The notes beneath the pieces were generated by a model that was not told where the DNA came from, searched no databases, and saw only the letters and a program-made list of their open reading frames with translations. Made by a program: the position numbers and the translations under genes. Below are positions 1-53,157 of a DNA stretch of 53,157 bases, one piece after another. The DNA comes from Bacteroidales bacterium (GTDB taxonomy: Bacteria; Bacteroidota; Bacteroidia; Bacteroidales; Muribaculaceae): the NCBI GenBank assembly GCA_030524805.1, contig JAUNFY010000013.1:1-53157 (forward strand), given 5' to 3'. Position 1 is the stretch's first letter. Every line of letters begins with the position of its first letter.

Positions 1-20
1 GTTTTTGCAGGCAAAAACTT

Positions 21-95
21 GCGGGTTATGGGTTAGGGATTATGTGTTAGTTTATGGGTTAGTTAAGGGTTAGGGTTAGGGGTTAGTTAATTTGT
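21..95. repeat. Degenerate GGGTTA-type simple repeat
   Basis: This stretch downstream of the rmuC stop is built from variants of GGGTTA (gggttatgggttaggg, then gggttagggttagggg). It contains no coding signal. A similar but weaker T/G-rich run lies at 12,387-12,420. A short perfect hairpin (gtttttgc/gcaaaaac, 1-18) precedes it and may be the end of a terminator for a gene outside the window. Confidence 0.6.
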
Positions 96-107
96 AGCGG
101 ACGGCTG

Positions 108-1355
108 TTATTCAGGTAAATGTTTTGTGGCTTTGGCACCTAAGTCTTTGAGTTTGTTGGCTTTTGCGGTGAGACCCACGCGGTTCTCCACATCGGCACG
201 GCAACGGTCGAAATTCTTCACCACGTCGCGCATCGACTTCTCCACACGCTCCATGTCGACGTAGAAATCTACAAACTTATCGTAAAGCTCGCCACCCGCC
301 TTGGCAATCTCCATGGCATACTTGTTCTGCCTGTCCTGCTGCCAAAGCTGCGCCACAATCTGCATCACCGAGAAAAGATGCGTGGGCGAAACCATCACCA
401 CCTTCCTCTCGTAGGCATACTTCCATAGGTCGGGATTGAGCTGCATCGCCAGATAATAGGCCCCCTCGTTGGGGATGAACATCATCACGTGGTCGGCCGC
501 CTTGCCGATATGCGTCTGGTATTTCTTGTCGCCCAGTTCGTTGATGTGGCTCACCACCGAGCGGATATGCCTGCGGCCGGCGTCGTCGCGCTCCGCGTCG
601 TCGGCAGCCGCGAAATAGTCGGAATAAGCCTTCAGCGACACCTTTGAGTCGATCACCATCTTATGATTGTCGGGCAACGCCACCACCACGTCGGGGCGCA
701 GACGGTTGCCCCCCTCGTCGGCGAGCACGCGCCCGGCTTCGTCGCGCGTCACCTGCGTGAAGAAATTCTGCCCCTCCACCATCCCGGCGCTCTCGAGCAG
801 CGTCTGGAGCACCATCTCGCCCCAGTCGCCCTGCACCTTCGAGTCGCCCTTAAGGGCAGTAGTGAGGTTGCGCGCCTCGCGCCCTATGTCGCTGTTGAGC
901 TGCATGAGGCGCTCAATCTGGTCGGCGAGCGACTTGCGGTCGGCCGTTTCCTTCACGTATGAGTCGGTGATGGTCTTCGAAAACTCCTCGAGCTTCGTCT
1001 TCACCGGGTCGAGGGCCGAGGCAATGAGCTCATTGTTCTCGGTCTTCAGCGTAGCGCTCTGGCGCTTCAGTATCTCTTCGGCAAGGGAAGAGAAATGAAG
1101 CTGCGATTCCTGCTGAGTGCGGGCTGCCTGCTGGCGGAGTCGCCGCTCCATCTCGCTCTGCTGCAGGGCGAGGCGCCGCTCCATTTCCTCCTGCTGGCGC
1201 GCCATGCGCCGCTCCGTCTCGCGCTCCTGCTCCATGCGTCGCGCCTCGTGGTCGCGCTGCATGCGGCGCATCTGAGAGTTGAAGATATATGCCATTATGC
1301 CTGTGGCCGCGGCCATCACGGCCGCTATAATCACGATGCCTGAAAGAGTGTCCAT
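108..1355 (-). CDS. rmuC: DNA recombination protein RmuC
   Basis: This 415-residue protein has one N-terminal membrane segment (about residues 5-25). A highly charged coiled coil follows (about 28-90) with repeated EMERRL/RQQ units. The conserved RmuC domain comes next (about 130-390), recognisable by KVQGDWGEMVLQTLLE, RPDVVV, IDSKVSLKAY, MFIPNEGAY and SPTHLFSVM. RmuC proteins are predicted nuclease-like proteins that limit inversions at short inverted repeats; the exact biochemistry is unsettled. The gene starts one base after the apbE stop, so the two are almost certainly one transcript with apbE first. The length is normal for the family. Confidence 0.93.
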   Translation of the reverse strand: MDTLSGIVIIAAVMAAATGIMAYIFNSQMRRMQRDHEARRMEQERETERRMARQQEEMERRLALQQSEMERRLRQQAARTQQESQLHFSSLAEEILKRQSATLKTENNELIASALDPVKTKLEEFSKTITDSYVKETADRKSLADQIERLMQLNSDIGREARNLTTALKGDSKVQGDWGEMVLQTLLESAGMVEGQNFFTQVTRDEAGRVLADEGGNRLRPDVVVALPDNHKMVIDSKVSLKAYSDYFAAADDAERDDAGRRHIRSVVSHINELGDKKYQTHIGKAADHVMMFIPNEGAYYLAMQLNPDLWKYAYERKVVMVSPTHLFSVMQIVAQLWQQDRQNKYAMEIAKAGGELYDKFVDFYVDMERVEKSMRDVVKNFDRCRADVENRVGLTAKANKLKDLGAKATKHLPE

Positions 1356-1356
1356 C

Positions 1357-2397
1357 TTATTTAGTCGCTATTCGTTCGCTCATTTTCTGGTTGAGGAGCA
1401 CATCGCCCGAATAGAGGATGAAAGCCCCGGGAAGCCCCTTCTCGAGCAGGAGCGCCATCCCTTCTTCCGAACCCAGCGCCATGCAGGCCGTGGCCATGGC
1501 ATCGGCCTCCATGCAGGTGGGCGCCACCACCGACGCGCTCAGTATGTCGCTCTTCACGGGCATGCCGGTGCGGGGCGAGATGGTGTGTCCGAACGTCTCG
1601 CCGTTGCTGATGTGATAGTTGCGGTAGTTGCCCGAAGTGGCGAGCGCCTCGTCGCTGAGCTCAATGATGAGCGGGTCGCGGAAAGTGGGCATCTTGTCGC
1701 TTCCGAAGGCCTCCTTCAGGAAGTCGCGGTCGGGAGTCTCGATTAGTATTCTCCATTTGTGGCCTTCGGGATTGTTGCCGAAGCATACTATCTCGCCCCC
1801 AATCTCGAGCATGAGGTTGGTGCATCCGCGGTCGCGGAGCGCCTGCGCCGCCACGTCGACTCCGTAGCCCTTCGCGAGGGCCGAGAAGTTGAATTTCATG
1901 TCGGGCGATTCCTTATGCAGGATACCGTCCTGTATGTAGGTCTTGTCGATGCCAACAATAGGGAGGAGCGACTTGACGAGTGCCGTGTCGTTGGTAGGGG
2001 TGCGGTTCTCGCCGAAGCCCCAAGCCTCGATGAGGGGCGACACGGTGGGGTCGAACATGCCGTTGCTGGCATGGCTCACGGCCTTCGCCATGTTGTAGAC
2101 CTTCGTGAGGTGACGGTCGACGGGTCCGTGGGATGACTTGTTGATTTTCGAGATGAGGGAGTTGTGGTCGAACACCGAGATGCTCTGCTCCACCTTTATG
2201 AGGGAGTCGATGGCGTCGGCAATCATGTCGGAGTCGCCGTAGTAGGTGGCGTGCCACATCGTGTTCCATATCATTCCTTCATCTTTCTGCCAGGAGTGGA
2301 GGTCGATGCAGGCGGGGATGCAGATGCTGAGCATCAGGAGTATAGCGGCGAGGGAGAGTTTCGCGACAGGTCGGCGTAGGTATTCGGTCTTTATCAT
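1357..2397 (-). CDS. apbE: FAD:protein FMN transferase (ApbE family lipoprotein)
   Basis: This 346-residue ApbE-family protein attaches FMN covalently to a threonine of target proteins such as the NqrB/NqrC or RnfG/RnfD subunits. The N-terminus is a lipoprotein signal with a Cys near residue 30 (CIPAC). Family signatures include SVFDHNSLISKIN, MFDPTVSPLIEAWGFG, FSALAKGYGVD, LEIGGEIVCFG, ATSGNYRNY, HTISPRTGMPV and DAMATACMALG; the last three form the Mg/FAD-binding part. It acts on the outer face of the cytoplasmic membrane or in the periplasm. It is the first gene of an apbE-rmuC unit. A TAACTTTG -7 box on the minus strand (2458 to 2451) lies about 55 bases upstream of the start. Confidence 0.94.
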   Translation of the reverse strand: MIKTEYLRRPVAKLSLAAILLMLSICIPACIDLHSWQKDEGMIWNTMWHATYYGDSDMIADAIDSLIKVEQSISVFDHNSLISKINKSSHGPVDRHLTKVYNMAKAVSHASNGMFDPTVSPLIEAWGFGENRTPTNDTALVKSLLPIVGIDKTYIQDGILHKESPDMKFNFSALAKGYGVDVAAQALRDRGCTNLMLEIGGEIVCFGNNPEGHKWRILIETPDRDFLKEAFGSDKMPTFRDPLIIELSDEALATSGNYRNYHISNGETFGHTISPRTGMPVKSDILSASVVAPTCMEADAMATACMALGSEEGMALLLEKGLPGAFILYSGDVLLNQKMSERIATK

Positions 2398-2450
2398 GCG
2401 GCAGGTTTTTTGTATCTTGACGGAGAGGTAGGTTCATAAGTGTCGGATGT

Positions 2451-2458
2451 CAAAGTTA
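2451..2458 (-). promoter_or_regulatory. Bacteroidota -7 box for apbE-rmuC
   Basis: The minus strand reads TAACTTTG, matching TAnnTTTG. The apbE ATG is about 55 bases downstream. I see no good -33 TTTG at the expected spacing, so the call rests on the -7 box and its position. Confidence 0.5.
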
Positions 2459-2606
2459 AGCATAATTTTTGAGAGCGGCAACTATTTTCCATTTTTTATT
2501 CCCCCGTGCCCATATCGCCGGCAGCGACCGCAAACGCCTGTTAAGGATGTTTTCTCTTTCGAAACCGAGGTGTTAAATGAAATTAATGAAGAAAAATGAA
2601 ATAAAA

Positions 2607-2638
2607 TTTGGTGGAAATAAAAATATTTGCTAATTTTG
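2607..2638 (+). promoter_or_regulatory. Bacteroidota promoter of gdhA
   Basis: TTTG at 2607-2610 and TAATTTTG at 2631-2638 are separated by exactly 20 bases, matching the Bacteroides -33/-7 consensus. Transcription would start near 2645, leaving a leader of about 60 bases before the gdhA ATG at 2709. The rest of the gap between apbE and gdhA (2398-2708) is AT-rich and holds only this promoter and the divergent apbE box. Confidence 0.75.
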
Positions 2639-2708
2639 CATTGTGAAAGTCCGGGCGGGCGGCTGAGTACGCTCCGGGCGAAGATGTTAAAAACTTAAAT
2701 ATATATAG

Positions 2709-4046
2709 ATGAAAGCACAAGAGTTTCTTGCAGAATTGCAGCGTCGTTTCCCCAACGAACCCGAATATCTTCAGGCAGTGGAAGAGGTGGTAGGCAGCAT
2801 CGAGGATGTCTACAATGAATATCCGGCGTTTGACAACGTGAACCTTATCGAACGCCTCTGCATCCCCGACCGTGTCTACACGTTCCGCGTATCGTGGATA
2901 GACGACAACGGCAAGGTGCGCACCAACATGGGCTACCGCATACAGCACAATAATGCCATCGGCCCCTACAAGGGAGGCATCCGCTTCCACTCGTCGGTGA
3001 ACCTGTCGATTCTCAAGTTTCTCGCTTTCGAGCAGACATTCAAGAATTCGCTCACCACTCTCGCGATGGGTGGCGCCAAGGGCGGCAGCGACTTCTCGCC
3101 GCGCGGCAAGAGCGACATGGAGGTGATGCGTTTCTGCCAGGCATTCATGCAGGAGCTCTCGCGCCACATCGGCGCCGACACCGACGTGCCGGCCGGCGAC
3201 ATCGGAGTAGGAGGCCGCGAGGTGGGCTACATGTTCGGCTGGTACAAGAAGATGCAGCGTGAGTTTACCGGCAGCTTCACCGGCAAGGGCCTCGACTTCG
3301 GCGGCTCGCTCATGCGCCCCGAGGCAACGGGCTACGGCAACGTCTACTTCCTCCTCAACATGCTCGCCACAAAGGGCATCGACATTGCAGGAAAGAAAGT
3401 GGCTATCTCCGGCTCGGGCAACGTGGCGCTCTACACGGCCGAGAAACTAATCTCGCTCGGCGCGAAGGTGATGTCGATGAGCGACAGCGACGGCTCTGTG
3501 CTCTTCCCCGAGGGAATGACCCGCGAGCAGTTCGACCGCCTTTTCGAGCACAAGATCTACATGCGTGGCCGCATCAGCGAATATGCCGCCGCCGAGGGCC
3601 TTCCCTACCACAGCGGCAAACGCCCCTGGACGCTGATGAAATATGACATTGCGATGCCTTCCGCCACTCAGAACGAAATTAACGGCGAGGAAGCGAAGGC
3701 ACTCGTGGATGGCGGCGTGATAGCAGTGAGCGAGGGAGCCAACATGCCCTCCACGCGTGAGGCTGTGGCCGAATTCCTCAAGGCGCGCATCCTCTACGCT
3801 CCGGGCAAGGCTGCCAACGCGGGCGGCGTGTCGGTTTCGGGCCTCGAGATGGCTCAGAACGCGCAGAAGATGAAGTGGACGGCGGAAGACGTCGACCTCA
3901 AACTTCAGGAGATAATGAAAGACATTCATGAGCAGTGTGTGAAATACGGCACTGCCGACGATGGCTTTGTCAACTATGTGAAAGGCGCCAACACCGCCGG
4001 CTTCCTGAAAGTGGCCAAGGCGATGTATGCCCAGGGCGTCTTCTGA
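2709..4046 (+). CDS. gdhA: NADP-specific glutamate dehydrogenase
   Basis: This 445-residue hexameric-type glutamate dehydrogenase interconverts 2-oxoglutarate plus ammonium and glutamate with NADP(H) in the cytosol. Signatures include the substrate region YRIQHNNAIGPYKGGIRFH, the catalytic-lysine region TTLAMGGAKGGSDF (about residues 120-133), PAGDIGVGGREVGYMFG, and the Rossmann fingerprint AISGSGNVALYTAEKL. The C-terminus has the usual FLKVAKAMYAQG ending. Length and N-terminal layout match the bacterial small NADP type. It has its own strong promoter and a hairpin about 55 bases after the stop, so it is probably monocistronic. Nothing about it is unusual. Confidence 0.97.
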   Translation: MKAQEFLAELQRRFPNEPEYLQAVEEVVGSIEDVYNEYPAFDNVNLIERLCIPDRVYTFRVSWIDDNGKVRTNMGYRIQHNNAIGPYKGGIRFHSSVNLSILKFLAFEQTFKNSLTTLAMGGAKGGSDFSPRGKSDMEVMRFCQAFMQELSRHIGADTDVPAGDIGVGGREVGYMFGWYKKMQREFTGSFTGKGLDFGGSLMRPEATGYGNVYFLLNMLATKGIDIAGKKVAISGSGNVALYTAEKLISLGAKVMSMSDSDGSVLFPEGMTREQFDRLFEHKIYMRGRISEYAAAEGLPYHSGKRPWTLMKYDIAMPSATQNEINGEEAKALVDGGVIAVSEGANMPSTREAVAEFLKARILYAPGKAANAGGVSVSGLEMAQNAQKMKWTAEDVDLKLQEIMKDIHEQCVKYGTADDGFVNYVKGANTAGFLKVAKAMYAQGVF

Positions 4047-4099
4047 TATCAGGACAAAACCGCCCCGGGGTTTCTGAAATTTTATGAGATGGGGTCTAA

Positions 4100-4135
4100 A
4101 CCGGCTCCCGATGAAAAACTTCTTCGGGAGTCGGT
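4100..4135 (+). terminator. Hairpin downstream of gdhA
   Basis: ACCGGCTCCCGA (4100-4111) pairs with TCGGGAGTCGGT (4124-4135), a 12-base stem with one imperfect pair and a 12-base loop. The run of T after it is weak (tcgttatacttt), so this may be a weak terminator or an mRNA 3' stabiliser. I could not assign a function to the rest of the gap (4136-4321). Confidence 0.5.
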
Positions 4136-4321
4136 TCGTTATACTTTAAGTAGCTGTATGTATCTGCTGGCGGGGATAGTCAGCCGGAGGTGCGCACGAT
4201 GAAGGCTATATGGCTGTCAGAGAGCGCGTAAGTATCCTGAAGACGGCGTAGTTCTCAAGCCGCGGATCATTTCAGCTGCGAGAGGAAGCACATATCGTTC
4301 ATTTTTTTCTCAACTGCTTAT

Positions 4322-4918
4322 ATGAAAGACTCATTTGTATTTTTAGCCGATGGCTTTGAAGAAATCGAGGCCATTTCAGTGATCGACATCCTCCGCCGGG
4401 CCGGCATGGATGTGAAGACAGTTTCAATCACGGCGTCGCTTCTGGTGAAGGGTGCGCATGGCGTGGGCATCACCGCCGACTGCCTCTACGACAGCACCAT
4501 CTTCGGAGATGCCGAGTGGTTGATACTCCCGGGCGGTATGCCGGGAGCCACCAACCTCCACGACTTCGCTCCGCTGCAGGGTCTTCTGCGCAGCCAGGCC
4601 GAGTCGAAATCGGGACGCATAGCAGCAATCTGTGCCTCACCGGGCGAGATCCTGGGCAGGTTCGGGCTCCTGAAGGGACACCGCTTCACTTGTTATCCCG
4701 GCTTCGAGGGCAAGGTGGAAGGTGCGGAATATGTGCCCCACAAAGTTGTGGTGTCGGGCAAGTTCGTCACAGCCAACGGCCCCGCCAGCGCGCCACTCTG
4801 GGCCCTCTCGATAGTGAAGGAGTCGCTCGGCGAGCAGAAGGCAAACGAAGTGGCTTCGGGCATGCTCATCCATGCCAAACAGCTCAACGCATCTGATTTC
4901 AATTTCAATTTCGGCTGA
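4322..4918 (+). CDS. DJ-1/PfpI family protein (YajL-like)
   Basis: This 198-residue protein is a single-domain DJ-1 family member. It shows the N-terminal strand FVFLADGFEEIEA with the conserved Glu, the substrate-side LPGGMPGATNL, and the nucleophile elbow AAICASPGEIL with its reactive Cys near residue 104. Family members are reported as chaperones, glyoxalases or deglycases; the true activity is disputed, so only the fold and the reactive Cys are firm. The C-terminal tail DFNFNFG is slightly longer than in E. coli YajL. The gene is followed 77 bases later by the YigZ-like gene and may be cotranscribed with it. Confidence 0.88.
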   Translation: MKDSFVFLADGFEEIEAISVIDILRRAGMDVKTVSITASLLVKGAHGVGITADCLYDSTIFGDAEWLILPGGMPGATNLHDFAPLQGLLRSQAESKSGRIAAICASPGEILGRFGLLKGHRFTCYPGFEGKVEGAEYVPHKVVVSGKFVTANGPASAPLWALSIVKESLGEQKANEVASGMLIHAKQLNASDFNFNFG

Positions 4919-4995
4919 TACGGTGGCCGGAGTGTAATAAATAAGGATATTTTTTAAGAAACACGTCTATTTCAGTCAGATATCAGAATCAATTC

Positions 4996-5586
4996 ATGTC
5001 AGACACGTTTCTAACGATAGAAAGGGAAGGCACCGGCAAGTTCACCGAGAAGAAAAGCCGGTTTCTTTCCTTTGCTTTTCATGCGCGCGACGCCGCCGAG
5101 GCGCGCGAGAAGATGAAATCGCTTCAGAATGAATATCACGATGCCCGCCATGTGTGCTGGGCCTACGTGGTGGGTCCCGACAGGGCCGAATGGCAGGCCA
5201 ACGACAACGGCGAGCCTTCGGGCACTGCCGGCAAACCGATATTGGGGCAGATCAACTCGCTTGGGCTCACCGATGTGGTGGTGGGGGTGGTGAGGTATTT
5301 CGGCGGCATCAAGCTGGGCACTCCCGGCCTGATAGCGGCCTATCGCGAGGCCGCTTCGCTCGCTCTCGAGGCGTCGGGGGTGAAGGAATGCGTAAGGATG
5401 CACGAGGTGTCGTTCACGTTCCCCTACATGGCGATGAACGATGTGATGAAAGTGGTGAAATCTTCCGGCGCGCAGATAGCGGCCCAGGAGTTTGACAACT
5501 CGTGCAGCATGACCCTCGTGGTGAGGCTCGGCGACGCCGAGGCTCTTGAAAGCCGCCTCGCCAAGGTAGACGGCCTCACATTCTGA
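4996..5586 (+). CDS. YigZ / IMPACT family protein
   Basis: This 196-residue protein matches the YigZ/IMPACT family. The N-terminal UPF0029 domain has KFTEKKSRFLSFAF, DARHVCWAYVVG, NDNGEPSGTAGKPIL and VVVGVVRYFGGIKLGTPGL (roughly residues 12-115). A C-terminal ferredoxin-like domain follows. The family is linked to translation control (eukaryotic IMPACT) and nucleic-acid binding; the bacterial role is not established. The last 11 bases overlap the 3' end of the convergent YjjG-type gene on the other strand, so the two transcripts are complementary at their ends. Confidence 0.92.
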   Translation: MSDTFLTIEREGTGKFTEKKSRFLSFAFHARDAAEAREKMKSLQNEYHDARHVCWAYVVGPDRAEWQANDNGEPSGTAGKPILGQINSLGLTDVVVGVVRYFGGIKLGTPGLIAAYREAASLALEASGVKECVRMHEVSFTFPYMAMNDVMKVVKSSGAQIAAQEFDNSCSMTLVVRLGDAEALESRLAKVDGLTF

Positions 5587-6283
5587 GCGGAACGTCGCGC
5601 AGGTCGGTGACTTTGCCGAGGAATAGGGGAGAGGACGATTGGAAAGGTTTGGATTTGCAGTCGTAGTAGATGGCGTGCCAGCCGGCATCGATGGCCCCCT
5701 GCACGTCGTTGGCCGGATTGTCGCCTATCATGAGGGCGGTGTTGGGAGTGGCTCCCGTGGCACGCTCGGCATGGCGGAAAAGCCGCACGTCGGGTTTCTG
5801 AATCCCGATTTCCTCACTTATCACGGTGCGCTGTATGTAGCGCGAGAGCCCCATCGTGGCCAGTTTGCGGTATTGTACGGCCCGGAAACCGTTGGTGAGC
5901 ACCCCGATGAGGTAATGGCGCGAGAGCGATTTCAGCAGTTGTTCGGCGCCGGGACAGGGAGCGGGGCATTGGGCGAGAAGGTCGAGATAGCGGTCGTTGA
6001 GCCGTTGCGACTCCTCGAGCACCCGGCTGCCGTCGAGTTCCGGCCAGAGGGTTAGCCTGAAACGCTCGGGCTGCAGGAATGCCGAAGTGATCTCGCCCCG
6101 CTCGTGAAGCTGCCACATTCGGGCGTTGTGGATGTGGTATTCCTCAATGAAGGCGTCGGGGGTGGGGAAGACCTTGCGTATGCACTCCTGTTCGGCCCAC
6201 AGCGCGCGGAGCGATTTGAGCGATGAGGCGGCGAAGTCGAAGAGGGTGTCGTCGAGGTCGAAAAATATCCATTTTATAGCCAT
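5576..6283 (-). CDS. YjjG-type HAD nucleotidase
   Basis: This 235-residue HAD-superfamily hydrolase resembles YjjG, a 5'-nucleotidase that removes non-canonical pyrimidine nucleotides. Visible motifs are I, FFDLDDTLFD, with the nucleophile Asp near residue 9; II, LTNGF; the Lys loop in GIQKPDVRLF; and IV, MIGDNPANDVQGA. The helical cap is of the usual size. A minus-strand TATCTTTG -7 box at 6309-6302 lies about 20 bases upstream of the start. The specific substrate is inferred from overall similarity, so phosphatase of the YjjG group is the safer name. Confidence 0.88.
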   Translation of the reverse strand: MAIKWIFFDLDDTLFDFAASSLKSLRALWAEQECIRKVFPTPDAFIEEYHIHNARMWQLHERGEITSAFLQPERFRLTLWPELDGSRVLEESQRLNDRYLDLLAQCPAPCPGAEQLLKSLSRHYLIGVLTNGFRAVQYRKLATMGLSRYIQRTVISEEIGIQKPDVRLFRHAERATGATPNTALMIGDNPANDVQGAIDAGWHAIYYDCKSKPFQSSSPLFLGKVTDLRDVPLRM

Positions 6284-6301
6284 GATTCATCTTGTTTGGT
6301 G

Positions 6302-6309
6302 CAAAGATA
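6302..6309 (-). promoter_or_regulatory. -7 box for the YjjG-type gene
   Basis: The minus strand reads TATCTTTG, a match to TAnnTTTG, just upstream of the start codon at 6283. It implies a leader of about 12-15 bases. Confidence 0.5.
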
Positions 6310-6490
6310 ACACTAATTTCGCTTAAAAATTCATTTTTTTGCCCTGATATTGTTATTAATTCAAAAAAAATCACGATATTTGCACTCGCAAAACGGGGAG
6401 GTGCCCGAAAAAGCCCTTTCCGGAGTAGCTTCTGCCCTTGAAAAAGGGTGCTGAAACATACAATCCAAAATATTCAAATATTCCAGCAAA

Positions 6491-6769
6491 ATGACTAAGG
6501 CAGACATCGTCAACGAAATTTCGCGCAACACCGGCATCGAGCGTGCCTCTGTGTTGTCTGTAGTGGAAAATTTCATGGAAGTAATGAAGGACTCCATGGC
6601 AGCCGGCAACAATGTGTATCTCCGTGGTTTTGGAAGCTTCATCATTAAGACCCGCAAGGAGAAGACAGCCCGCAATATCTCGAAAAACACCTCAATCAGA
6701 ATACCCGAACACAAGATTCCGGCTTTCAAGCCCTCGAAGGTATTCCTCGAAATGGTGAAGAAAGATTGA
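6491..6769 (+). CDS. HU family DNA-binding protein
   Basis: This 92-residue protein is a classic HU/IHF-type histone-like protein. Helices 1-2 include MTKADIVNEISRNTGI and VLSVVENFMEVMKDSM. The beta-arm region has VYLRGFGSFIIKTRKEKTARN, and the arm tip has IPEHKIPAFKPSK. Such proteins bind and bend DNA as dimers. The leader of about 180 bases contains a small hairpin (ccctt/aaggg near 6432-6447). HU, the 29-residue basic protein and rng lie in a row on the plus strand, an arrangement I believe recurs in Bacteroidales. A terminator-like element sits just before rng. Confidence 0.95.
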   Translation: MTKADIVNEISRNTGIERASVLSVVENFMEVMKDSMAAGNNVYLRGFGSFIIKTRKEKTARNISKNTSIRIPEHKIPAFKPSKVFLEMVKKD

Positions 6770-6868
6770 TCACCTGCACACCGGGACTTCAACGACCGCC
6801 CGGACATGAACGACAACCGGGACAACAACGACAATAAATATAAACAGAAACTTTAAATACAAACTATT

Positions 6869-6958
6869 ATGCCCAGCGGAAAGAAAAGAAAAGGCCACAA
6901 GATGGCTACCCACAAGCGTAAAAAAAGACTGAGAAAGAATCGTCATAAGAAGAAATAA
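6869..6958 (+). CDS. 29-residue AURKAIP1/COX24-like ribosomal protein
   Basis: A 29-codon open frame starts at ATG 6869 and ends with TAA at 6956-6958. The peptide is almost entirely Lys, Arg and His, with the cores MPSGKKRKGHKM, ATHKRKKRL and RKNRHKKK. This pattern matches the small AURKAIP1/COX24-domain proteins annotated in Bacteroidota. They are related to the C-terminus of mitochondrial mS38 and to mycobacterial bS22, which bind 16S-type rRNA near the decoding centre. A ribosomal role is therefore inferred by family, not shown here. It lies 99 bases after HU and is too short for many gene callers. A perfect 9-bp hairpin begins at its stop codon. Confidence 0.85.
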   Translation: MPSGKKRKGHKMATHKRKKRLRKNRHKKK

Positions 6959-6978
6959 TCCGGCTTCGGAAGCCGGAT
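6958..6978 (+). terminator. Hairpin at the end of the 29-aa gene
   Basis: ATCCGGCTT (6958-6966), loop CGG, AAGCCGGAT (6970-6978) is a perfect 9-bp stem starting at the stop codon. It lacks a T run, so it is more likely an mRNA-protecting or attenuating hairpin than a full terminator. The true terminator may be the T-rich element before rng. Confidence 0.5.
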
Positions 6979-7042
6979 GTCTTCAAGCGAGACATCGCTC
7001 AGCGCGTAGCTACCGCCAACCGGCGGCTACGAAACATAACGA

Positions 7043-7098
7043 CAAGCCGGATGGAAGGGTAAACTTATCTTGCCATTCCCGGCTTGCCCTTTTTTTTA
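7043..7098 (+). terminator. Rho-independent terminator before rng
   Basis: AAGCCGG (about 7043-7049) pairs with CCGGCTT (about 7079-7085), with further pairing inside (ATGG/CCAT). It is followed by CCC and eight T residues. It would end or attenuate the HU/29-aa transcript ahead of rng. A TTG codon inside it could extend the rng frame upstream, but the terminator position makes that start unlikely. Confidence 0.65.
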
Positions 7099-7113
7099 AA
7101 ACCATCAACCATA

Positions 7114-8763
7114 ATGGAACAGTTGAAAAGCGAACTCTTCGTGGATGTGCAGCCGAAGGAGATATCCATCGCGCTGCTCGAAGACTCCCGCCTGGTTTCC
7201 TTGCAGAAGGAGAGCAGAAACGTCGTCTATGCCGTAGGCGACCTCTACCTCGCCAAGGTGAAGAAAATCATGCCGGGACTGAATGCCGCGTTTGTAGACG
7301 TAGGCTACGAGAAAGACGCTTTTCTTCATTATCTCGACCTCGGTCCGCAGTTCTCCACCTATTCGGAGCTGCTCAAGAAGGCTCTCGACGACACCGCCAC
7401 AGTGCCGGAGATAGCGGCGATCGAACGCCGCCCCGACATCCCCAAGCAGGGCAAAATAGCCGACGTGCTGCAGCCGGGCCAGAAACTCCTGGTGCAGATA
7501 GCCAAGGAACCGATCTCGACCAAAGGCCCCAGGCTCACCACCGAGCTCTCGCTCACCGGACGTTTCATGGTCCTCATCCCTTTCGGCAACAAAATCTCAA
7601 TCTCTCAAAAAATTAAGTCGTCTGAAGAAAAGGCGCGCCTGCGCCATCTCATCAGCAGCATCAAGCCGGAAGGTTTCGGCGTGATAGTGCGCACTTCTGC
7701 TGAGGGCAAGAGGGTGGCTGAACTCATCGGCGAGCTACGCTCCCTCCTCGACGCGTGGAAGTCGTCGGTAGCCAAGATGCAGATAAGCCAGCCTCCGGCC
7801 CTCATCTATGAGGAGGATTCACGCGCCGTGAGCATCATCCGCGACATCTTCAACCCCTCGTTTGAGGCGGTATATGTCAACAACGCGGAGATCTTCGAGC
7901 AGATTCAGGCCTACGTGGCGCTGATAGCTCCCGACCGCAAGGATATCGTGAAACTCTACACGAAGGATGTGCCGATGTTCGACACCTTTAACATCACGAG
8001 GCAGATAAAGTCGGCATTCGGAAAGACCGTCTCCTTCAAGTCGGGCGCCTACCTCATAATCGAGCACACCGAGGCGCTTCACGTGATCGACGTCAATTCA
8101 GGCAACAGGAGCAAGGCTTCGCAAGATCAGGAAAGCAATGCCCTCGATGTGAATCTGAGGGCTGCCGATGAAATCGCTCGCCAGCTCAGGCTCCGCGATA
8201 TGGGCGGCATCATCGTGGTCGACTTCATCGACATGGCGCAGTCGGAACACCGCCAGCAGTTGCTCGACCACATGCGCGACATAATGGCAAAAGACCGTGC
8301 GCGCCACAACATCCTGCCGCTCTCGAAATTCGGCCTCATGCAGATCACCCGCCAGAGGGTGCGCCCGGCGCTCGACATCACCACCGAGGAGTCGTGCCCG
8401 AGCTGCTTCGGAAAAGGGGAGGTGCAGCCCTCGTTGCTCTTCACCGACAAACTGGAGGAAAAACTCGAATATCTCACCCAGAACCTTGAAGTGAAGAAAT
8501 TCACGATGTATATCCATCCCTATGTGGAGGCTTACGTCAAGAAAGGAGTCTTCTCGCTTTATGGCAAATGGCGCCGCCGCTTCGGACGCGGCGTGAAGAT
8601 AGTGCCCGACGAGTCGCTGGCCTATCTGCAGTATAAGGTGCTTGATGCCGAAGGCCGCGAGATCTATCTTCATGAGGAGAGCGACATGAGCTCGGCGCAT
8701 TCGAAAAATGCCACCCGCTCCGACAGAAACTCGGAAGAGTCGACACCTGCCACGGAAAACTGA
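7114..8763 (+). CDS. rng: Ribonuclease G / E family endoribonuclease
   Basis: I chose the ATG at 7114 (MEQLKSELFVD), giving 549 residues, instead of an upstream in-frame TTG that lies inside the terminator. An N-terminal S1-type RNA-binding domain (GDLYLAKVKKIMPGLNAAFVDVG, about residues 38-60) precedes the catalytic DNase I-like core. The core includes HVIDVNSGN and GGIIVVDFIDM, which hold the Mg-binding Asp residues. A Cys-pair Zn-link follows (SCPSCFGKG, about residue 430). The enzyme cuts single-stranded RNA and is used in 5' maturation of 16S rRNA and in mRNA decay. The length is that of RNase G, without the long RNase E scaffold tail. The gene ends before a strong terminator shared with the convergent GH28 gene. 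Confidence 0.95.
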   Translation: MEQLKSELFVDVQPKEISIALLEDSRLVSLQKESRNVVYAVGDLYLAKVKKIMPGLNAAFVDVGYEKDAFLHYLDLGPQFSTYSELLKKALDDTATVPEIAAIERRPDIPKQGKIADVLQPGQKLLVQIAKEPISTKGPRLTTELSLTGRFMVLIPFGNKISISQKIKSSEEKARLRHLISSIKPEGFGVIVRTSAEGKRVAELIGELRSLLDAWKSSVAKMQISQPPALIYEEDSRAVSIIRDIFNPSFEAVYVNNAEIFEQIQAYVALIAPDRKDIVKLYTKDVPMFDTFNITRQIKSAFGKTVSFKSGAYLIIEHTEALHVIDVNSGNRSKASQDQESNALDVNLRAADEIARQLRLRDMGGIIVVDFIDMAQSEHRQQLLDHMRDIMAKDRARHNILPLSKFGLMQITRQRVRPALDITTEESCPSCFGKGEVQPSLLFTDKLEEKLEYLTQNLEVKKFTMYIHPYVEAYVKKGVFSLYGKWRRRFGRGVKIVPDESLAYLQYKVLDAEGREIYLHEESDMSSAHSKNATRSDRNSEESTPATEN

Positions 8764-8810
8764 CCGGTGCCGGACAATATAAGTGTCGGCATCAGATAAT
8801 GAAGAAAGCT

Positions 8811-8847
8811 AAAAAAGCGATTTCCCTCGGGGAAATCGCTTTTTTTT
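8811..8847. terminator. Bidirectional terminator between rng and the GH28 gene
   Basis: AAAAAAGCGATTTCCC (8811-8826) pairs perfectly with GGGAAATCGCTTTTTT (8830-8845) around a 3-base loop. A and T runs on the two sides allow it to end transcription from either strand. It serves rng (plus) and the GH28 gene (minus). Confidence 0.9.
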
Positions 8848-8870
8848 CGTAATGTCAGTGAGCCGGCGTG

Positions 8871-10352
8871 TCATTCCAGCACCCGGATGTCGGCGCAGTC
8901 GTATGCCACCACTTCGGCTTCGGCGATGGGTTTGCTCTCTGCCTCAGATGCGCGCACTGTGGCGTGGCGCACGTCGTCGAGCACCACCACCGGACGGTTG
9001 TCGGGCTTGGCGCAGCTCACTATCAGTCCGTCGACTCTCAGCCCGTCGACGTGGCGTGCGTAAAGGCCGTAGGCGGGTGTCGGGCCGGCGAAGCGCGGTT
9101 CGGGATAGTTGGTGCCCTGCTCGCGATATGCGCGGGGATCGGCGAGAGGCTGTCCGCCGCCGCGGTAATTGATCTGGATGTTGCTCAGGCTTACGTTGCG
9201 TATCGGCTCATCTTTCATTCCGGTCACGATGATGGAGCAGAGCGAGTCGCAGTCGTTGGCCACCACGTTCGAAATCTTTATGTCGCGCGCCGATGAGAGA
9301 TGCGTGTCTTCCTTCGGGCCGCGGTTGCGGCAGCCGGTAGTGATGTAGATAGGGTAGTGGTGCACGTGGTTGAGCGTCACGTTGCTGACGCTGATGTTTT
9401 CCATCACACCGCGGTCTACGGTCTCGAAAGCCAGTCCGCTTGAATAGTTGAAGGTGCAGTTGCTGAGAGTGATGTCGCGGTAGCCGCCGTTAGACTCGGT
9501 GCCGAGCTTGAAGCGTCCGCATACCCAGTTCACTTTCTCCGGAATGTATTCGCCAGAGAGCAAAGTGCCGAGCTTGTAGCCCGTGATGTGGCAGTTGGTG
9601 ATGCTGATGTGCTCGCACACCACCGGCTTCTTCAGCGCGTAGGAACTTTTCAGCACCAGGGCGTCGTCGCTCGGGGTGTTGACGCGGCAGTTGCTCACCG
9701 AGAGATACTTGCAGCAGTCGATGTCGATGCCGTCGCGGTTTGTGTCGATTGTCACGTTGTCGATAGTTCCGAGCTCGCATCCGGTGGCGATGATGGCGAA
9801 GTGTCCGCCGCGGTAGATGGTGATGTCGCGGATGGTGATGTTGCGACATTGCTTCAGGGCTATGGCCTTGTCGCCGGTGCCGATCGAGCCGCCCTGCACG
9901 TTGCCTGCGCGCTCGGTATCTTTCTTGGTGAGACCCTTGCCGTCGATCATGCCGTGGCCGGTGATGCTCACGTTCTCAGCCCCTTCTGCCCATATCAGTG
10001 AGTTATGGAAATAGGTGTGGCCTCCATCCTGATATTCGGGAAAACCGCCGAACGATTCGCTCTCGTCGTAGGCCTTCATCTCGGCCGGAGCGGCGAGAAT
10101 GACGCATCCCGCCGAGAGGTTGAGGTGTATGTCAGACTTCAGCCGGATGCTTCCGCTCAGATATGTGCCGGCGGGAAAATAAATTTCGCCTCCGCCCGCA
10201 GTAGCGGCAGCCTCGATGGCTTTGTTGATGGCGGGAGAGTCGAGCGTGGTTCCGTCGCCTTTCGCGCCGTAGTCGCGCACGTTGTAGATTCCTGATGCTT
10301 CGGCCGCGAAAAGAGTGGCCAAAAACAGCATTAAGATTGAGATTCGTTTCAT
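8871..10352 (-). CDS. Glycoside hydrolase family 28 (polygalacturonase-like)
   Basis: This 493-residue secreted protein has an N-terminal signal peptide (MKRISILMLFLATLFAAEA). It continues as a right-handed beta-helix with the typical opening YNVRDYGAKGDG. GH28 signatures follow in order: NRDGIDIDCC (about residue 204, the NTD motif), SDDALVLKS (about 226, the DD motif), and RFKLGTES near 280, the place of the RIK motif. GH28 enzymes hydrolyse pectin backbone bonds (homogalacturonan or rhamnogalacturonan). The substrate here cannot be told, and no polysaccharide-utilisation genes (SusC/SusD) are nearby. It lies 55 bases downstream of folC on the same strand. Confidence 0.88.
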   Translation of the reverse strand: MKRISILMLFLATLFAAEASGIYNVRDYGAKGDGTTLDSPAINKAIEAAATAGGGEIYFPAGTYLSGSIRLKSDIHLNLSAGCVILAAPAEMKAYDESESFGGFPEYQDGGHTYFHNSLIWAEGAENVSITGHGMIDGKGLTKKDTERAGNVQGGSIGTGDKAIALKQCRNITIRDITIYRGGHFAIIATGCELGTIDNVTIDTNRDGIDIDCCKYLSVSNCRVNTPSDDALVLKSSYALKKPVVCEHISITNCHITGYKLGTLLSGEYIPEKVNWVCGRFKLGTESNGGYRDITLSNCTFNYSSGLAFETVDRGVMENISVSNVTLNHVHHYPIYITTGCRNRGPKEDTHLSSARDIKISNVVANDCDSLCSIIVTGMKDEPIRNVSLSNIQINYRGGGQPLADPRAYREQGTNYPEPRFAGPTPAYGLYARHVDGLRVDGLIVSCAKPDNRPVVVLDDVRHATVRASEAESKPIAEAEVVAYDCADIRVLE

Positions 10353-10407
10353 GACGATGTTGTAATATTAAGGTTTATAGTGCTTTGTGCGTGGAGTGCG
10401 TGGCCGC

Positions 10408-11694
10408 TTACGCAAGGTAGTCGGCCACGATGAATGTGCTTCCTCCTATGTAGATAACGTCGTCGGGCGCGGCATTGTTTCGTGCAGCCTCAGCGGCCGC
10501 CTTCGGATTGGGATAGCATTCACCCTCCAGACCATGCTCGCGGAATTTCTGCTGAAGGTCGGCTACGGGCAATGCCCTCGGTATGGCAGCCTGGGTGAGA
10601 TAATAGGTGGCGTCGCGCGGCAGAAGCCCGATTATGTCGTCGATGGCTTTGTCGGCTACAAATCCTATCACTAAATGTTTGGCTCCGTTTCTCTTCCGCG
10701 CCGTGCGCTCGAGCTGCCCCATGGTGTAGCCCAGTCCGGCTTCGTTGTGGCCGGTGTCGCACACCGTCAGCGGCGAGTCCGACAGTTTCATCCAGCGTCC
10801 GGCAAGCCCCGTCAGGCCGCACACCTCAGCCATCCCTTTGCGCATGGATTCTTCCGATATCTCCACTCCGGTGCGCTGCAGTTCGTAGAGAGCGGCGAGC
10901 ACGGTGTTGATGTTCTTCTTCTGGTAGTCGCCTCCAAGTTCGCAATGGAATGATCCGCAGACGGGGCTTTTGCAGTCGAGTCCGCCGTCGGCATTCTCCT
11001 CGCTGTGCTGCAGTGGATTGAAGTCTTCGGCAAAGAGCAGGGTAGTTCCCTCCTGACTTGCCTTCTCCTCAAACACTTCCCTGATGCTTCCCCGCGCTTC
11101 ACCCACCACGGCCGGGACGTCGGTCTTGATGATGCCCGCTTTTTCAGCGGCGATTGCCTCGAGGGTGTGGCCGAGAAACTGAGTGTGGTCTTTCGAGATG
11201 TTGGTGATCACGCTCAGTATCGGAGTGATGATGTTGGTGGAATCCAGACGGCCGCCCATTCCCACTTCTATCACGGCATAGTCCACCCGCTCCTTCGCGA
11301 AGTGGTCGAAGGCCATCATCATGGTGAGCTCGAAGAAACTCGGACTTCCGGCGTAGCCGCTGTTGCGGTAGCGTTCTATGAAATCCACCACGTCTTCCTT
11401 CGGCATCATCCTGCCGTCGACACGTATCCGCTCGCGGAAGTCGACAAGGTGAGGGGAGGTGTAGAGGCCAACCTTGTAGCCCTGGCTCTGCAGTATGGCG
11501 GCAAGCAGATGGCTCGTGCTTCCCTTGCCGTTGGTGCCTCCTATGTGGATGCTCTTGAAGCGGCGGTGGGGATGTGCGAAGTGGGCGTCGAGGTCAAGGC
11601 TTGTCTGCAAGCCCGGTTTGTATGCGGCTGCTCCGGTGCGTGAAAACATCGGAAGTTGGGCGAATAGCCATTCGAGTGTCTTTTCGTATGTCAT
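10408..11694 (-). CDS. folC: Folylpolyglutamate / dihydrofolate synthase
   Basis: This 428-residue Mur-ligase-family enzyme joins glutamate to dihydropteroate and/or adds glutamates to folates, using ATP in the cytosol. Visible features are the P-loop IHIGGTNGKGSTSHL (about residue 50), YTSPHLVDFRERI, the metal/folate region EVGMGGRLDSTN, NISKDHTQFLG with the conserved His, and the C-terminal domain with CDTGHNEAGL. Length is normal. It belongs to the minus-strand run chrA-chrA-folC-GH28 with small gaps (40 and 55 bases). That placement suggests shared transcription but no obvious shared function. Confidence 0.95.
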   Translation of the reverse strand: MTYEKTLEWLFAQLPMFSRTGAAAYKPGLQTSLDLDAHFAHPHRRFKSIHIGGTNGKGSTSHLLAAILQSQGYKVGLYTSPHLVDFRERIRVDGRMMPKEDVVDFIERYRNSGYAGSPSFFELTMMMAFDHFAKERVDYAVIEVGMGGRLDSTNIITPILSVITNISKDHTQFLGHTLEAIAAEKAGIIKTDVPAVVGEARGSIREVFEEKASQEGTTLLFAEDFNPLQHSEENADGGLDCKSPVCGSFHCELGGDYQKKNINTVLAALYELQRTGVEISEESMRKGMAEVCGLTGLAGRWMKLSDSPLTVCDTGHNEAGLGYTMGQLERTARKRNGAKHLVIGFVADKAIDDIIGLLPRDATYYLTQAAIPRALPVADLQQKFREHGLEGECYPNPKAAAEAARNNAAPDDVIYIGGSTFIVADYLA

Positions 11695-11734
11695 CTTGGC
11701 GTTGTTTTAAGATCAGTCGTTAGATCAATCAAGA

Positions 11735-12343
11735 TCAGTAATATAGTATGAAGCCTGCGAGTCCCATAAGGCATATCACCAATATGGGGTGCATGCTGCG
11801 TCGCTTGCCTCGGATGTTTATCTTGAAGTAGACGAGGCAGAATGCTGTGATGCAGATTGCGATGCTGCTCACGAGCGTGCGGGTGTCGTGGTCGGGCGAA
11901 AAGTTTTCCCAGTTCATCAGCATTATGGCAGCCGAAGCGATAAGTCCGATCAATACGGGTCGCAGACCGGCGAATATGGCTTTGATCACTCCGCTTTCGT
12001 TGTGCTTGCGGATGAAGTGCGATGCCTTTATGACGAGGAAGAAGGAGGGCACCGTCACGGTGAGAGTGCAGAGCAGGCTTCCGAGAAAGCCCCACAAAGG
12101 GGAGGCAAGGGTGCCCCCCGACACTTGTCCGGGCGCCACATATCCGATATAAGTGGCTGAGTTGATGCCGATAGGTCCGGGAGTCATCTGCGAGATGGCT
12201 ACGATGTCGGTAAACATCTGTTCGGAAATCCATCCCGGTCCTACCACCGAGCGTTCTACGAGGGAGAGCATTGCGTAGCCCCCTCCGAATCCAAAGATGC
12301 CTATCTTGAGATAGGCCCATATCATTTTCAAATATATTTCCAC
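11735..12343 (-). CDS. CHR-family (chromate) transporter, half-length
   Basis: This 202-residue membrane protein is a single-domain CHR (PF02417-type) transporter. The signature FGFGGGYAML lies near residue 17, followed by ISQMTPGPIGINSATYIGY and several hydrophobic segments. Short-chain CHR proteins usually work as pairs encoded side by side with opposite membrane topology, and a second half-length copy lies just upstream. The family is named for chromate efflux, but the physiological anion in a gut anaerobe is unknown. Confidence 0.88.
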   Translation of the reverse strand: MEIYLKMIWAYLKIGIFGFGGGYAMLSLVERSVVGPGWISEQMFTDIVAISQMTPGPIGINSATYIGYVAPGQVSGGTLASPLWGFLGSLLCTLTVTVPSFFLVIKASHFIRKHNESGVIKAIFAGLRPVLIGLIASAAIMLMNWENFSPDHDTRTLVSSIAICITAFCLVYFKINIRGKRRSMHPILVICLMGLAGFILYY

Positions 12344-12386
12344 GGGGAGTCTGATTTATTTTAAGCCTTGCAGTCTTGACTCAAGG

Positions 12387-12420
12387 TATAGGGTTAAAGG
12401 TTGAGGTTTAGGTTGTTGCG
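12387..12420. repeat. T/G-rich degenerate GGGTTA-like run
   Basis: The 105-base gap between the two transporter genes contains gggttaaaggttgagg and tttaggttgttgcg, resembling the degenerate GGGTTA run at 21-95. No other signal is evident in this gap. Confidence 0.35.
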
Positions 12421-12448
12421 TTGAAGAGGTCGGATTTGGTCAATTCCT

Positions 12449-13036
12449 TCATGCTGCGGGAGGCTCCTTGCGTATCCGCCTGCGGGTGTATTCCCAATGG
12501 AGGTATCCGCCTGCGCCTCCGATCGCTATCCACGTTATCGGGTTGGAGATCACGCCTATGTTGAGCGATATCATGATTGCGGCGAGAGCCGGTATCCATG
12601 CGGTGGAAAGTGTCAGTTTTGATGATTTTGCCGTAGTGATCACCGGGGCGATGATGAGAGCCACCACCGCCGGACGTATACCCATGAATATCGCGCTCAG
12701 CACCCGATTATTTTTGATGCTTTCAGGCGTCAGGAAGATGGCGATGGCGAGAATGAGCAGGAAAGAGGGGAGTATGGTGCCGATGGCGGCTACGATGCCT
12801 CCTTTCATGCCTTTGAGCCTGTCGCCGATGCAGGTGGCGAAGTTGACGGCAAGAACGCCCGGCACTGATTGCGCTATGGCGATGAGGTCGAGAAATTCAT
12901 CTTTCCGTATCCAGTGATGCCTGTCTACCACTTCTTTCTCGATGATCGCTATCATGGCCCAGCCACCACCGAAAGTGAAGGCTCCGATTTTGAAGAATGT
13001 AAGAAAAAGTTGCCTGTAGATACCCATTGTTGCCAA
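12449..13036 (-). CDS. CHR-family (chromate) transporter, half-length
   Basis: This 195-residue membrane protein is the second short CHR protein of the pair. It has the signature FTFGGGWAMIAIIEKEVV near residue 20 and AIAQSVPGVLAVNFATCIG (usual family form: SQ..PGP). It likely forms a heterodimeric anion transporter with the gene 105 bases downstream. It is the first gene of the minus-strand run. The region upstream (13,037-13,269) is shared with the divergent DUF4494 gene and contains a GC hairpin (acgccc/gggcgt, about 13,070-13,087). Confidence 0.88.
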   Translation of the reverse strand: MATMGIYRQLFLTFFKIGAFTFGGGWAMIAIIEKEVVDRHHWIRKDEFLDLIAIAQSVPGVLAVNFATCIGDRLKGMKGGIVAAIGTILPSFLLILAIAIFLTPESIKNNRVLSAIFMGIRPAVVALIIAPVITTAKSSKLTLSTAWIPALAAIMISLNIGVISNPITWIAIGGAGGYLHWEYTRRRIRKEPPAA

Positions 13037-13197
13037 TGTTGAGATTTGAAATTATAATGTTGAATCCTTAACGCCCTCGTGGGGGCGTCTCTTATATTAA
13101 ACATTTATCGGGCTGATTTAGACATAAGGATTAAAATAATTTGTCGGAATGCGTATTTTTTGATGCAGAAATCGGCGGTTTTCTCAATTTTTATTGC

Positions 13198-13205
13198 TAA
13201 CTTTG
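13198..13205 (+). promoter_or_regulatory. -7 box for DUF4494-yggS
   Basis: TAACTTTG matches TAnnTTTG and lies 65 bases upstream of the DUF4494 start. I see no clear -33 TTTG at the ideal distance. Confidence 0.5.
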
Positions 13206-13269
13206 CAGTTGCGCAGATTGTATGCGTAATATACAACTTTAATATACTACGTAAAAATTCTACATAAAA

Positions 13270-13737
13270 ATGGCACTCTGGTTTGAAACCAAGATTAGAT
13301 ACGACCGCATGCAGGAAAACGGAGCGGTGAAAAAAGTGAATGAACCTTACCTTGTGGATGCTCTGACCTTTACGGATGCTGAAGCACGCATCATAGAGAA
13401 GATCACACCGTTCATATCAGGCGAATTTTCAGTATCGGCAGTGAAGAAAACCAAGATTTCCGAGATTTTCTTCGATGAGTCGGACTATGCCGACAAATAC
13501 TACATGGTGAAGGTGAATTTCATCACTCTCGACGAGAAAAGCGGCAAGGAAAAGAAATCGGCTTCATTCATTCTCGTGCAGGCCGGCGACTTCCAGAACG
13601 CGCTCGGACGTTTCCAGGACGGCATGAAGGGCACGATGGCCGACTATCAGATTGCCTCAATCGTGGAGACTCCTCTCATGGACGTCTATCCCTACGAATA
13701 CGATTCTCCCGACAACACTACAAAACCGGCTGAATGA
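13270..13737 (+). CDS. DUF4494 domain protein
   Basis: This 155-residue protein is recognised by its opening MALWFETKIRYDR, the central SAVKKTKISEIFFDE and the ending DVYPYE. These are typical of the Bacteroidetes-specific DUF4494 family. It has no signal peptide or membrane segment, so it is probably cytosolic. The function is unknown. The stop codon overlaps the YggS start (ATGA), indicating translational coupling. That hints at a link with pyridoxal-phosphate or amino-acid metabolism, but it is no more than an inference from context. Confidence 0.88.
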   Translation: MALWFETKIRYDRMQENGAVKKVNEPYLVDALTFTDAEARIIEKITPFISGEFSVSAVKKTKISEIFFDESDYADKYYMVKVNFITLDEKSGKEKKSASFILVQAGDFQNALGRFQDGMKGTMADYQIASIVETPLMDVYPYEYDSPDNTTKPAE

Positions 13738-14402
13738 TGGCTATTGGCGAGGAAATCAGGAAAATCCATCAGATGCTTCCCGACGGCGTCGAGCTGTGTG
13801 CGGTGAGCAAATTCCACGACGCTGATGCCATTGCCGAGGCCTACGCCGCCGGCCAGCGCATCTTCGGCGAGAGCCGCGTGCAGGAATTGCTCGGCAAGAC
13901 GGCCGCTCTCCCTGCCGACATAAGGTGGCATTTCATCGGGCATCTCCAGACCAACAAGGTGCGTCGTCTGCTCCCGGCTGTAGCTCTCATCGAAAGCGTC
14001 GATTCGGAGCATCTGCTCGAGGTTATCGACGAGGAGTCGGCCAAGGCAGGCATAGTGAGCCGTGTGCTGATGCAGGTGCATGTGGCGCGTGAGGAGACCA
14101 AATTCGGTTTCCTGCCCGAGGAGCTGCTGGAGTATTTCCGCTGCCGCAGGTTCGAGACGCTCAAGGCTACGCATATATGCGGAGTGATGGGCATGGCGTC
14201 AAACACCGATGATGCCGACCGCGTCCGCGCCGATTTCCATTCCATCGCCGAGGTCTACCGCAGCATAAAGGAAATCGCCCCCGACCTCAGGGGCTTCGAC
14301 ACCCTCTCGATGGGCATGTCGGGCGACTGGCCGATAGCCGTCGACGAAGGTGCGAATCTCGTGAGGATAGGCACCGCGATTTTCGGCCCCCGGCAGTATT
14401 GA
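13734..14402 (+). CDS. YggS/PROSC-type PLP homeostasis protein
   Basis: This 222-residue protein belongs to the YggS family, which binds pyridoxal 5'-phosphate on a TIM barrel and buffers its level without known enzymatic activity. The PLP lysine is in the segment ELCAVSKFHDADAI (about residue 28). Further signatures are FGESRVQEL, WHFIGHLQTNKV, ETKFGF, GVMGMAS, LSMGMSGDW and VRIGTAIFG. It begins either at ATG 13734 or the adjacent ATG 13737; both overlap or abut the DUF4494 stop. Length is normal. Confidence 0.94.
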   Translation: MMAIGEEIRKIHQMLPDGVELCAVSKFHDADAIAEAYAAGQRIFGESRVQELLGKTAALPADIRWHFIGHLQTNKVRRLLPAVALIESVDSEHLLEVIDEESAKAGIVSRVLMQVHVAREETKFGFLPEELLEYFRCRRFETLKATHICGVMGMASNTDDADRVRADFHSIAEVYRSIKEIAPDLRGFDTLSMGMSGDWPIAVDEGANLVRIGTAIFGPRQY

Positions 14403-14487
14403 ACTTAATTTCCGACAACCTTTTTTACATCCATAATCAATCCAAAAATTAATCTAAAACAATAACCTTATAATTGAAACCAAAACA

Positions 14488-15810
14488 ATGAGCAAGACTT
14501 CTGCTGCTGCAGCTTCGACTCCCGGCTCGGGACGTACCGTAGCAATCATTACGATGTTTTTCATCTTCGCGATGATATCGTTTGTCACCAACATGGCCGC
14601 GCCTTTCGGCAATATCTGGGGTTTCAGATATGAATGGGCAGGCATGGCAGGCAACCTTATGAACTTCACGGCTTACCTCTTCATGGGTATCCCCGCCGGC
14701 AACATGCTTATCAAATATGGATATAAGAAGACTGCCCTCATCGCACTAGCTGTGGGTGCCGTGGGCCTCTTCATACAGCTCGCCTCCAGCTGGGGCGGCG
14801 CCAACGAGACCGCTCTCTTCATCTATCTTCTCGGCGCCCTCGTGTGCGGCTTCTGCGTCTGCATGCTCAACACCGTGGTAAACCCCATGCTCAACCTTCT
14901 CGGCGGCGGCGGCAACAAGGGCAACCAGCTCATCCAGACCGGCGGCTCGCTCAACTCCCTTTCCGGCACCCTGACCCCGATGCTCGTCGGCGTCCTCGTG
15001 GGCACCCTCACCAAGGAAACGACAATGGCTGCCGTGGCTCCGCTCGTGATCACCGGCATCGTCATCTTCGTGCTCGCCTTCATCATCATCAGCTTCATCA
15101 AGATTGAGGAACCTCAGAAAAACCTGAGCAAGGCTACCTACGAACACTCACCCTTCGCTTTCCGCCACTGCATCCTCGGCATCATCGCCATCTTCTTCTA
15201 TGTAGGTGTGGAAATCGGTATCCCGGGCGAGATGAACGCATGGATCAGCCGTGAAAACTTCGAAGGCGCTGCCGCAGTAGCCGGTTCGCTCGCCGCTCTC
15301 TACTGGCTGCTCATGCTCGTGGGCCGCTTCCTGAGCTCGATCATCAGCGGCAAGGTATCCACCCGCATGCAGCTCATCGTGGTTTCGGCCATCGCTCTCG
15401 CTTTCCTTCTCACAGCAATCCTGCTTCCTGAATCGATCAAGTTCCAGTCGCCCAGCTTCGAGGCTCTCAACATCACCAGCGGTGAGGTTCCCCTCAAGTG
15501 TCTCTTCCTTTTCCTCTGCGGCATCTGCACCTCAGTGATGTGGGGCGGCATCTTCAACCTCGCCACCGAGGGACTCGGCAAATACACAGCCAAGGCTTCC
15601 GGCCTCTTCATGACCATGGTGGTGGGCGGCGGCATCATGCCTTTCATCCAGGACTGGATTGCCCGCAACTTCGGCTACGTCAACAGCTACTGGCTCGTGT
15701 TCGCCATGGTGGCTTATATCTTCTACTATGCGCTCGTAGGCTGCAAGAATGTCAATACAGACATACCTGTGGATGACATCAACGAAGACCAGGTGCTCAA
15801 TGCCGGATAA
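14488..15810 (+). CDS. MFS sugar transporter (FucP-like)
   Basis: This 440-residue protein has about 12 hydrophobic segments and belongs to the major facilitator superfamily. It is closest in character to the FHS / fucose-glucose-galactose:proton symporter group, with NMAAPFGNIWGF, AYLFMGIPAGNMLIKYGYKKTAL, VVNPMLNLL and the second-half GRFLSSIISGKV loop. The substrate is not readable from sequence. It lies 44 bases before transketolase, so a role in sugar or pentose supply is plausible. Confidence 0.85.
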   Translation: MSKTSAAAASTPGSGRTVAIITMFFIFAMISFVTNMAAPFGNIWGFRYEWAGMAGNLMNFTAYLFMGIPAGNMLIKYGYKKTALIALAVGAVGLFIQLASSWGGANETALFIYLLGALVCGFCVCMLNTVVNPMLNLLGGGGNKGNQLIQTGGSLNSLSGTLTPMLVGVLVGTLTKETTMAAVAPLVITGIVIFVLAFIIISFIKIEEPQKNLSKATYEHSPFAFRHCILGIIAIFFYVGVEIGIPGEMNAWISRENFEGAAAVAGSLAALYWLLMLVGRFLSSIISGKVSTRMQLIVVSAIALAFLLTAILLPESIKFQSPSFEALNITSGEVPLKCLFLFLCGICTSVMWGGIFNLATEGLGKYTAKASGLFMTMVVGGGIMPFIQDWIARNFGYVNSYWLVFAMVAYIFYYALVGCKNVNTDIPVDDINEDQVLNAG

Positions 15811-15854
15811 TCCAGCTTACCAAAGTATATAACCAAATTCAAAATTATCTATCT

Positions 15855-17891
15855 ATGTCAAAGAAAATTGATTCAGCCCTTCTCAACCGCGGTGCCGACA
15901 ACATGCGTGTGCTCATCGCTGAGATGGTGGAGAAGGCTAAGTCCGGTCACCCCGGCGGTGCCATGGGTGGCGCCGACTTCGTCAACGTGCTTTATTCCTC
16001 CTTCCTCAACTACGACCCGGAAGACCCTTCATGGTTCGCACGCGACCGTTTCTTCCTCGACCCCGGCCACATGAGCACAATGCTCTATTCAGTGCTCGCC
16101 CTCACCGGTAAGTTCACCATTGAGGAGCTTCAGGGCTTCCGCCAGTGGGGCACTGCCACTCCCGGCCACCCCGAACTCGACGTGATGCGCGGCATCGAAA
16201 ACAGCTCCGGCCCGCTCGGCCAGGGACATGTCTATGCCGTTGGCTGCGCCATAGCTGAACGTTTCCTCGCTGCCCGTTTCGGCAGCGTTGTGGAACACAA
16301 GACCTACGCTTTCATCTCCGACGGCGGCATTCAGGAGGAAATCTCCCAGGGTGCGGGCCGCATCGCAGGCACCCTCGGCCTCCACAACCTCATCATGTTC
16401 TACGACAGCAATGAGGTGCAGCTCTCCACCAAGGTGAAGGATGTGACTTCGGAAGACACCGCTGCAAAATACCGTGCCTGGAACTGGAACGTGCTCGAAA
16501 TCGACGGCACTGATCCCCTCGCCATCGCAGGCGCTATCGAAGACGCCCGCAACGAGAAGGAACGTCCGACACTCATCATCGGCCACACAGTGATGGCCCG
16601 CAAGGTAGTGGCAGCCGACGGCTCAAGCCTCGAAGGACATGTCAACACCCACGGCCAGCCGCTCACCGCTGCCGGTGCCGACCTCGACAAGACTGTAGCC
16701 AACCTCGGCGGCGACCCGAAGGATCCCTGGCAGATCTGGGACGACGTGAAGAAGCTTTACGCCGACCGTCGTGAGGAACTCATCGCCAACGCCAAGGCCC
16801 GTAAGGCTGAATATGCCGAATGGGCGAAGGCTAACCCCGAGGAGGCAAAGACCCTTCAGGACTGGCTCGACGGCAAACTCCCCGACCTCGACTGGAGCAA
16901 GGTGGCGCTCAAACCCAATATGGCTTCGCGCGCTTCCTCAGCCGCCGTGCTTTCTTTCCTCGCCGAACATGTGCACAACATGATCGTCAGCTCGGCCGAC
17001 CTCGCCAATTCCGACAAGACCGACGGTTTCCTCAAGAAAACCCACGCTTTCGTGAAGGGTGACTTCTCCGGAGCATTCCTCCAGAGCGGCGTAGCCGAAC
17101 TCACCATGGCCTGCATCTGCAACGGCATCGCCCTCCACGGCGGCTGCATCGCTGCCTGCGGCACCTTCTTCGTCTTCTCCGACTACATGAAGCCCGCCAT
17201 CCGCATGGCTGCCCTCATGGAACTCCCCGTGAAGTTCATCTTCACCCACGATGCCTTCCGTGTAGGCGAAGACGGCCCGACCCACGAGCCCGTGGAGCAG
17301 GAAGCGCAGATCCGTCTGCTCGAGCAGATGGACAATCTCGCCGGCCATCAGGCTGCCCTCGTGCTCCGTCCGTGCGACAGCGCCGAGACAGTGGAAAGCT
17401 ACCGCATCGCGCTTGAGAACAAGAAATCTCCCACAATCCTCGTCTTCTCCCGTCAGAACCTCGAAGACCTCCCCGCAGCCGACCGTGCCGCAGAGGCCAA
17501 GAAGACCGAGATGGGCGGATACGTGGTATACGACGCTCCCAAGACCGACATCGTGCTCGTGGCCAACGGCTCGGAAGTGGCTCTTGCCATGCACGTGGCA
17601 GAGAAGCTCGGTGAGGAAGGCGTAGGCGCCCGCGTGGTGTCGGTGCCCTCCGTAGGCCTCTTCTGCCGTCAGCCTAAGGAATACCGCGAGGAGGTCATGC
17701 CGCGCGGCGTGAAGATGTTTGGTATCACAGCCGGTCTTCCCTCGGTGCTCTATCCCGTGATGAAGGGCGATTTCAAGGTGTTCGGCATGGAGCGTTTCGG
17801 CGCTTCCGCACCCCTTAAGGTGCTCGACGAAAAGTTCGGCTACACAGTCGACAACGTGCTCGGCAAGGTGAAGGCTTTCCTCGCCGAATGA
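15855..17891 (+). CDS. tkt: Transketolase
   Basis: This 678-residue thiamine-diphosphate enzyme moves two-carbon ketol units in the non-oxidative pentose phosphate pathway. The N-terminal ThDP domain has KSGHPGGAMGGADF, FLDPGHMS, GPLGQG and the cofactor motif SDGGIQEEISQGAG (about residue 155, a variant of the usual GDG...EG form). The central domain includes HDAFRVGEDGPTHEPVEQ, and the C-terminal domain is complete. Length is full. It follows the MFS transporter closely and ends before a strong hairpin terminator. Its codons are strongly GC-ending, consistent with high expression. Confidence 0.96.
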   Translation: MSKKIDSALLNRGADNMRVLIAEMVEKAKSGHPGGAMGGADFVNVLYSSFLNYDPEDPSWFARDRFFLDPGHMSTMLYSVLALTGKFTIEELQGFRQWGTATPGHPELDVMRGIENSSGPLGQGHVYAVGCAIAERFLAARFGSVVEHKTYAFISDGGIQEEISQGAGRIAGTLGLHNLIMFYDSNEVQLSTKVKDVTSEDTAAKYRAWNWNVLEIDGTDPLAIAGAIEDARNEKERPTLIIGHTVMARKVVAADGSSLEGHVNTHGQPLTAAGADLDKTVANLGGDPKDPWQIWDDVKKLYADRREELIANAKARKAEYAEWAKANPEEAKTLQDWLDGKLPDLDWSKVALKPNMASRASSAAVLSFLAEHVHNMIVSSADLANSDKTDGFLKKTHAFVKGDFSGAFLQSGVAELTMACICNGIALHGGCIAACGTFFVFSDYMKPAIRMAALMELPVKFIFTHDAFRVGEDGPTHEPVEQEAQIRLLEQMDNLAGHQAALVLRPCDSAETVESYRIALENKKSPTILVFSRQNLEDLPAADRAAEAKKTEMGGYVVYDAPKTDIVLVANGSEVALAMHVAEKLGEEGVGARVVSVPSVGLFCRQPKEYREEVMPRGVKMFGITAGLPSVLYPVMKGDFKVFGMERFGASAPLKVLDEKFGYTVDNVLGKVKAFLAE

Positions 17892-17926
17892 AAGAGCCAA
17901 CGTATTAAGACACTTTACAAATAAGG

Positions 17927-17957
17927 AAAAAAGACGTGAATTTTCACGTCTTTTTTT
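17927..17957 (+). terminator. Rho-independent terminator after tkt
   Basis: AAAAAAGACGTGAA (17927-17940), a 2-base loop, then TTCACGTC followed by a T run to 17957. The stem is perfect and T-tailed, about 35 bases after the tkt stop. Confidence 0.92.
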
Positions 17958-17980
17958 ATTGCAGTACGGGATATTTTTAT

Positions 17981-17988
17981 TAATTTTG
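17981..17988 (+). promoter_or_regulatory. -7 box of the nifJ promoter
   Basis: TAATTTTG lies 23 bases after the tkt terminator and 59 bases before the nifJ ATG. It shows that nifJ is transcribed on its own. Confidence 0.6.
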
Positions 17989-18046
17989 CAAATTATTTAG
18001 CAGAGACTATTACAACCCTTAATATTTTCATAAAAACGATCAGATT

Positions 18047-21000
18047 ATGAGCAATCAAAAGCAGTTTCTGACCTGTGATGGCAACCAGGCAGCCGCTCAT
18101 GTAAGCTACATGTTTACTGAAGTTGCGGCTATCTACCCCATCACTCCGTCTTCGACTATGGCAGAATACGTCGACGACTGGAGCGCCGCAGGCAGAAAAA
18201 ACATCTTTGGAGAAACCGTACACGTGCAGGAAATGCAGTCGGAAGCCGGTGCAGCCGGTGCCGTTCATGGTTCTCTCCAGACCGGAACTCTAACATCAAC
18301 CTACACCGCTTCGCAGGGCTTGCTCCTGATGATCCCCAACATGTATAAGATCGCCGGCGAACTTCTTCCCTGCGTCTTCAACGTGTCTGCCCGCACCATC
18401 GCAAGCCATGCCCTTTCGATCTTCGGCGACCACCAGGACGTGATGGCCGTGCGCCAGACAGGTTTCGCTATGCTCGCTGAAGGCAGCGTGCAGGAAGTGA
18501 TGGACCTCTCCGGTGTCGCTCACCTCGCTACTATCAAGAGCAGCGTGCCTTTCGTCAATTTCTTCGACGGTTTCCGCACATCGCATGAGATCCAGAAAAT
18601 CGAAGTAATCGACCAGGATGCCCTCGCCGCTCTCGTCGACCAGGATGCCCTCGCGGCTTTCCGTCGCCGTGGCCTCACTCCCGACGCTCCCGTGGCACGC
18701 GGCATGGCCGAGAACCCCGACGTTTTCTTCCAGCACAGAGAGTCGTCCAACAAATACTACGACGCAGTGCCCGAAATCGTTGAGGCTTACATGAAGGAAG
18801 TAAGCAAGATCACTGGCCGCAACTATTCACTCTTCGACTATTACGGCGACCCCGAGGCTGAAAACGTTGTTGTCGCAATGGGTTCGGTCACTGAGACTGC
18901 CAAGGAAGTCATCGACTATCTCCGCGCTCAGGGCAAGAAGGTGGGTCTCGTTTCGGTTCACCTCTATCGTCCGTTCAGCGTGAAGCATCTCCGCGCTGCC
19001 GTGCCCGCAACCTGCAAGAAGCTCTGCGTGCTCGACCGCACTAAGGAACCCGGCGCCAACGGCGAACCTCTCGCTCTCGACGTGAAGGAAGCATTCTACG
19101 GCGTTGAAGGCGCTCCCGTCATCGTGAGCGGCCGCTACGGTCTCTCTTCGAAAGACACCACTCCCGCCGCTATCCTTTCAGTGTATGAGAACCTTGAACT
19201 CGACCAGCCCAAGGACCGCTTCACTGTCAGCATCAACGACGACCTCACATTCCTCTCGCTGCCCCAGCTCCCCGAGATCAACGTCGGCGACAAGGGTATG
19301 TTCCAGGCTAAGTTCTATGGCCTCGGTGCCGACGGTACTGTTGGTGCCAACAAGAACTCCGTGAAGATCATCGGCGAGAACACCGACAAGTATTGCCAGG
19401 CTTACTTCAGCTACGACTCCAAGAAGTCGGGCGGCTTCACCTGCTCACACCTCCGCTTTGGCGACGAGCCCATCCGCAGCACTTACCTCGTGAACACTCC
19501 TAACTTCGTGGCTTGCCACGTTCAGGCTTACCTTCACATGTACGACGTGCTCCGCGGCCTGCAGGACGGCGGCACATTCCTCCTCAACACCATCTGGGAA
19601 GGTGAGGAACTTGCCGAAAACCTCCCCAACAAGGTGAAACGCTACCTCGCAAAGCACAACATCACCCTCTATTATATCAACGCTTCGAAGATAGCACAGG
19701 AAATCGGTCTGGGCAACCGCACCAACACCATCCTCCAGTCTGCTTTCTTCCGCATCACTGAGGTGATACCCGTCGACCTCGCCGTTGAGCAGATGAAGAA
19801 ATTCATCAAGAAGAGCTACGGCAAGAAGGGCGACAACATCGTCAACATGAACTATGCCGCTGTCGACCGCGGTGGTGAATACAAGACACTCGCTGTCGAT
19901 CCCGCATGGGCAAATCTTGAAGACGACGCTCCCGTGAAGCGCGACGAGCCGGAATTCATCACAAACGTGGTGCGTCCCATCAACGCTCAGGACGGCGACT
20001 TGCTTCCCGTAAGCACTTTCAAGGGCATCGAAGACGGCACATGGCATCAGGGCACAGCTGCCTACGAAAAACGTGGCGTGGCTGCTTTCGTTCCGGAATG
20101 GAACCCCGAAAACTGTATCCAGTGCAACATCTGCTCCTACGTTTGTCCTCACGCTTCCATCCGTCCGTTCCTCCTCAACAGCGAGGAAATGGCCAACGCT
20201 CCCTTCGGTGAAGACCACACTCTGCCTGCTATCGGCAAGGGCCTCGAAGGCCTCCGCTTCATCCAGCAGGTCGACGTGCTCGACTGCCTCGGCTGTGGCA
20301 ACTGTGCCGACGTCTGCCCGGGCAAGAAGGGCGAGAAGGCTCTCACCATGAAGCACTTCGAAACTCAGGAAGCCGAAGCTGCCAACTGGGACTACCTCAT
20401 CAAGAACGTCAAGAGCAAGCAGGATCTCGTCAACATTCAGCAGAATGTCAAGATGAGCCAGTTCGCTACTCCGCTCTTCGAGTTCTCCGGCGCTTGCTCA
20501 GGCTGCGGCGAGACTCCCTACGTGAAGACCATCACTCAGCTCTTCGGTGCTAACGAAATCGTGGCTAACGCTACAGGTTGCTCCTCCATCTACTCCGGCT
20601 CCGTGCCCTCCACTCCCTACACTGTCGACGAAAATGGCAACGGTCCCGCTTGGGCCAACTCCCTCTTCGAAGACTTCTGCGAGTTCGGTCTCGGCATGAA
20701 CATCGCCTACGAGAAGATGCGCGCACGCCTCGTCGACACCTGCAACAAGATCCAGGCTTGCGACTGCTGCAGCGACGACGTTAAGGCTGCCGCAGCCAAG
20801 TGGCTTGAGGTTCGCGAAGACGCCAAGCAGTCGCGCGTTGCCGGCCAGGTGCTCAAGGCTGCCTGCGAGAAGTGCAACTGCGACCTCTGCAAGACTGTGA
20901 TCAACACTTCTGCGTTCCTCACCAAGCGCAGCCAGTGGATCATCGGTGGCGACGGCGCTTCCTACGATATCGGTTTCGGTGGTCTCGACCACGTGATCGC

Positions 21001-21628
21001 TTCGGGCAAGAACGTCAACATCCTCGTTCTCGACACTGAGGTTTACTCCAACACCGGCGGCCAGAGCTCCAAGGCTACTCCTATCGGCGCTATCGCCAAG
21101 TTCGCTGCAGCCGGCAAGCGTATCCGCAAGAAAGACCTCGGTCTTATCGCCACTACCTACGGCTACGTTTACGTGGCTCAGATCGCGATGGGTGCCAACA
21201 ACGCACAGACCCTCCAGGCCATCCGCGAGGCTGAGGCTTACGACGGTCCGTCGCTCATCATCGCCTACGCTCCCTGTATCAACCATGGCCTCAAGGCCGG
21301 TATGGGCAAGAGCCAGGCTGAGGAGAAGAAGGCTGTGGAATGCGGCTACTGGCACCTCTGGCGCTACAACCCCGCTCTCGAAGAGGAAGGCAAGAACCCC
21401 TTCAGCCTCGACAGCAAGGCTCCCGACTGGAGCAAGTTCCAGGATTATCTCGCAGGCGAGGTGCGTTTCGCATCTGTCAAGAAGATGTGTCCGGAAGCTG
21501 CCGACGAGCTCTTCAAGGCTTGCGAGGACAACGCACGCTGGCGCTACAACAACTACGTGCGTCTGTCGCAGCAGAACTGGGGCACAGATCCCGAACTCTC
21601 TGCCGATGAGATCTCACTCCGCAAGTAA
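18047..21628 (+). CDS. nifJ: Pyruvate:ferredoxin (flavodoxin) oxidoreductase
   Basis: This 1193-residue single-chain enzyme oxidises pyruvate with CoA to acetyl-CoA and CO2 and reduces ferredoxin; it is central to anaerobic energy metabolism. Domain order is standard. The N-terminal pyrimidine-binding domain has YPITPSSTMAEYVDDW, then come the second domain and the gamma/EKR region. Two [4Fe-4S] motifs follow: CIQCNICSYVCP near residue 690 and CLGCGNCADVCP near 746. The C-terminal ThDP-binding domain has CSGCGETPYVKTITQLFG (about 817), GCSSIYSGSVPSTPYT and LDTEVYSNTGGQSSK. The segment DQDALAALVDQDALAAF resembles a duplication but fits the family's normal length. It has its own promoter and terminator. 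Confidence 0.97.
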   Translation: MSNQKQFLTCDGNQAAAHVSYMFTEVAAIYPITPSSTMAEYVDDWSAAGRKNIFGETVHVQEMQSEAGAAGAVHGSLQTGTLTSTYTASQGLLLMIPNMYKIAGELLPCVFNVSARTIASHALSIFGDHQDVMAVRQTGFAMLAEGSVQEVMDLSGVAHLATIKSSVPFVNFFDGFRTSHEIQKIEVIDQDALAALVDQDALAAFRRRGLTPDAPVARGMAENPDVFFQHRESSNKYYDAVPEIVEAYMKEVSKITGRNYSLFDYYGDPEAENVVVAMGSVTETAKEVIDYLRAQGKKVGLVSVHLYRPFSVKHLRAAVPATCKKLCVLDRTKEPGANGEPLALDVKEAFYGVEGAPVIVSGRYGLSSKDTTPAAILSVYENLELDQPKDRFTVSINDDLTFLSLPQLPEINVGDKGMFQAKFYGLGADGTVGANKNSVKIIGENTDKYCQAYFSYDSKKSGGFTCSHLRFGDEPIRSTYLVNTPNFVACHVQAYLHMYDVLRGLQDGGTFLLNTIWEGEELAENLPNKVKRYLAKHNITLYYINASKIAQEIGLGNRTNTILQSAFFRITEVIPVDLAVEQMKKFIKKSYGKKGDNIVNMNYAAVDRGGEYKTLAVDPAWANLEDDAPVKRDEPEFITNVVRPINAQDGDLLPVSTFKGIEDGTWHQGTAAYEKRGVAAFVPEWNPENCIQCNICSYVCPHASIRPFLLNSEEMANAPFGEDHTLPAIGKGLEGLRFIQQVDVLDCLGCGNCADVCPGKKGEKALTMKHFETQEAEAANWDYLIKNVKSKQDLVNIQQNVKMSQFATPLFEFSGACSGCGETPYVKTITQLFGANEIVANATGCSSIYSGSVPSTPYTVDENGNGPAWANSLFEDFCEFGLGMNIAYEKMRARLVDTCNKIQACDCCSDDVKAAAAKWLEVREDAKQSRVAGQVLKAACEKCNCDLCKTVINTSAFLTKRSQWIIGGDGASYDIGFGGLDHVIASGKNVNILVLDTEVYSNTGGQSSKATPIGAIAKFAAAGKRIRKKDLGLIATTYGYVYVAQIAMGANNAQTLQAIREAEAYDGPSLIIAYAPCINHGLKAGMGKSQAEEKKAVECGYWHLWRYNPALEEEGKNPFSLDSKAPDWSKFQDYLAGEVRFASVKKMCPEAADELFKACEDNARWRYNNYVRLSQQNWGTDPELSADEISLRK

Positions 21629-21646
21629 TCAATACTTCCGATAATG

Positions 21647-21680
21647 AAAAAGTCCGCAACATCAGTTGCGGACTTTTTTT
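21647..21680 (+). terminator. Rho-independent terminator after nifJ
   Basis: AAAAAGTCCGCAAC (21647-21660), loop ATCA, GTTGCGGAC and a run of seven T to 21680. The stem is perfect, 18 bases after the nifJ stop. Confidence 0.93.
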
Positions 21681-21690
21681 ATGCCTGACA

Positions 21691-21807
21691 ATTCATCCGG
21701 AGGTACCGGAGGGAACATTTGATTTCGAGAAGTTCCTGTCGGAAAGACTTTATTCTGAAAAGTTCCTGTCGGGAAGACTTGATTCCGGAAGGCTCCGGAG
21801 GAAAGCC
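21691..21807. repeat. Four degenerate 30-bp tandem units
   Basis: Units begin at 21691, 21721, 21751 and 21781, in exact 30-base phase. The two middle units are closest (agttcctgtcgg.aagactt in both). The outer units keep the tccgga/cggagg core. They lie between the nifJ terminator and the convergent helicase stop. The function is unknown. Confidence 0.6.
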
Positions 21808-21826
21808 CCGGTGCGAAGCGGGCGGC

Positions 21827-23152
21827 TCAGAGCAGTATCAGCTTCCTCTTGGTGCCCTTTATCTTCGCTGAGGCGAGCTGCCTCACGAGCGCCGCAGCCT
21901 TAGCCGCAGGCACGGCCACGAGCGCGTGGTGGTCGCTCAGCGTGATGTTGCCTATCTCGTCGGCCGCCAGGCCTCCCTCCTTGCAGAGGAAACCCACAAT
22001 GTCGCCTTTCGAAAGCTTCTCCTTGCGCCCCGCGCTGATGCGTATCGTGGCCTTGTCGCTCATGAGCCGTGACGAGGCCTGCTCATACACCTTATACACC
22101 CCGTCGGTGCTCACAAAAGGCTTCAGTTCCTCGTCGGGGCCCGTCAGCATATATATGTCGCCCGTGGCGTCTACGCGCGCCGTGCGGCCGTTGCGGTGCG
22201 TGTTGGTCTCCTCCGTCAGCGGCTGGTGATAATGGATGATGTTGCTCACTCCCCTGATGTCGAGGCCGCGCGCGGCAAGGTCGGTGGCTACGAGTATAGG
22301 TGCCGACCCGTTGTTGAACATCGTGATGGCATCCTCGCGCTGATACTGGTCGAGCTCGCCGTGATAGAGCGCGCAAGCCACATGGTGCTTCTTCAGGAAA
22401 TCGGCCACCCTCACGGCGCTCTCGCGGTAGTTGACAAAGACGATGCTCTTCTGCGGAATGTCGCCCTCCGTTATGGAGCGCAGCAGCTGCAGCAGCGACT
22501 CCAGTTTGTCTTTCTCGGTGAAGACGCGGTAGATTCTCATCCTCTCGCGCACGTTGCCCGAGTTTTCCGAGAAGTCGAGTTCGGTAGGGGAGGAGAGTTT
22601 CAGGAAAGCCGGCAGGGTGTCGCACCGAGTGGCCGACGTCAGTATGAATCGGCTCGCGTTTTTGAGCCGGTTGAATATCTTCCTCATGTCGTCTTCAAAA
22701 CCGAGCTCAAGCGACTTGTCGTATTCGTCGAGTATCAGTATGCGGGTCGACGACGGGTCGACGTTTCCGCGCTTCAGATGGTCGAGAAGGCGTCCCGGAG
22801 TGGCGATGATGATGTCGGGCGTCACGCTCAGCGTGTTCACCTCGTCTTCCACGTTGTGGCCGCCGTAGAGCGCCGAAACCTTGTAGCCCGATGCGAGATC
22901 GCGCACCACTCCGGCTATCTGGATCACGAGTTCGCGCGAAGGAGCGATGATGATGGCCTGCACGCGTCCTGCGGCCGGATTCAGCCATTTCAGCATGGGA
23001 AGGGTAAACGCCACTGTCTTGCCGCTGCCTGTGGGCGACACGAGTATTATTTCTTTCGATTCGGATGCGGCGGCCATCGAGCGCCGCTGCATCTCGTTTA
23101 TTTCACTTATGCCGAGTTTCTGAAGGTTCGGCAGGAATTCTTTTTCTCTCAT
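21827..23152 (-). CDS. DbpA-like DEAD-box RNA helicase
   Basis: This 441-residue helicase has all superfamily-2 motifs: I SPTGSGKT (about residue 40), Ia PSRELVIQI, Ib TPGRLLDH, II LILDEYDKS (about 143), III SAT, V ATDLAARGLD and VI HRNGRTAR. The C-terminal 70 residues match the DbpA RNA-binding domain (SAGRKEKLSKGDIVGFL, DEIGNITLSDHHALVAV, KIKGTKRKLILL), which in E. coli docks on 23S rRNA hairpin 92 during 50S assembly. Motif II reads DEYD, not DEAD; the catalytic D and E are kept. Role in ribosome assembly is inferred from the C-terminal domain. Confidence 0.9.
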   Translation of the reverse strand: MREKEFLPNLQKLGISEINEMQRRSMAAASESKEIILVSPTGSGKTVAFTLPMLKWLNPAAGRVQAIIIAPSRELVIQIAGVVRDLASGYKVSALYGGHNVEDEVNTLSVTPDIIIATPGRLLDHLKRGNVDPSSTRILILDEYDKSLELGFEDDMRKIFNRLKNASRFILTSATRCDTLPAFLKLSSPTELDFSENSGNVRERMRIYRVFTEKDKLESLLQLLRSITEGDIPQKSIVFVNYRESAVRVADFLKKHHVACALYHGELDQYQREDAITMFNNGSAPILVATDLAARGLDIRGVSNIIHYHQPLTEETNTHRNGRTARVDATGDIYMLTGPDEELKPFVSTDGVYKVYEQASSRLMSDKATIRISAGRKEKLSKGDIVGFLCKEGGLAADEIGNITLSDHHALVAVPAAKAAALVRQLASAKIKGTKRKLILL

Positions 23153-23227
23153 AGTATGAGTCTATGTATATTTCTATCGCTAAAATATGCAGCCGCATCC
23201 CTTTCATGAGGGGCGGCCGCACTTGCA

Positions 23228-23278
23228 GTTAAAACGCTTTTGTGGTTAAAATGCCCTTGTAGTTAAAACGCTTTTAAA
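23228..23278. repeat. Three 17-bp tandem repeats
   Basis: GTTAAAACGCTTTTGTG (23228), GTTAAAATGCCCTTGTA (23245) and GTTAAAACGCTTTTAAA (23262) follow each other without gaps. They lie between the tRNA terminator and the helicase start, upstream of the helicase on its strand. Confidence 0.75.
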
Positions 23279-23280
23279 GC

Positions 23281-23311
23281 AAAAAGGCTGACCTTTTGTG
23301 AAGGTCAGCCT
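23281..23311 (-). terminator. Terminator of the tRNA-Met gene
   Basis: On the minus strand AGGCTGACCTT, loop CACAA, AAGGTCAGCCT is followed by TTTT. It is a perfect 11-bp stem beginning 3 bases after the tRNA CCA end. Confidence 0.9.
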
Positions 23312-23313
23312 CA

Positions 23314-23388
<75 letters not shown>

Positions 23389-23403
23389 GTGTGATTACGT
23401 GTG

Positions 23404-23411
23404 CAAAATTA
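23404..23411 (-). promoter_or_regulatory. -7 box of the tRNA-Met promoter
   Basis: The minus strand reads TAATTTTG, 16 bases upstream of the tRNA 5' end. A near-match to the -33 box (CTTG) sits 20 bases further upstream. Confidence 0.55.
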
Positions 23412-23521
23412 CAACATTTTTGCCCCCTTGTCAAGTGTTTTCGCGTTAATTTTTGTTAACAAAATCGGCGCCATTTCTCAACGTATTGATTCCTACGACA
23501 ATAAAAATTCCGCCCAGCGGG

Positions 23522-24112
23522 TCAGTTATCGCGGCTTCTGAGGCCGTTGAGCAATATGGAGGAGAAGATGCGTGCCAGCTCATCCTTGTCCACACCCGTC
23601 TCGGAGATGTCTTCCTTGATGTAGGGCACGTCGAGACCCTGGATGGTCTTGGTGATCACCATCGCCATCCTCGGTATGTTGTCGATCTCGAAGATGCCCT
23701 CGGCCACTCCCTCCGAAAGTATCTGATGGAGCAGGATTGTTTCCTTGCGGCTTACAGCCCTGCGGGCGCGGTCTACCTTGCGGATGTCGCGGAAAAACCA
23801 TGCTCGCAACGTGCCGTTGCGCGAAACCACCTCACGCATAGTCTCGAAGTGGGCGCTGATATATTCCTGAAGCTTCACATCCGCCGGCTCGGCTTTCGCC
23901 ACAATCGTGCGAAGCCGCGAGAGCACGATGTCGGTCTCCTGCTCTATCACCGCGTTGTAGATGTCTTTCTTGCTCTTGAAATAAGTGTAGATGGTGCGTC
24001 TTCCCTTCTCGGATGCCGACGCGATATCGTTCATGGTGGTATTCTCGACACCTTTTCTCGCAAAAAGCTGTCGTGCCACCTCTATGAATTTCTCTCGTGT
24101 CTTTAATCCCAT
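23522..24112 (-). CDS. TetR/AcrR family transcriptional regulator
   Basis: I place the start at ATG 24112 (MGLKTREKFIEVARQLF), giving 196 residues. A longer frame reaching 24202 overlaps the likely promoter (TAACTTTG at 24207-24200) and adds sequence unlike the family. The N-terminal helix-turn-helix is clear (about residues 6-52: GVENTTMNDIASASEKGRRTIYTYFKSKKD). The C-terminal ligand domain is not distinctive. No efflux or fatty-acid target gene sits beside it, so the regulon is unknown; it could regulate itself. Confidence 0.88.
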   Translation of the reverse strand: MGLKTREKFIEVARQLFARKGVENTTMNDIASASEKGRRTIYTYFKSKKDIYNAVIEQETDIVLSRLRTIVAKAEPADVKLQEYISAHFETMREVVSRNGTLRAWFFRDIRKVDRARRAVSRKETILLHQILSEGVAEGIFEIDNIPRMAMVITKTIQGLDVPYIKEDISETGVDKDELARIFSSILLNGLRSRDN

Positions 24113-24199
24113 CGTAGATTTTTTATTGTAGTGTGTTTTAAGAAGTTCAAAGCCTATGCTGTTTCCTGATTCAGCGATAAGTTCAAACCGCTTATATTG

Positions 24200-24207
24200 C
24201 AAAGTTA
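24200..24207 (-). promoter_or_regulatory. -7 box of the TetR-type gene
   Basis: The minus strand reads TAACTTTG, matching TAnnTTTG. It lies about 88 bases upstream of the chosen start and overlaps the first codon of the longer frame, arguing against that longer start. Confidence 0.5.
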
Positions 24208-24273
24208 ATTAAAAAAATCCAAAAATCCCAATAATTTCACTTTTTGCATCCGATTTTTGCCCGAACAAAGACT

Positions 24274-24304
24274 AAAAAAAGCAGCACCGACCATCGCCGG
24301 TGCC
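24274..24304 (-). terminator. Terminator of the fimbrial operon
   Basis: On the minus strand GCACCG, loop GCGATGGT, CGGTGC is followed by TGC and seven T. It lies about 50 bases after the stop of the last fimbrial gene and marks the end of the eight-gene unit. Confidence 0.8.
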
Positions 24305-24355
24305 ACCTTTCTATCTATGCGGGCGCTATTCTCGCCGCTCCATCTTCAGCCTTCA

Positions 24356-27300
24356 TCAATGCTTGTTGATCCACGTCTGATAAGCATTCTGTTCGTTAGT
24401 GTTCAGAATCATTATGCATCTTACGGTGTATGCGTTACCTCTACTTGTCGAAGGATTATAATTATAATCCCTGCTATTTTCGTTTGCTTGATAATATCCT
24501 CTTGCATCAAGTGATTTATAATAAGCACTGTTGTTATTTACATAATCGCTTGTCCAATACCAGCCATAATTTTCTCTGTTGGTGTTGACAGTTGCTGCCG
24601 CGCAGGGTAAGTAGCATCCCATGTATTTGCCGTTGTGCTTCAATACCGACACTATGTATGGTCGTTGCTTCGACCATTGCAGATTATACCATATTTGATT
24701 GAATTCTCCATTGTTTGGCACTTTCCATCTATTCTGGTACTTTGTCGTGTAGAAAGGAGAAGTCAATTCGCCGGGGTCCTGATTGAACCGGAAATAATTG
24801 TCTTTTACCCAAGTTGTGAACTGGTTGCTGTTGGTGTTTCCGTTTTCTCGCCAGATGTCATTATAGGTGAAGTAGCCTCCTGAGAAGAGTTTGTTGTCGA
24901 AATCGGAAGTGCTTGTCGTGTTGGTGGCATGCAGGTCCTGAAAGCCGGAATAATTCAGCGCTCTGTTGTAGGTTGTCCCGTTCAGTCTCGGTACAGCTCC
25001 CACATTTCTGTCGGCAACCAATATCGGGTTGTTTCCGTTAGCGAGCACAACGTCCGATATCTCGCAGTTGGTTGTGATTCTCACGTCAAAACTGATGGTC
25101 TGGCTCTCGCCCTTCTCTATTCCGTCCTTATGATAGGCTGTGACTCTGATTGTGCCTACGATATCGGGGTCGCCGGGACCGGTGCGGAACACGTTCATAT
25201 AGAATTTCTGACCATTCTGCATCTTGTCGAGTATCTGGTAATGTGGATTCCTGAGATACGTCTGGGTTATTCCGTTAGTCGTGGCCATTGTTACTTTAGG
25301 CGACCAGTAAGTATAGTTGGCATCGTCTGCCGCACTTGCCGGGATGTGTGAACTTTTCTGAGTTCGTAATATAGCAGAGTTCGGGCTGAGCGAGAGATCG
25401 CGGCACGCGTCGAAGTCGGTCTCCACTTTATATAGATAGTTCACCGGATCGGCGAGATTGACAAATATGTCTTTCTGCACGGAGAATGTGTTGCTTCGTT
25501 CTTCGTTTGTATTCATTGTAGACGATTTCCTGATTTCATTCAAGAATCCCTCAATCTCCATCACTCCGTTCTGAGGATACGGATATATCGACAGAAGCAC
25601 CTTGCTCTTGGGCTGCTTGAGTTTTATATATACCGGTGCCACTTCTTCTTCGGTTACTCCGTTTCGGGTCACCTTGAGGGTAATCTCACGGTCAGCACCG
25701 CTGATATTTGCCGGTATCACAATCTCCAGGAAGCCCTTGTTGCCGCCTGCTTTCGTGTAGGAAGCACCTTTCGAGCCCCAGTTGGAGGAGAAATCATTCT
25801 CAGCGTCTTTGCCATCGGCGTTGACAGGTTTCACTGTCCATCCCTGGGTTGTGGAACCGGTCTGTACCTGATAGAGGAACGTGGTTCCTGTGCCCGATAC
25901 GCGTGGAGTCAATGTGCCGGTCTGGCCGTTGACAGTAAGCATTTTCACATCATCGTTGACCGACAACTGTTGTACGTTGACAGCGACTGAAAGTGTCTTA
26001 CCATCTTTGGTGAGGCCTGTCACCTTGAAATAGCCGTATTTCACGAAATTGGTGTTGTTGCGGGTAAGCGTTTGGAATGTGATGCTGCCGCTTGCCTCGG
26101 TCTCATCCTTCTCTATGGTGTGAGAGAAGTCTCCGTTGGCGTTTCCTGTGCTGTTCACTTCCTCAAGTTTCCATGTCATGCCTTCACGCACCTTGACAGT
26201 GATTTTCTGTTTCAGTCCCTGGTCGCCGTCGAAAGTGACGCTGGTCTTCGAGAGGATTATGAAGTTGCCGGATGCGTCGGCGTCGCTGTTGGTGTCGCTG
26301 TCTTCCCATGTTTCCTCCACGGTGGCTACCAGCACCGGTGCGTTGGTGAGGCGTGCGGCCGACTCCGTCGGGGCGCCGGGACCTTTTACTCCCATGATAT
26401 TGGCGGTGTAGACATGGTTCTTTTCAAGCAGCTGCGCCTCCTTGCCCTGGTTGAGGTTGAAGCGGTAGTAGTTCAGTTCATCGCTTCCTTTATAATAGGC
26501 GGCGATCATCAGATATGTTGTCACGGCGTCGTCCTGTGTCGGTTTGGCTATGCTGTTGGGCAACGTATAGAGCGAGGCCCGGATTTTCTGGCTGTATACG
26601 CCCGAGACGGATTGCTCCGCCGGGTCAACTGCCAGATAATAGGGAGCCTGATCTTCCGGCGACTCGTCGGAGATGCCGGGCTGCACGGTGCCCTTGGTGT
26701 AGTCGTCGAGCCAGAGGAATGTGTTGTTACGGTAGTTGCACACCTTCACCCACTTTATGTCGAGGTCTTCCGTAGCGTAGTTGTTGAGGTCGATGCGCGC
26801 CACCTGACGGCGGAAGAGGATCGATCCGTCGGAAACGTAACGTCCTTCCACCACCTTGAACCAGAACTTCATGTCGTTGCCCTGGCCGTCGCGCAGGGTG
26901 CCCACCATCGGGAGATACTGGTCGGTGTTCTTGTTCATCGTGTGGTCAAGCCCTATGGCAAGCGCCGTCTCCACCTGCCGCTGTGTCTTCCCCTTGGTGT
27001 TGGCGTTCAGAAACGCCTGGAAAGTGGCGTAACCTGTAGGGGGATAGTTGTCCATGTTGCCAAGTATTATCACGTCATATTCGATGGGGGAGTCATCGTT
27101 GACAGTAGGCTGAAGCACCGATGGCACCGGAAACGTGATCTTCGTGGCGCCTGCCTGCACGTCGGTGCGCTGATAGGTCAAGAACTTGCCGTCCTTGAAA
27201 AAGATAAAATAAGCGTGGTTCAACTGTTTCTCATGCGCTTCGGCAGGGTAGGCCGGGTGTCCGTCGGCATCCGTCTCGGGAGTGGACTCGCCGCCTGATT

Positions 27301-27550
27301 CGGTGCCGTCGCCTGATCCGTCGGCGTCAGATCCGGTGCCGTCGCCCTCGGCGCGGGTGCCGTTCATGCGTCCCATCTGCATGTTGTCGACAGAAAAATT
27401 GATGGCCATCTCGTCAGAATCCACCTCCAATGATGGCGTATTAAACCCCGGATCGGGTTCGTCGATTGCGCTGCACGCGGCAAGCGCCGCCATCAGCACC
27501 GTCGAAGCCGCCGCTGCAAGCATGCCGGCATATCGTCTGAAGTTTTTCAT
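24356..27550 (-). CDS. Large fimbrial tip-like lipoprotein with C-lectin-type end (1064 aa)
   Basis: The lipoprotein signal ends at LAAC-S (Cys 26). A candidate maturation site NGTR-A (Arg 66) is followed by an acidic linker rich in Gly, Ser, Asp and Glu. Residues about 105-410 resemble fimbrillin domains (FFRRQVARIDLNN, YYRFNLNQG, LEKNHVYTANI). Residues about 430-670 look like BACON-type Ig modules. A region shared with the 1030-aa protein follows (GPGDPDIVGTIRV, LVADRNVGAVPRLN). The last 150 residues resemble the FISUMP / C-type-lectin-like module (RWKVPNNGEF, GCYLP, YWTSD, NAYTVRCIM). This suggests a ligand-binding fimbrial tip, by inference. It is the last gene of the operon, 22 bases after the 541-aa gene. 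Its 3' end is markedly AT-rich. Confidence 0.75.
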   Translation of the reverse strand: MKNFRRYAGMLAAAASTVLMAALAACSAIDEPDPGFNTPSLEVDSDEMAINFSVDNMQMGRMNGTRAEGDGTGSDADGSGDGTESGGESTPETDADGHPAYPAEAHEKQLNHAYFIFFKDGKFLTYQRTDVQAGATKITFPVPSVLQPTVNDDSPIEYDVIILGNMDNYPPTGYATFQAFLNANTKGKTQRQVETALAIGLDHTMNKNTDQYLPMVGTLRDGQGNDMKFWFKVVEGRYVSDGSILFRRQVARIDLNNYATEDLDIKWVKVCNYRNNTFLWLDDYTKGTVQPGISDESPEDQAPYYLAVDPAEQSVSGVYSQKIRASLYTLPNSIAKPTQDDAVTTYLMIAAYYKGSDELNYYRFNLNQGKEAQLLEKNHVYTANIMGVKGPGAPTESAARLTNAPVLVATVEETWEDSDTNSDADASGNFIILSKTSVTFDGDQGLKQKITVKVREGMTWKLEEVNSTGNANGDFSHTIEKDETEASGSITFQTLTRNNTNFVKYGYFKVTGLTKDGKTLSVAVNVQQLSVNDDVKMLTVNGQTGTLTPRVSGTGTTFLYQVQTGSTTQGWTVKPVNADGKDAENDFSSNWGSKGASYTKAGGNKGFLEIVIPANISGADREITLKVTRNGVTEEEVAPVYIKLKQPKSKVLLSIYPYPQNGVMEIEGFLNEIRKSSTMNTNEERSNTFSVQKDIFVNLADPVNYLYKVETDFDACRDLSLSPNSAILRTQKSSHIPASAADDANYTYWSPKVTMATTNGITQTYLRNPHYQILDKMQNGQKFYMNVFRTGPGDPDIVGTIRVTAYHKDGIEKGESQTISFDVRITTNCEISDVVLANGNNPILVADRNVGAVPRLNGTTYNRALNYSGFQDLHATNTTSTSDFDNKLFSGGYFTYNDIWRENGNTNSNQFTTWVKDNYFRFNQDPGELTSPFYTTKYQNRWKVPNNGEFNQIWYNLQWSKQRPYIVSVLKHNGKYMGCYLPCAAATVNTNRENYGWYWTSDYVNNNSAYYKSLDARGYYQANENSRDYNYNPSTSRGNAYTVRCIMILNTNEQNAYQTWINKH

Positions 27551-27572
27551 CTTTTATGTGGTTTTATTGTTG

Positions 27573-29198
27573 TTATTCCTGTTTCTTATATTCATCCTTC
27601 ACTCCGTCAAGGTCCACCTCGATAGGGTCTGACGGATCCCACTCATTGTCGTCGAGCGGATGTATCATCACCGGGATGTTGATGCGCAGTCCGGCAGATA
27701 TCCTCACGGCGAGATTTCCCACACGGGGTTCCGCTCCGGGCGGGTTTTCTTTGGTCACCTCCACTATGACTTTTCCTTTGTCGCCGTTGACCTTCACGGT
27801 GGCCTCCAAGCCGTTGACGCTCTCGGTCAGGTCTGTGTGGTAGCTTTGGTCTTCGTTTTCGGTCCAACGCACCCGGAGGGTGGTGAGCGGGAGGCTCGAC
27901 TCCACGTCTATCACGGCTCCCGCGCCCTCGCGGCCTGCCAGATGCAGTAGCTCCTTCGAGGCAGATATCCAGTCGTCGCCGAGATAGGTGATGGCATGGT
28001 GAGGCAGATCCCATTCTATCAGGGAGCTGCCGAGCCGCGCCACAGGGTCGCTGTAGGCGGCAGCCACGCTTTCAGCCCCCTCGCGGTCGGCCTGTGCGAT
28101 GCGGAAGGTGTAGAGATGGTTGCGGCGCACATTTATCAGTTCTCCCGTTTCGTCGTCGATGAAGTCGATGCGGTAGTATTGCAGCGAGTCGCTACCCTCG
28201 TAGTGGGCGCCGACCACTATGGCGGTCCGTTTCGTATGGCAGTCGCCCGGATAGATGCTGTCCATCGCCACGTCGCTCTCCGGCATGTAGAGGGTGTAGG
28301 AAATATTGTTGTCTTTCGCTACTGAATCGTGGTCCCAGCGGATGCTGTAGGCCACGCCGTCGGGTAGCGACGGGGCAGTGGCATGAAAGTGTCCGTCGAG
28401 GTTCTCCACCGGGCTGAGGTTCTGCTTGTCGGGCATGAGCGCGCAGGCGTTGGCACCGTTTACGAGATGGATGCTCTCGATGCGGAGTTTCTCGGGCGAG
28501 ATGTTGTCGTCATCCACTGTTATGTCTACCCTCGCCACCGACCTGAGCAAGGATGTGGCGTATGTCTTGCCGGGTTCCTCAACTTCCGAAGGGAACCTGA
28601 CCCCGTCGATCTCTCCCCACATCGGGAGGGGCACGGAGTCGTTTTTGGGCAGTTCGGGGAGGAATGGAGCCTTGGTGGAATTGAATTTCCTGACGAGTGT
28701 TTTCCTCGTCTGCTCCATCGTCATGCCGGGCCTTACGAGCGCGGCCTCATCGCGGCAGTTTGCGAGCACCACGGCGTTGTATGTGTCGAGGGCCTCGCCG
28801 GTGAGCAGTGGGTAGTAGGAAACCTTGAATGAGTAGACCGACGTATTCATCTCGTCGCGTTGCAGTTTCCTGCCGTCGAGCACAGCCTCCACTCGGTCTG
28901 AGTTGCCGTCGGCATCACGGTTGAAAAGCACTACGGTAGCCTCGGATATTCTCGACTCCCTGTCAGGGTCGAACGGTAGCCGCGTTTCTTCGGCGCGGGT
29001 GTCGGCATTATGTCTGGAATAAGATGGCACGCGCACGAAGAAACTTACCTCCGGTGTCAGTTCCTTGTTGGTGTCCGGTAGTTCTTCGGGCGGTAGGATA
29101 TACTCTGACGCACATGATGCGAGCACAATCAGACAGCCCACCATTGCTATGGTGCGCAGTCTGACTGTGTATTCGTATATGGCGCTGATGCGTGTCAT
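27573..29198 (-). CDS. Fimbrillin-like minor subunit lipoprotein (541 aa)
   Basis: The lipoprotein signal ends at VLASC-A (Cys 29), and the candidate protease site ADTR-A is at Arg 68. The body has FimA/Mfa-type features: RISEATVVLFNRDADG, LLRSVARVDITVDD, LQYYRIDFID, and RRNHLYTFRI at the usual place before the C-terminal domain. A second domain begins near GDDWISASKELLHLAG and is also present in the 809-aa protein. The start codon overlaps the stop of the 1030-aa gene by four bases (ATGA). I read it as an adaptor-type subunit paired with the downstream 1064-aa tip protein; this is inference from order and domain content. Confidence 0.75.
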   Translation of the reverse strand: MTRISAIYEYTVRLRTIAMVGCLIVLASCASEYILPPEELPDTNKELTPEVSFFVRVPSYSRHNADTRAEETRLPFDPDRESRISEATVVLFNRDADGNSDRVEAVLDGRKLQRDEMNTSVYSFKVSYYPLLTGEALDTYNAVVLANCRDEAALVRPGMTMEQTRKTLVRKFNSTKAPFLPELPKNDSVPLPMWGEIDGVRFPSEVEEPGKTYATSLLRSVARVDITVDDDNISPEKLRIESIHLVNGANACALMPDKQNLSPVENLDGHFHATAPSLPDGVAYSIRWDHDSVAKDNNISYTLYMPESDVAMDSIYPGDCHTKRTAIVVGAHYEGSDSLQYYRIDFIDDETGELINVRRNHLYTFRIAQADREGAESVAAAYSDPVARLGSSLIEWDLPHHAITYLGDDWISASKELLHLAGREGAGAVIDVESSLPLTTLRVRWTENEDQSYHTDLTESVNGLEATVKVNGDKGKVIVEVTKENPPGAEPRVGNLAVRISAGLRINIPVMIHPLDDNEWDPSDPIEVDLDGVKDEYKKQE

Positions 29199-32100
29199 TG
29201 TCCTAAAAATTTCGATTTATATTTTGTCAATTCAGCAGGAGAAACAGTTCTTACCGGGCGGAATAAATATTCGTATGTCTTATAGCTGTATGTATTGGTG
29301 AATGACATGTCTGAATTAATGTTGATATGATATGCATAATTTGCATTATATCTTGAAGATGTGCGGTATATTGCAGATCCGTCCGAGTCGAATGGAATGA
29401 AACATCCTATATAGTTTGGTGTTGAGCCGCTTTTGTCCTGAAGCGATGAGATTATATAGGCCCTGTATTTTGACCATCTGATATAAGGGGCAATGTAACT
29501 TGTCCATTCTGAATGCGATGGCATCCTCCAACCTTGTTCTCCGCTTTTGTAGAAGATTGAATACAATTCATCCTGATCTATGTTTTTTTCAGTAAATTCG
29601 CGGTACATGACATCCGGTCTGGTTACTTCGCTGGATGAAAAGAATAATGAATTGTTCCAATTATCATCATTAGACGAACTGTAAGCATATTGCTCACCCC
29701 GGAAGTCACTGTTCCTGTTGTCGGTATTTGTGATGTCGCCATAGCCGGTTATGTGCAAATAGGGATGTGCGGTGTAGTTGAGTGCCGGCACGAATCCCTT
29801 GCTGTCGTTGAGGCGGGGCTTGGCTCCGCAATTACGGTCGGCTACAAGAAGATAATTGTTGCCATACGGAATTATCGCGTCTTCAATTTTGCATGAAGTG
29901 GTGATAGTCACGTGGAATGTGATTTCCTGCACTTCATTTTCTGCATTCTTGGGCACTGCGCGGACCACGATCTCACCCTGGATGTCCGGATCGCCGGGGC
30001 CTGTGGCGAATACGTTGATGAAGAACTTCTGTCCGTTGGTCAACCCTTGCAATTTGGCGTGCGCTCCCGTTTCCGTGTCCTGACGTTGATATACGGGTAA
30101 TCCACCTACATTATAGTGCGAACATTTTGTGGTGACCGGCAATTTTGCATTGGCTGTCAGTCGAAGGTCGCGGTAGAAGTCGAAAGAAGATGTCACCTCA
30201 AAAGTGTAATTGTCCGGGTCGGCAAGAGAAACGAAAATCTCTTCCTGTGCCGAGATTGCATTCGAGAGATCGCGGCTGTCGTCAGTTCTGTTGGGAGTGA
30301 AGCCCTCGATATAGAGAGTTCCGTTTTCAGGATAGGGGAAGACGGATATGAGATATTCGCTCTTGGGCTGGGATATGACCACATATATCGGTTTGATAGG
30401 TTCTCCTGTATAGCCTGCCGGCATCTCACGTTCCACTTTCAGGGCCATTTCCCTGTTCTCTTTTGAGATGTTGGCTTTCAGATTCACTATGAGATGACCC
30501 ATGTGGCTGCCGCCCGAGGTATATGTTCCGATCTGTGTGGAGCTTGTGTTGAATTTGTTGGTAAGGGCATCGCGGACCGTAGGCTTGACGTCTTCGAACT
30601 CATATTCATATCCGAGGGAGTTTCCTTCGCTGTCTTTCTTCTCGGTTTTGTTCTTGATATTAACCTCAGTACATTTCCAACCCTCTACGGAAGAGCCTGT
30701 CTCGATCTGAAGGTTGAGGTTACCGCCTACACCGGCTACAGTCGTGATGTATGTTTCGCTGCTGTTCTCCACGAGCAGATATTTCGGATCTTCCTCATTT
30801 GGCACCTGCTGCACGATGAAGGGGGCGATGAGCTTGTTGCCTTGCTTCGTGGTGGCCACGATGTTGATATATCCTTTGCGGAGGGTGTAAGTGGTGTTGT
30901 CTTCGAGTGTCTTGACATAGAATGAGGTTCCGTCGCTCATTGTCTTCATCTCGAATTTATCGTTGCTGTGTCCGGTTTGCTCCACAATCTGGAGGTCCCA
31001 GGTGGTGCCATCGTTGACTTTGACCTGAATAACCTCTGTCTGGTCCTTGGTGCCTTCAAGGGTGACGGTGGTGCGCGAGAGAATGAGGAAGTTACCCTCG
31101 GAGTCGGTAGTCACAGAGGAGTCGTCGCCCCAGTCCTCCACAACCTCGGCGGTCAAAACCGGTTTTTCCCTTCTCATGGCCTCGGCCTCCGTGGCGTCGC
31201 CGCGTCCGGTTATGTTTTTGGCTATTGCGGTGTAGATATGGTTGCGGAGCATCGACAGCGGCTGACCTGCCGAAGCAAGGTTGAAGCGGTAGTAGGTTAG
31301 GCCGGTGTCCTTGCCATAGCGGCCGGCGATGAGAAGTGCGGTGGTGACTTCATCGTTGGGCGAGGTGGCCGACACGATGTCGGGGAAGGCATAGAGTGAC
31401 TCCTTGAGCTGCTGCTGGTTGGAGGTAAGTTCGTTGCTGACTCTCACCCAGCCGTTCACGCCATCCACCGGGCCTGTCACGTCTTCGCCGTCGAGCGCTT
31501 CCACCACTTCGCCGCAGTTCTTGCCGTCCTGATAGGCCAGGCCTCCGCTGCGGATGTTGACCAGCTTCACGTAGTCAACCATGATTTTGTCGGGTATGAT
31601 GTTGGTGAAGTCGATACGCGACACCGCACGTTTGAAATAGAACTCACCGTTTACTGCGTATGAGTCGCCGTCGATGGTGTAGTTGAAGGGTATTTCGGAG
31701 TGGGCGTTGTTGATGAGCTCGCCAAACATCGGCAGCAGGGGAGTGCTCTTGGCGCACATGGGCTGCGGATTGTAGAACTCAAGTGCGTTTTTCACTTCCG
31801 AGTAGGTATGGTTGGGGCATATAGTCTCGATATATGCCAGATAGGAGTCGTATTGAGAGCCGCTGTTGGGGTCGACGGGGATGAAGTTGTCGCCGTTGCC
31901 TACGGCTATCACCTTGTAGTCGGTGTCCTGATGCACGGTGCTCGGGATTGAGAACGAGAAGGTGCGTCTGATTCCGTCGGGGTTCTCGCTCGTGATTACC
32001 TGAGCCTGGACGGCCGTGACATACGATTCGTCGAGCGACGAGAAAAACAGTATATGCACATGATTGAGGGTGGTCTCATGCCGGGCTGCGACCACTGCGC

Positions 32101-32287
32101 TGCGCGTCTGATAGTTCATGCCGTCGACAGAATAACTCATTTTGAGGAGTCCTGAGCTGTCCTGGTCTCCATGTTTGAATTGTTCGAATTGATCTTCAAT
32201 GTCGGCGCATGAGGTGGCGCAAAACGCCAGCAATAGCGATGCGAGGCACTGAAGCATCCGGGTGATGATTCTGCATCGATTGTTCAT
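29195..32287 (-). CDS. Large fimbrial tip-like lipoprotein with C-lectin-type end (1030 aa)
   Basis: The lipoprotein signal ends at CATSC-A (Cys 27), and the candidate maturation site YQTR-S is at Arg 62. The protein is a full-length paralogue of the 1064-aa protein. Residues up to about 400 are fimbrillin-like (FKRAVSRIDFTNI, YYRFNLASAGQ, LRNHIYTAIAKN), followed by two Ig/BACON-like modules (FLILSRTTVTLEG). The shared block has GPGDPDIQGEIVV and LVADRNCGAKPRLN. The end is FISUMP-like (GWRMPSHSEWTSYI, GCFIPF, YLFRPVRTV). The C-terminal 170 residues diverge strongly from the paralogue and are encoded by AT-rich DNA. It is translationally coupled to the 541-aa gene. A surface adhesin role is inferred. 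Confidence 0.75.
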   Translation of the reverse strand: MNNRCRIITRMLQCLASLLLAFCATSCADIEDQFEQFKHGDQDSSGLLKMSYSVDGMNYQTRSAVVAARHETTLNHVHILFFSSLDESYVTAVQAQVITSENPDGIRRTFSFSIPSTVHQDTDYKVIAVGNGDNFIPVDPNSGSQYDSYLAYIETICPNHTYSEVKNALEFYNPQPMCAKSTPLLPMFGELINNAHSEIPFNYTIDGDSYAVNGEFYFKRAVSRIDFTNIIPDKIMVDYVKLVNIRSGGLAYQDGKNCGEVVEALDGEDVTGPVDGVNGWVRVSNELTSNQQQLKESLYAFPDIVSATSPNDEVTTALLIAGRYGKDTGLTYYRFNLASAGQPLSMLRNHIYTAIAKNITGRGDATEAEAMRREKPVLTAEVVEDWGDDSSVTTDSEGNFLILSRTTVTLEGTKDQTEVIQVKVNDGTTWDLQIVEQTGHSNDKFEMKTMSDGTSFYVKTLEDNTTYTLRKGYINIVATTKQGNKLIAPFIVQQVPNEEDPKYLLVENSSETYITTVAGVGGNLNLQIETGSSVEGWKCTEVNIKNKTEKKDSEGNSLGYEYEFEDVKPTVRDALTNKFNTSSTQIGTYTSGGSHMGHLIVNLKANISKENREMALKVEREMPAGYTGEPIKPIYVVISQPKSEYLISVFPYPENGTLYIEGFTPNRTDDSRDLSNAISAQEEIFVSLADPDNYTFEVTSSFDFYRDLRLTANAKLPVTTKCSHYNVGGLPVYQRQDTETGAHAKLQGLTNGQKFFINVFATGPGDPDIQGEIVVRAVPKNAENEVQEITFHVTITTSCKIEDAIIPYGNNYLLVADRNCGAKPRLNDSKGFVPALNYTAHPYLHITGYGDITNTDNRNSDFRGEQYAYSSSNDDNWNNSLFFSSSEVTRPDVMYREFTEKNIDQDELYSIFYKSGEQGWRMPSHSEWTSYIAPYIRWSKYRAYIISSLQDKSGSTPNYIGCFIPFDSDGSAIYRTSSRYNANYAYHININSDMSFTNTYSYKTYEYLFRPVRTVSPAELTKYKSKFLGQ

Positions 32288-32357
32288 GGTTGTGTATCTG
32301 TTTTTTTAGTTATTGTTCGTTGTTTGTTTTTATGTCGATTAGGGTTGCTGTCTGTTT

Positions 32358-34787
32358 TCATTCGTCGGGTTCGGGCTCGCCGAGGTGGTCGGTGTTGAAC
32401 TCTCCGCCGTCGTTCCAGTTGCCGTCGTGGTCGAGTTCGTCTGGTTTGATGGCGGGTTCGTCGGGTTTGTCGGGGTTTTCCGGTTCTTCATCGTCTTCGC
32501 CGAGGTTCTTGTCGATGCTTCCGGGGTTTTTCCACGAGTCGTCGCCCGTATCCTTGTCGTCGGGCATGACGTCGGGATAATCCGGATTGGTAGGATTGTC
32601 GGGATCCGAGCCGAGCCAGCGCTGGTAGACCGTGCCGACATACCATTTCATGAAGTCGACGATGGTCTCTATCTTTCCGATCACCACCGAGATGTCGCCA
32701 CTGTCGGGATTATGGCCGGAGTTGTCGAGGATGCTGTCGAAGTCGGTCGACTGCAGCCATTGTAGAAACTCATATACTGTCTTTGCTCCGAGAGTGGTGA
32801 AGTCGGGGTTGTCCGGGTCGTAGGGACCTGTGCCGGGGCCGGTGATCTCTTTGTAGAAATCGGGGCCGAGCATCCAGCTCATGAAGTCGAATATGATAAG
32901 GCCTACGGGATTGGTCCATGCCTCGTCCCAGTCTTCCGGTGTGCCGCCGATGACGTGACCGTATTCGTCGGTGAAAAACCAGCTGATGAACTTCCAGAAA
33001 TAGTAGTCGAGATATTCCGAGGGGGAGTGGTTGTCGCCTTCGCCCACCGAGCCGGAGTATTCGCCGCCGAAGAGCCAGCGGATGAAGTCGATGAAGCTTC
33101 CGGGCGGTATATTGGGGTCGGCGCCCCCTATCGGGAAGGTGATGACAGTTTCCCAAGGGCCGGAATTGCCGATGAACATGTCGCTGAAAAACCAGTAGTC
33201 GTCTTCAAGCGGCCACTGCGTGATGGTGATGTGGAAGAGCACCCTGCCGCCGATGCGCACGTAGAGCCGTTCGCTGACCGGTTCCTTGCCGGCGCCCAGT
33301 TCATGTTTCGTCACCACGAGGATCCGGGCCCCTTTCTCGAGGATGGGGCGGGTAACGAAGAAGTTGTCGCTCTCCATCAGCTGCGCCTTGGTGAATTCCC
33401 CTTCTTCGCCGAGACGGAACTCCCACTGGTCGATGGGCACTGAGGAGTTGATGATGAACGTGTTGCCCACGCCGGCGCTGCCGGTGAGGTTGATGTTGCG
33501 CCTCGACACCGACACCCAGTCCGACCCCTGATACATCACGTCGTTTTCCACCAGACACCAGTCGGTGATTTCCGCCACTATCTTGATGTTGTTGTTGTCG
33601 TAAGCCTCGTCGGGGGTAGGCTCGCCGGGGCCGAGCACCGACTTTATGGTGATGGTGTATTGATGGTTGCGCAGTATGTCGATGAGGTTGCCGTCGGCGT
33701 TGCAGATGTCGATGCGGTAGTAGCTCATCTCGGAGCCTCCGTTGTAGTATCCGCCCACCACGAGGGCAGGGCGCTGCGCGTGGTTGACGTCGCGCAGATG
33801 TCCGGGGCCTCCGTTGATGCCCTTCATCAGCACATCGCCCTCCGGCACGTAGCAACTGTATTCAAACACTCCGTCATTGACGCTCTCCGGGTAGTCCCAG
33901 CGGTAGAACCTGTCGTTGTCGGCGGCAAGCGAGGGGGAGATGGCGTAGTAGTAGGGATGTCCGGTCTCGTCGTGGGTGCCTGATATCTTGGCTGTTTCGG
34001 GCAATTGCATGATGGAGGTCGACGGGCGGTAGAAATATACCGACCGGAAGTCGAACAGCCCGCTCTTGCGGAGGTCTTCGTGCAGGTCGATGTCGAAGCG
34101 CGCGAGTGAGCGCATGAGGCATGACTCTACCGAGAATTGTGCCCCGTTGGCGGTCTTTATCACCATGTTGGGCATACCCCACATCACAAACGGCGCTTCC
34201 GTGTCTTCGGGCGTCAGCGGCGTGTGTATTTCGGCCGGATCGCTGCCGTCGGTCGCCAGACGAGTCGTCATCAGCTCGCGTATTTTGCTGTAGGTCAGTG
34301 TGGCGCCTGATGCGGCTGCCTGCTCCACTTCGGCGAGCATGGCGTCGGCGTTGGCCATGATGCAGATTTTGAGTTCCTTGTTCTTGATGGCTTGAGTCAC
34401 TTTCGTGACGAATCCTGCGTAGTAGAGTGTCGGGTCGGCCTCGTCGGGTCGCAGGTAATAGCTGTGAAGTGTCTCCACGTAGCGGTCGGGGCGTCCGTTG
34501 CCGTCGGCGGTGAAGAGCATCACCGACACCTCGTTTATCCTGTTCTCGCGGTCATCATCGAGCACGACGCCTCTGGTGGGCATCTCCCGGCGGTTGGCGG
34601 GAGTGTGTATCTGCATGTCGATGGCTATTCTGCCGTCGCCCGCGGGCTGTTGCTCAGCCTCGTCGCAGTTGTCGTAGTAGTCGTAGATAAGGCTGTCGCA
34701 CGACGCCGTGGCCGACACCGCAGCCAGAAGCAGCAGTGTCCGCATCACCCGTAACAAATCCTTTATGTGCGTAGCCTTTGTCATCAT
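32358..34787 (-). CDS. Fimbrillin-like lipoprotein with C-terminal Trp-repeat extension (809 aa)
   Basis: The lipoprotein signal ends at TASC-D (Cys 30), and the candidate protease site MPTR-G is at Arg 72. Residues about 75-430 are fimbrillin-like (RINEVSVMLFTADG, MRSLARFDIDLHE, MSYYRIDICN, LRNHQYTITIKSV). Residues about 435-550 match the second domain of the 541-aa protein (GSDWVSVSRRNINLTG). Beyond that common part, residues 564-726 hold five spaced copies of a motif like [FY]-[DEK]-F-[ILM]-x-W-[LFMY]. A tail rich in Asp, Pro and Glu follows (727-809). I do not recognise this extension. The gene lies 18 bases downstream of the anchor gene and 70 bases before the 1030-aa gene. Confidence 0.75.
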   Translation of the reverse strand: MMTKATHIKDLLRVMRTLLLLAAVSATASCDSLIYDYYDNCDEAEQQPAGDGRIAIDMQIHTPANRREMPTRGVVLDDDRENRINEVSVMLFTADGNGRPDRYVETLHSYYLRPDEADPTLYYAGFVTKVTQAIKNKELKICIMANADAMLAEVEQAAASGATLTYSKIRELMTTRLATDGSDPAEIHTPLTPEDTEAPFVMWGMPNMVIKTANGAQFSVESCLMRSLARFDIDLHEDLRKSGLFDFRSVYFYRPSTSIMQLPETAKISGTHDETGHPYYYAISPSLAADNDRFYRWDYPESVNDGVFEYSCYVPEGDVLMKGINGGPGHLRDVNHAQRPALVVGGYYNGGSEMSYYRIDICNADGNLIDILRNHQYTITIKSVLGPGEPTPDEAYDNNNIKIVAEITDWCLVENDVMYQGSDWVSVSRRNINLTGSAGVGNTFIINSSVPIDQWEFRLGEEGEFTKAQLMESDNFFVTRPILEKGARILVVTKHELGAGKEPVSERLYVRIGGRVLFHITITQWPLEDDYWFFSDMFIGNSGPWETVITFPIGGADPNIPPGSFIDFIRWLFGGEYSGSVGEGDNHSPSEYLDYYFWKFISWFFTDEYGHVIGGTPEDWDEAWTNPVGLIIFDFMSWMLGPDFYKEITGPGTGPYDPDNPDFTTLGAKTVYEFLQWLQSTDFDSILDNSGHNPDSGDISVVIGKIETIVDFMKWYVGTVYQRWLGSDPDNPTNPDYPDVMPDDKDTGDDSWKNPGSIDKNLGEDDEEPENPDKPDEPAIKPDELDHDGNWNDGGEFNTDHLGEPEPDE

Positions 34788-34805
34788 CTATTTTGTGTCA
34801 TCATA

Positions 34806-35858
34806 TCATTCCACCCAGATGTCTTCCGTCACCACCTTCCAGGAATTGATGTAGATAAAGGCGTTCATCCATTCGTTGCTCTCGGTGAGGAAGAAAGTCA
34901 TGTTATATTCATCCTGCCGGTCGAGATATTCCTGATCGGTCATGTCGTGTTTGTATTTTCCTTTCACCATCAGCGCGTAGTCGATGAGCGGGATCCGGAA
35001 TACAGCTTTGCGCGAGTCGCCGCTGTTGTGCCACGCCGTGAGAATCGGCTTGTGGTCGGTCATGAGTCGGCCGAGGGTCATGTCGGCAACGACTGCCGAT
35101 ATCATGCTTTTTTCCGCTTCTTCGTCGCCGCTGCGCAGGATTTCGGCAGATCCTCCGCTCACCGACCAGGGATGGAAGGTGAGGGGTTCGTCGTCGAGCA
35201 CGGTGTTGTCCCAGTCCATCAGTCCGTTGTTGTCTTCTACCGTGAAACTATATTCATCAGGGTTGATTTCCTTTCCGGAGAGCGACTGGAGCACTACCTT
35301 GAGCCTGTTGGTGTTTTTGACAAGGGGCATCTTCAGGCGCACTTTCTGCCCCTCGCCTTCGGGGAGAGTGGCGGTAATCTGGCCGTGGAAGAGGGCGTTC
35401 AGGCCGCCGTCGGTCTTTATCTCGCTGCCGGTGCCGTCGGGGTTGGGGGTCCGTGTCATTCGGCATTGTAGATGCTCGCGGCGGCTTGTGGAGTGGTCGA
35501 TTTCGGGTATTGAAAAAGACACTCCGTCGTCGTGCGCCCCTTCTCCGCACCAGGCCACCATCTGGTAGTCGCCGGCCGGGATGTCGAGGCGCATGGTGTA
35601 GCCTTCCTGCCTGAGGATATCGCCGCGTTCTGTGGCGCTCATCACGTGCGCGCCGGTGGCGGCGTCGAATACGTGAAGAGTGACCGCCTCCACTTCCGAC
35701 GGGAAAGCATCGGCCCACTTCAGGTTGTGGTCGTAGACAAACTGCAGTTCGTAGACCGTCTCGCAGTCGCCTTCCTCATCGTAGATCCACGATTCGCACG
35801 AGGTGAAGAGCACTGCGAGCATTATGGCCCAGAGATATGTCGCTTTAAGGTTTCTCAT
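34806..35858 (-). CDS. FimB/Mfa2 family fimbrial anchor subunit
   Basis: This 350-residue lipoprotein (LFTSC-E, Cys 21) has the hallmark N-terminal block of the FimB/Mfa2 family: CETVYELQFVYDHNLKWADAF, then EVEAVTLHVFDAATG and GDYQMVAWCG. The C-terminal domain ends in WMNAFIYINSWKVV. In Porphyromonas gingivalis, Mfa2 stays lipid-linked in the outer membrane and anchors the fimbrial shaft while limiting its length. It lacks the TR-A maturation site seen in its neighbours, as expected for an anchor. It directly follows the major subunit gene after a gap that contains a hairpin. Confidence 0.9.
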   Translation of the reverse strand: MRNLKATYLWAIMLAVLFTSCESWIYDEEGDCETVYELQFVYDHNLKWADAFPSEVEAVTLHVFDAATGAHVMSATERGDILRQEGYTMRLDIPAGDYQMVAWCGEGAHDDGVSFSIPEIDHSTSRREHLQCRMTRTPNPDGTGSEIKTDGGLNALFHGQITATLPEGEGQKVRLKMPLVKNTNRLKVVLQSLSGKEINPDEYSFTVEDNNGLMDWDNTVLDDEPLTFHPWSVSGGSAEILRSGDEEAEKSMISAVVADMTLGRLMTDHKPILTAWHNSGDSRKAVFRIPLIDYALMVKGKYKHDMTDQEYLDRQDEYNMTFFLTESNEWMNAFIYINSWKVVTEDIWVE

Positions 35859-35892
35859 TGTTATCTATCAATCGCTTGTTGCTTTCGTTGGT

Positions 35893-35922
35893 GGGGCAGG
35901 TGGGTTTCACGCCACCTGTCCC
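35893..35922 (-). promoter_or_regulatory. Intercistronic hairpin between mfa1-like and mfa2-like genes
   Basis: GGGGCAGGTGG and CCACCTGTCCC form an 11-base stem with one imperfect pair and an 8-base loop, in the 127-base gap after the major subunit. There is no T run, so it is not a full terminator. It may stabilise the 3' end of the upstream mRNA or reduce read-through, giving more shaft subunit than anchor. Confidence 0.45.
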
Positions 35923-35985
35923 TGTCTATGATTCCGGGGGGCTGGAGCGTGCTGTGCGCGGGTCAGCCGGTCCCGGGGTGTATGA

Positions 35986-37746
35986 TTACTTCAAGTCAAC
36001 GTCCTGATGCACGGTCTTCCATTTCAGCGGATGGATCTCAGCCTCGAGTTCCACGATTTCGTCGGGTTTGGCGGGGATGATGATCTGGTCCGGGTCGTAG
36101 ATGGGTGAGCCAAGACCCTTGATGGTCTTCAATGTCACCTCGTAGGCGTGGTTGCGCACGAGGCCTTTCTTGCGCGACACGTTGCCCGACTCGTCGTTGT
36201 AGAGAAGGTCGTGGAGGATAGGTTCGGAATAGAAGCACATGCCTTCCTTGTAGCAGAGCACCGGGTCGAACTTCTTGAGGGCCTCCACGGCTGCGTTGAG
36301 GTCGTCTTCGTTGATCTTGTCGGGGTTGTTGCCGTAGTTGAGGAAAGGCACTACGCCGAGGGTGCTTCCGTCGGGATTCTCGTCGCGGCGCAGGTCGATC
36401 ATGGGTGCCCAGTCGTTCGACTCCACTGTGCTGCCGTCATTGCCAGGTTTGTGGAATGTCAGCCCTAACTTGATGAGCTCGTTGGCCACGGTCTTGCGGT
36501 AAGCATCCATGGTGATGAAGAATTTGCGGGTGCCGGTCACGTCGATGAGGTCTTGCATCGGCTCGCCTTTCTCGTCGCAGAGTATGGCCTTGACTATTAC
36601 AGCAGTGTAGAGGTCGGATGTGTTTTCCTGCGGATAATACATCCATTCCTTCTCATTGTTGACATTGTTTTCCATCTGGTCGAATGTCTTGTAGTAGTAG
36701 TCGCTCTTGTCGTCGAGGAACTTGCCGTCGCTGCCGGTTGCGTTCCATGCCACGAGAGCCGGTGCCGTTGCCCAGTAGCTGCGCGGATAGAGTTTCGATT
36801 TCCAGTCCATCACGTCGTAGCTCTCATTACCTTCGAGGCTCTTGACGAGATATGATTTCTTGGTGCGCTGGGTGATTTCGACCGCGAGCACCTTGGGATA
36901 GATCTTCACGATCTCGCCGTCGAACGAAACCTCCGTCGGCTTCACTCTTTCGGGCTGGTCAAGCTCGCTGACGAGGTGTATGCGGCTGTTGATGCGCTCC
37001 ACGTCGATATGCACCGTCTCATGCTCGACCTCGTTGCCTTCGGCGTCGTAGTATTTGCCTGTGGTCTCGTCTCTCTTCTCGTCGGCTGTGATGAAAGCCT
37101 TTTCCGGAATCTCAGTCACGTTGACCAGGCTTTCGGTGCCGTCAGCCGCAAACTTGATGTAGCTTGAGTTCGACATCATGAGGGGCTCCTTCGGAGTCTT
37201 TCCGCTTGCGTCAAGTTCTACCTCAAATGCGCCTACCGAATTCAGCATGGTAGTCATGGTCGGCTTGTTTTGTGTCAGCGACAGTTCGTTGATTGTGTTG
37301 CCGTTCTGGTCGTAGGGTTTGTCAACGCCGTTGATGACGCAGAGCACGTATTTGGGGCGTACTCCCTCCTTGATGGTGAGTTTTACCTGCGCCTCGAGGA
37401 GATTTTCCTGTGTATGCTCCGGGGTAAAGTCTTTGTTGGACGTAAACTCAGGTGTTGCGGCTGAGAAGAAGTCGCCGTTTGCCTTGAAGAATACGAGAGT
37501 GACGTTCTTGATGTCCGACTCGTTGCCTTTGCCGATTTCAAAATTGTCGAGATCTTCGTTGGTTTCGTCGGCTCTTGTCTGCACGTCTGTTGCGTTGCGG
37601 ATCACGAAACTTACCACGTTCTGTCCGTCTGCAACCGGTTGGCTGAGGTCATTGCCCTTGTTGAGGTCCATGTCGCTGCTGCACGATGCAGCCGACACTA
37701 GAAACATAGCGGCAATTCCGATTCTGGATAATTGCTTGAAATTCAT
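35986..37746 (-). CDS. Mfa1-like major fimbrial subunit
   Basis: This 586-residue lipoprotein precursor (SAASC-S, Cys 22) carries the candidate maturation site VQTR-A at Arg 58. In P. gingivalis, trypsin-like gingipains cut at the equivalent place to expose the assembly groove. Mfa1 features include IKNVTLVFFKANGDF, the central long variable region, RSYWATAPALV, the KKGLVRNHAYEVTLKTIKG block (about residue 530), and the C-terminal donor-strand-like end HPLKWKTVHQDVDLK. It is the longest candidate for the shaft subunit and is placed just before the anchor gene, as in mfa1-mfa2. The start follows the OmpA-type gene by 43 bases. Confidence 0.9.
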   Translation of the reverse strand: MNFKQLSRIGIAAMFLVSAASCSSDMDLNKGNDLSQPVADGQNVVSFVIRNATDVQTRADETNEDLDNFEIGKGNESDIKNVTLVFFKANGDFFSAATPEFTSNKDFTPEHTQENLLEAQVKLTIKEGVRPKYVLCVINGVDKPYDQNGNTINELSLTQNKPTMTTMLNSVGAFEVELDASGKTPKEPLMMSNSSYIKFAADGTESLVNVTEIPEKAFITADEKRDETTGKYYDAEGNEVEHETVHIDVERINSRIHLVSELDQPERVKPTEVSFDGEIVKIYPKVLAVEITQRTKKSYLVKSLEGNESYDVMDWKSKLYPRSYWATAPALVAWNATGSDGKFLDDKSDYYYKTFDQMENNVNNEKEWMYYPQENTSDLYTAVIVKAILCDEKGEPMQDLIDVTGTRKFFITMDAYRKTVANELIKLGLTFHKPGNDGSTVESNDWAPMIDLRRDENPDGSTLGVVPFLNYGNNPDKINEDDLNAAVEALKKFDPVLCYKEGMCFYSEPILHDLLYNDESGNVSRKKGLVRNHAYEVTLKTIKGLGSPIYDPDQIIIPAKPDEIVELEAEIHPLKWKTVHQDVDLK

Positions 37747-37789
37747 AGTTGATATTATTTTGTTATTTGTTTGTTTCGCTCGATTCTGG

Positions 37790-39193
37790 TTAGTCGTTCT
37801 GTTTAGAATCCTGCAATTCCTTCAGCTTGCCCTTGGCCCATTCCACATGGTTGCCGTCGCCGGCTTTTACCAGTCGGGCAGCGGCGGCATCGGCATCGCC
37901 ATGCTGCAGCGCGGCCACCGCCATGTTGTAGTTGGCAATCGCGTTGTCGGGATAATATTGCAATATAAGTGCGTTGATGGCGATGAATTCCGGACTTCCC
38001 GGTTCATGGCTCGAAGCTGCGATGAAGAATTCCTCGGCCGAGAGTCTGCCCGCGTCTTTGCTCATCACGGCCTCGATCACGTTTGCCGTCTCATAGTCTT
38101 TTATGGTGTAGTCTATGCGGTAGTCGCTGCGGCGCAGGAGCGGGTAGATGTTGCTGAGCAGATAGTCGTAGCTGTCGCGGTATTTCGCGCGTATCTCCGC
38201 TTCCTTGCTGTCAGGTTCGCGGTCTGAGTCGATGATGGCCAGGATTTCGTCGCGGTGGCTCAGCTGAAGCGTGTCGAGAGCCTGTTTTAGGCCTTCCCAG
38301 TTTTCGGCTTCCGACGATGTGATGAAGAGTTGAGCGGGAAGCCGGTAGGTGTCTTTCACGTAGTTGCTGAGCGCCTGGGTGCGTCCTTCGGCCAGGGTGG
38401 CGTTGGCAGAGTATTTTCCTTCCGGCGAGGCGTAGCCTTTGATGCTGATGGAGTTGACCTCGATGTCGGGGTCGCCGATTATTGTATCGATCGTAGCCCG
38501 TATTTTAGCAATCTCGTATGCGTTGTTGTGATAGTCGGGCCTTATATCGGTCTTGTTCACCGGGAAGTCGATGTAGGCGCTGCCTGAGAGGTTGCGTGTC
38601 TTGGTGTTTTTCTTCCTGTTGATAAGTTGCGATACTTCCGGAAGTTTCCACACTGGGGTTCCGAGTTCGAATTTCTTTTTGGCCCTGAGTGTCGCTACCG
38701 GTCCGAGTGTGGCCGTGTCGGAAAGCTGTGAGCAGCACCCGAAGCTCGACACTATCAGCATGAGTTCGCTTCCGTCCATTTCCGGTGTGTAAGGTGCGAC
38801 CGCTGTGTAGGCCACAGGCTTCAGCAGTTGCCTGTCGCCCGATTTGAACAGGAGTTCGGGATCGATAGGTTCCTGTCTTCCGACACGTTGGAGCTGGATA
38901 TAGCGCGAAGAACCGTATATGCCGATAGGGACGAGTAGTAAGGTGTCGTTGTCGTTTACGAGGGCCGGCGTAATGTCGATGGCGCGGTTGCGTCTCACCT
39001 CCAGTCCGCTCAGGTCGAGTGTCATGTCGACAGCCACAAATTTTCCGTTGCGCTGCACTGCGGCGCTGTCGGCGTGTATGCTTCCGATCGCTTCGGAGGC
39101 ATATCTGATGCCGGCTGAGCCAGACGTGGGAGCGATGGCGGACAGGAGCATCATTGCAGCCAATGATGATATGTTTCGTCTTGTTGTTGCCAT
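37790..39193 (-). CDS. DUF3868 / OmpA-domain outer-membrane protein
   Basis: This 467-residue protein has an N-terminal signal peptide without a clear lipobox, then a DUF3868 domain (about residues 25-200: GKFVAVDMTLDLSGLEVRRN, RAIDITPALVNDNDTLLLVPIGI). An OmpA-like peptidoglycan-binding domain follows (about 205-330: SISIKGYASPEGKYSANATLAEGRTQAL split by loops). The C-terminus is TPR-like (YPDNAIANYNMAVAALQHGD). DUF3868 and DUF3575 proteins commonly head Bacteroidales fimbrial operons. A role in anchoring or assembly at the outer membrane is inferred. It lies 64 bases after the DUF3575 gene. Confidence 0.88.
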   Translation of the reverse strand: MATTRRNISSLAAMMLLSAIAPTSGSAGIRYASEAIGSIHADSAAVQRNGKFVAVDMTLDLSGLEVRRNRAIDITPALVNDNDTLLLVPIGIYGSSRYIQLQRVGRQEPIDPELLFKSGDRQLLKPVAYTAVAPYTPEMDGSELMLIVSSFGCCSQLSDTATLGPVATLRAKKKFELGTPVWKLPEVSQLINRKKNTKTRNLSGSAYIDFPVNKTDIRPDYHNNAYEIAKIRATIDTIIGDPDIEVNSISIKGYASPEGKYSANATLAEGRTQALSNYVKDTYRLPAQLFITSSEAENWEGLKQALDTLQLSHRDEILAIIDSDREPDSKEAEIRAKYRDSYDYLLSNIYPLLRRSDYRIDYTIKDYETANVIEAVMSKDAGRLSAEEFFIAASSHEPGSPEFIAINALILQYYPDNAIANYNMAVAALQHGDADAAAARLVKAGDGNHVEWAKGKLKELQDSKQND

Positions 39194-39257
39194 AAGTAGT
39201 TTTGTTAGGTGTGTTTATTGCCTACTTAGGAATTGGAGATTAAACAACTATATCGTT

Positions 39258-39848
39258 TCAGAAAATATATTCAAGGTTTATTGCAAGTTCGGTAGGCCCG
39301 AAGTAATGGCGCGTCACGTCCTTGTCGGTCATCTTGCCGCAGCCAGCGCATTTATACACGTCGTAGACTGTGAATAGATACCCGACTCCGATTTCCGCTT
39401 CAAGGTTCCAGTGCTTGGAGAGCATCCAGGCATAGCCGTAGTTGATGCCTCCGCCGGCAACCCAACCTTGCCTGCGGGTGTCGCGAAGTGTGTTGAAGTC
39501 GATGCCGAAGAGTTTGCCGTCAAACCCGAAGCCGCCGATGTTGTACTTGCCTCCGAGCAGGTGCATGCCGACGAAGTGGCCGTGAAGTGCCTCGCAAAAC
39601 CAGTAGCGCACTTCAGGCTCGATAAACCAATGTTTCCATTTCCGCTCGGATGGCATGTCCCAGGCGTTAAGGCTGCCTGTCACTTCCAAACTCCATCTCG
39701 GCGCGACGCTTATCTCTGCTCCGATACCTGGACTCGCTGTTGCGTCGGATATCAGATTTGTCTTGATGCCGATCTGCTGGCTCCTACACTCTGATATTGT
39801 TAAAGTCGTTAGGATAGTGACAAAAATCAGTTTCTGGATTAGTCTCAT
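39258..39848 (-). CDS. DUF3575 family outer-membrane protein
   Basis: I choose ATG 39848 (MRLIQKLIFVTILT), giving 196 residues with a clean signal peptide. A longer frame from 39887 would begin inside the promoter. The mature protein has repeated aromatic beta-strands typical of a small outer-membrane barrel (IGIKTNLISDATASPGIGAE, EPEVRYWF, HFVGMHLLGGKYNIGG, GINYGYAW, NLEAEIGVGYLF) and ends with Phe (NLEYIF). It is recognised as DUF3575. Four Cys/Gly residues in YKCAGCGKM form a small loop of unknown use. It is the first gene of the fimbrial operon. Confidence 0.87.
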   Translation of the reverse strand: MRLIQKLIFVTILTTLTISECRSQQIGIKTNLISDATASPGIGAEISVAPRWSLEVTGSLNAWDMPSERKWKHWFIEPEVRYWFCEALHGHFVGMHLLGGKYNIGGFGFDGKLFGIDFNTLRDTRRQGWVAGGGINYGYAWMLSKHWNLEAEIGVGYLFTVYDVYKCAGCGKMTDKDVTRHYFGPTELAINLEYIF

Positions 39849-39884
39849 TTCCTCTAATCTGACGTTGTTGAGTTTTATACGACG

Positions 39885-39892
39885 CAAAATTA
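39885..39892 (-). promoter_or_regulatory. -7 box of the fimbrial operon promoter
   Basis: The minus strand reads TAATTTTG, 36 bases upstream of the chosen DUF3575 start. No TTTG is seen at the ideal -33 distance, so the promoter may need an activator. Confidence 0.6.
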
Positions 39893-39932
39893 GAAAAATT
39901 CTTTTAATATTTATTAACTAAAAACCAAATTA

Positions 39933-39940
39933 CCCCCCCC
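39933..39940. repeat. C8/G8 homopolymer upstream of the fimbrial promoter
   Basis: Eight C residues on the plus strand (G8 on the operon strand) lie about 40 bases upstream of the -7 box, in otherwise very AT-rich DNA. Such tracts can change length by slippage. Confidence 0.85.
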
Positions 39941-39974
39941 AGTTTAACCTATTTTAACATAATTTTAAATAAAT

Positions 39975-40004
39975 AAAGGTATGAACCATGCGATTCATAC
40001 CTTT
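39975..40004 (-). terminator. Terminator of the fabG-ispD-rluA unit
   Basis: AAAGGTATGAA (39975-39985), loop of 8, TTCATACCTTT (39994-40004) is a perfect 11-bp stem. On the minus strand it is followed by ATTTATTT. It lies about 175 bases after the rluA-type stop. The gap between (40005-40178) shows only a small hairpin (GGGCTG/CAGCCC near 40,090). Confidence 0.75.
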
Positions 40005-40178
40005 CAGCCGGTGTATATGTCTGTTTTTAATTTTTAGTCAATCCGCAGGAAATTCCGGCAAATTGCTACATGACGTCGTGTCTGATTCAGGGCTGTCGCA
40101 GCCCCTGAGTGGATTTCTAAGATTCCGGTGGAATCGCTCAAATTGCTTTGTGATGTCTCCGATTCCAGGGTGCTCGCT

Positions 40179-40859
40179 TCAGTTTGCTTTGGAGGTGGAG
40201 CCGATTATGGTGGTCATTTCCGGAAGCGGGTCGGTGTCGACGGCTATCGGTTGCTTCGAGACGGGGTGGATAAATTCTATCCTTTTTGCAAGCAGCGATA
40301 TTCCGCCGCCGGGGTTGCTGCGGCGCGCGCCATATTTGAGGTCGCCCTTTATGGGAGTGCCCGTCGACGAGAGCTGCACCCTTATCTGGTGTTTCCGTCC
40401 CGTGAGCAGCGTCACTTCCAGTATCGAATAGCGGTCGCCCTCGGCTATCACGCGGTAGTGAAGTTTCGAGAGTTTCGCACCCGGAGTCGCGGCGTCTGCC
40501 ACTCGTGTCTTGTTGGTGCGTCCGTCGGAAACGAGCCACGATTCGATGGTCGCTTCCTTCTCAGTCCGTTTCCCCTCTATCATCGCCCAGTAGGTCTTGT
40601 GGATTTCCCCTTTCTTCAGCATCTCGTTGAGGCGGCTCAATGCTTTCGAGGTTTTGGCAAACACCACCACACCCGTCACGGGCCGGTCGATGCGGTGCAC
40701 CACCCCGCAGAAAACGTTGCCCGGCTTCTGATATTTTTCCTTCAGATAAGCCTTGATTGTCTCCGAGAGGGGAGTGTCGCCCGTCTTGTCGCCCTGCACT
40801 ATCTCGCCGGCTTCCTTGCGCACTATTATTATATGGTTGTCTTCATAGAGTGGTGTCAT
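40179..40859 (-). CDS. RluA-family pseudouridine synthase
   Basis: This 226-residue enzyme converts uridine to pseudouridine in RNA. The catalytic motif HRIDRPVTGVVVFAK (catalytic Asp near residue 58) is clear, as are KTYWAMIEG, LLTGRKHQIRVQL and GDLKYGA. There is no S4 domain, so it is a short RluA/TruC-like member; the target site in rRNA or tRNA cannot be told. Its start overlaps the ispD 3' end by 17 bases, so the two are translationally linked. The C-terminal tail after DPLPEM is short and non-conserved. Confidence 0.92.
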   Translation of the reverse strand: MTPLYEDNHIIIVRKEAGEIVQGDKTGDTPLSETIKAYLKEKYQKPGNVFCGVVHRIDRPVTGVVVFAKTSKALSRLNEMLKKGEIHKTYWAMIEGKRTEKEATIESWLVSDGRTNKTRVADAATPGAKLSKLHYRVIAEGDRYSILEVTLLTGRKHQIRVQLSSTGTPIKGDLKYGARRSNPGGGISLLAKRIEFIHPVSKQPIAVDTDPLPEMTTIIGSTSKAN

Positions 40860-41556
40860 GACCTTTTGTTTTTAAACCTAAAATCATTTCCGCTATCCGG
40901 AAATCGCCGGGATACGTGACCTTGATGTTCTCCGCCTCCCCGTCGTAGATGCGCACCTGATGCCCGTACCATTCCACCACGCTGGCATCGTCGGTGAAGC
41001 CTGTCTCTTCCGAAGCTGCGGCGGCCGAATAAGCCTTCTTCAGCAGCGCGATGTCAAACACCTGTGGCGTCTGCACCGAGAAGTAGCGCGACCTGTCTAC
41101 GCTTCTGCTCGAGTCTTTGGTGCCCTCGCGCAGCGAGTCGGATACGGGCATGCCGGGAATCACCGCGCCATGCAGGCCGGCTTCCCGCCATCCGTTGCCT
41201 ATCAGAGCGGGGGAGGCGAGCGGTCGGGCCGCGTCGTGCACCGCCACCAGTCCTGATGCCGAGTCGGCTATCAGCGCGAGTCCGCATGCCACGGAGGCCG
41301 TGCGCGTGTCGCCGCCGCTCACCACGGAGTGAGGGGCGCAGTCACCGCCTTTTATCTCTTCCCAATAGTCGAGATACTTCTCGTGCATCACCACTATCAG
41401 CTTTGTTTCCCGGTCTTCTTCATGAAAAGCCCGGAGCGTCCACCACAGCATCGGGTGTCCGCAGAGGTAGTGAAACTGTTTGGGAAGAGAATCGCCGGAG
41501 CGGCTTCCTACCCCTCCGGCGACTATTATTGCATATTTTTCTCTTGTTTCGTTCAT
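40843..41556 (-). CDS. ispD: 2-C-methyl-D-erythritol 4-phosphate cytidylyltransferase
   Basis: This 237-residue enzyme makes CDP-methylerythritol from MEP and CTP in the non-mevalonate isoprenoid pathway. The nucleotide-binding start AIIVAGGVGSRSGDSLPKQF is diagnostic. Further blocks are HPMLWWTLRAF, VSGGDTRTASVACGL, VAVHDAARPL, DSLREGTKD and QTPQVFDIALLKKAY, with TDDASVVEWYG near the end. Length is normal. It is the middle gene of fabG-ispD-rluA, starting 42 bases after fabG. Confidence 0.95.
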   Translation of the reverse strand: MNETREKYAIIVAGGVGSRSGDSLPKQFHYLCGHPMLWWTLRAFHEEDRETKLIVVMHEKYLDYWEEIKGGDCAPHSVVSGGDTRTASVACGLALIADSASGLVAVHDAARPLASPALIGNGWREAGLHGAVIPGMPVSDSLREGTKDSSRSVDRSRYFSVQTPQVFDIALLKKAYSAAAASEETGFTDDASVVEWYGHQVRIYDGEAENIKVTYPGDFRIAEMILGLKTKGHDTTL

Positions 41557-41598
41557 CGGGTAAATATACCTGAAAACTAAAGATACGATACGGGTTGA

Positions 41599-42345
41599 TC
41601 ACATGTTCATGCCGCCGTCGACCTGGATCACCTGGCCTGTGACGTAGCTCGACATGTCGCTTGCGAGGAAGAGGGCCACGTTGGCGATATCCTCAACCTG
41701 TCCGCCGCGACGCAAGGGAATTTTCTTGCACCAGTCGGCGCGTACTTCGTCGGGAAGAGCGGCAGTCATGGCAGTCTCGATGAAGCCCGGAGCGATGGCG
41801 TTGGCGCGGATGCCGCGGCTGCCCACTTCCTGTGCGATGCTCTTGGCAAGGGCTATAAGGCCAGCCTTCGAGGCTGCATAGTTGGCCTGGCCGGCGTTGC
41901 CGTGTACGCCTACCACGGATGCCATGTTGATGATTGATCCGCTGCGCTGGCGCATCATGATCGGAAGAGTGGCGTGGATGAAGTTGAAGGCCGATTTCAG
42001 GTTGACTGCAATCACGGCGTCCCACTGAGCCTCGCTCATGCGCATCATGAGGCCGTCTTTGGTGATGCCGGCATTGTTGACGAGGATATCGATCGAGCCG
42101 AAGTCTTCCTTTATCTTGTTGATCACTTCTTCAGTCTGTGCGAAGTCTGCTGCGTTGGAGGCGTAACCCTTGGCTTTCACGCCGTAGGCTGCTATCTCTT
42201 CTTCGGTCTTCTTACCGTTTTCATCTATCACGAGGTCGGTGAATGCTACGTTAGCTCCTTCCGATGCGAACTTGAGTGCAAGTGCCTTGCCGATGCCGCG
42301 CGCAGCGCCGGTCACCACAGCTGTCTTTCCTGCTAAAAGATTCAT
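41599..42345 (-). CDS. fabG: 3-oxoacyl-[acyl-carrier-protein] reductase
   Basis: This 248-residue short-chain dehydrogenase reduces 3-oxoacyl-ACP with NADPH in fatty-acid elongation. It has the cofactor motif TGAARGIGKALA (about residue 12), NNAGITKDGLMMRM, the catalytic Ser in INMASVVGVHG, YAASKAG with the catalytic Tyr and Lys (about 154-158), and IAPGFIETAMT. The C-terminus YVTGQVIQVDGGMNM is typical of FabG. A near-ideal promoter lies just upstream. It leads the fabG-ispD-rluA unit. Confidence 0.96.
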   Translation of the reverse strand: MNLLAGKTAVVTGAARGIGKALALKFASEGANVAFTDLVIDENGKKTEEEIAAYGVKAKGYASNAADFAQTEEVINKIKEDFGSIDILVNNAGITKDGLMMRMSEAQWDAVIAVNLKSAFNFIHATLPIMMRQRSGSIINMASVVGVHGNAGQANYAASKAGLIALAKSIAQEVGSRGIRANAIAPGFIETAMTAALPDEVRADWCKKIPLRRGGQVEDIANVALFLASDMSSYVTGQVIQVDGGMNM

Positions 42346-42386
42346 GTCTATTGTCTTTTGATTGGTTTCAGTTTCAAATCAGGCTG

Positions 42387-42418
42387 CAAATTTAATAAAA
42401 ATTCATGACACTCGCAAA
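42387..42418 (-). promoter_or_regulatory. Bacteroidota promoter of fabG-ispD-rluA
   Basis: On the minus strand TTTG (42418-42415) and TAAATTTG (42394-42387) are separated by exactly 20 bases. Transcription would start near 42,380, about 35 bases before the fabG ATG. Confidence 0.75.
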
Positions 42419-42465
42419 TCCGCCTCCCCGGCAGAGCCGTAGGAGGCGGATTTAAAGGGCATACG

Positions 42466-43713
42466 CTATCTGACGAAGACTTTCACGCTTGAGGTAGGGG
42501 ACGACACAATGTATATGCCGCAAGGAAGCGGCAGTTCGGTTGTGCCCGACGCCGTCACCGTAGCCATTTTCTCACCGTTTGCCGCGGCAACGTCAATCTG
42601 TTTTCCGGCTGTGTTGACTATGCTTATCAAGCCTTTTCCTGCTGTGGCGGTGAAATCAGCATCCTTGTCGGCCTTCTTGGCCACTACTCCCGAGGTGGGG
42701 ATATAGTTGATGCGGTAGAATTCGTTCCATCCTTCAGCCGCCTGATATTTCTCGAGCGACTCAACCGGCACGAGAAGGTCGCACTTGCTCCGGTCTACAT
42801 CCTTGAAGCAGTTGTCCGGGAAAGGATAGGGCTCTTCAGCAAGAACCTCGATACATTTCACCGACGGGCAACCGTTGAAGCAGTCGTTCATCTTTATTTC
42901 CGACCAGGGGAGGGAAACGCGCAGCATTTTGGTGCAATTATTGAAGCAGCCGTCGCCCATCGATTTCAGGGTCTCCGGCAGGTTTGCCCGCAGGAGTGAT
43001 CCATTTTCTTCGAAACATTTTTTACCCATTGTCTCGACCCCGGAAATCATCACCGACGACAGGCTGTCGCAATACGACAGCGACCTATCTCTTATGGTCT
43101 TGACCGATGGCGGAATATACAACTCCCTAATACCGCAACGCATCAATCCGCTGATAGACTCCACAGAAGCCGGTATATAAAGATTTTCAAGATAAGGACA
43201 GGAGTATACCCCGTCTAATTTCTGCAATCCCTCAGGAAGATATATCGATCTTATTGGCAATGCGCCTATTCCGCCGTTAAGATTTTTTAAAGTCGGAGGA
43301 AGAACCAGATTGTGTATTAAGTCATATTGTATAGCCTCATGGGCAATTGCCGTTACTGTATAGGCTGTCCCGTTTTCGTCATACACAGTCGGGGGAATAA
43401 CCGTAAAAATATAGTCTAAAAAACCGTTTTCTCCTATTTCGTCCGCCCCCGGTACCATTATGCGCGATGGCTGTGAAAATACATTGAAATCTATATCATA
43501 GTCCTGCGCTACGGCCACAGTCTTCTCGCTCTCCGAAAGAATCTGATACTGCACGCCCTGATATACGAAGTCCACTTTATATCTATCAATCCAGTCTTCC
43601 TCTTCTTCGGCATTGGCATAGCTGACCGCTGCCATCACCGCAACCGCAAGCATGAAAATGCGGCTGATTTCTCCTTTCAGGGGGAATGATAATTGTTTTG
43701 TTTTTGTTCTCAT
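42466..43713 (-). CDS. Secreted BspA-like leucine-rich repeat protein with T9SS-like C-terminus
   Basis: This 415-residue protein has a long N-terminal signal region (hydrophobic part about residues 18-36, ending SYANA). BspA/LRR_5-type repeats follow (about 85-310), with repeated cores such as LPPTLKNL, LPEGLQKL, IPASVESI, IPPSVKTI and LPETLKSMGDGCF. A small domain with LLVPVESLEKYQAAEGW closes the array, as is common in this family. The last 60 residues (ISIVNTAGKQIDVAAANG, ELPLPCGIYIVSS, VKVFVR) look like a type IX secretion C-terminal domain. Surface display and host or matrix binding are inferred. It is transcribed alone from an AT-rich upstream region where I see no consensus promoter. 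Confidence 0.85.
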   Translation of the reverse strand: MRTKTKQLSFPLKGEISRIFMLAVAVMAAVSYANAEEEEDWIDRYKVDFVYQGVQYQILSESEKTVAVAQDYDIDFNVFSQPSRIMVPGADEIGENGFLDYIFTVIPPTVYDENGTAYTVTAIAHEAIQYDLIHNLVLPPTLKNLNGGIGALPIRSIYLPEGLQKLDGVYSCPYLENLYIPASVESISGLMRCGIRELYIPPSVKTIRDRSLSYCDSLSSVMISGVETMGKKCFEENGSLLRANLPETLKSMGDGCFNNCTKMLRVSLPWSEIKMNDCFNGCPSVKCIEVLAEEPYPFPDNCFKDVDRSKCDLLVPVESLEKYQAAEGWNEFYRINYIPTSGVVAKKADKDADFTATAGKGLISIVNTAGKQIDVAAANGEKMATVTASGTTELPLPCGIYIVSSPTSSVKVFVR

Positions 43714-44031
43714 CTCTTTGGTTTTAAGTGTTTAAGAACTTGAATTATAGAAATGATCTGATCATTTATTATCGTGGTAAGTATTATCGTGGTATGCAGG
43801 AAAAGCCTTCAATCGCGGTGCAAATCACAAAAGCTTTTTGAACTTCGTTACTTTATTGTATAACAATCAGACAAATAAAATTGTTTTTAGATTTTGCAAC
43901 AATTTTTAGAATTAATTTAATATTTTATGTATAAATGTTGAATTTTGGTCATTTTTATCGTTCATCGGCATGAAAAGTCAAATAAAACCGACAATTCCGA
44001 ATATTTGTGAGTAAAAGAATACCCGCTCCAT
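43714..44031. other. AT-rich gene-free stretch upstream of the LRR gene
   Basis: This stretch has no supportable gene. It contains the direct repeat ATTATCGTGGTA at 43768-43779 and 43783-43794, about 55-80 bases upstream of the LRR start. Long AT-rich runs follow. No TAnnTTTG box was found on the minus strand. Confidence 0.6.
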
Positions 44032-44310
44032 GCCGGCGCTCGCCCAGGCAGCCAAGATCCGCTCTGCGCAAATCTTAAATATATCCCGAGCGAAGCGAGG
44101 AGAGAGAACTTTGCATGTACCGCGCCGATCTCCGAGCGGCGCCCCGATAACTGATCCCAAATCCAACACCGACGCCGCTCGGAGATCGGCGTCCTACCGA
44201 AAGCGGCGCCATTGACGCATGTCCTCGCTACGCTCGGGATCTATAATGATTAAGCGCAAACGCGGATCGGGCGGCCGCTTCGCGGCTGCGCCGGTGGCAA
44301 GCGCGGATTT
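44032..44310. repeat. Large nested palindromic repeat, copy A
   Basis: Inverted arms are nested. An outer arm GCGCAAATCTTAAATATAT.. pairs loosely with ..AATGATTAAGCGCAAACGC. ATCCCGAGCGAAGCGAGGA (44082-44100) pairs with TCCTCGCTACGCTCGGGAT (44222-44240). GCCGATCTCCGAGCGGCG (44124-44141) pairs perfectly with CGCCGCTCGGAGATCGGC (44173-44190). The right half (44171-44294) is repeated at 44592-44715 with three mismatches. No credible protein is encoded. Confidence 0.8.
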
Positions 44311-44345
44311 TCGCAGATTTCTCTTTATTTTCATTCTTTTGCAAA

Positions 44346-44876
44346 AGCCTTTTCCGCGAACTTCCGCCCACATTCAGCGGATTTTGCCACAGGCAAAATC
44401 ATCAGCGTCCTTCCACCGAAGCAAAGGTCAAGAGCAAGTAGCAAAAAAAATCCGCGTAAATCCGCGCTTGCCACCGGCGATGCCGAAGGCAGCCGGGATC
44501 CGCGTCTGCGCTAAATCTTAAAAAGATCCCGAGCGAAGCGAGGATAAGCATCACCGAGCGGCGCCTGTTGACCGAACCCCGAGCCAGCACTGACGCCGCT
44601 CGGAGATCGGCGTCCTACCGAAAGCGGCGCCATTGACGCATGTCCTCGCTACGCTCGGGATCTATGATGATTAAGCGCAGACGCGGATCGGGCGGCCGCT
44701 TTGCGGCTGCGCCGGGGAGGACGCGGATTTTCGCAGATTTTTCATTAGTTTGCAGTTGCTATGGGGTTGGAATCGGTGGTTGGGGGGATTGGATTCGATG
44801 TCTGAACGCGGATGCTTTTGCCTCTGCGTGGCAAAAGCCGCTGATTGCTGGCGGAGGTTCGCGGAAAAGAATTGCT
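44346..44876. repeat. Large nested palindromic repeat, copy B
   Basis: This copy keeps the same inner arms (GATCCCGAGCGAAGCGAGGA at 44525-44544 against TCCTCGCTACGCTCGGGATC at 44643-44662). It has further outer arms: CTTTTCCGCGAACTTCCGCC and the following 45 bases (from about 44348) match, inverted, the stretch from about 44810 to 44876 (GCAAAAGCCGCTGATT, GGAGGTTCGCGGAAAAG). The inner GCCGATCTCCGAG arm of copy A is shortened here. Open frames across it are by-products of GC-rich repeats. Confidence 0.75.
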
Positions 44877-44954
44877 GTTAACTCCTTACTGCTATTTAAT
44901 TCTCTCGTTGCTATGCAATCACGTTGAACTTGCTTATTAATCTTGCTGACAAAA

Positions 44955-44971
44955 ATGAAAGGCCTCCGGCC
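44955..44971. other. Small GC hairpin
   Basis: GAAAGGCC, TCC, GGCCTTT forms a 7-bp stem between the palindromic repeats and the ATTCCACATTCAACAT repeats. It has no T tail on the plus strand, so its function is unclear. Confidence 0.4.
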
Positions 44972-44985
44972 TTTGATAATGTGGG

Positions 44986-45082
44986 ATGTTGAATGTGGAA
45001 TGGGGGAATGGGTGATGGGGATGTATTTAGTCTCGATTCGCTATTCCACATTCAACATTATTCAACATTCCACATTCAACAT
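44986..45082. repeat. ATTCCACATTCAACAT repeats (two direct, one inverted)
   Basis: ATTCCACATTCAACAT occurs at 45043-45058 and 45067-45082. Its reverse complement ATGTTGAATGTGGAAT is at 44986-45001, so a long hairpin can form. Related ATTCAACAT/GATTTGAAATT stretches occur at 13,033-13,064 and 49,390-49,440. Confidence 0.75.
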
Positions 45083-45085
45083 TAA

Positions 45086-45117
45086 TTTGCTTGTCCCGAT
45101 TTTTATTCCTAACTTTG
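45086..45117 (+). promoter_or_regulatory. Bacteroidota promoter of the SDR-like gene
   Basis: TTTG (45086-45089) and TAACTTTG (45110-45117) are exactly 20 bases apart. The ATG at 45137 follows about 13 bases after the expected transcription start. Confidence 0.75.
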
Positions 45118-45136
45118 CCGGCAAATCCACATCATT

Positions 45137-45775
45137 ATGGCCGACAATTATCTTGAGAAAAGGATGGAAGACTTGAAGGCAGGCCGTCTGAAACCAACGG
45201 TAGCCTCCACAGGAAATGCAAAACGAAAGGGTTATGTCGATTTCCCCTTTCCTCCCCGTCGCGTGCTTATAGCAGGCCGCCCCGAAGGCGTAGCCCTCGA
45301 CCTCATGCGCGCGATGCTCAAGACCGGCAGCAAGGTTGCCCTTTTCGATTCCGACAAAACGGCAGGAGAAGCTCTGGCCTACAATGAAGGTGTGAGATTC
45401 CACCATGTGGATGTGTCAACTCCCTCCGATGTTGCCGCCGCATTCGCCAACCTCACGGAGGCATGGCGCGACATCGACATCCTTATATCAACCGTCGGCA
45501 ACAATGATACGCGTAGCCTGGCCGATCTATGGAGCACCCACCGCCGACGCTTCCCCGTGCCCTTCGGCTATGGCGGACGCTTCATCATCATCAATCCGGA
45601 CGATGCCGCAATCGGCGCCGAACTGCAGACGCAACTCGCCGGACACCGCATCGCCGTAAACTGCATGATCACCGGCGCCCGACCCGGCGACGAGCTGCGC
45701 GACGCAGCCCGGACATGCCTTACATTGTGCCTCCCCGGATGCGACTTCATCAGGGCGCAGGTGATTACGGTGTGA
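45137..45775 (+). CDS. Degenerate SDR-like Rossmann protein
   Basis: This 212-residue protein has an unusual charged N-terminus (MADNYLEKRMEDLKAGRLK). A Rossmann-like fold follows from about residue 38: RRVLIAGRPEGVALDLM in place of the TGxxxGIG loop, VALFDSDKTAGE, VRFHHVDVSTPSDV, and ILISTVGNND in place of NNAG. The SDR catalytic Tyr-x-x-x-Lys is not present, and the substrate half is short. It is therefore probably not an active SDR oxidoreductase of the usual type. It has its own promoter and a hairpin after it. I do not recognise a specific family name. Confidence 0.75.
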   Translation: MADNYLEKRMEDLKAGRLKPTVASTGNAKRKGYVDFPFPPRRVLIAGRPEGVALDLMRAMLKTGSKVALFDSDKTAGEALAYNEGVRFHHVDVSTPSDVAAAFANLTEAWRDIDILISTVGNNDTRSLADLWSTHRRRFPVPFGYGGRFIIINPDDAAIGAELQTQLAGHRIAVNCMITGARPGDELRDAARTCLTLCLPGCDFIRAQVITV

Positions 45776-45809
45776 TACCGCAAATAAGTTACTCTACCAA
45801 CAAATAGGG

Positions 45810-45838
45810 GTGTGCGGAGCCGTGTCGGCCCCGCACAC
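45810..45838 (+). terminator. GC hairpin after the SDR-like gene
   Basis: GTGTGCGG (45810-45817) pairs with CCGCACAC (45831-45838), with CCG/CGG pairing inside. It is followed by gtcactactttta, a weak T tract, so it is a probable but imperfect terminator. Confidence 0.5.
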
Positions 45839-45911
45839 GTCACTACTTTTAGGGAGTGCCCGTGTGTTAAAAACGCAATAAATGGGTATTGCCGCCGGCT
45901 TTCTGAAGTTG

Positions 45912-45919
45912 TAATTTTG
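45912..45919 (+). promoter_or_regulatory. -7 box of the heme operon promoter
   Basis: TAATTTTG lies 38 bases before the start of the first lipoprotein gene. A weak TTTC stands near the -33 position. No Fur-like box was identified by eye. Confidence 0.55.
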
Positions 45920-45956
45920 CATCAGAAAAATTAATCAACACACAACTGACAGAAAG

Positions 45957-46790
45957 ATGAAAAAATTACAACTCCTTTCATTAGCGCTCGCAATGTTCGC
46001 TCTCTCCTCATGCAGCAACAACGACGAACCTGAAAACCTGGCTGATTCAGCCGTAGGTAACTATTCAGGCTACACCGTGGCATCCTGCGCATATTTCTCA
46101 AATATGGCAGCCGACAACCAGAGCGTCGCAATCTCCTCTTCAGCAATCAACACAGCCAATATAAGTTTCGTTTCTGACACATGGGGCACTTTCACCATCG
46201 ACGATGCCACCCTCACAGGCTCCGGCGACAATGTGGTGATCTCCGGCTCGGGCAAATGCTCCATGTCGCATGCCGGCAGCCAGGCAAAGGAATATGATTG
46301 CACCGTGGAAGGAAACGTGGCCGGCAAGACTCTCACCCTCACATTCTCCTGCCCCGCAGTGATGGGAGGCCTTTCCATTGAGTTCCGTCAGGGCGACGTC
46401 CCCGCCGATGTCGTGGTGCCCGGCACCTATAAAGGTTACACCGAAGCCAAAAGCACCTACTTCGCCGGCATGATGGCTGCCGACCAGCAGATAGTGATAG
46501 CCAAAAACTCCGACGGCTCTTTCAAGGTTACATACTCATCCGACACATGGGGTGAGTTTGTGGTCGACAACGTTGCGGCTGAATATGCCTCAGGCAAGTT
46601 CACCCTCTCCGGCGCCGGCACCACAAGCATGGGCATGAATGGAAACGTGAAGGATTATGAGTGTGAATTCGCAGGCGAGGTTGATGTAGAGAAGAATGAT
46701 CCATCGTTCACATTTACCGTTCCCGCCGTAATGGGTGGCCTCACCGTCACATTCCACTCCGGCGACATGCCTGAGGCAGAATCCAACTGA
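45957..46790 (+). CDS. Duplicated calycin-like lipoprotein of the heme operon
   Basis: This 277-residue lipoprotein (ALSSC-S, Cys 19) has two tandem copies of a roughly 115-residue beta-rich domain (about residues 34-150 and 154-270). Both copies begin G-x-Y-x-GYT, contain SDTWG, and end PAVMGGL followed by F..GD.P. The pattern fits the calycin-like / lipocalin-like domain found in Bacteroidales surface lipoproteins. It is the first gene of a unit with HmuY, HmuR and HmuS, only 7 bases before hmuY. A role in binding or passing heme or another porphyrin is inferred from context; direct evidence is lacking. Confidence 0.8.
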   Translation: MKKLQLLSLALAMFALSSCSNNDEPENLADSAVGNYSGYTVASCAYFSNMAADNQSVAISSSAINTANISFVSDTWGTFTIDDATLTGSGDNVVISGSGKCSMSHAGSQAKEYDCTVEGNVAGKTLTLTFSCPAVMGGLSIEFRQGDVPADVVVPGTYKGYTEAKSTYFAGMMAADQQIVIAKNSDGSFKVTYSSDTWGEFVVDNVAAEYASGKFTLSGAGTTSMGMNGNVKDYECEFAGEVDVEKNDPSFTFTVPAVMGGLTVTFHSGDMPEAESN

Positions 46791-46797
46791 CCGGTTT

Positions 46798-47442
46798 ATG
46801 ATGAAGGGTTTTAATGTTATGTTTTTTGCGGGAGTGGCAGCGATGCTGCTCCCGTCTTGCAACGACCTGCTGGGCGACATCTACGATGAACCGGTGGCTT
46901 CTTCCGAATATGGTTTCATCGAGACCTGTTCCGGACCGAAGCCGGGTATGATCTACGTCGACGCCACCGACTACGAGGTGTGGACCTACATCAGTTTCGC
47001 CGACCGCACCATCGAACCGCTCCCGGTAGATGCACCGGCTCCCGAAAAGTGGGATATGGCCGTTCACCGCTACGATACCAAGACCAACGGGGGAGTGGTG
47101 TTCGCCACCTCGCTCTCCGACATCAGCCTGGCCCAAGGGTGGAAGCCGTCGGCAGGCGAGAAGGGTGTGGCCGACATCTGGACCACCGACAAGATCGTCA
47201 CCGACATGTCGACAATGATGGACGGTTATCTCTCCTACGCCGACTCCTATTATAATCCGGAGCTTTCGGAATGGCTCGACGTCGACACCAGCACCATGCC
47301 TCCCATCTACACGCTTTCCGGCAAGGTCTACGTGATCGAGATGGCCGACGGCAGCAAAGCGGCCGTGAAACTTTCCGATTTCATGAACGGCTCCGGAGTG
47401 AAAGGTTACATGTCAATCCAATATATCTATCCTTTGCAATAA
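46798..47442 (+). CDS. hmuY: HmuY-family heme-binding lipoprotein
   Basis: I choose ATG 46798 (or the next codon, also ATG), giving about 214 residues. Longer upstream starts run into the preceding gene. The lipoprotein signal ends at LPSC-N. The HmuY family block is visible: TYISFADRTIEP and EKWDMAVHRYDTKTNGG, followed by the C-terminal IYTLSGKVYVIEMADG and KGYMSIQYIYPL. In Porphyromonas, HmuY takes heme from host proteins using two His ligands; related Bacteroides proteins use Met/His variants. I could not place the ligands with confidence here. The stop overlaps the hmuR start (TAATG). Confidence 0.88.
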   Translation: MMKGFNVMFFAGVAAMLLPSCNDLLGDIYDEPVASSEYGFIETCSGPKPGMIYVDATDYEVWTYISFADRTIEPLPVDAPAPEKWDMAVHRYDTKTNGGVVFATSLSDISLAQGWKPSAGEKGVADIWTTDKIVTDMSTMMDGYLSYADSYYNPELSEWLDVDTSTMPPIYTLSGKVYVIEMADGSKAAVKLSDFMNGSGVKGYMSIQYIYPLQ

Positions 47443-49373
47443 TGAACAAAACGATATTTGCATTTCTTCTTGCGGCAGGCTCTTTCTGCCCGGCTTTCGC
47501 CGACGCGGAGTCGGACGCCCGGTTGGATTCGCTCGAAAAAGCATGGAACACGGCGCTCGACGAGGTGGTGGTGACCGGCACGCGCACACCGAAACTCCTG
47601 AAGGATTCCCCCGTGCTCACAAGGGTCATCACTTCCTCCGACATAAAGAAAAGCGACGCCACCAACATCAGCGACCTCCTGCAGTCGGAACTGCCCGGCA
47701 TCGAGTTTTCCTACTCCATGAACCAGCAGGTATCGCTCAACATGCAGGGCTTCGGCGGCAATGCCGTCCTCTTCCTCATCGACGGCGAGAGGATTGCCGG
47801 CGAGACGCTCGACAACGTGGATTTCAGCCGTCTCAACCTCAACGATGCCGGCAAGGTGGAGATTGTGAAGGGAGCGGCTTCCTCGCTCTATGGCTCCAAT
47901 GCCGTGGGTGGAGTGGTCAACATCATCAGCCGCGAGAGTTCCGAACCATGGACGCTCAATGTCAACACCCACTATGGCAAATACAATGAGCAGCGCGACG
48001 GACTGAACTTCAGCTTCAACGCATGGAAATTCTCCAACACGCTCTCGGCCCAGTACACCCACATAGACTCATACGACATGAAGAATGAAGGTGACTACAA
48101 CAGTTTCTACGGCGGCAATACCTACAACATAAAAGACCGCCTCACCTTCAAGGCCAACGACCGACTGAAGTTTACCGGCCGCGTGGGCTACTTCTTCAGG
48201 GAGAGAAACTCCTCGGAATCAACCCACGACCGCTACCGCGACCTCTCCTCAGGCCTGAAGGGCTATTATGAATTTTCCGACGCCACCAACCTGGAGCTCA
48301 GCTACTCTTTCGACCAGTATGACAAGAGCGATTTCATGGTTGCCGACCGCCGCGACATCCGCGACTATTCCAACACTCAGAACATCGGCAAAGCCGTGTT
48401 CAACCATACGTTTGCAGGAAAACATATCCTCACTGTCGGCGGCGACGTGATGAGGGATTACCTCATGACTTACCAGTTTGCCGACAACGGCAGCAGGAAG
48501 CAGATCACCGCCGACGGCTTCGCCCAGATAGACCTGAATCTCGTCAAGAATCTCAACATTATCCTCGGCGGCCGCTACGACTATTTCTCCGAGTCGCACA
48601 ACAAGCATTTCTCTCCTCGCGTCAACGCCATGTATAAGCTCGACAGGTTCACGTTCAGAGGTTCTTACGCCGGCGGTTTCCGCGCTCCCACGCTGAAGGA
48701 AATGTATATGGATTTCGACATGGCGGGCATATTCATGATCTACGGTAACAAAGACCTGCGTCCGGAAAGCAGCAACAATTTCCAGCTCTCGGGAGAATTC
48801 ACCAAAGGGCTTTTCAATGCCACTCTCGGCGCTTTCTGCAATCTTGTCGACAACCGCATCACCACGGCCTGGAACAAGGCCATGGGCGGAATGGTCTACA
48901 CCAACATCGGGCGCGTCAACATCAGCGGCCTTGATGCCAATGTGTCGTGGAAATCAAACTGGGGTCTCGGCGCGAGGGCTTCCTACGTCTTCACCCATGA
49001 GCATGTGAAGAATGGAGAGCCGTATACTTCCTCAACCCGTCCACACACGGCCACTGTCAGGGTCGATTACACGAAGAACTGGAAGAACTACGGATTGATG
49101 GTGGCGCTCAATGGCCGCATACTCTCAAAGGTCGGTGTGGATGAGTTTGTCTCAGTTACCGACTATCAGGAAACCGAACATGTGGAGTATCCCGCCTACA
49201 CGATGTGGAAGCTCAACATCACGCAGAGCGTCTGGAAGGGAATAGACGTGATAGCAACTATCGACAACCTTTTCAACTACGTGCCGAAATACAACTACAG
49301 CAGCACCCCTTCCACCACCGGCATCTCCTTCGCCATCGGCCTCTCGCTCGACATTGACAAGATGGTGAGATAA
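47442..49373 (+). CDS. hmuR: HmuR-type TonB-dependent heme receptor
   Basis: The ATG at 47442 overlaps the hmuY stop by one base and gives 643 residues with a good signal peptide (MNKTIFAFLLAAGSFCPAFA). A TonB-box-like segment LDEVVVTGTRTP opens the plug domain (about residues 38-150: TNISDLLQSELPGIEF, QGFGGNAVLFLIDGERI, VEIVKGAASSLYGSNAVGGVVNI). The 22-stranded barrel follows, with FRAPTLKEMYMDF in the typical NPNL/FRAP place and a C-terminal Phe/Arg-type strand (ISFAIGLSLDIDKMVR). It imports heme across the outer membrane with TonB energy. Confidence 0.93.
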   Translation: MNKTIFAFLLAAGSFCPAFADAESDARLDSLEKAWNTALDEVVVTGTRTPKLLKDSPVLTRVITSSDIKKSDATNISDLLQSELPGIEFSYSMNQQVSLNMQGFGGNAVLFLIDGERIAGETLDNVDFSRLNLNDAGKVEIVKGAASSLYGSNAVGGVVNIISRESSEPWTLNVNTHYGKYNEQRDGLNFSFNAWKFSNTLSAQYTHIDSYDMKNEGDYNSFYGGNTYNIKDRLTFKANDRLKFTGRVGYFFRERNSSESTHDRYRDLSSGLKGYYEFSDATNLELSYSFDQYDKSDFMVADRRDIRDYSNTQNIGKAVFNHTFAGKHILTVGGDVMRDYLMTYQFADNGSRKQITADGFAQIDLNLVKNLNIILGGRYDYFSESHNKHFSPRVNAMYKLDRFTFRGSYAGGFRAPTLKEMYMDFDMAGIFMIYGNKDLRPESSNNFQLSGEFTKGLFNATLGAFCNLVDNRITTAWNKAMGGMVYTNIGRVNISGLDANVSWKSNWGLGARASYVFTHEHVKNGEPYTSSTRPHTATVRVDYTKNWKNYGLMVALNGRILSKVGVDEFVSVTDYQETEHVEYPAYTMWKLNITQSVWKGIDVIATIDNLFNYVPKYNYSSTPSTTGISFAIGLSLDIDKMVR

Positions 49374-49447
49374 AAAACATACAGTGTTCCAAATTTGAAA
49401 TTCAACATTTCTGATTTGAAATTCAACATTCAACATCAAAAACATAC

Positions 49448-52400
49448 ATGCAACTCAAAATTAAGAAAAAAGTAATTTTAATTTCAGTTGTCTCGCTGAT
49501 TCTCGTAGTGGCGGCCGCCGTGGCATGGAATATGCTGGCATCCACGACGAGGATCGCTTTTGTCAATTATCAGGCGATTGCCCTCGGTCAGATTGGAAAG
49601 GCCAACGACAATCGGTTTGTCAAAATCGAGCAACTCCCCGTAGAGCAACTCGACAAGGCCGGTCGCTACGACATGGTCTTTGTCAACGACATGGGGCTCC
49701 GTATCACGGAGGAACAGCGTCAGGCCCTTCAGGATGCCGCCGACAGCGGCACTCCCGTGTTGACTTCTGCCGCCACTAATCCTCAGAACCTCATAGTGTC
49801 GGTCGATTCCATCGACCGGACTTTCCTCCGCCAGTATCTCGTGGGCGGCAAGTCGAACAATAAGAACCTCCTGCGCTATGTGCGCCGCTTCATCGACGGC
49901 AAGAAACTCTTCGCTCCGATGCCCGGCGACCCTTCGGGCTATGTGTCTTCGCTGATCTATTATCCCGGTGAAGAGGAACTTGCCTTCAATTCGGTGAGGG
50001 AGTTTGAAGATTTCCTGAAGCAGAAAGGCAAATTCAATGCGGGCGCGAAGCGTATCGTGCTCACGGGGCAGATGGGTGTGCCCGACAGCCTCGTGGTATC
50101 GCTCGAGAGGAAAGGGCATATTGTCTATCCCGTCAATTCCATACAGCAGTTCATAGCCGGCGGCCACGCCGATTCGGTAGGCATGGCGGCCATGATAAAT
50201 CTTGCCCACGGACGCATGGGCGATATGGTGGTGAAATATCTCGACGCCCGCAACATTCCTCTTTTCGCTCCGCTCAACGTCAACCGCGACTATGATGAGT
50301 GGATGGCCGACAAGATGGGCATGAACGGGGGCTTCCTTTCGCAGAGCGTGGTCACTCCGGAGATCGACGGCGCAATCCGTCCGTTTGCTCTTTTCGCCCA
50401 TTATGTGGGCGACGACGGCCTTCCCTACGTAGAGGCCATCCCCGACCGCCTCGATGAGTTCGTGGCAACTGTCGACAATTATATTTCCTTGCAGACTCTT
50501 TCCAACAAGGATAAGAAAATAGCCATATTCTACTTCAAGGGCCCCGGCCAGAATGCTCTCGTGGCAGAGGGCATGGAGGTGGCTCCCTCGCTCTTCAACC
50601 TCCTCACCCGGCTCAAGAATGAAGGCTATGATCTCGGCGACATGCCGGCTTCTGCGGAGGCGCTCGAGGCGCTCATCAACAAAGAAGGAAAGGTCTTCAA
50701 TGAATATGCCGCGGGCGCGAAGAATGACTTTGTAGCCAACAATCCGGTGGAGAAAATCTCACGTGAAGACTACGACCGTTGGTGCAAGGAATCATTCTCG
50801 AAGGAGATGCGTCTTGAGATCGACAGCGTCGACGGCGCTTTCCCCGGTCACGGACTGAAGACCGACGACGGACAGCTTGCCATCGCACGCCTCCGGTTCG
50901 GAAATGTGGCGCTTATTCCCCAGACTGCCGCCGGGCTTGGCGACGATGACTTCAAGATAGTGCACGGCACCGACGCCGCCCCTCCCCACAATTACGTGGC
51001 GGCTTATCTCTGGGCGCGTTATGGTTTCGGAGCCGACGCTCTCGTGCATTTCGGTGCCCACGGCAGCCTTGAGTTCACCCCGCGCAAGCAGGTGGCTCTC
51101 GGAAGCGCCGACTGGTCCGACCGCCTCGTGGGCACGATGCCGCATTTCTACGTGTATTCCACAAGCAACGTAGGCGAGGCCATGACTGCGAAACGCCGTT
51201 CCTACGCCGGAATCATCAATTATATCACTCCTACTTTCATGGAGAGCGAGGTGAGGGGCATCTACAAGAATCTTAATGATGCGCTGGCTTCCTACAACAA
51301 GATAGCAGGCGCCGACAAGCCGGATAAGAATGCGGCCGACCATGCGTCGCTGCTGGTGAAGAAATATGCCGTGCAACTCGGTATTCACCGCGAACTGAGG
51401 CTCGATAGCATCCTTTCCCGTCCTTACAGTGCCGACGATGTGGCGCGTATCGAGAATTTTGCCGAGGAACTTGCCAATGAGAAGATCACCGGCGCCCTCT
51501 ATGTCATGGGCCGTCCGTATGAGGCTGCCGACATCAATTCCACGGTGCTTGCAATGACTGCCGATCCTGTGTCCTACAGTCTTTACAATCTCGACCGCCT
51601 CAAGGGCCGCACAAATATCGACCATGACCGCCAGCGTGCCCGGTTCACCCAGGTGTATGGCGCCAAAGGCAGGACTCTTGTCAATTCGATGCTCGGAAAG
51701 TCGGCGGAACTCACCGATGCCGATATCTGCCGCATTGCCTCGATCTCGCAGGCCGAACTCGACAGCGCCCGCCGCATCATCAATTCCATCAACAACTCAA
51801 AAGACATGCTGTCGCGCATGATGGTGATGGGTTCGATGGCCGCTCCTTCCAACATGGAGAAGACAGCGAAGATTTCCGACCGTCCCAACAAGTCGGCCAT
51901 GAAGTCGATGATGGCCAAAAGCGGAATGTCGCCCGAAAAGGCTCTCGAGATGGCCCGCAAGATGGGGGCCGATGAGGAGGCCATCAAGAAGATGGAGGCT
52001 GCCATGAAGCGCAACAAGGAGGGGGGCAAACCCTCGGGCCATGGCGGCGCGCCGAAGGGTATGCACGGCAGCATGATGAAGCCGCAGCAGCCCTCGAAGG
52101 CTGAGATAGATTTCGCCACCGCTGTCACAGAGGTGGAACGCGCCCTTAACAATGTCAACAAATATCGCGAGGCATTGCGCACAAGTCCCGATGCTGAGCT
52201 GACTTCGATGGTGAATGCCCTTGCCGGCGGTTATATAGCGCCCACCTCGGGTGGCGACCCGGTGCTCAATCCGGATATCCTCCCGACCGGCCGCAACATG
52301 TTTGCCGTCAATGCCGAGGAAACGCCTTCGGCTGTCGCCTGGGAAAAGGGTAAGGCTTTGGCCGACAACACTATCGCCATGTATCGCAAGGCCCACAACG

Positions 52401-53157
52401 ACTCGCTTCCCCGCAAGGTGAGCTATACCCTCTGGAGCAGCGAGTTTATCGAGACCGAAGGTGCCACGATTGCCCAGGTGCTTTACATGCTCGGCGTCGA
52501 ACCCGTGAGGGATTCTTTCGGCCGCGTCACCGATCTGCGCCTCATCCCCTCGAAGGAACTTGGCAGGCCGAGAATCGATGTCGTGGTGCAGACTTCGGGT
52601 CAGCTGCGCGATCTCGCCGCTTCCCGTCTGTTTCTCATAAGCCGCGCTGTCAAGATGGCGGCTGAGGCCAACGATAAGGAATATCCCAATTATGTGGCCG
52701 ACGGTGTGGTTGAGTCGGAGCGTCATCTTGTCGACAAGGGTGTATCGCCCAAGGAGGCCCGCGAACTTTCCACAGCGAGGGTGTTTGGCGGCGTCAACGG
52801 CAACTATGGCAGCGGCATCCAGGGCATGGTGGAGGCCGGCGACCGCTGGGAGGATTCCTCCGAGATAGCCGAGACTTACATGGCCAACATGGGAGCCATG
52901 TATGGCAGCGAGGAAGATTGGGAAAAGATGCAGGACTTCGCATTCGAGGCCGCCCTCACACGCACCGATGTGGTGGTGCAGCCGCGCCAGAGCAACACCT
53001 GGGGCGCGCTCAGCCTCGACCATGTCTATGAGTTCATGGGAGGCATGAACCTTGCCGTGAAGAACGTCACCGGCAAAGACCCCGATGCCTATCTCAGCGA
53101 CTACCGCAACCGCAACAATGTCAGGATGCAGGAGGTGAAGGAGGCCATCGGCGTCGA
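49448..53157 (+). CDS. hmuS: CobN/HmuS-like chelatase homologue, membrane-anchored (partial)
   Basis: The frame runs open from ATG 49448 to the window edge (about 1236 codons), so the 3' end is missing. An N-terminal membrane anchor (about residues 7-30: VILISVVSLILVVAAAVAW) is followed by CobN/BchH-type sequence. Visible blocks include AHYVGDDGLPYVEAIPDRL, HFGAHGSLEFTPRK, STSNVGEAMTAKRRSYAG, ARVFGGVNGNYGSGIQGM and YEFMGGMNLAVKNVTG. Ordinary CobN inserts cobalt into corrin; homologues in hmuYRSTUV operons (HmuS) are implicated in heme handling or iron release. A Met-rich insertion (about residues 787-884) interrupts the conserved core. It follows hmuR by 74 bases. Confidence 0.88.
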   Translation, partial: MQLKIKKKVILISVVSLILVVAAAVAWNMLASTTRIAFVNYQAIALGQIGKANDNRFVKIEQLPVEQLDKAGRYDMVFVNDMGLRITEEQRQALQDAADSGTPVLTSAATNPQNLIVSVDSIDRTFLRQYLVGGKSNNKNLLRYVRRFIDGKKLFAPMPGDPSGYVSSLIYYPGEEELAFNSVREFEDFLKQKGKFNAGAKRIVLTGQMGVPDSLVVSLERKGHIVYPVNSIQQFIAGGHADSVGMAAMINLAHGRMGDMVVKYLDARNIPLFAPLNVNRDYDEWMADKMGMNGGFLSQSVVTPEIDGAIRPFALFAHYVGDDGLPYVEAIPDRLDEFVATVDNYISLQTLSNKDKKIAIFYFKGPGQNALVAEGMEVAPSLFNLLTRLKNEGYDLGDMPASAEALEALINKEGKVFNEYAAGAKNDFVANNPVEKISREDYDRWCKESFSKEMRLEIDSVDGAFPGHGLKTDDGQLAIARLRFGNVALIPQTAAGLGDDDFKIVHGTDAAPPHNYVAAYLWARYGFGADALVHFGAHGSLEFTPRKQVALGSADWSDRLVGTMPHFYVYSTSNVGEAMTAKRRSYAGIINYITPTFMESEVRGIYKNLNDALASYNKIAGADKPDKNAADHASLLVKKYAVQLGIHRELRLDSILSRPYSADDVARIENFAEELANEKITGALYVMGRPYEAADINSTVLAMTADPVSYSLYNLDRLKGRTNIDHDRQRARFTQVYGAKGRTLVNSMLGKSAELTDADICRIASISQAELDSARRIINSINNSKDMLSRMMVMGSMAAPSNMEKTAKISDRPNKSAMKSMMAKSGMSPEKALEMARKMGADEEAIKKMEAAMKRNKEGGKPSGHGGAPKGMHGSMMKPQQPSKAEIDFATAVTEVERALNNVNKYREALRTSPDAELTSMVNALAGGYIAPTSGGDPVLNPDILPTGRNMFAVNAEETPSAVAWEKGKALADNTIAMYRKAHNDSLPRKVSYTLWSSEFIETEGATIAQVLYMLGVEPVRDSFGRVTDLRLIPSKELGRPRIDVVVQTSGQLRDLAASRLFLISRAVKMAAEANDKEYPNYVADGVVESERHLVDKGVSPKEARELSTARVFGGVNGNYGSGIQGMVEAGDRWEDSSEIAETYMANMGAMYGSEEDWEKMQDFAFEAALTRTDVVVQPRQSNTWGALSLDHVYEFMGGMNLAVKNVTGKDPDAYLSDYRNRNNVRMQEVKEAIGV

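Follow-up and report, generated by a model that had tools for sequence, protein, structure and literature searches.

The Bdellovibrio fibre tip Bd2740 (8oks) is reported to have a C-type lectin fold (PMC10769870), and the C-terminal domain of the Legionella collagen-like protein Lcl, named Lcl_C (PF07603, DUF1566), is reported to be C-type-lectin-like (PMC11162425). Variable proteins of diversity-generating retroelements (DGRs) described with this fold include Mtd, TvpA and tip pilins of Bacteroides (PMC4159848, PMC12632263), the latter being reported as diversified by DGRs (PMC12632263). The type V tip pilins of Bacteroidota (FimD-like, Mfa-family) combine a lipoprotein-like N-terminus, a fimbrillin-like body and a C-terminal extension, in operons with stalk (Mfa1/FimA) and anchor (Mfa2/FimB) genes.

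We analysed a window of 53,157 nucleotides, i.e. the whole of positions 1 to 53,157 of contig JAUNFY010000013.1, from the draft genome of a Bacteroidales bacterium (Muribaculaceae; GCA_030524805.1, 128 contigs). It contains a Bacteroidales fimbrial operon on the minus strand, in the order DUF3575, OmpA-like, Mfa1-like, Mfa2 anchor, FimD-like, tip A, adaptor and tip B (Table 1), and the two tips are real paralogues (36% identity, E 6.7e-121 in a six-frame search). The locus resembles those of type V tip pilins in operon content and order, with both stalk and anchor genes present, and apparently in the architecture of its tip proteins, but differs from them in having two tips per operon; tips of this general design were already known. 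The pilin-like partners of the two tips are themselves homologous (E 1.7e-50) and both are matched by profile A1, and the ATG of the 541-aa partner overlaps the stop codon of tip A (ATGA). The FimD model NF052322 gave below-cut-off matches in the 809-aa gene, L014, L018 and L044, and none in either tip. One imperfect 17-nt inverted repeat, considered as an invertible promoter, was equalled in 1 of 40 shuffles and is too weak to claim.

Table 1. Features of the fimbrial operon, with positions in the window; scores are followed by the cut-off of the model.
Feature	Coordinates	Strand	Remarks
Tip B	24356..27550	-	1064 aa, lipoprotein-like fimbrial tip candidate
Tip B head (residues 838-1064)	24359..25039	-	putative divergent FISUMP/Lcl_C-like domain
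Tip A	29195..32287	-	1030 aa, lipoprotein-like fimbrial tip candidate
Tip A head (residues 808-1030)	29198..29866	-	putative divergent FISUMP/Lcl_C-like domain; Lcl_C E 0.014 at 915-1013
Pilin-like partner (adaptor) of tip B	27573..29198	-	541 aa; Mfa1 family match below cut-off
FimD-like pilin, partner of tip A	32358..34787	-	809 aa; NF052322 52.2 bits (cut-off 170); Fimbrillin_C 26.8 (27)
Mfa2-family anchor	34806..35858	-	191.4 bits (21.2)
Mfa1/FimA-like stalk pilin	35986..37746	-	Fimbrillin_C 45.6 bits (27); NCBIfam 110.4 (130)
OmpA-like / DUF3868 protein	37790..39193	-	below-cut-off matches
DUF3575 protein, first gene of the cluster	39258..39887	-	228.1 bits (21.1)
Terminator-like hairpin after tip B	24275..24312	-	17 pairs; 19 such sites in region vs 18.0 in shuffles, no excess

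An earlier note on this DNA had read tip A and tip B as fimbrial tip candidates with FISUMP-like ends, a reading that operon content, profile alignments of the heads and FISUMP-bearing homologous tips all support. Both ORFs were recovered where it had placed them, and most of the motifs that it listed are indeed present, once in each protein: W[RK][MV]P (WRMP at 920 in tip A, WKVP at 942 in tip B), GC[FY][IL]P (GCFIP at 961, GCYLP at 978), DPDI.G.I and LVADRN.GA.PRLN. The ends are rich in Trp and Tyr as described, with 13.5% (A) and 15.9% (B) in the last 170 residues vs 5.2% and 5.4% in the rest. The proposed final strand [FY]-x-[PV]-R-[CT] holds for tip B (YTVRC at 1041) but not for tip A, which lacks any match; its aligned counterpart is YLFRP (1007), so that the earlier note must have used another register there. 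As to the claim that the ends differ while the preceding block is conserved, identity between the tips is 57% in tip A 751-834, 21% in 967-1005 and 16% in 1006-1030, but the contrast with the whole protein is modest (22% in the last 195 columns vs 29% overall), and one N-terminal stretch is even lower (19%). Possible lipoprotein signals were found by eye (LLAFCATSC in tip A, LMAALAAC in tip B). The Pfam search gave no fimbrillin match in tip A or tip B themselves, and the fimbrillin-type body is recognised through relatives, the tip B orthologue L015 matching P_gingi_FimA at 28.7 bits (cut-off 21.4) and profile A1 matching both pilin-like partners.

Judged by profile comparison, the last ~210 residues of both tips look like divergent FISUMP/Lcl_C (C-type-lectin-like) domains. 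The curated models do not detect FISUMP here: in tip A and tip B alike, PF09603 (Pfam) and TIGR02145 (NCBIfam) have no match with an E-value up to 1, and PF09603 has 0 matches in the genome at E up to 0.001. The tips share with FISUMP the W-x-x-P and Y-x-T-S motifs and, in tip B, the final V-R-C strand, whereas in their middle part SK.R...GC[FY].P stands where canonical rows have SGF.ALPGG.R. Aligned with hhalign in the right register, close tips nevertheless reach 92-96%. Tip A, tip B and their two orthologues from a second species (G184) gave 92.4% against 12 FISUMP-type domains, compared with a maximum of 3.2% in 100 column shuffles; among other 230-column segments of the tip protein, nine gave 0.06-0.13%, and the two reaching the end 7% and 94%. 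The same four tips gave 92.7% when 31 viral FISUMP domains served as the target set, and adding L044 raised the value to 95.7% with either set. L044 by itself gave 88.6% (12-domain set) and 93.1% (viral set), and L015 by itself 3.3% (12-domain set). With distant tips added the probability was 80.4% against the 12-domain set (set all14, 16 rows), dropping to 13.0% (12-domain set; noL044, 15 rows) and 8.1% (viral set) when L044 was left out, and eight tips from another subclade gave 0.12% and 0.08% alone. The 12-domain set consists of nine loci with canonical, complete ends kept from 26 (L081-L106), atypical or incomplete ends being among those dropped, plus the ends of L058 and of the tips L047 and L048. 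These two homologous tips carry PF09603 above the gathering score; L058 does not belong to the tip proteins; TIGR02145 matches it below cut-off and PF09603 not at all. Lcl_C matches weakly at the equivalent position in tip A and L015, and its structure (8q4e) ranks second in the structural search described below, but every match to Lcl is below cut-off or not significant, and the tips have no collagen-like stalk.

We infer the fold of the heads from this family homology and from the published structures of relatives. A first AlphaFold2 model (3-row alignment) was useless (pLDDT 32). A second reached pLDDT 49 and pTM 0.49 with a 34-row alignment in which both tips and L014 were combined with viral FISUMP sequences from 31 loci (of 57), and is not independent of FISUMP because of the viral rows. 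Foldseek with this low-confidence model gave nine PDB hits, none significant. Bd2740 and Lcl domains with the C-type lectin fold take ranks 1, 2 and 4 (E 2.4, 3.2 and 4.8; TM at most 0.27), and the remaining six are unrelated. Bd2740, which heads the list, belongs to an adhesive fibre with a lectin-like head, as is proposed for the tips, but that fibre is trimeric. The top two of 23 BFVD hits are named FISUMP (E 0.073 and 0.35), as found with a model built with FISUMP rows. Searching the sequences of solved structures with tip A, tip B and the profiles A1, A4, A5 and A7 returned nothing usable (best BlaR1, E 0.021, with A1); no relatives appeared in viral contigs (profiles A1 and A4), phage records (tip B end) or plasmid records (tip A), and PHROGs gave one match for tip A (E 0.32) and none for tip B.

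The same two-tip layout is present in G184, as read by eye from its ORFs. In a tree of the two species A groups with A and B with B, with support values of 100/100 (bodies) and of 97/97 and 96/94 (ends), and the adaptor-tip pair is an old duplication common to both, predating the split from G184. Between orthologues, compared with this one other species only, identity is 38-46% in the ends vs 54-55% in the body. Saturation of dS led us to drop dN/dS and, with one genome per species, leaves diversifying selection unproven.

The earlier note had also linked the ends to DGRs, and the retroelement idea for these tips is not supported. The heads could be DGR targets, with the reverse transcriptase and template located in genome sequence that the draft lacks, a reading favoured by the proposed fold class, the C-terminal position, the N/Y/S content of the ends (33% vs 19%) and the reported case of Bacteroides tip pilins (PMC12632263). 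We consider it extremely improbable. Unlike in DGR systems, the draft genome, at 95.47% completeness in its 128 contigs, has no RVT_1 match, in a search that was positive in three of 14 control genomes, and neither 3' end has a second copy, full or partial, beyond matches of 18-21 nt. Inspection by eye placed one 20-nt match, in contig C77 (E 0.0055), inside a glycoside-hydrolase-like ORF, and it was not accepted as a template repeat. DGR reverse transcriptases typically carry SQ rather than SP in the QGxxxSP motif. Eleven reverse transcriptase matches occur in nine of 16 tip-bearing relatives, and the four that were read have QGxxxSP, not SQ.

It is also unlikely, if less so, that these are type V tip pilins whose C-terminal domain has another fold, such as a beta-sandwich, and resembles FISUMP in a few motifs. 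The absent curated match, the weak results with distant tips and the lack of a confident model would fit such an origin, but the register-consistent profile matches to two FISUMP sets with clean controls, the weak Lcl_C match and the linking role of L044 argue against it. Heads that are not adhesive, serving pilus assembly or oligomerisation or belonging to surface lipoproteins outside any pilus, are a very unlikely explanation: Lcl-type domains are reported to trimerise as well (PMC11162425), but the operon contains stalk and anchor genes, and the faster evolution of the head in orthologues is more easily reconciled with a binding surface than with an interface for assembly.

Two lectin-headed tip adhesins of a type V pilus, with heads diverged by duplication and no retroelement, are the explanation that we regard as probable. 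The operon products would form a type V (FimA/Mfa1-like) pilus, with tip pilins A and B derived by duplication of the partner-tip gene pair. Each tip would be secreted as a lipoprotein and presumably cap the pilus via its N-terminal fimbrillin body, so that the free C-terminus may present the divergent FISUMP/Lcl_C domain, predicted to be C-type-lectin-like, for binding to a glycan or surface protein as its probable ligand. Since the two heads differ, one operon could offer two binding specificities, with duplication and fast head divergence rather than a retroelement as the likely source of diversity. More tentatively, and with somewhat less than even confidence, the heads of this duplicated pair may derive from FISUMP, have been kept across species and have diverged past current family models, making up, with no retroelement, a slow, inherited binding repertoire that uses the fold and the location varied by DGRs in other Bacteroidales. 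Known adhesins of gut bacteria would gain a divergent FISUMP/Lcl_C lineage missed by curated models, and the two tips would provide a natural paralogous pair of heads for testing ligands of type V pilus tips; a lectin-like pilus tip alone is not a sign of a DGR.

Related clusters were read by eye in two further genomes. G382 encodes DUF3575-like, OmpA-like, Mfa1-like, anchor and tip proteins, its tip carrying PF09603 over the cut-off, and G309 encodes Mfa1-like, anchor, partner and tip proteins, with a tip end that reads GCWFP...YWST...SVRCVRD.

The minus strand of the window carries a single fimbrial gene cluster of eight genes, as delineated by Pfam and NCBIfam family searches of its ORFs, in which the two longest proteins, tip A (1030 aa) and tip B (1064 aa), are most likely two lectin-like tip adhesin candidates of a type V pilus. 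Stop and start codons overlap (ATGA) where tip A gives way to the 541-aa gene. Terminator-like hairpins lie 3' of tip B (17 pairs, 24312-24275) and upstream of the cluster (13 pairs, 40004-39975), such sites not being enriched overall (19 observed versus a shuffle mean of 18.0). The intergenic region before the operon also holds an imperfect 17-nt inverted repeat (14/17; 39913-39929 and 40026-40042, 96 nt apart), equalled in 1 of 40 dinucleotide shuffles; that it marks a phase-variable promoter is possible, not supported.

Genes of the fimbrial cluster and the basis of their assignment.
Feature	Position	Strand	Basis
DUF3575 protein	39258-39887	-	family match
OmpA-like/DUF3868 protein	37790-39193	-	matches below cut-off
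Mfa1/FimA-like stalk	35986-37746	-	family match
Mfa2 anchor	34806-35858	-	family match
FimD-like 809-aa pilin	32358-34787	-	matches below cut-off
Tip A	29195-32287	-	ORF
541-aa partner	27573-29198	-	ORF
Tip B	24356-27550	-	ORF

The earlier note had read the C-terminal heads of both tips as FISUMP-like. No curated model bears this out, neither PF09603 nor TIGR02145 being found in HMM searches of the two proteins, but profile-profile comparison supports homology for the close tips. Combined into one query profile, tip A, tip B and the orthologue of each in another species of the genus (G184) gave 92.4% in hhalign against 12 FISUMP-type domains; adding the tip L044, which comes from a different family within the order and whose end resembles canonical FISUMP, brought this to 95.7%. 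In 100 column shuffles each, the maxima were 3.2% and 1.1%, respectively, and the reversed profiles reached 0.05% and 0.06%. Elsewhere along the tips, nine 230-column segments scored 0.06-0.13%, and the last two segments, which reach the domain, 7% and 94%. Against a further 31 FISUMP domains, all of them viral, the four-tip profile reached 92.7% (95.7% with L044), with a maximum of 2.05% in 100 shuffles of the four-tip profile. As single sequences against the 12-domain and viral sets, tip A gave 74.4% and 30.3%, tip B 71.4% and 51.2%, and L044 88.6% and 93.1%. All 16 tips together scored 80.4% against the 12 domains, the 15 without L044 13.0% (viral set, 8.1%), eight from another subclade 0.12% (0.08%), and L015, the tip B orthologue in G184, 3.3% by itself. 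Because distant tips, subclade tips and L015 alone score low, the link is carried by the closer tips and L044. Matches to Lcl_C (PF07603) lay below cut-off in tip A (E 0.014, residues 915-1013, reaching the last profile position) and, in the same register, in L015 (E 0.0067).

Four of the five motifs named for the two proteins occur in both, and the fifth, [FY]-x-[PV]-R-[CT], in tip B only, where the aligned strand of tip A reads YLFRP. Tryptophan plus tyrosine make up 13.5% of the last 170 residues of tip A versus 5.2% of the rest (tip B, 15.9% versus 5.4%). An AlphaFold2 model built from 3 alignment rows was uninformative (pLDDT 32). A second (pLDDT 49, pTM 0.49, 36 residues at 70-90) was steered by FISUMP sequences, which supplied 31 of its 34 rows; its ten-residue blocks above 70 span the W-x-x-P and Y-x-T-S parts. 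Foldseek of this model against the PDB gave 9 hits, none significant, with Bd2740 (8oks, two chains) and Lcl (8q4e) at ranks 1, 2 and 4 (E 2.4, 3.2 and 4.8). Both have been described as C-type-lectin-like (PMC10769870; PMC11162425); the result is consistent with such heads but is no proof of them.

The tip profile also recovered tips with recognizable FISUMP ends from a different family within the order: L047 and L048 match PF09603 at 45.2 and 41.5 bits (cut-off 33.9), and TIGR02145, BACON and Fimbrillin_C below cut-off. Judging neighbouring ORFs by eye, the L047 gene is fifth in a run of DUF3575-like, OmpA-like, Mfa1-like, anchor and tip genes, and that of L044 fourth after Mfa1-like, anchor and partner genes. 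Some other members of the order therefore have a FISUMP-ended tip at this position of the operon, and the tips of the window look like a diverged lineage of such proteins. Elsewhere, locus L111 (G211:C87, 6172-17803) is a row of six genes for lipoprotein-like products, arranged F-M-F-F-M-F, the four F products (633-641 aa) matching PF09603 near their ends (two above and two below cut-off) and the two M products (608 and 612 aa) carrying a metzincin-like HExGHxxGxxH near the end without a Pfam match.

The earlier note had also likened the heads to variable ends of diversity-generating retroelement (DGR) targets. The analogy is sound in kind: a review has DGRs diversifying tip pilins in Bacteroides (PMC12632263), and a list of putative DGR variable proteins includes Fib_succ_major among their domains and one protein with an Mfa2 domain (PMC4159848). 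It nevertheless finds no support anywhere in this genome. RVT_1 was not found in the draft (2.91 Mb, 128 contigs, 95.47% complete; controls positive in 3 of 14 genomes), the missing part leaving a small gap in the exclusion, and searches for a second copy of the tip genes' 3' ends (345 and 346 nt) yielded only matches of 18-21 nt. The best of these was rejected as a template repeat, as it sits in an ORF that is glycoside-hydrolase-like by eye. Reverse transcriptase matches occur in 9 of the 16 genomes that carry tips or relatives of tips; of the 11 matches, the four inspected all show QGxxxSP at the motif that is SQ in known DGR enzymes.

Tip-profile matches at E <=0.001 were found in 19 of 111 genomes of the genus (13 at E <1e-40, the window's own counted) and in 23 of 393 across the order; the sole relative found in the named genome collection is L014, from the Muribaculaceae member Ca. 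Amulumruptor caecigallinarius. Within the genus, only two genomes have pairs that extend over the full model, the window's own and G184, whose gene layout is the same; G233 has two matches, both stopping near position 910. Trees of the bodies pair each tip with its G184 orthologue, L033 for tip A and L015 for tip B (support 100/100 in each case), and trees of the ends agree (97/97 and 96/94, with a long-branch warning for other rows). The duplication is therefore older than the split of these two species, and no exchange of heads between the A and B lineages is seen. Homology between the 809-aa and 541-aa partners (E 1.7e-50, 27% identity) would make partner plus tip the probable duplicated unit.

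As the note had claimed, the ends of A and B differ more than the preceding block; relative to the whole protein, however, they stand out only modestly, N-terminal stretches being equally variable. Between orthologues, compared with G184 as the single other species and with gaps counted as differences, the last 195 columns are 46% identical versus 55% overall in tip A, and 38% versus 54% in tip B; outside the ends, the windows of lowest identity lie near the N-terminus, at 48% and 42%. For tip A, dN is 0.37-0.38 in the body but 0.45 and 0.64 in the two end parts; the corresponding values for tip B are 0.27-0.31 in the body and 0.60 and 0.53 at the end, dS being saturated throughout. These substitution patterns amount to faster divergence of the ends, positive selection not being demonstrated. 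That both diverged heads have been retained, with no retroelement detected, may be of interest to specialists.

Among other observations, the 809-aa protein bears five F-[ILM]-x-W motifs in a tail after the pilin body (residues 568-715; motifs at 568, 600, 635, 674 and 712, spaced 32-39 residues). A Pfam search of this tail gave no match; a similar series occurs in the G184 counterpart (L112, 9055-11469). Near the operon, a BspA-type leucine-rich repeat protein (LRR_5; 42466-43713, minus strand) is a further surface-protein candidate. A tandem array of about four 17-nt units lies at 23219-23286, between tRNA-Met (23314-23388) and a helicase-like ORF (21827-23152).
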